A program made the position numbers and the translations under genes. DNA of 16,245 bases from Lachnospiraceae bacterium (GTDB lineage Bacteria; Bacillota_A; Clostridia; Lachnospirales; Lachnospiraceae), in NCBI GenBank assembly GCA_017437705.1, contig JAFRYJ010000129.1:1-16245 (forward strand), given 5' to 3'. Positions within the stretch are counted from its first letter, which is position 1. The number at the start of each line of letters is the position of its first letter. The notes below the pieces were generated by a model. The model saw only the letters and a program-made list of their open reading frames with translations, ran no database searches and had not been told where the DNA came from. This document shows positions 1 through 16,245 of the stretch, piece by piece.

Positions 1-603
1 ATCGTGTTCTACGTTGCCGAGCTGGCCGATGGAAGCTCTTCCGTTGATGGGAACCATTCTCATCTCTCCGGAGGGAAGCCTCAGGGTGGCGTACTTGCCT
101 TCCTTGGCCATCAGCTGAGCCGATGTTCCGGCTGAACGGACGAGCTGTCCGCCCTTTCCGGGATAAAGCTCTACGTTGTGAATAAGTGTACCTACGGGGA
201 TGTCCTGAAGCACGAGGCAGTTGCCTACCCTTACTTCTGCTCCCTCGCCGTTCTGGACAGTCATTCCGACCTTAAGCCCCTGAGGTGCGAGGATGTATGA
301 CTTCTCTCCGTCTGCATAGCAGATAAGAGCTATGTTTGCTGTTCTGTTGGGATCGTACTCGATCGCCTTAACTGTTGCGGGGATGCCGTCCTTCCTTCTC
401 CTGAAGTCCACCATTCTGTATTTCTTCTTTGCTCCGCCGCCATGATGTCTTACTGTGATCTTTCCCTGATTGTTACGACCTGCCGTCTTCTTTAATGAGT
501 AAACCAGTGACTTCTCAGGCTTTGACTTTGTGATCTCGGCGAAGTCGAGGTTTGACATCTGTCTTCTGGAAGGTGTATAGGGGTTATATGTCTTAATACC
601 CAC
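1..603 (-). CDS. rplB: 50S ribosomal protein L2, N-terminal 201 codons (partial at window edge)
   Basis: Primary 23S rRNA-binding protein of the large subunit, needed for subunit association and peptidyl transferase activity. The minus-strand reading starts [20 protein letters not shown] and contains typical L2 stretches such as [19 protein letters not shown] and [17 protein letters not shown]. It stays open to base 1 after NVEHD, so about 75 C-terminal residues, including the conserved late histidine region, lie outside the window. The start is a GTG (bases 601-603), chosen because AAAGGAG lies just upstream and L2 proteins begin in this way. It follows rplW in the S10 operon, but with an unusually long spacer of 170 nt. 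Identification is certain; only the 3' end is missing. Confidence 0.97.
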
Positions 604-617
604 GGTATTTACTCCTT

Positions 618-752
618 TCAAGTACTTAATTTATTATCATGCTTGTTTTGCATATAGTCTGCGGTCCGCCGCTTAACATTTATGATGCGGGGCCGCTGCG
701 GATGGGACACCGTCTGCATTCCTGATGCGGACATGTTGTCCTGAGCCCTCAT
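618..752 (-). CDS. Candidate 44-residue small ORF in the rplW-rplB spacer
   Basis: An ATG-initiated frame of 44 sense codons fills almost the whole 170-nt gap between rplW and rplB and stops 14 nt before the rplB GTG, over the rplB ribosome binding site. It encodes a basic peptide beginning [13 protein letters not shown] and ending [10 protein letters not shown] recognise no family. The upstream sequence (GAGAGAG about 6 nt before the ATG) is only a weak ribosome binding site, and an open frame of this length can arise by chance. It may instead be noncoding spacer with RNA structure: GGACA/TGTCC and GC-rich inverted repeats are also present. Confidence 0.22.
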
Positions 753-773
753 CGGAACTCTCTCAGGTGCTGA

Positions 774-1073
774 TTATAATCCCTGGAAGATCTCGATATC
801 CTTGCTCTTCTCCGTAAGCTTAACGATGGCTTTCTTCTTTGCAGCCGTCTTGCCAATCGTCATGCCTCTTCTTCTCTTCTTGCCCTGAAGGTTCATAGTA
901 TTTACATACTCGACCTCGGCGCCGTCGAACATCTTTTCAACGGCTTCCTTGATCTGGCTCTTTGTGGCATCGGGATTAACATAGAAGGAATACTTCTTTT
1001 CAGCCATCTCGTTCATGCTCTTCTCTGTTACTATGGGCCTTAATATAACGTCATAATACTTAAGATCTGCCAT
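774..1073 (-). CDS. rplW: 50S ribosomal protein L23
   Basis: Large-subunit protein at the polypeptide exit tunnel, where trigger factor and SRP dock. The 99-residue product has the family's usual length. It shows the N-terminal YYDVILRPIVTEKS motif (residues 6-19), the KYSFYVNPDATKSQIKEAVE core and the basic extended loop GKKRRRGMTIGKTAAKKKA that reaches into 23S rRNA. Its ATG overlaps the rplD stop codon by one base (TAATG), so the two are translationally coupled in the S10 operon. A non-standard 170-nt spacer follows before rplB. Confidence 0.98.
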   Translation of the reverse strand: MADLKYYDVILRPIVTEKSMNEMAEKKYSFYVNPDATKSQIKEAVEKMFDGAEVEYVNTMNLQGKKRRRGMTIGKTAAKKKAIVKLTEKSKDIEIFQGL

Positions 1074-1693
1074 TACGCGTACACCTCCTGGATAGTGTTA
1101 ACGGCATCCTTCGTTACTACGAACTTGTCGTACTTCAGGATATCGTAAACGTTGATGGTGTTTGTGCCGGCTGTCTTGACCGTGGGATAATTCCTTGCGG
1201 ACCTTACAACGGTCTCGTCCTTCTCGTTGAGCACGAGGAGCGCGTTCTTTGCATTGAGCTTTTCCATGATGCCGGCAAATGTCTTTGTCTTGATCTCGTC
1301 CATCTTGAACTCGTCAACAACTACGAGCTTCTCTTCGTTGAGCTTCTGTGTAAGGACTGCCCTTAAAGCTGCTCTTCTTTCCTTCTTGTTTACCTTGAAG
1401 TGATAATCCCTGGGAACGGGTGCGAAAACAACGCCGCCGCCTGTCCACTGAGGAGCTCTTGTTGAACCCTGTCTTGCATGGCCTGTACCCTTCTGTCTGT
1501 AGGGCTTCTTTCCTCCGCCTGAAACTTCCGAACGGGTCTTTGCCTTCTGTGTTCCCTGACGCTGCGCAGCAAGATAATTAACTACACAAGCGTGGACCAG
1601 ATGCTCATTAACGGGAGCGGCGAAGATCTGATCTGCAAGATCCATATCGCCGACCACATTGCCTTCAATATTGTAAACAGATACTTTTGCCAT
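1073..1693 (-). CDS. rplD: 50S ribosomal protein L4
   Basis: Large-subunit assembly protein whose extended loop lines the exit tunnel; in several bacteria it also represses its own S10 operon. The 206-residue product has the globular N-terminus MAKVSVYNIEGNVVGDMDL and the family's diagnostic tunnel loop GGGKKPYRQKGTGHARQGS (about residues 60-78), followed by the APQWTGGGVVFAP stretch and the C-terminal Rossmann-like part with ALLVLNEKDE. AAGGAGG precedes the ATG. It lies 27 nt after rplC and overlaps rplW by one base. Because the operon has a structured leader with a terminator-like hairpin upstream of rpsJ, L4 is a candidate autoregulator here. That role is inferred, not shown. Confidence 0.98.
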   Translation of the reverse strand: MAKVSVYNIEGNVVGDMDLADQIFAAPVNEHLVHACVVNYLAAQRQGTQKAKTRSEVSGGGKKPYRQKGTGHARQGSTRAPQWTGGGVVFAPVPRDYHFKVNKKERRAALRAVLTQKLNEEKLVVVDEFKMDEIKTKTFAGIMEKLNAKNALLVLNEKDETVVRSARNYPTVKTAGTNTINVYDILKYDKFVVTKDAVNTIQEVYA

Positions 1694-1720
1694 CTGTGTG
1701 TCCTCCTTATCTATAGTATA

Positions 1721-2353
1721 TTACTTTGCCTTTACAGCATTTCGTACGACTACCATGGACTTCCTTGCCCCGGGTACCGCACCCTTTATCATGATGAGGT
1801 CGTTCTCGGCATCAACTCTGACAACGGTAAGATTCTGGATCGTTACCTTTCTTGCACCCATGTGGCCGGGCATCTTCTTGCCCTTGAATACGCGGCTGGG
1901 TGATGCTGATGTTCCGTTGGAACCTGCATGTCTGTGATATTTGGAACCGTGAGCCATGGGGCCTCTTGACTGGCCGTGCCTCTTGATGGCGCCCTGGTAT
2001 CCCTTACCTTTTGACCTTGATGTTACGTCGATCTTGTCGCCTGCTTCGAATACGTCAACCTTGATCTCCTGACCGGGTGTGTATTCTGCTGCGTTCTCGA
2101 GCTTGAACTCTTTAAGGAAACGCTTTACGGGAACGCCTGCCTTGTCGAAATGGCCTTTAACGGGCTTTGTGACAAGCTTTTCCCTGATGTCTTCGTAACC
2201 AACCTGTACTGCATCGTAACCGTCTTTCTCGGCTGTCTTCACCTGTGTTACCACGCAGGGACCTGCCTGAAGAACGGTGACCGGAGTAAGGACTCCGTCT
2301 TCGCTAAAGATCTGTGTCATACCGATCTTTGTAGCTAAAATCGCTTTCTTCAT
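1721..2353 (-). CDS. rplC: 50S ribosomal protein L3
   Basis: Early-assembly large-subunit protein whose central loop reaches the peptidyl transferase centre. The 210-residue product starts [20 protein letters not shown], the typical L3 opening, and carries the conserved central segment with [13 protein letters not shown], then [16 protein letters not shown] (roughly residues 128-170), which includes the usual site of glutamine methylation context in other species. The C-terminus ends [17 protein letters not shown] lies just upstream of the ATG. It is preceded by a 111-nt spacer containing two hairpins and followed closely by rplD. Length and order are normal for Firmicutes. Confidence 0.98.
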
Positions 2354-2382
2354 TTACTTTTTACCTCCTGTGATCTACAGCG

Positions 2383-2450
2383 GAACACGTGATGTGTTCA
2401 TCCTAGACAATCGGTATCTATATAGATAATGTAGCCGATTACATTAGGAT
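2383..2450 (-). other. Two hairpins in the rpsJ-rplC spacer
   Basis: The 111-nt spacer holds two inverted repeats. The first is GAACAC/GTGTTC (2383-2388 with 2394-2399, 5-nt loop). The second is nested: ATCCTA/TAGGAT (2400-2405 with 2445-2450) encloses AATCGG/CCGATT (2409-2414 with 2435-2440), which encloses the self-complementary ATCTATATAGAT at about 2417-2428. No U-tract follows on the minus strand, so these are not intrinsic terminators. They may be an RNA processing site or a translational control element for rplC. The function is unknown. Confidence 0.6.
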
Positions 2451-2464
2451 ATTCTGATTTTGTG

Positions 2465-2782
2465 TCACCTTTCCTTTGCGGAAATGTGGATGTCAACGCC
2501 GGGTGAAACTTCGATCCTTGTGAGTGCATCTACAGTCTTCTGTGTAGGTGAGATCACATCGATAAGTCTCTTGTGCGTTCTGCGCTCGAACTGCTCTCTG
2601 GAATCTTTGTACTTATGAACAGCTCTTAAAATAGTAACGATCTCCTTCTTTGTGGGAAGGGGCACCGGACCTGAAACCTCTGCGCCGGTCTTCTTAACTG
2701 TCTCAACGATCTTCTGGACATTCTGATCCAGTAATCTGTGATCATACGCTTTAAGCGTAATTCTCATAACTTGACTTGACAT
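2465..2782 (-). CDS. rpsJ: 30S ribosomal protein S10
   Basis: Small-subunit head protein, also a NusB partner in transcription antitermination. The 105-residue product shows [15 protein letters not shown] near the N-terminus, the conserved GPVPLPTKK loop (residues 38-46) that contacts the ribosome and NusB, and the C-terminal [16 protein letters not shown]. The extra MSSQV at the start is short and acceptable, because GGGAGG sits at a good distance from the first ATG. It is the first gene of the S10 operon in this window, with a promoter at 3034-3062 and a long structured leader. Confidence 0.98.
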
Positions 2783-3027
2783 AAAAATAGTCGCCTCCCT
2801 TTCGCATTTTAAACTTCTGTGCTAACAAGCGGTGACTGTACACTCTCCCGTGTGTGTCCATGTTTCCCGAAGAAAAAAGAGCAACCACACGTCATCTCTG
2901 CTCTATTGTCAGATGGTTTACCTGGGTACAGTGACTTGTCGTCAGTTTTATAACTTGACATTCGCTCCACGGAAAACCTGTAATGTCCTTACAGCAACCT
3001 CACGCTTCGCAGCTATCTTGTCACAAC
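2783..3027 (-). ncRNA. Structured S10-operon leader RNA with candidate attenuator
   Basis: About 245 nt separate the predicted start of transcription (near 3027) from rpsJ. A long-range stem can form between 2926-2939 and 2825-2841: ACUGUAC pairs perfectly with GUACAGU, and ACAAG with CUUGU. It encloses an AGAGCA/TGCTCT hairpin (2878-2883 with 2899-2904) followed by six U residues (2872-2877), which looks like an intrinsic terminator. A smaller ACAC-GGGAGA-GUGU hairpin lies between that and the outer stem's 3' arm. S10-operon leaders regulated by L4 through attenuation are known in other bacteria. That this leader responds to L4 is inference. Confidence 0.55.
2872..2904 (-). terminator. Terminator-like hairpin inside the rpsJ leader
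   Basis: On the minus strand AGAGCA pairs with TGCTCT across a 15-nt loop, followed directly by TTTTTTCTT. It lies about 90 nt before the rpsJ start codon, so if active it would stop transcription before the operon. The stem is short, so efficiency is uncertain. Confidence 0.5.
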
Positions 3028-3033
3028 AGGCAG

Positions 3034-3062
3034 ATTATATCGTATATGATCGCCCTATGCAA
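3034..3062 (-). promoter_or_regulatory. rpsJ (S10 operon) promoter with phased A-tracts upstream
   Basis: The minus strand reads TTGCAT (-35, 3057-3062), a 17-bp spacer and a perfect TATAAT (-10, 3034-3039). Upstream, five A-tracts on the minus strand are centred near 3069, 3083, 3092, 3102 and 3112. Most are about one helical turn apart, as in UP elements and curved DNA at strong ribosomal promoters. Confidence 0.75.
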
Positions 3063-3119
3063 GGTATTTTTTGAGAAACAATTTTCGGGTTTTTTCAGTA
3101 TTTTCAAGTATTTGTGGCT

Positions 3120-3158
3120 CCGTCCGCCGCACCACAACATCTTGTGGACGGCAGACGG
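3120..3158 (-). terminator. Hairpin after tyrA, possible terminator
   Basis: A 10-bp outer stem (3120-3129 with 3149-3158) and a CCACAA/TTGTGG inner stem close on a 4-nt loop. A U-G wobble in the minus-strand RNA is a C-A mismatch on the plus strand, so the structure suits the aroF-tyrA transcript. No real U-tract follows on the minus strand, so termination would be weak or factor-assisted. Confidence 0.45.
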
Positions 3159-3223
3159 AATTTAACTGATTTTTGTTAAAAATGACTATATATTTTTTAT
3201 AAGGAAGATATTCGGAACGCACC

Positions 3224-4066
3224 CTACCGTCTTACACCGTCGATCCGCTCTTTTCTCTCCCTGCCCTCTCTTAAAAGCTCCCGGAGCCTGTCGGCATCAC
3301 TGTCCCGGAGGGCGTCCCTGTATTCGGTAAGCGCGTTGATATAATTATCGATCTCGTACAGCAGGTTATCCCTGTTGTCGAGGAACAGGTCGGCCCACAT
3401 GGTCTCGTTCAGGTAGGCTACCCTCGTCATGTCCTTGTAGCTGCCGGCCGAGATGCCCTGTATGTGGTCCGCCGTAGGGCTCTTTATATACGCCGATGAT
3501 GCCACATGGGCCAGCTGCGACGTAAAGGCCACCACCCTGTCATGCTCCGCCGCATCGGCAAACACGAACCTTCCGAAGCCGGGAGGGGAGAGCATCTCCT
3601 TGATGTGCTGCATCTGTACGATATCGTTCCTGTCCTTTATGACTACCACCATGGGAGCTCCCACGAACATGCCGGCACTGCTGTATTTGAAACCGCTCAT
3701 GTGGGTCCCGGCCATGGGATGGCCGCCGGCGAAGGTGAAGCCGTATTCACCGGCAAGCTCGAAGCCGGTCTTGCAGATGGCGCTTTTGGTGCCTCCGCAG
3801 TCCGTAACCAGGGTATCTTTTCTTATAAAGGGAGCGATCTCCCTCAGATATTCGCGGGAGTCCGTGGGGTAGAGGGCGATGATGATAAGATCGCACTCCC
3901 CGATATCCTCTTTTTTAAGCTCGCCGTCTGCAACGCCCGAAAGCACCGCGTAATCCAGCGTTGTCCTGTCACTGTCGAAAATAAGCACCCTGTGGCCCGC
4001 CGCCTTGTAAGCCCTGGCCATGGATCCTCCTATAAGGCCTGCTCCCGCAATTCCAACTGTCATCAT
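3224..4066 (-). CDS. tyrA: Prephenate dehydrogenase
   Basis: Oxidative decarboxylation of prephenate to 4-hydroxyphenylpyruvate in tyrosine synthesis, with NAD(P)+. The 280-residue product has the N-terminal Rossmann motif GAGLIGGS (8-15), VTDCGGTKSAI (87-97), the catalytic-histidine motif GGHPMAGT (114-121, His116), TSQLAHV (182-188) and the SAGSYKDMTRVA segment (206-217) of the helical dimerisation domain. It stops after that domain, with no C-terminal ACT domain, so feedback control would have to occur elsewhere. Two adjacent ATGs are possible starts, after AAGGAG. It follows aroF by 29 nt, so the two are probably one transcript under the tyrosine-codon attenuator. Cyclohexadienyl dehydrogenase activity on arogenate cannot be excluded. 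Confidence 0.95.
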   Translation of the reverse strand: MMTVGIAGAGLIGGSMARAYKAAGHRVLIFDSDRTTLDYAVLSGVADGELKKEDIGECDLIIIALYPTDSREYLREIAPFIRKDTLVTDCGGTKSAICKTGFELAGEYGFTFAGGHPMAGTHMSGFKYSSAGMFVGAPMVVVIKDRNDIVQMQHIKEMLSPPGFGRFVFADAAEHDRVVAFTSQLAHVASSAYIKSPTADHIQGISAGSYKDMTRVAYLNETMWADLFLDNRDNLLYEIDNYINALTEYRDALRDSDADRLRELLREGRERKERIDGVRR

Positions 4067-4095
4067 GATACGCTCCTTGTATTTTACAGAATCGC

Positions 4096-5100
4096 TTACT
4101 CTATTACGCTCTTTACCTTCATCACCTTTCCGGAGATGCGGTCAAACTGGTCCGGCGTTATGGACTGCTGGCCGTCGCATTTTGCGTGGGCCGGATCGTT
4201 GTGGACCTCGATCATAAGGCCGTCGGCGCCTGCCGCCGTGGATGCCAGGGCCGCCGACTCCACCAGGTCCGAATGGCCCGTCGAATGGCTTACATCAACG
4301 ATAATGGGCAGATGGCTCACCTTGTGGATCACCGGGACGGAGGTGATGTCCAGCGTATTCCTTGTCGCCGTCTCGAAGGTCCTGATGCCCCTCTCGCAGA
4401 GGATCACGTTCCTGTTGCCGCCGGACATGATGTACTCGGCGCTCATCAGCCATTCCTGGATCGTATTGGAAAAGCCCCTCTTAAGAAGGATGGGCTTGTC
4501 GATGTGGCCCAGCTCCTTCAGCATCTCGAAATTCTGCATGTTCCTGGCGCCCACCTGTATGATGTCTATATCCTCAAAATACTCTATATCATGCAGGTCC
4601 ATGAGCTCCGTAACGATGGGCAGTCCCGTCTCCTTCTTGGCGATGAGCAGCATCCTGATGCCTTCTGCTCCCAGACCCTGGAAGGCATAGGGCGACGTGC
4701 GGGGCTTGAATGCTCCGCCTCGGAGTATCTGTGCTCCGCTTTCCTTAACGCGGCGGGCAACGAATACGATCTGCTCTTCCGATTCCACGGAGCACGGCCC
4801 CGCCATGAACACGAAATTGCCGCCGCCGATCAGGGTGCCGTTGTCAAGCTTCACCACAGTATCGTCGGGATGGAATTTCCTGTTGGCCGCCTTGTAGGGC
4901 TCCGATACCCTTTTTACGGATTCGACTATATCAAGGGCTCCCAGAAGGTCCATGTCGATGGCGCTTACATCACCGACAAGGCCCATTACCGTTACCGACT
5001 CGCCTTTGGAGATATCGGGTCTTACGCCCTGCTCCCGAAGCCACTGTGAAAGGCTGTTTATCTGCTCCTCTGTGGTGCCCTGTTTTAATACAACTATCAT
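4096..5100 (-). CDS. aroF: 3-deoxy-7-phosphoheptulonate (DAHP) synthase, AroF type
   Basis: First step of the shikimate pathway: condenses phosphoenolpyruvate and erythrose 4-phosphate to DAHP. The 334-residue protein has an N-terminal ferredoxin-like regulatory domain (1-70, starting MIVVLKQGTTEEQ), as in Thermotoga-type enzymes, then a TIM barrel with GPCSVES (101-107), FKPRTSPY (131-138), LLKRG (205-209), the metal-site DVSHSTGHSD (269-278) and IEVHNDP (297-303). The start was set at the ATG behind GGAGG with a 7-nt gap; an in-frame ATG eight codons upstream has no such site. In this class the N-terminal domain mediates feedback inhibition by Tyr or Phe. Transcription is predicted to be attenuated by Tyr supply (see leader). 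It is followed by tyrA. Confidence 0.95.
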   Translation of the reverse strand: MIVVLKQGTTEEQINSLSQWLREQGVRPDISKGESVTVMGLVGDVSAIDMDLLGALDIVESVKRVSEPYKAANRKFHPDDTVVKLDNGTLIGGGNFVFMAGPCSVESEEQIVFVARRVKESGAQILRGGAFKPRTSPYAFQGLGAEGIRMLLIAKKETGLPIVTELMDLHDIEYFEDIDIIQVGARNMQNFEMLKELGHIDKPILLKRGFSNTIQEWLMSAEYIMSGGNRNVILCERGIRTFETATRNTLDITSVPVIHKVSHLPIIVDVSHSTGHSDLVESAALASTAAGADGLMIEVHNDPAHAKCDGQQSITPDQFDRISGKVMKVKSVIE

Positions 5101-5130
5101 TTCAAAACCTCCGGTCTCCCGCAAAATGAA

Positions 5131-5156
5131 GCCCGCGCGATCTGTATCGCACGGGC
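5131..5156 (-). terminator. Attenuator terminator of the aroF-tyrA leader
   Basis: In the minus-strand RNA GCCCGUGCGAU pairs over 11 bp with AUCGCGCGGGC, with one U-G wobble and a 4-nt loop, followed by UUCAUUUU. It lies between the leader peptide and the aroF ribosome binding site. The wobble would be a C-A mismatch on the other strand, which supports this orientation. The upstream element 5193-5204 can pair either with the Tyr codons (5218-5229) or, through CACGG/CCGUG, with this terminator's 5' arm. Confidence 0.75.
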
Positions 5157-5212
5157 CTGAATGGTCTTACCCTTTGATTCTCCGCAACACAAATCACCGT
5201 GATCCCTGTTCT

Positions 5213-5263
5213 TTAAAGATTACGGTAATAATAGTATGCAGCTGCGGAAAATGATCTTTTCAT
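5213..5263 (-). CDS. Tyr-rich attenuation leader peptide of aroF-tyrA
   Basis: A 16-codon ORF encodes MKRSFSAAAYYYYRNL and stops at TAA. AAAGGAG sits 6-7 nt before the ATG, and the start lies about 20 nt downstream of the predicted transcription start. Four consecutive Tyr codons (TAC TAT TAT TAC, 5225-5236), with a Phe codon earlier, are the hallmark of ribosome-mediated attenuation. The downstream genes make DAHP and 4-hydroxyphenylpyruvate, the path to tyrosine. Stalling at the Tyr codons would free 5193-5204 to pair with the terminator's 5' arm and let transcription continue. The peptide itself probably has no function beyond being translated. Confidence 0.88.
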   Translation of the reverse strand: MKRSFSAAAYYYYRNL

Positions 5264-5290
5264 ATCTTACTCCTTTAACAGTACGTAAAA

Positions 5291-5319
5291 ACTTTAATAC
5301 CGGGAAAGGGTTTTGTCAA
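5291..5319 (-). promoter_or_regulatory. aroF-tyrA promoter
   Basis: The minus strand has a perfect TTGACA (-35, 5314-5319), a 17-bp spacer and TAAAGT (-10, 5291-5296). The predicted start near 5284 puts the Tyr leader peptide immediately downstream. I see no clear terminator between the nitroreductase stop (5347) and this promoter, so some read-through from upstream is possible. Confidence 0.75.
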
Positions 5320-5346
5320 CTGCGTTCTTGTTCTGCGGTTTCGTTA

Positions 5347-5877
5347 TCAGTAGATATGATAAACATAATCCGGCTTCCTGGCTGCTGCCGGCCTGATGCC
5401 GTTTTCTTCGGGATATCCCAGGATCATAAAGCCCACGCCGGTGTAGTCACCTTCAATGCCCAGGTCGGCAAGTATCTTTTTGCCCTCGTCGGTCGAGAAG
5501 ATCTCCCTTGCCCTGTGGATCCAGCATGAACCCAGTCCCAGGGATGATGCGGCGAGCATCATGTTTCCCAGAACGAGGCTGCCGTCGTTGATGCCTGTAA
5601 AAGCGGCACTGTTGGCGAGCACGGCGATTACCATCGGTGCTCCGTAGAAGGGATCGGTGCCCTCCGGTGCTCCGAGCACCTGAGCATTCATTTTTGACAG
5701 GGCATCCCTTACTCCCTTATTCGTGACCGCGATGATAACGGGAGACTGCTTTCCCATACCCGTTGCCGCATATGTTCCGGCTTCGCAGACCGCGTTTACA
5801 AGCTCCGCGGGAACGGCATCGGGCTTATAGGCCCTGCAGCTCCTTCTTTCCTTTATGGCCTTGATGATATCGTTCAT
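5347..5877 (-). CDS. Nitroreductase-family FMN-dependent oxidoreductase
   Basis: Small flavoprotein of the nitroreductase superfamily, normally a homodimer that uses NAD(P)H and FMN; the physiological substrate cannot be read from sequence. The 176-residue product has the family's opening KERRSCRAYKPDAVP (9-23) with the FMN-phosphate-contacting Arg/Ser residues. It continues with TYAATGMGKQSPVIIAV (35-51), NDGSLVLGNMMLAASSLGLG with the CWIHRA segment (97-123), and VGFMILGYPEE (148-158). The start was set at the ATG 8 nt after GGAGGT; a longer in-frame start 15 codons upstream would overlap the promoter. It has its own sigma-A-type promoter and no evident link to aroF-tyrA. Confidence 0.9.
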   Translation of the reverse strand: MNDIIKAIKERRSCRAYKPDAVPAELVNAVCEAGTYAATGMGKQSPVIIAVTNKGVRDALSKMNAQVLGAPEGTDPFYGAPMVIAVLANSAAFTGINDGSLVLGNMMLAASSLGLGSCWIHRAREIFSTDEGKKILADLGIEGDYTGVGFMILGYPEENGIRPAAARKPDYVYHIY

Positions 5878-5913
5878 TTCAAATACCTCCGTCTCTTCAG
5901 TGATGTGTGGCAT

Positions 5914-5942
5914 ATTATACACAACGCTTCAAAAAACTTCAA
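5914..5942 (-). promoter_or_regulatory. Nitroreductase promoter abutting the upstream terminator
   Basis: The minus strand reads TTGAAG (-35, 5937-5942), a 17-bp spacer containing the T-run of the upstream terminator, and TATAAT (-10, 5914-5919). The -35 begins directly after the terminator stem. Confidence 0.65.
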
Positions 5943-5966
5943 GGCCGGCAGATATCTCTGCCGGCC
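5943..5966 (-). terminator. Terminator retained from the broken dehydrogenase copy
   Basis: A perfect 10-bp stem GGCCGGCAGA/TCTGCCGGCC with a 4-nt loop is followed on the minus strand by TTGAAGTTTTTTG. It lies 40 nt after the stop of the gldA-like remnant and would have ended that gene's transcript. Confidence 0.75.
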
Positions 5967-6006
5967 CTGTTTAAGTTCCTCAGTTCTTTATACTGATGTC
6001 CGCATA

Positions 6007-6192
6007 TTATCTTGCGATCTCTTCCTTCATTCTCTTTCCGTAAGCATCTGCTGCTACCATTGCATTGAAAAGATCCTGTCCGGTCACAACGAATGCCCGG
6101 TTGTCCGTGAATGATCCGCCGCTGGTGTATTTCTCGCACCATGCCATGAGACGCTCTTTTGAAACATCCTGGAGGTTCAGATCCTCGAAGCA
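6007..6192 (-). pseudogene. C-terminal remnant of a second GldA-family dehydrogenase
   Basis: The minus strand encodes 61 residues and a stop, from CFEDLNLQDVSKERLMAWCE to AYGKRMKEEIAR. This matches the last 59 residues of the intact dehydrogenase immediately upstream (from Cys309), with clear but incomplete identity: for example LFNAMVAADAYGKRMKEE here against LYNAMIAADAYGRRMKEE. Homology stops abruptly at the Cys codon, next to a terminator hairpin, and no start codon or ribosome binding site is present. It is best read as the 3' end of a tandem paralogue that lost about 300 codons. The divergence shows that the duplication is not recent. Its own terminator survives at 5943-5966. Confidence 0.88.
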
Positions 6193-6198
6193 AAATAA

Positions 6199-6234
6199 AA
6201 AAGTGGATGAGAGATCGCTCTCTCATCCACTTTT
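6199..6234 (-). terminator. Terminator of the GldA-family dehydrogenase gene
   Basis: A perfect 16-bp stem (6199-6214 with 6219-6234) closes on the 4-nt loop TCGC. On the minus strand it is followed by a T-run (TTTTTTATTTT). It lies 43 nt after the gene's stop and separates it from the broken copy. Confidence 0.85.
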
Positions 6235-6277
6235 ATTAAACTGCACTTTTTAACAGAAACCTTTGCCCTGCTTTTAA

Positions 6278-7381
6278 TTATGCAAGCTCTTCCTTCATCC
6301 TTCTTCCGTATGCATCAGCTGCGATCATTGCATTGTAGAGATCTTCCTTGGTAACTACGAATGCGTGGTTTGCCGTGAAGGAGCCCTGAGTATGAACATC
6401 GCACCATGCCATGATACGCTCTTTTGAAACATCCTGCATGTTGAGGTCTTCGAAGCAAACGGGAAGGCCTACTCTTACAAGGAAGCTTACGATATCATAT
6501 TTCTCATCGGTCGTGATGTTGGGATCCAGCATAAGCTCGGTAACGATACCGAAGGATACCTTGTCGCCGTGCATATATTCGTGGGTCTCGGGGAATTCGG
6601 GAAGTCCGTTGCCGAGAACGTGGGCGGTACAAAGTCCGCCGCTCTCCCAGCCTACGCCTGAAAGAAGAACGTTGGCCTCAACTACCTTCTCAAAAGCAGC
6701 TGTGGTAACGCCTGCCTCTGCAGAGATGATAGCATCCTCTGCATTGTCCATGATAAGATCGAAGCAGAGCTGAGCCATTGCCTTAACTGTCTCTGTAGGT
6801 GTGCCCCATGCACATGTCGGATTGTCCGCCCTGCATGATGCCATTGCTTCGATGTTCGTTGCAAGAGCATCGCCGATGCCGGCCTTGAACATATGAATGG
6901 GAGCTGCTGCCATAACTTCCGTATCGGCAAGAACGATGTCGGGATTGTAAGGCCACATATCGAAGCCTACGCATACATGGTCGTCATCATACCAAACGGT
7001 ACATGCCGATGTAGGTGCATCGTTTGATGCGATCGTAGGCGCGCTTATCATCTTAAGGCCGCAGGCGATGGCTACTGATTTAGCCATGTCAAGAGCCTTG
7101 CCGCCGCCGATACCGATAACAAGGTCACAGCCTTTTTCCTTAACTTCCGCGATTATGGCCTCGCTTGTTGCATGGGTACAGTCTGTAATGAACAGATGCT
7201 CCTCAAAGGGCATACCCTTAGCTTCAAAGCCTGCCGTTACCTTATCAACTGTAGCATATTTTGCTTTTCTGCCCCAAACGATCATGGGCTTTGTTGCGCC
7301 CAGTTTTTCTGCATAATCAGCTACCAGTCCGATAGCTCCGGGTCCCTGATAATACTTGCCGGGGAAAACAATAGCTTTCAT
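6278..7381 (-). CDS. gldA: Glycerol dehydrogenase-family polyol dehydrogenase
   Basis: Metal-dependent NAD+-linked dehydrogenase of the iron-containing alcohol dehydrogenase superfamily; family members oxidise glycerol and related polyols or diols to ketoses. The 367-residue product has the NAD-binding GIGGGKALDMAK (90-101), SAPTIASNDAPTSA (113-126) and the metal ligands in the usual places: Asp171 (GIGDALAT), His254 (CTAHVLGNG) and His271 (ETHEYMHG). The start ATG follows AAGGAGG. It carries a variant of the cluster's GntR-type operator upstream and a strong terminator downstream, so it is probably a single-gene unit of the sugar regulon. Glycerol is only the family's default substrate; with a pentose/tetrose enzyme set nearby, a longer polyol or ketose is equally likely. 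Confidence 0.88.
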   Translation of the reverse strand: MKAIVFPGKYYQGPGAIGLVADYAEKLGATKPMIVWGRKAKYATVDKVTAGFEAKGMPFEEHLFITDCTHATSEAIIAEVKEKGCDLVIGIGGGKALDMAKSVAIACGLKMISAPTIASNDAPTSACTVWYDDDHVCVGFDMWPYNPDIVLADTEVMAAAPIHMFKAGIGDALATNIEAMASCRADNPTCAWGTPTETVKAMAQLCFDLIMDNAEDAIISAEAGVTTAAFEKVVEANVLLSGVGWESGGLCTAHVLGNGLPEFPETHEYMHGDKVSFGIVTELMLDPNITTDEKYDIVSFLVRVGLPVCFEDLNMQDVSKERIMAWCDVHTQGSFTANHAFVVTKEDLYNAMIAADAYGRRMKEELA

Positions 7382-7433
7382 AAAAAAAATACCTCCTTAA
7401 AGCATAAAGTATAATACTCATAGTATTAATACG

Positions 7434-7462
7434 TTAATATATGTATATACATCGTACCGCAA
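7434..7462 (-). promoter_or_regulatory. Possible gldA promoter with operator in the spacer
   Basis: The best fit on the minus strand is TTGCGG (7457-7462), a 17-bp spacer and TATTAA (7434-7439). The perfect 12-bp palindrome ATGTATATACAT (7441-7452) lies within the spacer and keeps the GTATATAC core of the cluster operator. It matches 12 of 16 positions of the best copy. The promoter elements are weak and other arrangements are possible. From 7463 to 7597 I see only A/T-rich sequence and TGCA-containing repeats, with no gene. Confidence 0.5.
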
Positions 7463-7597
7463 AGCAGCAAAAGTTTCCATAAAAGTCAAATAATTAACAT
7501 AAAAAGTACAATCCATGCCTCTCTGCACATTTATGCAGACATTTGTGCATGTTTTCCGCAATCTTTAGCATTTACCCAAAAATGCACATTAAAAGAG

Positions 7598-7631
7598 AAC
7601 GGCCGCCGTACCAAAAGATACGGCGGCCGTT
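7598..7631 (-). terminator. Terminator of the transaldolase-like gene
   Basis: A perfect 13-bp GC-rich stem (7598-7610 with 7619-7631) and an 8-nt loop are followed by CTCTTTTAATG on the minus strand. It lies 82 nt after the stop codon of the gene ending at 7714. Confidence 0.75.
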
Positions 7632-7713
7632 CACACCCCTTACATTTCCAGTTTGAACATAATACCTTCTTAACAGCAACTGCACGGAAGATCCGGCAGA
7701 TACTGTGCTTTAA

Positions 7714-9018
7714 TTATTTCTGCCCGTTTGCAGCGTTCATGAATCTTCTCTGATATGAAACTACCTGGTTTGCGCTTGTGAATCTTGCAAGGTAGTTGGG
7801 CTCAGCCGTAAGAACGACTCTGCCGGACATATCTCTGAATTCATCCGATGCAAGCAGTCTGTCGATATCGTAATAGTTGTGGTCGCCTTCCATCGAGCAG
7901 ATGATGAGCCTTGTATCGGGAAGGTTAGCCTCGCGGAGGACTCTCAGGTTGTGACGTACGCCGTCGAGACCGTCGCTGCCCTCTTCATCGTAGAAGTGTC
8001 TCTGATCGAGGAGGACCTCTGCCTTATTGAGCACCTTCATGATGTCGATATCCTTGTCGGTTGCGCAGAAGTAATCCTTCTCGAGCATGAAATCTCTCAG
8101 CTCTTCGAGATACTTGCTGTCCTCTGTCTCATAGTAGCGGTCTACCTTCTCTGCGATCTTCTCGGTCTGCATGAATTTATGCCTGATGAAGCTATTGATG
8201 AAGTAAGGCCTTGCCTGAAGAGCAAGCTGTGTCTGAGGCTCTTCGAACATGAGCGTGAAGTTTACCCTGAAGCCGTGCTCATGGAGCATGAGAGCAAGGT
8301 TGTGGCCTCTGAAGGCATCGAGCGTAGCTACATCATCATATCTCTTATCGAGCTTCTTGTCGCCGGAGAGCAGCTGCTTAACATTATCCTTGTTAACAGG
8401 GCCGGTATGAGGAACCTTGATAACTACTCTGTAATCGGTGAGCATCTCCTTGAAATGTTCTGCCTCTTCGAGGATCTCTGTATCGGATTTGCCGAAGGGA
8501 TCGTTAAGCTCTACGGAGATATCGCAGCCGGGGCCAAGGATCCTGCCGATCTCGCCCATTACCTCGTCTCTGGTATTGAACTTGTGATCGATATTGGCCT
8601 TGGGATTATTGATGAACAGGTCGTAGATGATACCGGGGTTGCAGGTGAGGTTTGCAAGGAAAGGAGCTACGGGAGCAACCTCGTAGGGGTTTGCGCTGTC
8701 GGCCGAGAACAGAAGGTTCGTAGGCCTCTTCTTGCCGTTCCTGTCGAATGCGATGTTTCTCTTGAGGTCCACCTTGATGCACTTGCCTGCATAGAGCTCG
8801 ATAACGGGCTCGAAGCCTGCGGGGATCTCGCCTGCGGGAGTCTTGAAAGTATCGATAACTCTCTTGAACTCGTCCGTAACGCCGATATACTCTGCATCTG
8901 CTGAAAGACGCTTGAACTCCTTTGCGGAAAGCTCAAGGTCAAGGACTCTGTTTACGAATTCCTCATCGCCTGCTGCGGGCGTGAGGCCGAGATTTCTGAT
9001 TTTTGATATAATCTGCAT
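7714..9018 (-). CDS. Transaldolase-superfamily protein, large divergent form
   Basis: Probable Schiff-base aldolase or transaldolase transferring a three-carbon ketol unit; the substrate is unknown. The 434-residue protein is longer than classical transaldolases (about 310-320) and fructose-6-phosphate aldolases (about 215-220). Landmarks in order are LTCNPGII (124-131, matching the family's TTNPSLI), DISVELNDP (166-174), VVIKVPHTGP (198-207) with Lys201 as likely Schiff-base lysine, and NFTLMFEEPQTQLALQA (253-269), the counterpart of NLTLLFS...QA. The first 110 residues and the C-terminal 150 are extensions I cannot assign. GGGGAGG precedes the ATG. It has its own promoter with the shared operator at the start of transcription, which places it in the GntR regulon. 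Assignment to the superfamily is good; the activity is inferred. Confidence 0.75.
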   Translation of the reverse strand: MQIISKIRNLGLTPAAGDEEFVNRVLDLELSAKEFKRLSADAEYIGVTDEFKRVIDTFKTPAGEIPAGFEPVIELYAGKCIKVDLKRNIAFDRNGKKRPTNLLFSADSANPYEVAPVAPFLANLTCNPGIIYDLFINNPKANIDHKFNTRDEVMGEIGRILGPGCDISVELNDPFGKSDTEILEEAEHFKEMLTDYRVVIKVPHTGPVNKDNVKQLLSGDKKLDKRYDDVATLDAFRGHNLALMLHEHGFRVNFTLMFEEPQTQLALQARPYFINSFIRHKFMQTEKIAEKVDRYYETEDSKYLEELRDFMLEKDYFCATDKDIDIMKVLNKAEVLLDQRHFYDEEGSDGLDGVRHNLRVLREANLPDTRLIICSMEGDHNYYDIDRLLASDEFRDMSGRVVLTAEPNYLARFTSANQVVSYQRRFMNAANGQK

Positions 9019-9041
9019 ATTTTCCTCCCCATGTCGTTTAT

Positions 9042-9057
9042 ACTTGTATATACATGT
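9042..9057. promoter_or_regulatory. GntR/HutC-type operator before the transaldolase-like gene
   Basis: ACTTGTATATACATGT is an imperfect 16-bp palindrome with a perfect TGTATATACA core. It lies exactly at the predicted transcription start (near 9058), a position where a bound repressor would block initiation. It has the GT-n-TA-n-AC spacing typical of HutC-subfamily sites. Confidence 0.7.
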
Positions 9058-9064
9058 CTATAAA

Positions 9065-9093
9065 AAGATAACTCTCCGCCGCAATATTGTCAA
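9065..9093 (-). promoter_or_regulatory. Promoter of the transaldolase-like gene
   Basis: The minus strand has a perfect TTGACA (-35, 9088-9093), a 17-bp spacer and TATCTT (-10, 9065-9070). The -35 lies in the loop of the upstream kinase terminator and the spacer holds its 3' stem. The operator follows at +1. Confidence 0.65.
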
Positions 9094-9112
9094 CAAATAT
9101 TTTGGCGGAGAG
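9072..9112 (-). terminator. Terminator of the FGGY kinase gene, overlapping a promoter
   Basis: CTCTCCGCC (9072-9080) pairs with GGCGGAGAG (9104-9112). An inner AATATT/AATATT stem lies at 9083-9088 and 9096-9101. The minus-strand tail is TTATCTTTTTA, so the T-run is interrupted; the plus-strand tail has a better T-run, but no plus-strand gene needs it. Confidence 0.6.
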
Positions 9113-9149
9113 CTGTTTTTTTAAAAATAATACATTTTGAGAGCGGATC

Positions 9150-10697
9150 TTATCTTATCTCTTCAAGCTTTTTGAATACATCCTCGCTCTTGAGTCCGTA
9201 ATATGCAGCCTTGTAAGCCTCGAAGCATTTCCTGTAAACTTCAACGTTCTCGGGGATGGGCTCGATGATGTCGCCGAACTCAACCATGTTGGCAACGCCG
9301 TCCTTCGTATCCTTGTACTCGCCCAGTGCGATGGCAGCCATGATGCCTGCGCCGATGATGGCTGTATCGGCTGTCTTCAGCGTCCTGATCTTCCTGTTCA
9401 TCACGTCGGCGATGATCTGCAGCCACTCGGGGCTCTTTGCAACGCCGCCGGCAACCGTAAGGATCTCGCTCATCTCTACGCCTGCGCCCTCGATGCCCTG
9501 CAGAACGTGGCGTGCCTCAAGGGTGATGCCCTCCATAACGGCACGTACCATATCGGCCTTAGTCGTAGTCGAACGGAGCCCCAGGAACATGCCCGTTGCA
9601 TATGTATCCCAGGTCGGGAATCCGGATCCGAACAGAGCCGAATAGAAGATAACGCCGTTTGAACCGGGAACGGAATTCTTGATATACTTGTCGCCCATAA
9701 GAACGTAAGGATCAACGCCTTCCTCTTCCGCTGCCTTGATGTCCTCCTCGCACATAACGTCACGGCACCATCTGTAACAGGTAGCGCCTGAGACCTGAGC
9801 GCCCTCTACCTCGAATACCTCGGGATTGGGAGTGGGAGGAACCATCATGCCGCCGAGAGCCTTGAAATCGGGATTTGAAGAACCAACGATGATGTTGCCG
9901 TAGGTACCGATGATAAGACATACATCACCGTCCGTAACAACGCCGCCGCCCATGGCTGAAAGCTGCTGGTCGCCGGAGCCCGCAACGATCTTTGTGCCGA
10001 CTGCAAGGCCTGTGGCAGCTGCCGTCTTCTCGTTAACGCCGCCTACGATATCGCCGGACATAACGAGCTTCGGGAAGATCTTCCTGTCGAAGCCGCAGGC
10101 ATCGATGAGATCCCAGCACCAGTCGTGGCATCTTACATCGCAGAGGCCGGTAACAACGCCGTTCGTATACTCGTCAACGAACTCATCCGCGCCGAACTCA
10201 TACATGATAAATCCCATTACCGTGGCGATATATTTTATCTTTGCATAGGTCTCGGGCTCTTTCTTCATTATCCAGTAAAGCTTGTCCAGCTCGTAGATAT
10301 TTGCTCCGGGAAGGCCGGTGATCGTATTTCTCGTCTCGGGATCCATCTTGGAGTTGAGCTCCTCCATGATCTCCTCAGCACGGGAATCAAGCCAGATATA
10401 GAATTTGTCGTCTATTACATTCATGTCCTCATCATAGAGGCAGAATGTGGAACGCTGAACTGAGAAGCTGACAGCCTCGATCTCCGTATTGGGAACGCCG
10501 GATTTGTCGATAGCATCCTTAACAGCCTCGTTCGTTACGTCCAGAAGGAACTTTGCTCCCTTCTCAACCCAGTTCTTGTTGGGATAATCCAGGGTATATT
10601 CCCTGTAGCCCTGGCCGTAGATCTTGCCCTTAAGATCCATTACCATTGCTTTTGAACCGGTGGTTCCTACATCAACACCAAGTACATATTTACCCAT
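9150..10697 (-). CDS. FGGY-family carbohydrate kinase (xylulokinase-like)
   Basis: ATP-dependent kinase that phosphorylates a ketose, aldose or polyol; the FGGY family includes xylulokinase, ribulokinase, glycerol kinase, erythritol kinase and apulose kinase. The 515-residue product has both actin-like domains. The phosphate-1 loop is GVDVGTTGSKA (7-17) and IWLDSRA lies at 101-107. AGSGDQQLSA (239-248) holds the likely catalytic base Asp243, and the C-terminal adenosine motif is GGVAKSPEWLQ (417-427). The start follows only a weak AGGA site. It lies 133 nt downstream of the aldolase gene, beyond an intrinsic terminator, and I see no convincing promoter or operator of its own, so it may depend on read-through. 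Substrate specificity cannot be decided from sequence. Confidence 0.9.
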   Translation of the reverse strand: MGKYVLGVDVGTTGSKAMVMDLKGKIYGQGYREYTLDYPNKNWVEKGAKFLLDVTNEAVKDAIDKSGVPNTEIEAVSFSVQRSTFCLYDEDMNVIDDKFYIWLDSRAEEIMEELNSKMDPETRNTITGLPGANIYELDKLYWIMKKEPETYAKIKYIATVMGFIMYEFGADEFVDEYTNGVVTGLCDVRCHDWCWDLIDACGFDRKIFPKLVMSGDIVGGVNEKTAAATGLAVGTKIVAGSGDQQLSAMGGGVVTDGDVCLIIGTYGNIIVGSSNPDFKALGGMMVPPTPNPEVFEVEGAQVSGATCYRWCRDVMCEEDIKAAEEEGVDPYVLMGDKYIKNSVPGSNGVIFYSALFGSGFPTWDTYATGMFLGLRSTTTKADMVRAVMEGITLEARHVLQGIEGAGVEMSEILTVAGGVAKSPEWLQIIADVMNRKIRTLKTADTAIIGAGIMAAIALGEYKDTKDGVANMVEFGDIIEPIPENVEVYRKCFEAYKAAYYGLKSEDVFKKLEEIR

Positions 10698-10776
10698 ATT
10701 AATGTCCTGTGCCTTTCCGCCGCCGATGCGGCAATTCTTCGCTATTGTTTGATAACTATAAATTCGTATCTCAAAA

Positions 10777-10803
10777 ACAGGGCGGATATAAACTCCGCCC
10801 TGT
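10777..10803 (-). terminator. Terminator between the aldolase and kinase genes
   Basis: A perfect 10-bp stem ACAGGGCGGA/TCCGCCCTGT with a 7-nt loop is followed on the minus strand by TTTTGAG. The T-run is short, so partial read-through into the kinase gene is plausible. A second small hairpin GCCGC-ATCG-GCGGC lies near 10719-10732, in the kinase leader. Confidence 0.7.
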
Positions 10804-10830
10804 TCCTGAATCCAGTATTAATCTGCTTAA

Positions 10831-11562
10831 TTATTCCTCATATTTGGGGAACAGGCCGATCTCTCTCATCATATCAAGGTGATCGATGATCTCAGGGGCA
10901 GCTCGTGTACCGATAAGGTCAGCGCCTGCCATGATGAATGCGAAAGCATTCTGAGGACGAGGGAACTTAACACCGGCAACCTTGGTTCCGCAGCCTGAAC
11001 CTGCAACGGCGTTCTTCATGATGAGGAACTGATCCATTGTAGGGCCGCCGAACTGACCTGATGAGGTCTTAACATATCCGATGCCTGCTTCTGCAACGAG
11101 CTCTGATGCCAGCTTGATCTCATCGTCGGTGAGGAAGTCAAGCTCGATGATGCACTTCGAAAGGATGGGCCTTCCTGCGCTCTTGATGGGATCGATAACA
11201 GCCTTGAGCTCGCACTTAACATCATCGATAAGTCCGGAACGAAGAGCACCGATATTCATAACCATATCGATGGACTCTGCTCCGAGCTCGATAGCTTCCT
11301 TGGTGGCAAACTCTTTGAGTTTCCATGAACCTGTACCGAAAGGAAAATCAAAGGTGGTAGCGGCTAAAACTCCAGACCCCGCAAGGAGTTCCGTTGTAAG
11401 CGGAAGCCAGTAGTTCGTTGAGGGATAGAATGCTGCGCAGTTATACTCGATAGCTTCCTTACATCCCTTTTCGATATCGGTCTTTGTCGAATTCTTGGGC
11501 AATACCGAATAATCGAAGAACTTACCAAAATCTTTTTTTGTCATTTTGGAAAAGTCTTTCAT
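10831..11562 (-). CDS. DeoC/LacD-family aldolase (deoxyribose-phosphate aldolase-like)
   Basis: Class I aldolase of the deoxyribose-phosphate aldolase family; DeoC itself cleaves 2-deoxyribose 5-phosphate to glyceraldehyde 3-phosphate and acetaldehyde. The 243-residue protein has the Schiff-base lysine motif YVKTSSGQFGG (163-173, Lys165), the second lysine Lys199 in AGVKFP, and the Asp in ESIDMVMNIGAL (Asp99). However, the usual phosphate-binding SGGIR segment after the second lysine reads KFPRPQN. The GTSS segment reads GTRAA (218-222), and the C-terminal tyrosine tail is absent. The aldol chemistry is therefore probably kept while the substrate, or its phosphate position, differs. AGGAGG precedes the ATG. 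It has its own promoter and the shared operator. No nucleoside phosphorylase or phosphopentomutase is nearby, which also argues against deoxyribose use. Confidence 0.85.
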   Translation of the reverse strand: MKDFSKMTKKDFGKFFDYSVLPKNSTKTDIEKGCKEAIEYNCAAFYPSTNYWLPLTTELLAGSGVLAATTFDFPFGTGSWKLKEFATKEAIELGAESIDMVMNIGALRSGLIDDVKCELKAVIDPIKSAGRPILSKCIIELDFLTDDEIKLASELVAEAGIGYVKTSSGQFGGPTMDQFLIMKNAVAGSGCGTKVAGVKFPRPQNAFAFIMAGADLIGTRAAPEIIDHLDMMREIGLFPKYEE

Positions 11563-11610
11563 GTACTTTTTTCCTCCTTCTTATATTTAGATCGTTGATC
11601 CTACATACTT

Positions 11611-11626
11611 ACATGTACATACAACT
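11611..11626. promoter_or_regulatory. GntR/HutC-type operator before the DeoC-like gene
   Basis: On the minus strand this reads AGTTGTATGTACATGT, matching 14 of 16 positions of the site before the transaldolase-like gene. It lies just downstream of the predicted transcription start (near 11629). Confidence 0.7.
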
Positions 11627-11635
11627 TCACTTTAA

Positions 11636-11663
11636 ACTATATACCCTGCATTGATGATGTCAA
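11636..11663 (-). promoter_or_regulatory. Promoter of the DeoC-like gene
   Basis: The minus strand has TTGACA (-35, 11658-11663), a 16-bp spacer and TATAGT (-10, 11636-11641), with the operator just after +1. The -35 begins a few bases after the T-run of the gntR terminator. Confidence 0.7.
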
Positions 11664-11666
11664 CAC

Positions 11667-11720
11667 AAAAAATCGCCGCGAACACCGCCTTGCACAAATG
11701 TCTGCAAAGATGTTCACGGC
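11667..11720 (-). terminator. Terminator of the gntR gene
   Basis: In minus-strand RNA GCCGUGAACA pairs with UGUUCGCGGC (11711-11720 with 11675-11684, one U-G wobble). An inner TTGCA/TGCAA stem follows, and then GATTTTTTG. It lies 33 nt after the gntR stop codon. The loop contains a 16-mer shared with the region upstream of gldA. Confidence 0.75.
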
Positions 11721-11752
11721 AAAATTACAGAAAAATCAAGCATTGCGGGCTT

Positions 11753-12478
11753 TTACATTTCAAAATGCATTTTTATCTGCATCTTGTCTCCTCTGAATAC
11801 GACGGAGCTCCATTCAAAGGCCTTTCCGGACCTGTCTGCTATTACGTCCCTCAGCCTGATGAGGGGATAGCCCTTTCTGATGTTCAGCAGCTCGGCTTCA
11901 TCATCCCTGGCGGATACGGATTCTATCATCTCCGTAACGCTGGCCCTGTTCAGCCCGTAGTCGTCGCTGAGGATCCTGCAAAGCTGCTCGTTGCAGAAAT
12001 CGCTCTTCTCCAGCCCGTCGGCGTATGCCACGGGAATGTACGAATCGTGGATCGAGAGGGGAACGTCCTTTATCTTGCGCAGTCTTTTTATGTGATAGAC
12101 TTCTTCACCGTCCTTCAGCCCCATAGTGGCGGCTATCGCCGGCGGACATGCTGTCTTTTCCACAGAAAGCACGATGGTCGAAACATCGTATCCCTGGGAC
12201 TCCAGCTGCTCCCTTACGCCCACATAAGACCCGGTGTTGGCTTCGATCTTGGGCTCCGCAACGTATGTGCCCTTGCCCTGTACCCTGTACAGCTTTCCGT
12301 CTCTTACAAGCTCCGTAAGCACGGAACGGAGCGTGACCCTGCTGATGCCGAATTCACTGCACAGCTGGCTCTCCGACGGTATCTTGTCGTTTACTTTGTA
12401 TTCTCCCGATTCAAGCCTGGCAGACAATATGTCCCTTACCTGAATATACAGAGGAGTCGAATTTGTTCTCTCAAGCAT
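11753..12478 (-). CDS. GntR-family (HutC subfamily) transcriptional regulator
   Basis: Sugar-responsive transcription factor, probably a repressor. The 241-residue protein has an N-terminal winged helix (residues 1-75: PLYIQVRDILSARLESGEY, then PSESQLCSEFGISRVTLR and GKGTYVAEP) and a C-terminal UTRA effector-binding domain (about 95-237) ending WSSVVFRGDKMQIKMHFEM. UTRA domains usually bind phosphorylated sugars or related small molecules. A purine-rich GAAGGGGG site lies 5-10 nt before the ATG. The gene is divergent from the isomerase-transketolase operon, with one operator in the shared promoter region. Further copies lie before the aldolase, transaldolase-like and dehydrogenase genes, so it probably controls the whole cluster and itself. 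The effector is unknown; an intermediate made by the kinase is a fair guess. Confidence 0.92.
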   Translation of the reverse strand: MLERTNSTPLYIQVRDILSARLESGEYKVNDKIPSESQLCSEFGISRVTLRSVLTELVRDGKLYRVQGKGTYVAEPKIEANTGSYVGVREQLESQGYDVSTIVLSVEKTACPPAIAATMGLKDGEEVYHIKRLRKIKDVPLSIHDSYIPVAYADGLEKSDFCNEQLCRILSDDYGLNRASVTEMIESVSARDDEAELLNIRKGYPLIRLRDVIADRSGKAFEWSSVVFRGDKMQIKMHFEM

Positions 12479-12523
12479 TTTCCGGCCCCCTTCAAAGCGA
12501 TTGGCTTTTGTTCTTTAAAAACA

Positions 12524-12539
12524 ACTTGTATTTACATGT
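12524..12539. promoter_or_regulatory. Operator shared by gntR and the isomerase-transketolase operon
   Basis: ACTTGTATTTACATGT matches the site before the transaldolase-like gene at 15 of 16 positions. It overlaps the -35 of the rightward promoter and the predicted start of the leftward gntR transcript, so one bound dimer could repress both. Confidence 0.75.
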
Positions 12540-12559
12540 ATTATAGTTTAAATTATAAT
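12531..12559 (+). promoter_or_regulatory. Promoter of the isomerase-transketolase operon
   Basis: TTTACA (-35, 12531-12536), a 17-bp spacer and a perfect TATAAT (-10, 12554-12559); predicted start near 12566. The ribosome binding site AGAAAGGTGG lies just before the ATG at 12613. Confidence 0.7.
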
Positions 12560-12567
12560 TGTGTCAA
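12540..12567 (-). promoter_or_regulatory. gntR promoter
   Basis: The minus strand has TTGACA (-35, 12562-12567), a 16-bp spacer and TATAAT (-10, 12540-12545). It overlaps the divergent operon promoter almost completely. The predicted start (near 12533) falls inside the operator, which implies autoregulation. Confidence 0.7.
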
Positions 12568-12612
12568 GTTATTAGAGAAAGATAATTACATAAGAAAGGT
12601 GGTATTTGGTAT

Positions 12613-13053
12613 ATGAAAATAGCAGTTGGTTGCGACCCCAACGCAACAGATTACAAAATGGCTATCATCCCCGTTGTTGAGGCTCTCGGCCATGAGGTAA
12701 CGGATTTCGGCAGCGACGATCCCATATATGCCAACGTGGCATTCAAGGTCGGCGAGGCAGTTGCGGCAGGAGAATATGACAGGGGGCTCCTCTTCTGCGG
12801 CACCGGCATCGGCGTATGCATCGCGGCAAACAAGGTAAAGGGCGTATATGCAGCATGTGTAAACGACATTTATCAGGCACAGCGCGCCGCGCTCAGCAAC
12901 AACGCCAACATCATTACGATGGGCGCACAGGTAGTAGGTATCGAACGTGCAAAGTGCTACGTTAAAGAATATCTCGGCCTTACATTCGACCCCAACTCCC
13001 GCTCTGCCGCAAAGGTACAGAGGATCACGGATTACGAAGAGAAGGGTGAATAA
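12613..13053 (+). CDS. RpiB/LacA/LacB-family sugar isomerase
   Basis: Aldose-ketose isomerase of the ribose-5-phosphate isomerase B family. The 146-residue protein keeps the catalytic cysteine motif FCGTGIG (61-67, Cys62), the following IAANKVKGVYAA (70-81), Asp8 and the NNANIITMGAQVVG strand. It lacks several residues typical of RpiB: the DHAG motif reads DPNA (8-11), and the histidine of the HNDAN motif is Ser95 in SNNAN. Only one of the usual pair of C-terminal basic phosphate ligands seems to be present, in NSRSAAKVQRI. It may therefore act on something other than ribose 5-phosphate; C4 sugar phosphates and other analogues are used by known paralogues. It is the first gene of an operon with the split transketolase, with a 2-nt gap. 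Confidence 0.87.
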   Translation: MKIAVGCDPNATDYKMAIIPVVEALGHEVTDFGSDDPIYANVAFKVGEAVAAGEYDRGLLFCGTGIGVCIAANKVKGVYAACVNDIYQAQRAALSNNANIITMGAQVVGIERAKCYVKEYLGLTFDPNSRSAAKVQRITDYEEKGE

Positions 13054-13055
13054 TA

Positions 13056-13907
13056 ATGACAGAAAAAGAAATTGCCAGACTCAAACTTGAGGCCGCAAAG
13101 TGCAGGCTCAACGTTCTTCGTATGATAAGAGCCGGGCATCACGGCCACGTGGGCGGAGCGCTTTCCGCCATGGATATAGTAACGGCGCTGTACTTCTATA
13201 AAATGAAGGTGGATCCTTCGGATCCCCAGATGAAGGACAGGGACAGGTTCATACTCTCGGCGGGCCACAAATGCCTCTGCCAGTATGCCGCCCTTGCTGA
13301 AAAGGGCTTCTTCTCAAAGACTGTCCTCGACACCTACGGATCCCTGGGAAGCCACATCCCCGGCCATCCGGACATGCACAAGCTCCCCGGCGTTGAGGCA
13401 AATACCGGCGCTCTCGGTCACGGACTTGCCATATCACTGGGCATGGCTCTCGGCGCAAAGCTTTCCGGCACGGGCGCAAAGGTTTACACCGTAATGGGCG
13501 ACGGCGAGCTGGCTGAAGGCTCCAACTGGGAAGCCGCTGCGGCAGCTGCCCATCACAAGGCAGACAATCTCACGGCCATCGTGGATTTCAACGGTCTGCA
13601 GATAAGCGGCCGTGTTCAGGAGGTAATGGACTTCACTCCCATCTCCGAGCATTTCAAAGCCTTCGGCTGGGCCGTAAGAGACATAGACGGCAACAACATG
13701 GAAGAGATCGTGGATGCACTGGACAGCCTTCCTTTCGAGGAGGGAAAGCCTTCCTGCATCGTTGCACACACCATCAAGGCAAAGGGTCTTTCCTTCGGCG
13801 AGGACAACGTTTCCTTCCATTTCTGGAATGCAAAGGAAGAACAGCTTGACCAGGCCGAGGCAGAAATGACCGCACTTATAGAAGAATTAAGGAAGGAGGC
13901 AGAATAA
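13056..13907 (+). CDS. Transketolase, N-terminal (ThDP pyrophosphate-binding) subunit
   Basis: One half of a split transketolase, which moves two-carbon ketol units between sugars using thiamine diphosphate. The 283-residue subunit has the ThDP/Mg motif GDGELAEGSNWEA (148-160) ending at VDFNG (176-180), SHIPGHPD (99-106) and TGALGHGL (117-124). The substrate-channel segment, usually AGSGHPGGSLS, reads AGHHGHVGGALS (26-37), which is one residue longer, and the usual SKGH reads SAGHKC (68-73). These differences suggest a specialised subfamily rather than the housekeeping enzyme. The gene sits between the isomerase (2-nt gap) and the C-terminal subunit (1-nt overlap), so the two subunits should be made in equal amounts. 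The phosphorylated donor and acceptor cannot be read from sequence; apulose-4-phosphate transketolases are also split. Confidence 0.9.
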   Translation: MTEKEIARLKLEAAKCRLNVLRMIRAGHHGHVGGALSAMDIVTALYFYKMKVDPSDPQMKDRDRFILSAGHKCLCQYAALAEKGFFSKTVLDTYGSLGSHIPGHPDMHKLPGVEANTGALGHGLAISLGMALGAKLSGTGAKVYTVMGDGELAEGSNWEAAAAAAHHKADNLTAIVDFNGLQISGRVQEVMDFTPISEHFKAFGWAVRDIDGNNMEEIVDALDSLPFEEGKPSCIVAHTIKAKGLSFGEDNVSFHFWNAKEEQLDQAEAEMTALIEELRKEAE

Positions 13908-14842
13908 TGATCGGCAATAAAGAAGATCCCAGAAAAGTATTCGGCAAGACCATATCCGACTATGGCATCGAGCACGAAGATGTAGTCCTACTTTCCGCAG
14001 ACAGCGGCAAGAGCTCGGGATTCGGCGATTTCATGGCAGCCTGTCCCGACCGCTATTTTGAATGCGGCATCATGGAGCAGTGCGTAACGGGTATCGCGGC
14101 AGGTCTGGCCTGCGCAGGCAAGATCCCCGTATTCTGCGCCATCGCCCCCTTCGTTACCGCAAGAAACTTTGAGATGTTCAGGAACGACTGCGGCTACATG
14201 CAGCAGAACGTGAAGATCGTCGGCAGGAACGGCGGCATCACTTATTCGGACCTGGGCGCCACCCATCATTCGCTTGACGATTTCGCCATCATCAGGATGA
14301 TCCCCGGCGTTACCATCCTCTGCCCTCAGGATCCCAACGAGATCCGCTCCGCCACAAAGGCGATGATGGAGCACAAGGGCCCCGTATACATGAGGATAGG
14401 GAACGCGGCCATCGAGAACCTCTTCGAAGAAGAGCCCTTCGAGATAGGAAAGGGACGCAAGATCGCTGACGGCAAGGATGTAACGATCATCGCCACCGGC
14501 ACCGAGACCGGCCAGGTCATGAAGGCCCTTCCCCTTCTCAAGGAAAAGGATATCTCCGCCGATGTTATCGGCCTTCCCACGATCTATCCTCTGGACAAGG
14601 AGCTCATCCTCGAGTCCGTTGAAAAGACCGGCAGGGTCGTAACCGTGGAGGAGCATTATGTTACCGGCGGCCTGGGCGGATCCGTTGCAGAGCTTCTCTG
14701 CGAAGAATGCCCCGCTATCCTCAAAAAGATCGGCGTGCCTCACTGGTATGCAACATCCGGTCCCTATGATGAGATCCTTCATCAGTACGGGCTTGATGCC
14801 GAGGGCATCGCAAAGACAGTTGCGGAGTTTACAGGCAGGTAA
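13907..14842 (+). CDS. Transketolase, C-terminal (pyrimidine-binding) subunit
   Basis: Second half of the split transketolase. The 311-residue protein has the pyrimidine-binding domain with ADSGKSSG (31-38) and the catalytic glutamate motif ECGIMEQ (52-58, Glu57), which activates the thiamine ring. GGITYSDLGATHHSLDD follows around residues 104-120, and the C-terminal domain with VTVEEHYVTGGLGGSVAE at about 245-262 completes the protein. The start codon overlaps the stop of the N-terminal subunit (TAATG). It is the last gene of the operon and is followed by an intrinsic terminator. 1-deoxy-xylulose-5-phosphate synthase and pyruvate dehydrogenase beta share parts of this fold, but the partner subunit and the motif pattern fit transketolase. 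Confidence 0.92.
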   Translation: MIGNKEDPRKVFGKTISDYGIEHEDVVLLSADSGKSSGFGDFMAACPDRYFECGIMEQCVTGIAAGLACAGKIPVFCAIAPFVTARNFEMFRNDCGYMQQNVKIVGRNGGITYSDLGATHHSLDDFAIIRMIPGVTILCPQDPNEIRSATKAMMEHKGPVYMRIGNAAIENLFEEEPFEIGKGRKIADGKDVTIIATGTETGQVMKALPLLKEKDISADVIGLPTIYPLDKELILESVEKTGRVVTVEEHYVTGGLGGSVAELLCEECPAILKKIGVPHWYATSGPYDEILHQYGLDAEGIAKTVAEFTGR

Positions 14843-14859
14843 CTTAAGTCTTTATCATC

Positions 14860-14891
14860 GGGGTGCGCGGCTTAAGCGCACCCCTGTTCTT
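14860..14891 (+). terminator. Terminator of the isomerase-transketolase operon
   Basis: GGGGTGCGC (14860-14868) pairs with GCGCACCCC (14876-14884) over 9 bp with a 7-nt loop, followed by TGTTCTTT. It starts 18 nt after the operon's last stop codon. Confidence 0.8.
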
Positions 14892-14909
14892 TAGCATAAA
14901 GGAGCACCT

Positions 14910-15779
14910 ATGTGGACAGCAGACAAATGGACGGATTACAGGGTCCTTAAAACGGGAAACGGCGAAAAGCTGGAGAAATGGGGAAGGTACCGGCTGCTCC
15001 GGCCCGACCCCCAGGTCATCTGGCCCGCTGCCGGCAAGACCCCTCTCTCAAAGGGAGTAAACGCCCATTATCACAGAAGCGACAAGGGCGGCGGAGAATG
15101 GGAATTCTTCGATCTCCCCGAGAAATGGACGATAGGCTACGAGAGCCTGGGTCTCACCTTCAATCTGAAGCCCTTCAGCTTCAAGCACACCGGCCTCTTT
15201 CCCGAGCAGTCGGTGAACTGGGAGTGGTTCTACCGGATCATTAAGGAGTCCGGGCGGAAGGAGCCCCGGGTCCTTAATCTCTTTGCCTATACCGGCGGCG
15301 CAACTATTGCTGCAGCGAAGGCCGGAGCTTTCGTTACCCACGTCGACGCTTCGAAGGGCGTCGTGGCCTGGGCAAAGGAGAATGCGGTATCATCGGGCAT
15401 ACCAGGCGACCGCATCCGGTGGCTCACCGACGACTGCATAAAATTCGTCGAGCGGGAGCTGAGGCGGGGCAACATGTACGACGGCATCATAATGGACCCG
15501 CCCTCCTACGGCAGAGGCCCCAAGGGCGAGTTGTGGCGCATGGAGGATGATATCTACGGCCTCATATCTCTGTGCTCGGACCTTCTGTCGGAAGACCCGC
15601 TGTTCTTCCTTGTGAATTCCTACACAACGGGCCTGCAGCCTGCGGTGCTCTCCTACATGCTGTCGACAGCCGTGGCATCAAAGCACGGCGGCAGAGTGAC
15701 GGCGGACGAGGTGGGGCTTCCCATAGATGAGAACGGCCTGATACTTCCCTGCGGTGCTGCGGGAAGGGTCGAGTTTTAA
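14910..15779 (+). CDS. RlmI-like class I SAM-dependent methyltransferase
   Basis: Probable RNA (23S rRNA cytosine-C5-type) methyltransferase of the RlmI/RlmK-like group; the target is inferred from the family. The 289-residue protein has an N-terminal region ending LFPEQSVNWEWF (96-107), which places the substrate side. SAM motif I is VLNLFAYTGGAT (121-132), followed by the acidic HVDASKG (144-150) and the catalytic-loop motif MDPPSYGRGP (195-204). Full-length RlmI proteins carry an N-terminal PUA domain and are near 400 residues; here that domain is missing, as in many short homologues. AAAGGAG lies 6 nt before the ATG. It follows the terminator of the sugar operon and has no evident functional link to it. 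Confidence 0.85.
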   Translation: MWTADKWTDYRVLKTGNGEKLEKWGRYRLLRPDPQVIWPAAGKTPLSKGVNAHYHRSDKGGGEWEFFDLPEKWTIGYESLGLTFNLKPFSFKHTGLFPEQSVNWEWFYRIIKESGRKEPRVLNLFAYTGGATIAAAKAGAFVTHVDASKGVVAWAKENAVSSGIPGDRIRWLTDDCIKFVERELRRGNMYDGIIMDPPSYGRGPKGELWRMEDDIYGLISLCSDLLSEDPLFFLVNSYTTGLQPAVLSYMLSTAVASKHGGRVTADEVGLPIDENGLILPCGAAGRVEF

Positions 15780-15827
15780 GCCGTCTTTATGCATTTGCTG
15801 AATAATTGAAACGAAAGGAAAGCTGAC

Positions 15828-16223
15828 ATGAGCAAAATTAATGATCTTCTTACTGAAGCAGGCGTGTTCTATCTTGCCACCTGCGACGGCGACCAGCCGA
15901 AGGTACGCCCCCTGGGCGCACATTTTGAATTCGACGAAAGGCTGATGTTCGGCGTCGGCGATTTCAAAAATGTATACCGCCAGCTTCTGGCAAACCCCAA
16001 AACAGAGATCGTGGCCCTGAAGGCCGACGGCCACTGGCTGCGCTACACCGGAACGGCCGTTTTTGAGACTGATCCCAAATACGCCGAAATGGCCCTCGAC
16101 GCCATGCCGGACCTCAGGGCTATCTACAACGAAGAGACCGGCCACAAGATGATGATGTTCCATCTGGAGGACGCCACCGCCGTGGATATCAACCTGATGG
16201 GCCCGGGCGAAAGCCTGCTGTAA
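15828..16223 (+). CDS. Pyridoxamine 5'-phosphate oxidase-family (FMN split-barrel) protein
   Basis: Small flavin-binding split beta-barrel protein. The 131-residue product begins with a short helix, then GVFYLATCDGDQPKVRPLGA (residues 12-31), the family's first strands, with the PKVRPL contact to FMN. GVGDFKNVYRQLLANPKTEI (42-61) and the ending FHLEDATAVDINLMGP complete the fold. Members reduce or bind flavin, F420 or haem and many are uncharacterised; true PNPOx is about 200 residues or more, so vitamin B6 synthesis is unlikely. A GAAAGGAAAG ribosome binding site precedes the ATG. It lies 48 nt after the methyltransferase gene and may share its transcript. Confidence 0.88.
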   Translation: MSKINDLLTEAGVFYLATCDGDQPKVRPLGAHFEFDERLMFGVGDFKNVYRQLLANPKTEIVALKADGHWLRYTGTAVFETDPKYAEMALDAMPDLRAIYNEETGHKMMMFHLEDATAVDINLMGPGESLL

Positions 16224-16245
16224 GCTTTTCCGGCAGCACAGCATA

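Follow-up and report, generated by a model that had tools for sequence, protein, structure and literature searches.

What is broken down by a set of enzymes that resemble those of pentose phosphate chemistry and carry changed binding motifs? The question is raised by a 16,245-nt stretch of DNA (hereafter the window) from a Lachnospiraceae bacterium, probably of gut origin (GenBank assembly GCA_017437705.1, contig JAFRYJ010000129.1, positions 1 to 16,245 of the forward strand).

Gene content of the locus

A preliminary description had grouped eight genes of the window around a GntR-type regulator, as an almost complete parallel to the non-oxidative pentose phosphate pathway. All eight open frames were present (6278-14842), each matching its named family, and motif comparisons of the set members showed the altered residues that had been claimed. 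The end given earlier, 14884, is that of a terminator-like hairpin 3' of the transketolase C gene (14860..14884, + strand). Another hairpin, 3' of the transaldolase-like gene (7597..7632, - strand), separates the latter from gldA; in total, 15 terminator-like hairpins were found in the window, against 8.0 expected by chance. Since no epimerase occurs among the 14 window proteins scanned, the genes do not form a complete non-oxidative pentose phosphate set, and the earlier description is corrected on this point. The scan of the window proteins gave no transporter either. The combination of retained catalytic parts and changed sugar-phosphate pockets suggests a specialised pathway for some sugar or sugar alcohol.

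Operator-like sites and the GntR regulator

The regulator is a GntR/UTRA protein of the HutC type (11753..12478, - strand; PF00392, PF07702). The motif TGTATNTACA gave six strand hits, representing four sites, in the 16,245 bp, against 0.07 strand hits expected from 200 shuffles, none of which gave as many as six. All four sites are intergenic. The one upstream of gldA (TGTATATACA, 7442..7451) lies directly upstream of a promoter-like -35 hexamer, the one upstream of the transaldolase-like gene (TGTATATACA, 9045..9054) directly downstream of a promoter-like -10 hexamer, and the one upstream of deoC (TGTATGTACA, 11614..11623) also downstream of a promoter-like -10 hexamer. The fourth (TGTATTTACA, 12527..12536), located between gntR and rpiB, overlaps a -35-like hexamer of rpiB and sits just downstream of a -10-like hexamer of gntR. 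The FGGY kinase gene, 133 bp behind deoC, has no operator-like site directly before it. The abundance of these sites agrees with the earlier claim of a single regulon: the eight genes look like one, and the GntR protein would presumably bind and repress at the sites.

Operator-like sites recur before homologous genes in relatives from several phyla. Across 80 related loci (1.24 Mb), kept out of 172 found and with transaldolase-like proteins at 57-73% identity, we counted 52 sites of TGTATNTACA or TGTANATACA (a raw count, without shuffle control). A gene of a recurrent family lay within -40 to 350 bp of 40 sites, while 12 had none. The genes behind these 40 encode the transaldolase-like protein (14), TktN (7), DeoC (5), a class II aldolase (5), RpiB (4), GntR (2), perm31 (1) and a few others. 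A GntR homologue was present in 31 of the 80 loci. Twelve whole genomes, all picked for having a site at their locus, contained 113 operator-like sites against 37 with a reversed control, an excess that was missing in two of them; in three genomes read fully, most TGTATATACA sites lay away from such genes (4 of 15, 3 of 11 and 4 of 9 were near one), which speaks against the regulon. With a conserved operator-like site and the same parts recurring in relatives, a GntR-controlled catabolic set with diverged members, as first described, is probable.

Core and accessory genes

A further correction concerns the FGGY, DeoC and dehydrogenase genes, which turned out to be separable. A syntenic relative (L001/L201) has the same flanks and carries the transaldolase-like protein, GntR, RpiB and TktNC; gldA is absent from its locus, and searches of its genome for FGGY (at 1e-80) and DeoC (at 1e-50) were negative. 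Because that locus lacks gldA, this kinase and deoC, we regard the transaldolase-like, RpiB, transketolase and GntR genes as the core and the rest as accessory. Neighbour counts are lower bounds, since genes that lie beneath a longer antisense frame are lost in greedy ORF calling: no transaldolase-like ORF was kept in 7 of the 80 loci, and TktN/TktC of L222 and RpiB of L001 were hidden. Unless a family call exists, the names nitroreductase-like (in relatives), epimerase-like, E1/E2/E3, butyrate-kinase-type, OYE-type, HAD and DUF1537 were given by eye from protein starts.

The transaldolase-like protein

The transaldolase-like protein (434 aa; 7714..9018, - strand; TAL_FSA 32.3 against a cut-off of 27) has the TIM-barrel transaldolase fold and represents a diverged branch of PF00923, with an N-terminus about 100 residues longer and an insertion of about 60 residues. 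Among 7995 candidates scored, 1785 matched; none of the 120 listed bore a source name beyond "transaldolase family protein". The protein had no NCBIfam match and, as a single sequence, no PDB sequence match, and its profile reached PDB sequences of the family, which includes BmSF-TAL (8c4i), only at E 0.04. By these names, NCBIfam and PDB, no close homologue in a characterised pathway turned up.

Residues D107, N127, E170, K201, N253 and T255 are invariant in 86 of 86 transaldolase-like sequences and align with the catalytic residues of classical transaldolases; we take them to be equivalent to TalB D17, N35, E96, K132, N154 and T156. The mixed alignment left the C-terminal part unaligned, and this part was then aligned separately. 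Position 377, in the S-x-R motif of the phosphate-site Arg (presumably TalB R228), is Glu in 80 of the 86 sequences, Asp in four, Ser in one and Gln in one, whereas the eight classical sequences aligned, some of which are the same gene twice, have Arg (seven) or Lys (one). This S-x-E, together with the extension and insertion, sets the protein apart from the rest of the PF00923 family, including BmSF-TAL. Exchange of the phosphate-site R181 for Glu in TalB F178Y gave better affinity for unphosphorylated D-glyceraldehyde (PMC3962226). R181 aligns with His280 of the transaldolase-like protein, not with Glu377, and the basic stretch there (R279, H280 or Q, R/K281) is kept, so that the tail may be anionic. 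F277 and E170, which we take to be TalB F178 and E96, are transaldolase-type residues, contrary to a release of free dihydroxyacetone. Other neighbours of such genes include 2-keto-acid-type aldolases, dehydrogenase-complex subunits and butyrate-kinase-type genes, and the reaction may therefore be more general than this pathway.

Transketolase, isomerase and accessory enzymes

The split transketolase comprises an N-terminal (TPP) subunit (13056..13907, + strand; PF00456, 161 bits) and a C-terminal subunit (13907..14842, + strand; PF02779, PF02780) with the head-group residues R9-S36-N108. The R-S-N combination occurs in 27 of 28 rows at an identity of at least 57%, the 28th row being incomplete. 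Classical-type paralogues have R-[S/A]-H, with His at position 108 in all six rows, where the enzymes linked to the transaldolase-like protein have N, S, G or C; as Ala at position 36 is also found in four of the six classical-type rows, only position 108 discriminates.

The RpiB-family isomerase (12613..13053, + strand; LacAB_RpiB) is, by motif comparison, of the EryI/DerI-like (tetrulose-phosphate) type, and its best NCBIfam model is that of D-erythrulose-4-phosphate isomerase (NF051858; 149 bits, under the cut-off of 240). Its motif changes are partly common to the 5ifz enzyme of Brucella, which probably acts on a phosphate; they thus provide no argument for a non-phosphate tail. The same RpiB type is found in a second type of cluster, with a classical transaldolase, TktNC and a remote FGGY protein, and with an epimerase-like gene in L206.

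GldA (6278..7381, - strand) is a glycerol dehydrogenase of the Fe-ADH superfamily (PRK09423, 352 bits, above the cut-off of 336; best E of 7.9e-72 against PDB glycerol dehydrogenases), although the equivalog NF047954 was not reached (288 against 700). Of its earlier reading as a polyol dehydrogenase, the dehydrogenase stands; the polyol was a guess, and the enzyme may take an aldehyde or dihydroxyacetone after cleavage instead of a polyol before it. The FGGY carbohydrate kinase (9150..10697, - strand; FGGY_N, FGGY_C) has XylB as its best NCBIfam model (264 bits, under the cut-off of 380). Homologues at 59% identity or more exist in 10 of 18 selected carrier genomes, several adjoining DeoC and GldA or an aldo-keto reductase. 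The DeoC-family class I aldolase (10831..11562, - strand) exceeds the cut-off of the deoxyribose-phosphate aldolase model TIGR00126 (133.5 against 117.3) and falls slightly under that of Pfam DeoC (22.5 against 23.8). It retains the catalytic Lys/Asp/Lys, that is, the Schiff-base Lys and its partners, but its phosphate-site segments read GVKFPRP for GGIRT (reference motif GG(I/V)RT) and GTR for GAS. Up to four DeoC paralogues occur within one related cluster.

Comparison with known pathways

The D-apiose/apulose pathway uses an FGGY kinase plus a split transketolase; the window has both and adds RpiB, DeoC, the transaldolase-like protein and GldA. Erythritol and threitol pathways have an EryI/DerI-type RpiB, with a DAK-family tetrulose kinase or a TIM-family isomerase in the cluster. 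Neither of the latter two families is present among the 14 window proteins scanned, which bring in addition DeoC, the transaldolase-like protein and a split transketolase.

We found no description of this gene set in the open-access literature searched. Nevertheless, the statement that no known pathway combines these elements went too far, as the logic of transketolase, transaldolase and C4 isomerase has been published for sulfoquinovose (PMC11659671, PMC9594981). The bifurcated sulfo-TK/sulfo-TAL system of Faecalicatena (PMC11659671) and the sulfo-TK system of Clostridium sp. MSTE9 (PMC9594981) have in common with the window a split transketolase and an RpiB-family C4 isomerase, and also a transaldolase, an Fe-ADH-superfamily reductase and altered transketolase head-group residues. 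Even the Pfam set by which one study recognised the sulfo-transketolase route (PMC11968277), namely RpiB, split transketolase and PF00465, is complete here (PF02502, PF00456, PF02779, PF02780, PF00465). However, R9-S36-N108 departs from the SF-transketolase motif RAFDR (A36, D108; three of five positions tabulated), and the window has its own transaldolase branch with Glu at the head-group site, an FGGY kinase, DeoC and a GntR with TGTATNTACA. Neither the SQ isomerase SqvD (PF02952) nor SqvB/DUF4867 (PF16161) is among the 14 window proteins scanned with Pfam. PF16161 occurs in 4 of 28 genomes with the transaldolase-like protein, one copy (genome G019) lying in a separate sulfo-type cluster whose TktC reads R-A-D and whose aligned transaldolase keeps Arg where the transaldolase-like protein has Glu. 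We therefore reject sulfoquinovose degradation, by sulfo-TK or bifurcated sulfo-TK/TAL, as extremely improbable; the module resembles bifurcated sulfoglycolysis, minus the sulfoquinovose hallmarks tested.

Three further routes were weighed. Catabolism of a tetritol or tetrulose (erythritol, threitol, erythrulose) through phosphorylated intermediates, in which GldA oxidises the tetritol, FGGY phosphorylates, the isomerase makes erythrose 4-phosphate, and transketolase and transaldolase-like protein pass this to glycolysis, would account for the best RpiB model and the 5ifz-like motifs. It also fits a relative's DeoC/GntR locus (L196), which carries DhaKLM plus a TIM-family gene, and an operator-like site before perm31 (L008), beside a gene weakly matching D-threonate/3-oxo-tetronate kinases. 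Two candidates for a transporter, perm31 itself and a membrane protein of 199 aa from L058, had no match in Pfam or NCBIfam. We consider this route unlikely, given the RpiB score below its cut-off, the lack of DAK- and TIM-family proteins among the 14 scanned, and the occurrence of this RpiB type beside a classical transaldolase, as for pentoses. It also leaves DeoC and the Arg-to-Glu and His-to-Asn changes unexplained. An ordinary pentulose or pentitol (or apulose-like) pathway is quite unlikely in our estimate. In it, the FGGY protein would be a pentulokinase acting ahead of jointly regulated pentose phosphate enzymes, namely RpiB, transketolase and a transaldolase that has diverged, and the motif changes would be neutral or tune kinetics. 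The XylB match and the second cluster type favour it, and in 14 of 28 genomes (many of them MAGs) all PF00923 matches are transaldolase-like, so that this protein could replace transaldolase. On the other hand, the XylB cut-off is not reached, and Glu377 and position 108 separate these enzymes from classical ones. Moreover, the syntenic relative (G001) has another TktN and another RpiB besides those of the module, which is therefore not the sole set there; this also weakens a housekeeping role.

In the third route, the transaldolase-like protein would be an aldolase of the FSA type and release dihydroxyacetone from a ketose that carries no phosphate; GldA would reduce the dihydroxyacetone to glycerol, or Dha kinases would phosphorylate it, with the remainder as a generic feeder. 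This would suit gldA coming next after the transaldolase-like gene. The DhaL family is present in 7 of the 80 related loci and the DhaK family in 4; such genes adjoin the transaldolase-like protein or DeoC in other genomes, in addition to DhaKLM at L196. F277 and E170 speak against it, as the engineered dihydroxyacetone-dependent aldolase is TalB F178Y (PMC3962226), and we regard it as improbable.

A proposed pathway

The explanation that we prefer, with evenly divided confidence, is that GntR represses a catabolic regulon devoted to a ketose, the far end of which the enzymes do not bind in the way of a normal terminal phosphate. The sequence itself shows the genes, the operator-like sites, the kept catalytic and changed head-group residues and the division into core and accessory parts, from which GntR binding and repression, the order and direction of the steps, the effector and the kind of substrate are inferred. 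The starting compound would be the ketose itself, or else a polyol or aldose that is first converted to it. The split transketolase would take off C2 units, and the RpiB/EryI-like enzyme would convert the remaining C4 aldose to a C4 ketose, enabling another transketolase round; the transaldolase-like enzyme would take off a C3 (dihydroxyacetone) unit. In an accessory branch, the FGGY kinase would phosphorylate the ketose and the DeoC-type aldolase would split the product into triose phosphate and a small aldehyde. The small aldehyde or dihydroxyacetone would be cleared by GldA, whose place is taken in other loci by an aldo-keto reductase or dihydroxyacetone kinase. GntR would sit on TGTATNTACA at the four promoters until an intermediate builds up. 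The kinase in the regulon points to phosphorylated intermediates, a point against this scheme.

It is possible, though doubtful, that here, as with sulfoquinovose, transketolase and transaldolase directly cleave something other than a normal sugar phosphate, which would be the second natural case. A non-oxidative pentose phosphate set recoded at its head-group sites, and equipped with a separate transaldolase branch and operator, would do so across several phyla for an abundant unrecognised sugar or polyol.

Cultured carriers of the transaldolase-like protein include Anaerobium acetethylicum, Eubacterium callanderi, E. barkeri and Acetobacterium bakii; a report on Eubacteriaceae (PMC12029686) gave, as to growth phenotypes, no usable tie of the cluster to growth on erythritol or adonitol. 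The branch is large and well conserved, yet carries no more specific name among the 120 listed of 1785 matches. As an operator-like site found in several phyla connects it with a defined group of partner genes, its substrate can be searched for through induction of the regulon in cultured carriers. If our reading of the head-group site is right, the module would be a non-sulfonate addition to the transketolase/transaldolase strategies of sugar cleavage, and it would name residues that can be swapped to probe specificity.

Gene organization and operator-like sites

The first part of the window contains ribosomal protein genes together with a leader RNA of the S10-Clostridia ribosomal protein type (2936-3018, minus strand; 86 bits) that precedes the S10 operon. 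Eight genes occupy the span 6278-14842: gldA, the gene of the transaldolase-like protein (TAL-like; 7714-9018), the FGGY kinase gene, deoC and gntR are encoded on the minus strand, and the plus strand carries rpiB and the split transketolase genes tktN and tktC. The preliminary description had singled out this gene set, an observation that proved right. Terminator-like hairpins follow the 3' ends of the transaldolase-like gene and tktC (15 such sites in a scan of the span against 8.0 by chance). Of the window proteins scanned, none was identified as a transporter. An open frame of 95 aa (5939-6226, minus strand), which matches no Pfam family, adjoins a 16-pair hairpin at 6199-6234 and is probably not a gene.

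Comparison of the intergenic regions of the window revealed a shared palindrome, TGTATNTACA, present at four places in the 16,245 bp: upstream of gldA (7442), of the transaldolase-like gene (9045), of deoC (11614) and of gntR/rpiB (12527). This corresponds to 6 strand hits, compared to an average of 0.07 in shuffles. Promoter-like hexamers adjoin all four sites (17 found against 9.7 expected), and the site is located downstream of the -10 for the transaldolase-like gene, deoC and gntR, overlaps the -35 for rpiB and lies just upstream of the -35 for gldA. Such positions would fit repression and autoregulation. A predicted regulon is well supported by the footprint of the sites.

The palindrome recurs in relatives. 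A search of 80 related loci (1,243,009 bases, without a shuffle control) with TGTATNTACA/TGTANATACA returned 52 sites, 40 of them with a recurrent-family gene within -40 to 350 bp: TAL-like at 14, TktN at 7, DeoC and class II aldolase at 5 each, RpiB at 4, GntR at 2, the membrane protein family perm31 at 1, and a few others. The other 12 have no such gene nearby, and some sites fall inside genes. By their titles, the loci with TAL-like sites belong to Bacillota-group genera, Anaerolineaceae, Synergistaceae, Propionibacteriaceae and Bacteroidales. Across 12 whole genomes, each selected for having a site in its locus, TGTATATACA had 113 occurrences and the reversed control 37, with no excess in two of the genomes (6 vs 6 and 1 vs 1). 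Around each site of three genomes, we found 4 of 15, 3 of 11 and 4 of 9 sites before these families or their usual neighbors (OYE-type operon, perm31 and DHDPS-like genes being counted as such), the remainder lying elsewhere.

Core and accessory genes

The nearest syntenic match to the window is a locus from an uncultured Clostridiales MAG (L001/L201), and from the names of relatives we infer a gut or rumen origin. Matched by eye, its flanks are those of the window (ribosomal genes, prephenate dehydrogenase, DAHP synthase, nitroreductase and methyltransferase). There, a TAL-like-GntR unit diverges from RpiB-TktN-TktC, without the intervening gldA, FGGY and deoC. Neither FGGY (at 1e-80) nor DeoC (at 1e-50) had a match in this genome; an FGGY gene of 29% identity lies ~2 kb past tktC. 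FGGY homologues of at least 59% identity were present in 10 of 18 genomes picked from TAL-like carriers, several adjoining DeoC and GldA or an aldo-keto reductase, and one adjoining perm31. DeoC homologues (1e-50) were detected in 20 of 28 genomes, and window-type RpiB (1e-40) in 17 of 28.

Sequence features of the enzymes

According to PMC11659671, the motif is RSFHR in phosphate-type transketolases and RAFDR in those of the sulfofructose type. We compared the head-group residues (TktC positions 9, 36 and 108) in an alignment of 57 rows, some of which repeat one gene across overlapping loci, while a few others are dehydrogenase subunits. At 57% identity or more there are 28 rows including the window, 27 of them R-S-N and the 28th incomplete. 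All six classical-type rows, four of which come from TAL-like loci, carry His at position 108, while position 36 is Ala in four and Ser in two; by this alignment, position 108 is thus the discriminating one and position 36 alone is not. The transketolase of a sulfo-type cluster in genome G019 is R-A-D. Other TAL-like-linked transketolases are R-G-S or R-G-G, chiefly in acetogen-group loci, and R-G-C in three Bacteroidales loci.

The motifs GCDPNA, LSNNAN and SRSAAKV of the window RpiB correspond to GNDHAA, EHNNAN/EHNNTN and GRHERRV/GRHEKRV in two classical paralogues. PDB 5ifz, with LSNNA and GRSAGNV, has these features in common with it, and the top NCBIfam model, scoring under its cut-off, is erythrulose-4-phosphate isomerase. 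Together, these matches point to a putative C4 substrate type, without implying an unphosphorylated state. DeoC retains the catalytic lysines and aspartate, its phosphate-site segments being GVKFPRP and GTR; related clusters contain as many as four such paralogues, which fall into roughly three motif groups.

Other recurrent genes in related loci

Members of perm31 (L008:5166-6293, L051:12651-13649, L085:3141-3722, L128:1545-2495, L206:3824-4732) gave no Pfam or NCBIfam match where scanned. They neighbor FGGY/DeoC, an RpiB/transketolase/epimerase-like set or a tetronate-kinase-like gene, twice with an operator-like site upstream (L008, L128), and perm31 is a candidate small-polyol or sugar-acid transporter. 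An apparent class II aldolase-PHP phosphoesterase fusion of ~600 aa, read by eye, occurs at L005:1728-3518 and in five other loci; elsewhere the two are separate adjacent genes, which suggests consecutive steps. Pairs of PEP_hydrolase-like proteins near DeoC/transketolase genes (L014:3694-5760, L043:5981-8021, L200:11433-13450) are possible metabolite sensors; for L014, the scanned member of the pair is fused to an AraC-type HTH.

A second recurrent cluster (L205, L206, L208, L212) combines window-type RpiB with a remote FGGY gene and, by eye, a glycerol-1-phosphate-dehydrogenase-like gene and/or a NagD-type HAD; some of these loci have a classical transaldolase and split transketolase. The sulfo-type bifurcated cluster of G019 (L222; the genome behind L008, Anaerobium acetethylicum by title) comprises RpiB, two PF00923 genes, the transketolase, DUF4867 and an ABC-type transporter, the last of these named by eye.

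Proposed function

In bifurcated sulfoglycolysis, as described in PMC9594981 and PMC11659671, a transketolase and a transaldolase cleave the sulfosugar, and the small sulfonate left over undergoes reduction or oxidation. The combination of transketolase, C4 isomerase, transaldolase and Fe-ADH reductase in the window follows this logic, and its kinase and aldolase would form a parallel route, by analogy with the kinase and class II aldolase of sulfo-EMP2 (PMC9594981). However, the sulfo-specific markers tested were absent from the window. We therefore propose, with moderate confidence, a ketose with a different, non-phosphate tail as the substrate. Against this, the presence of a kinase speaks in favor of phosphorylated steps. 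Tetritol and pentitol pathways are the rival readings. The preliminary reading of a sugar or polyol catabolic regulon built from diverged pentose-phosphate-type enzymes holds in outline, having missed the sulfoglycolysis parallel and the split into core and accessory genes.

TAL-like proteins also occur in other settings: with DHDPS-like, hydroxyacid dehydrogenase and PfkB genes in Bacteroidales, with class II aldolase, phosphatase and Dha kinase elsewhere, between E1/E2-type subunits in L066, within or beside operons of E1-alpha, E1-beta and E2 (and E3, lipoate-ligase) type in the acetogen loci L017, L019 and L080 (named by eye), and next to butyrate-kinase-type genes in L002. In view of this variety, the TAL-like reaction is probably broader than one pathway.
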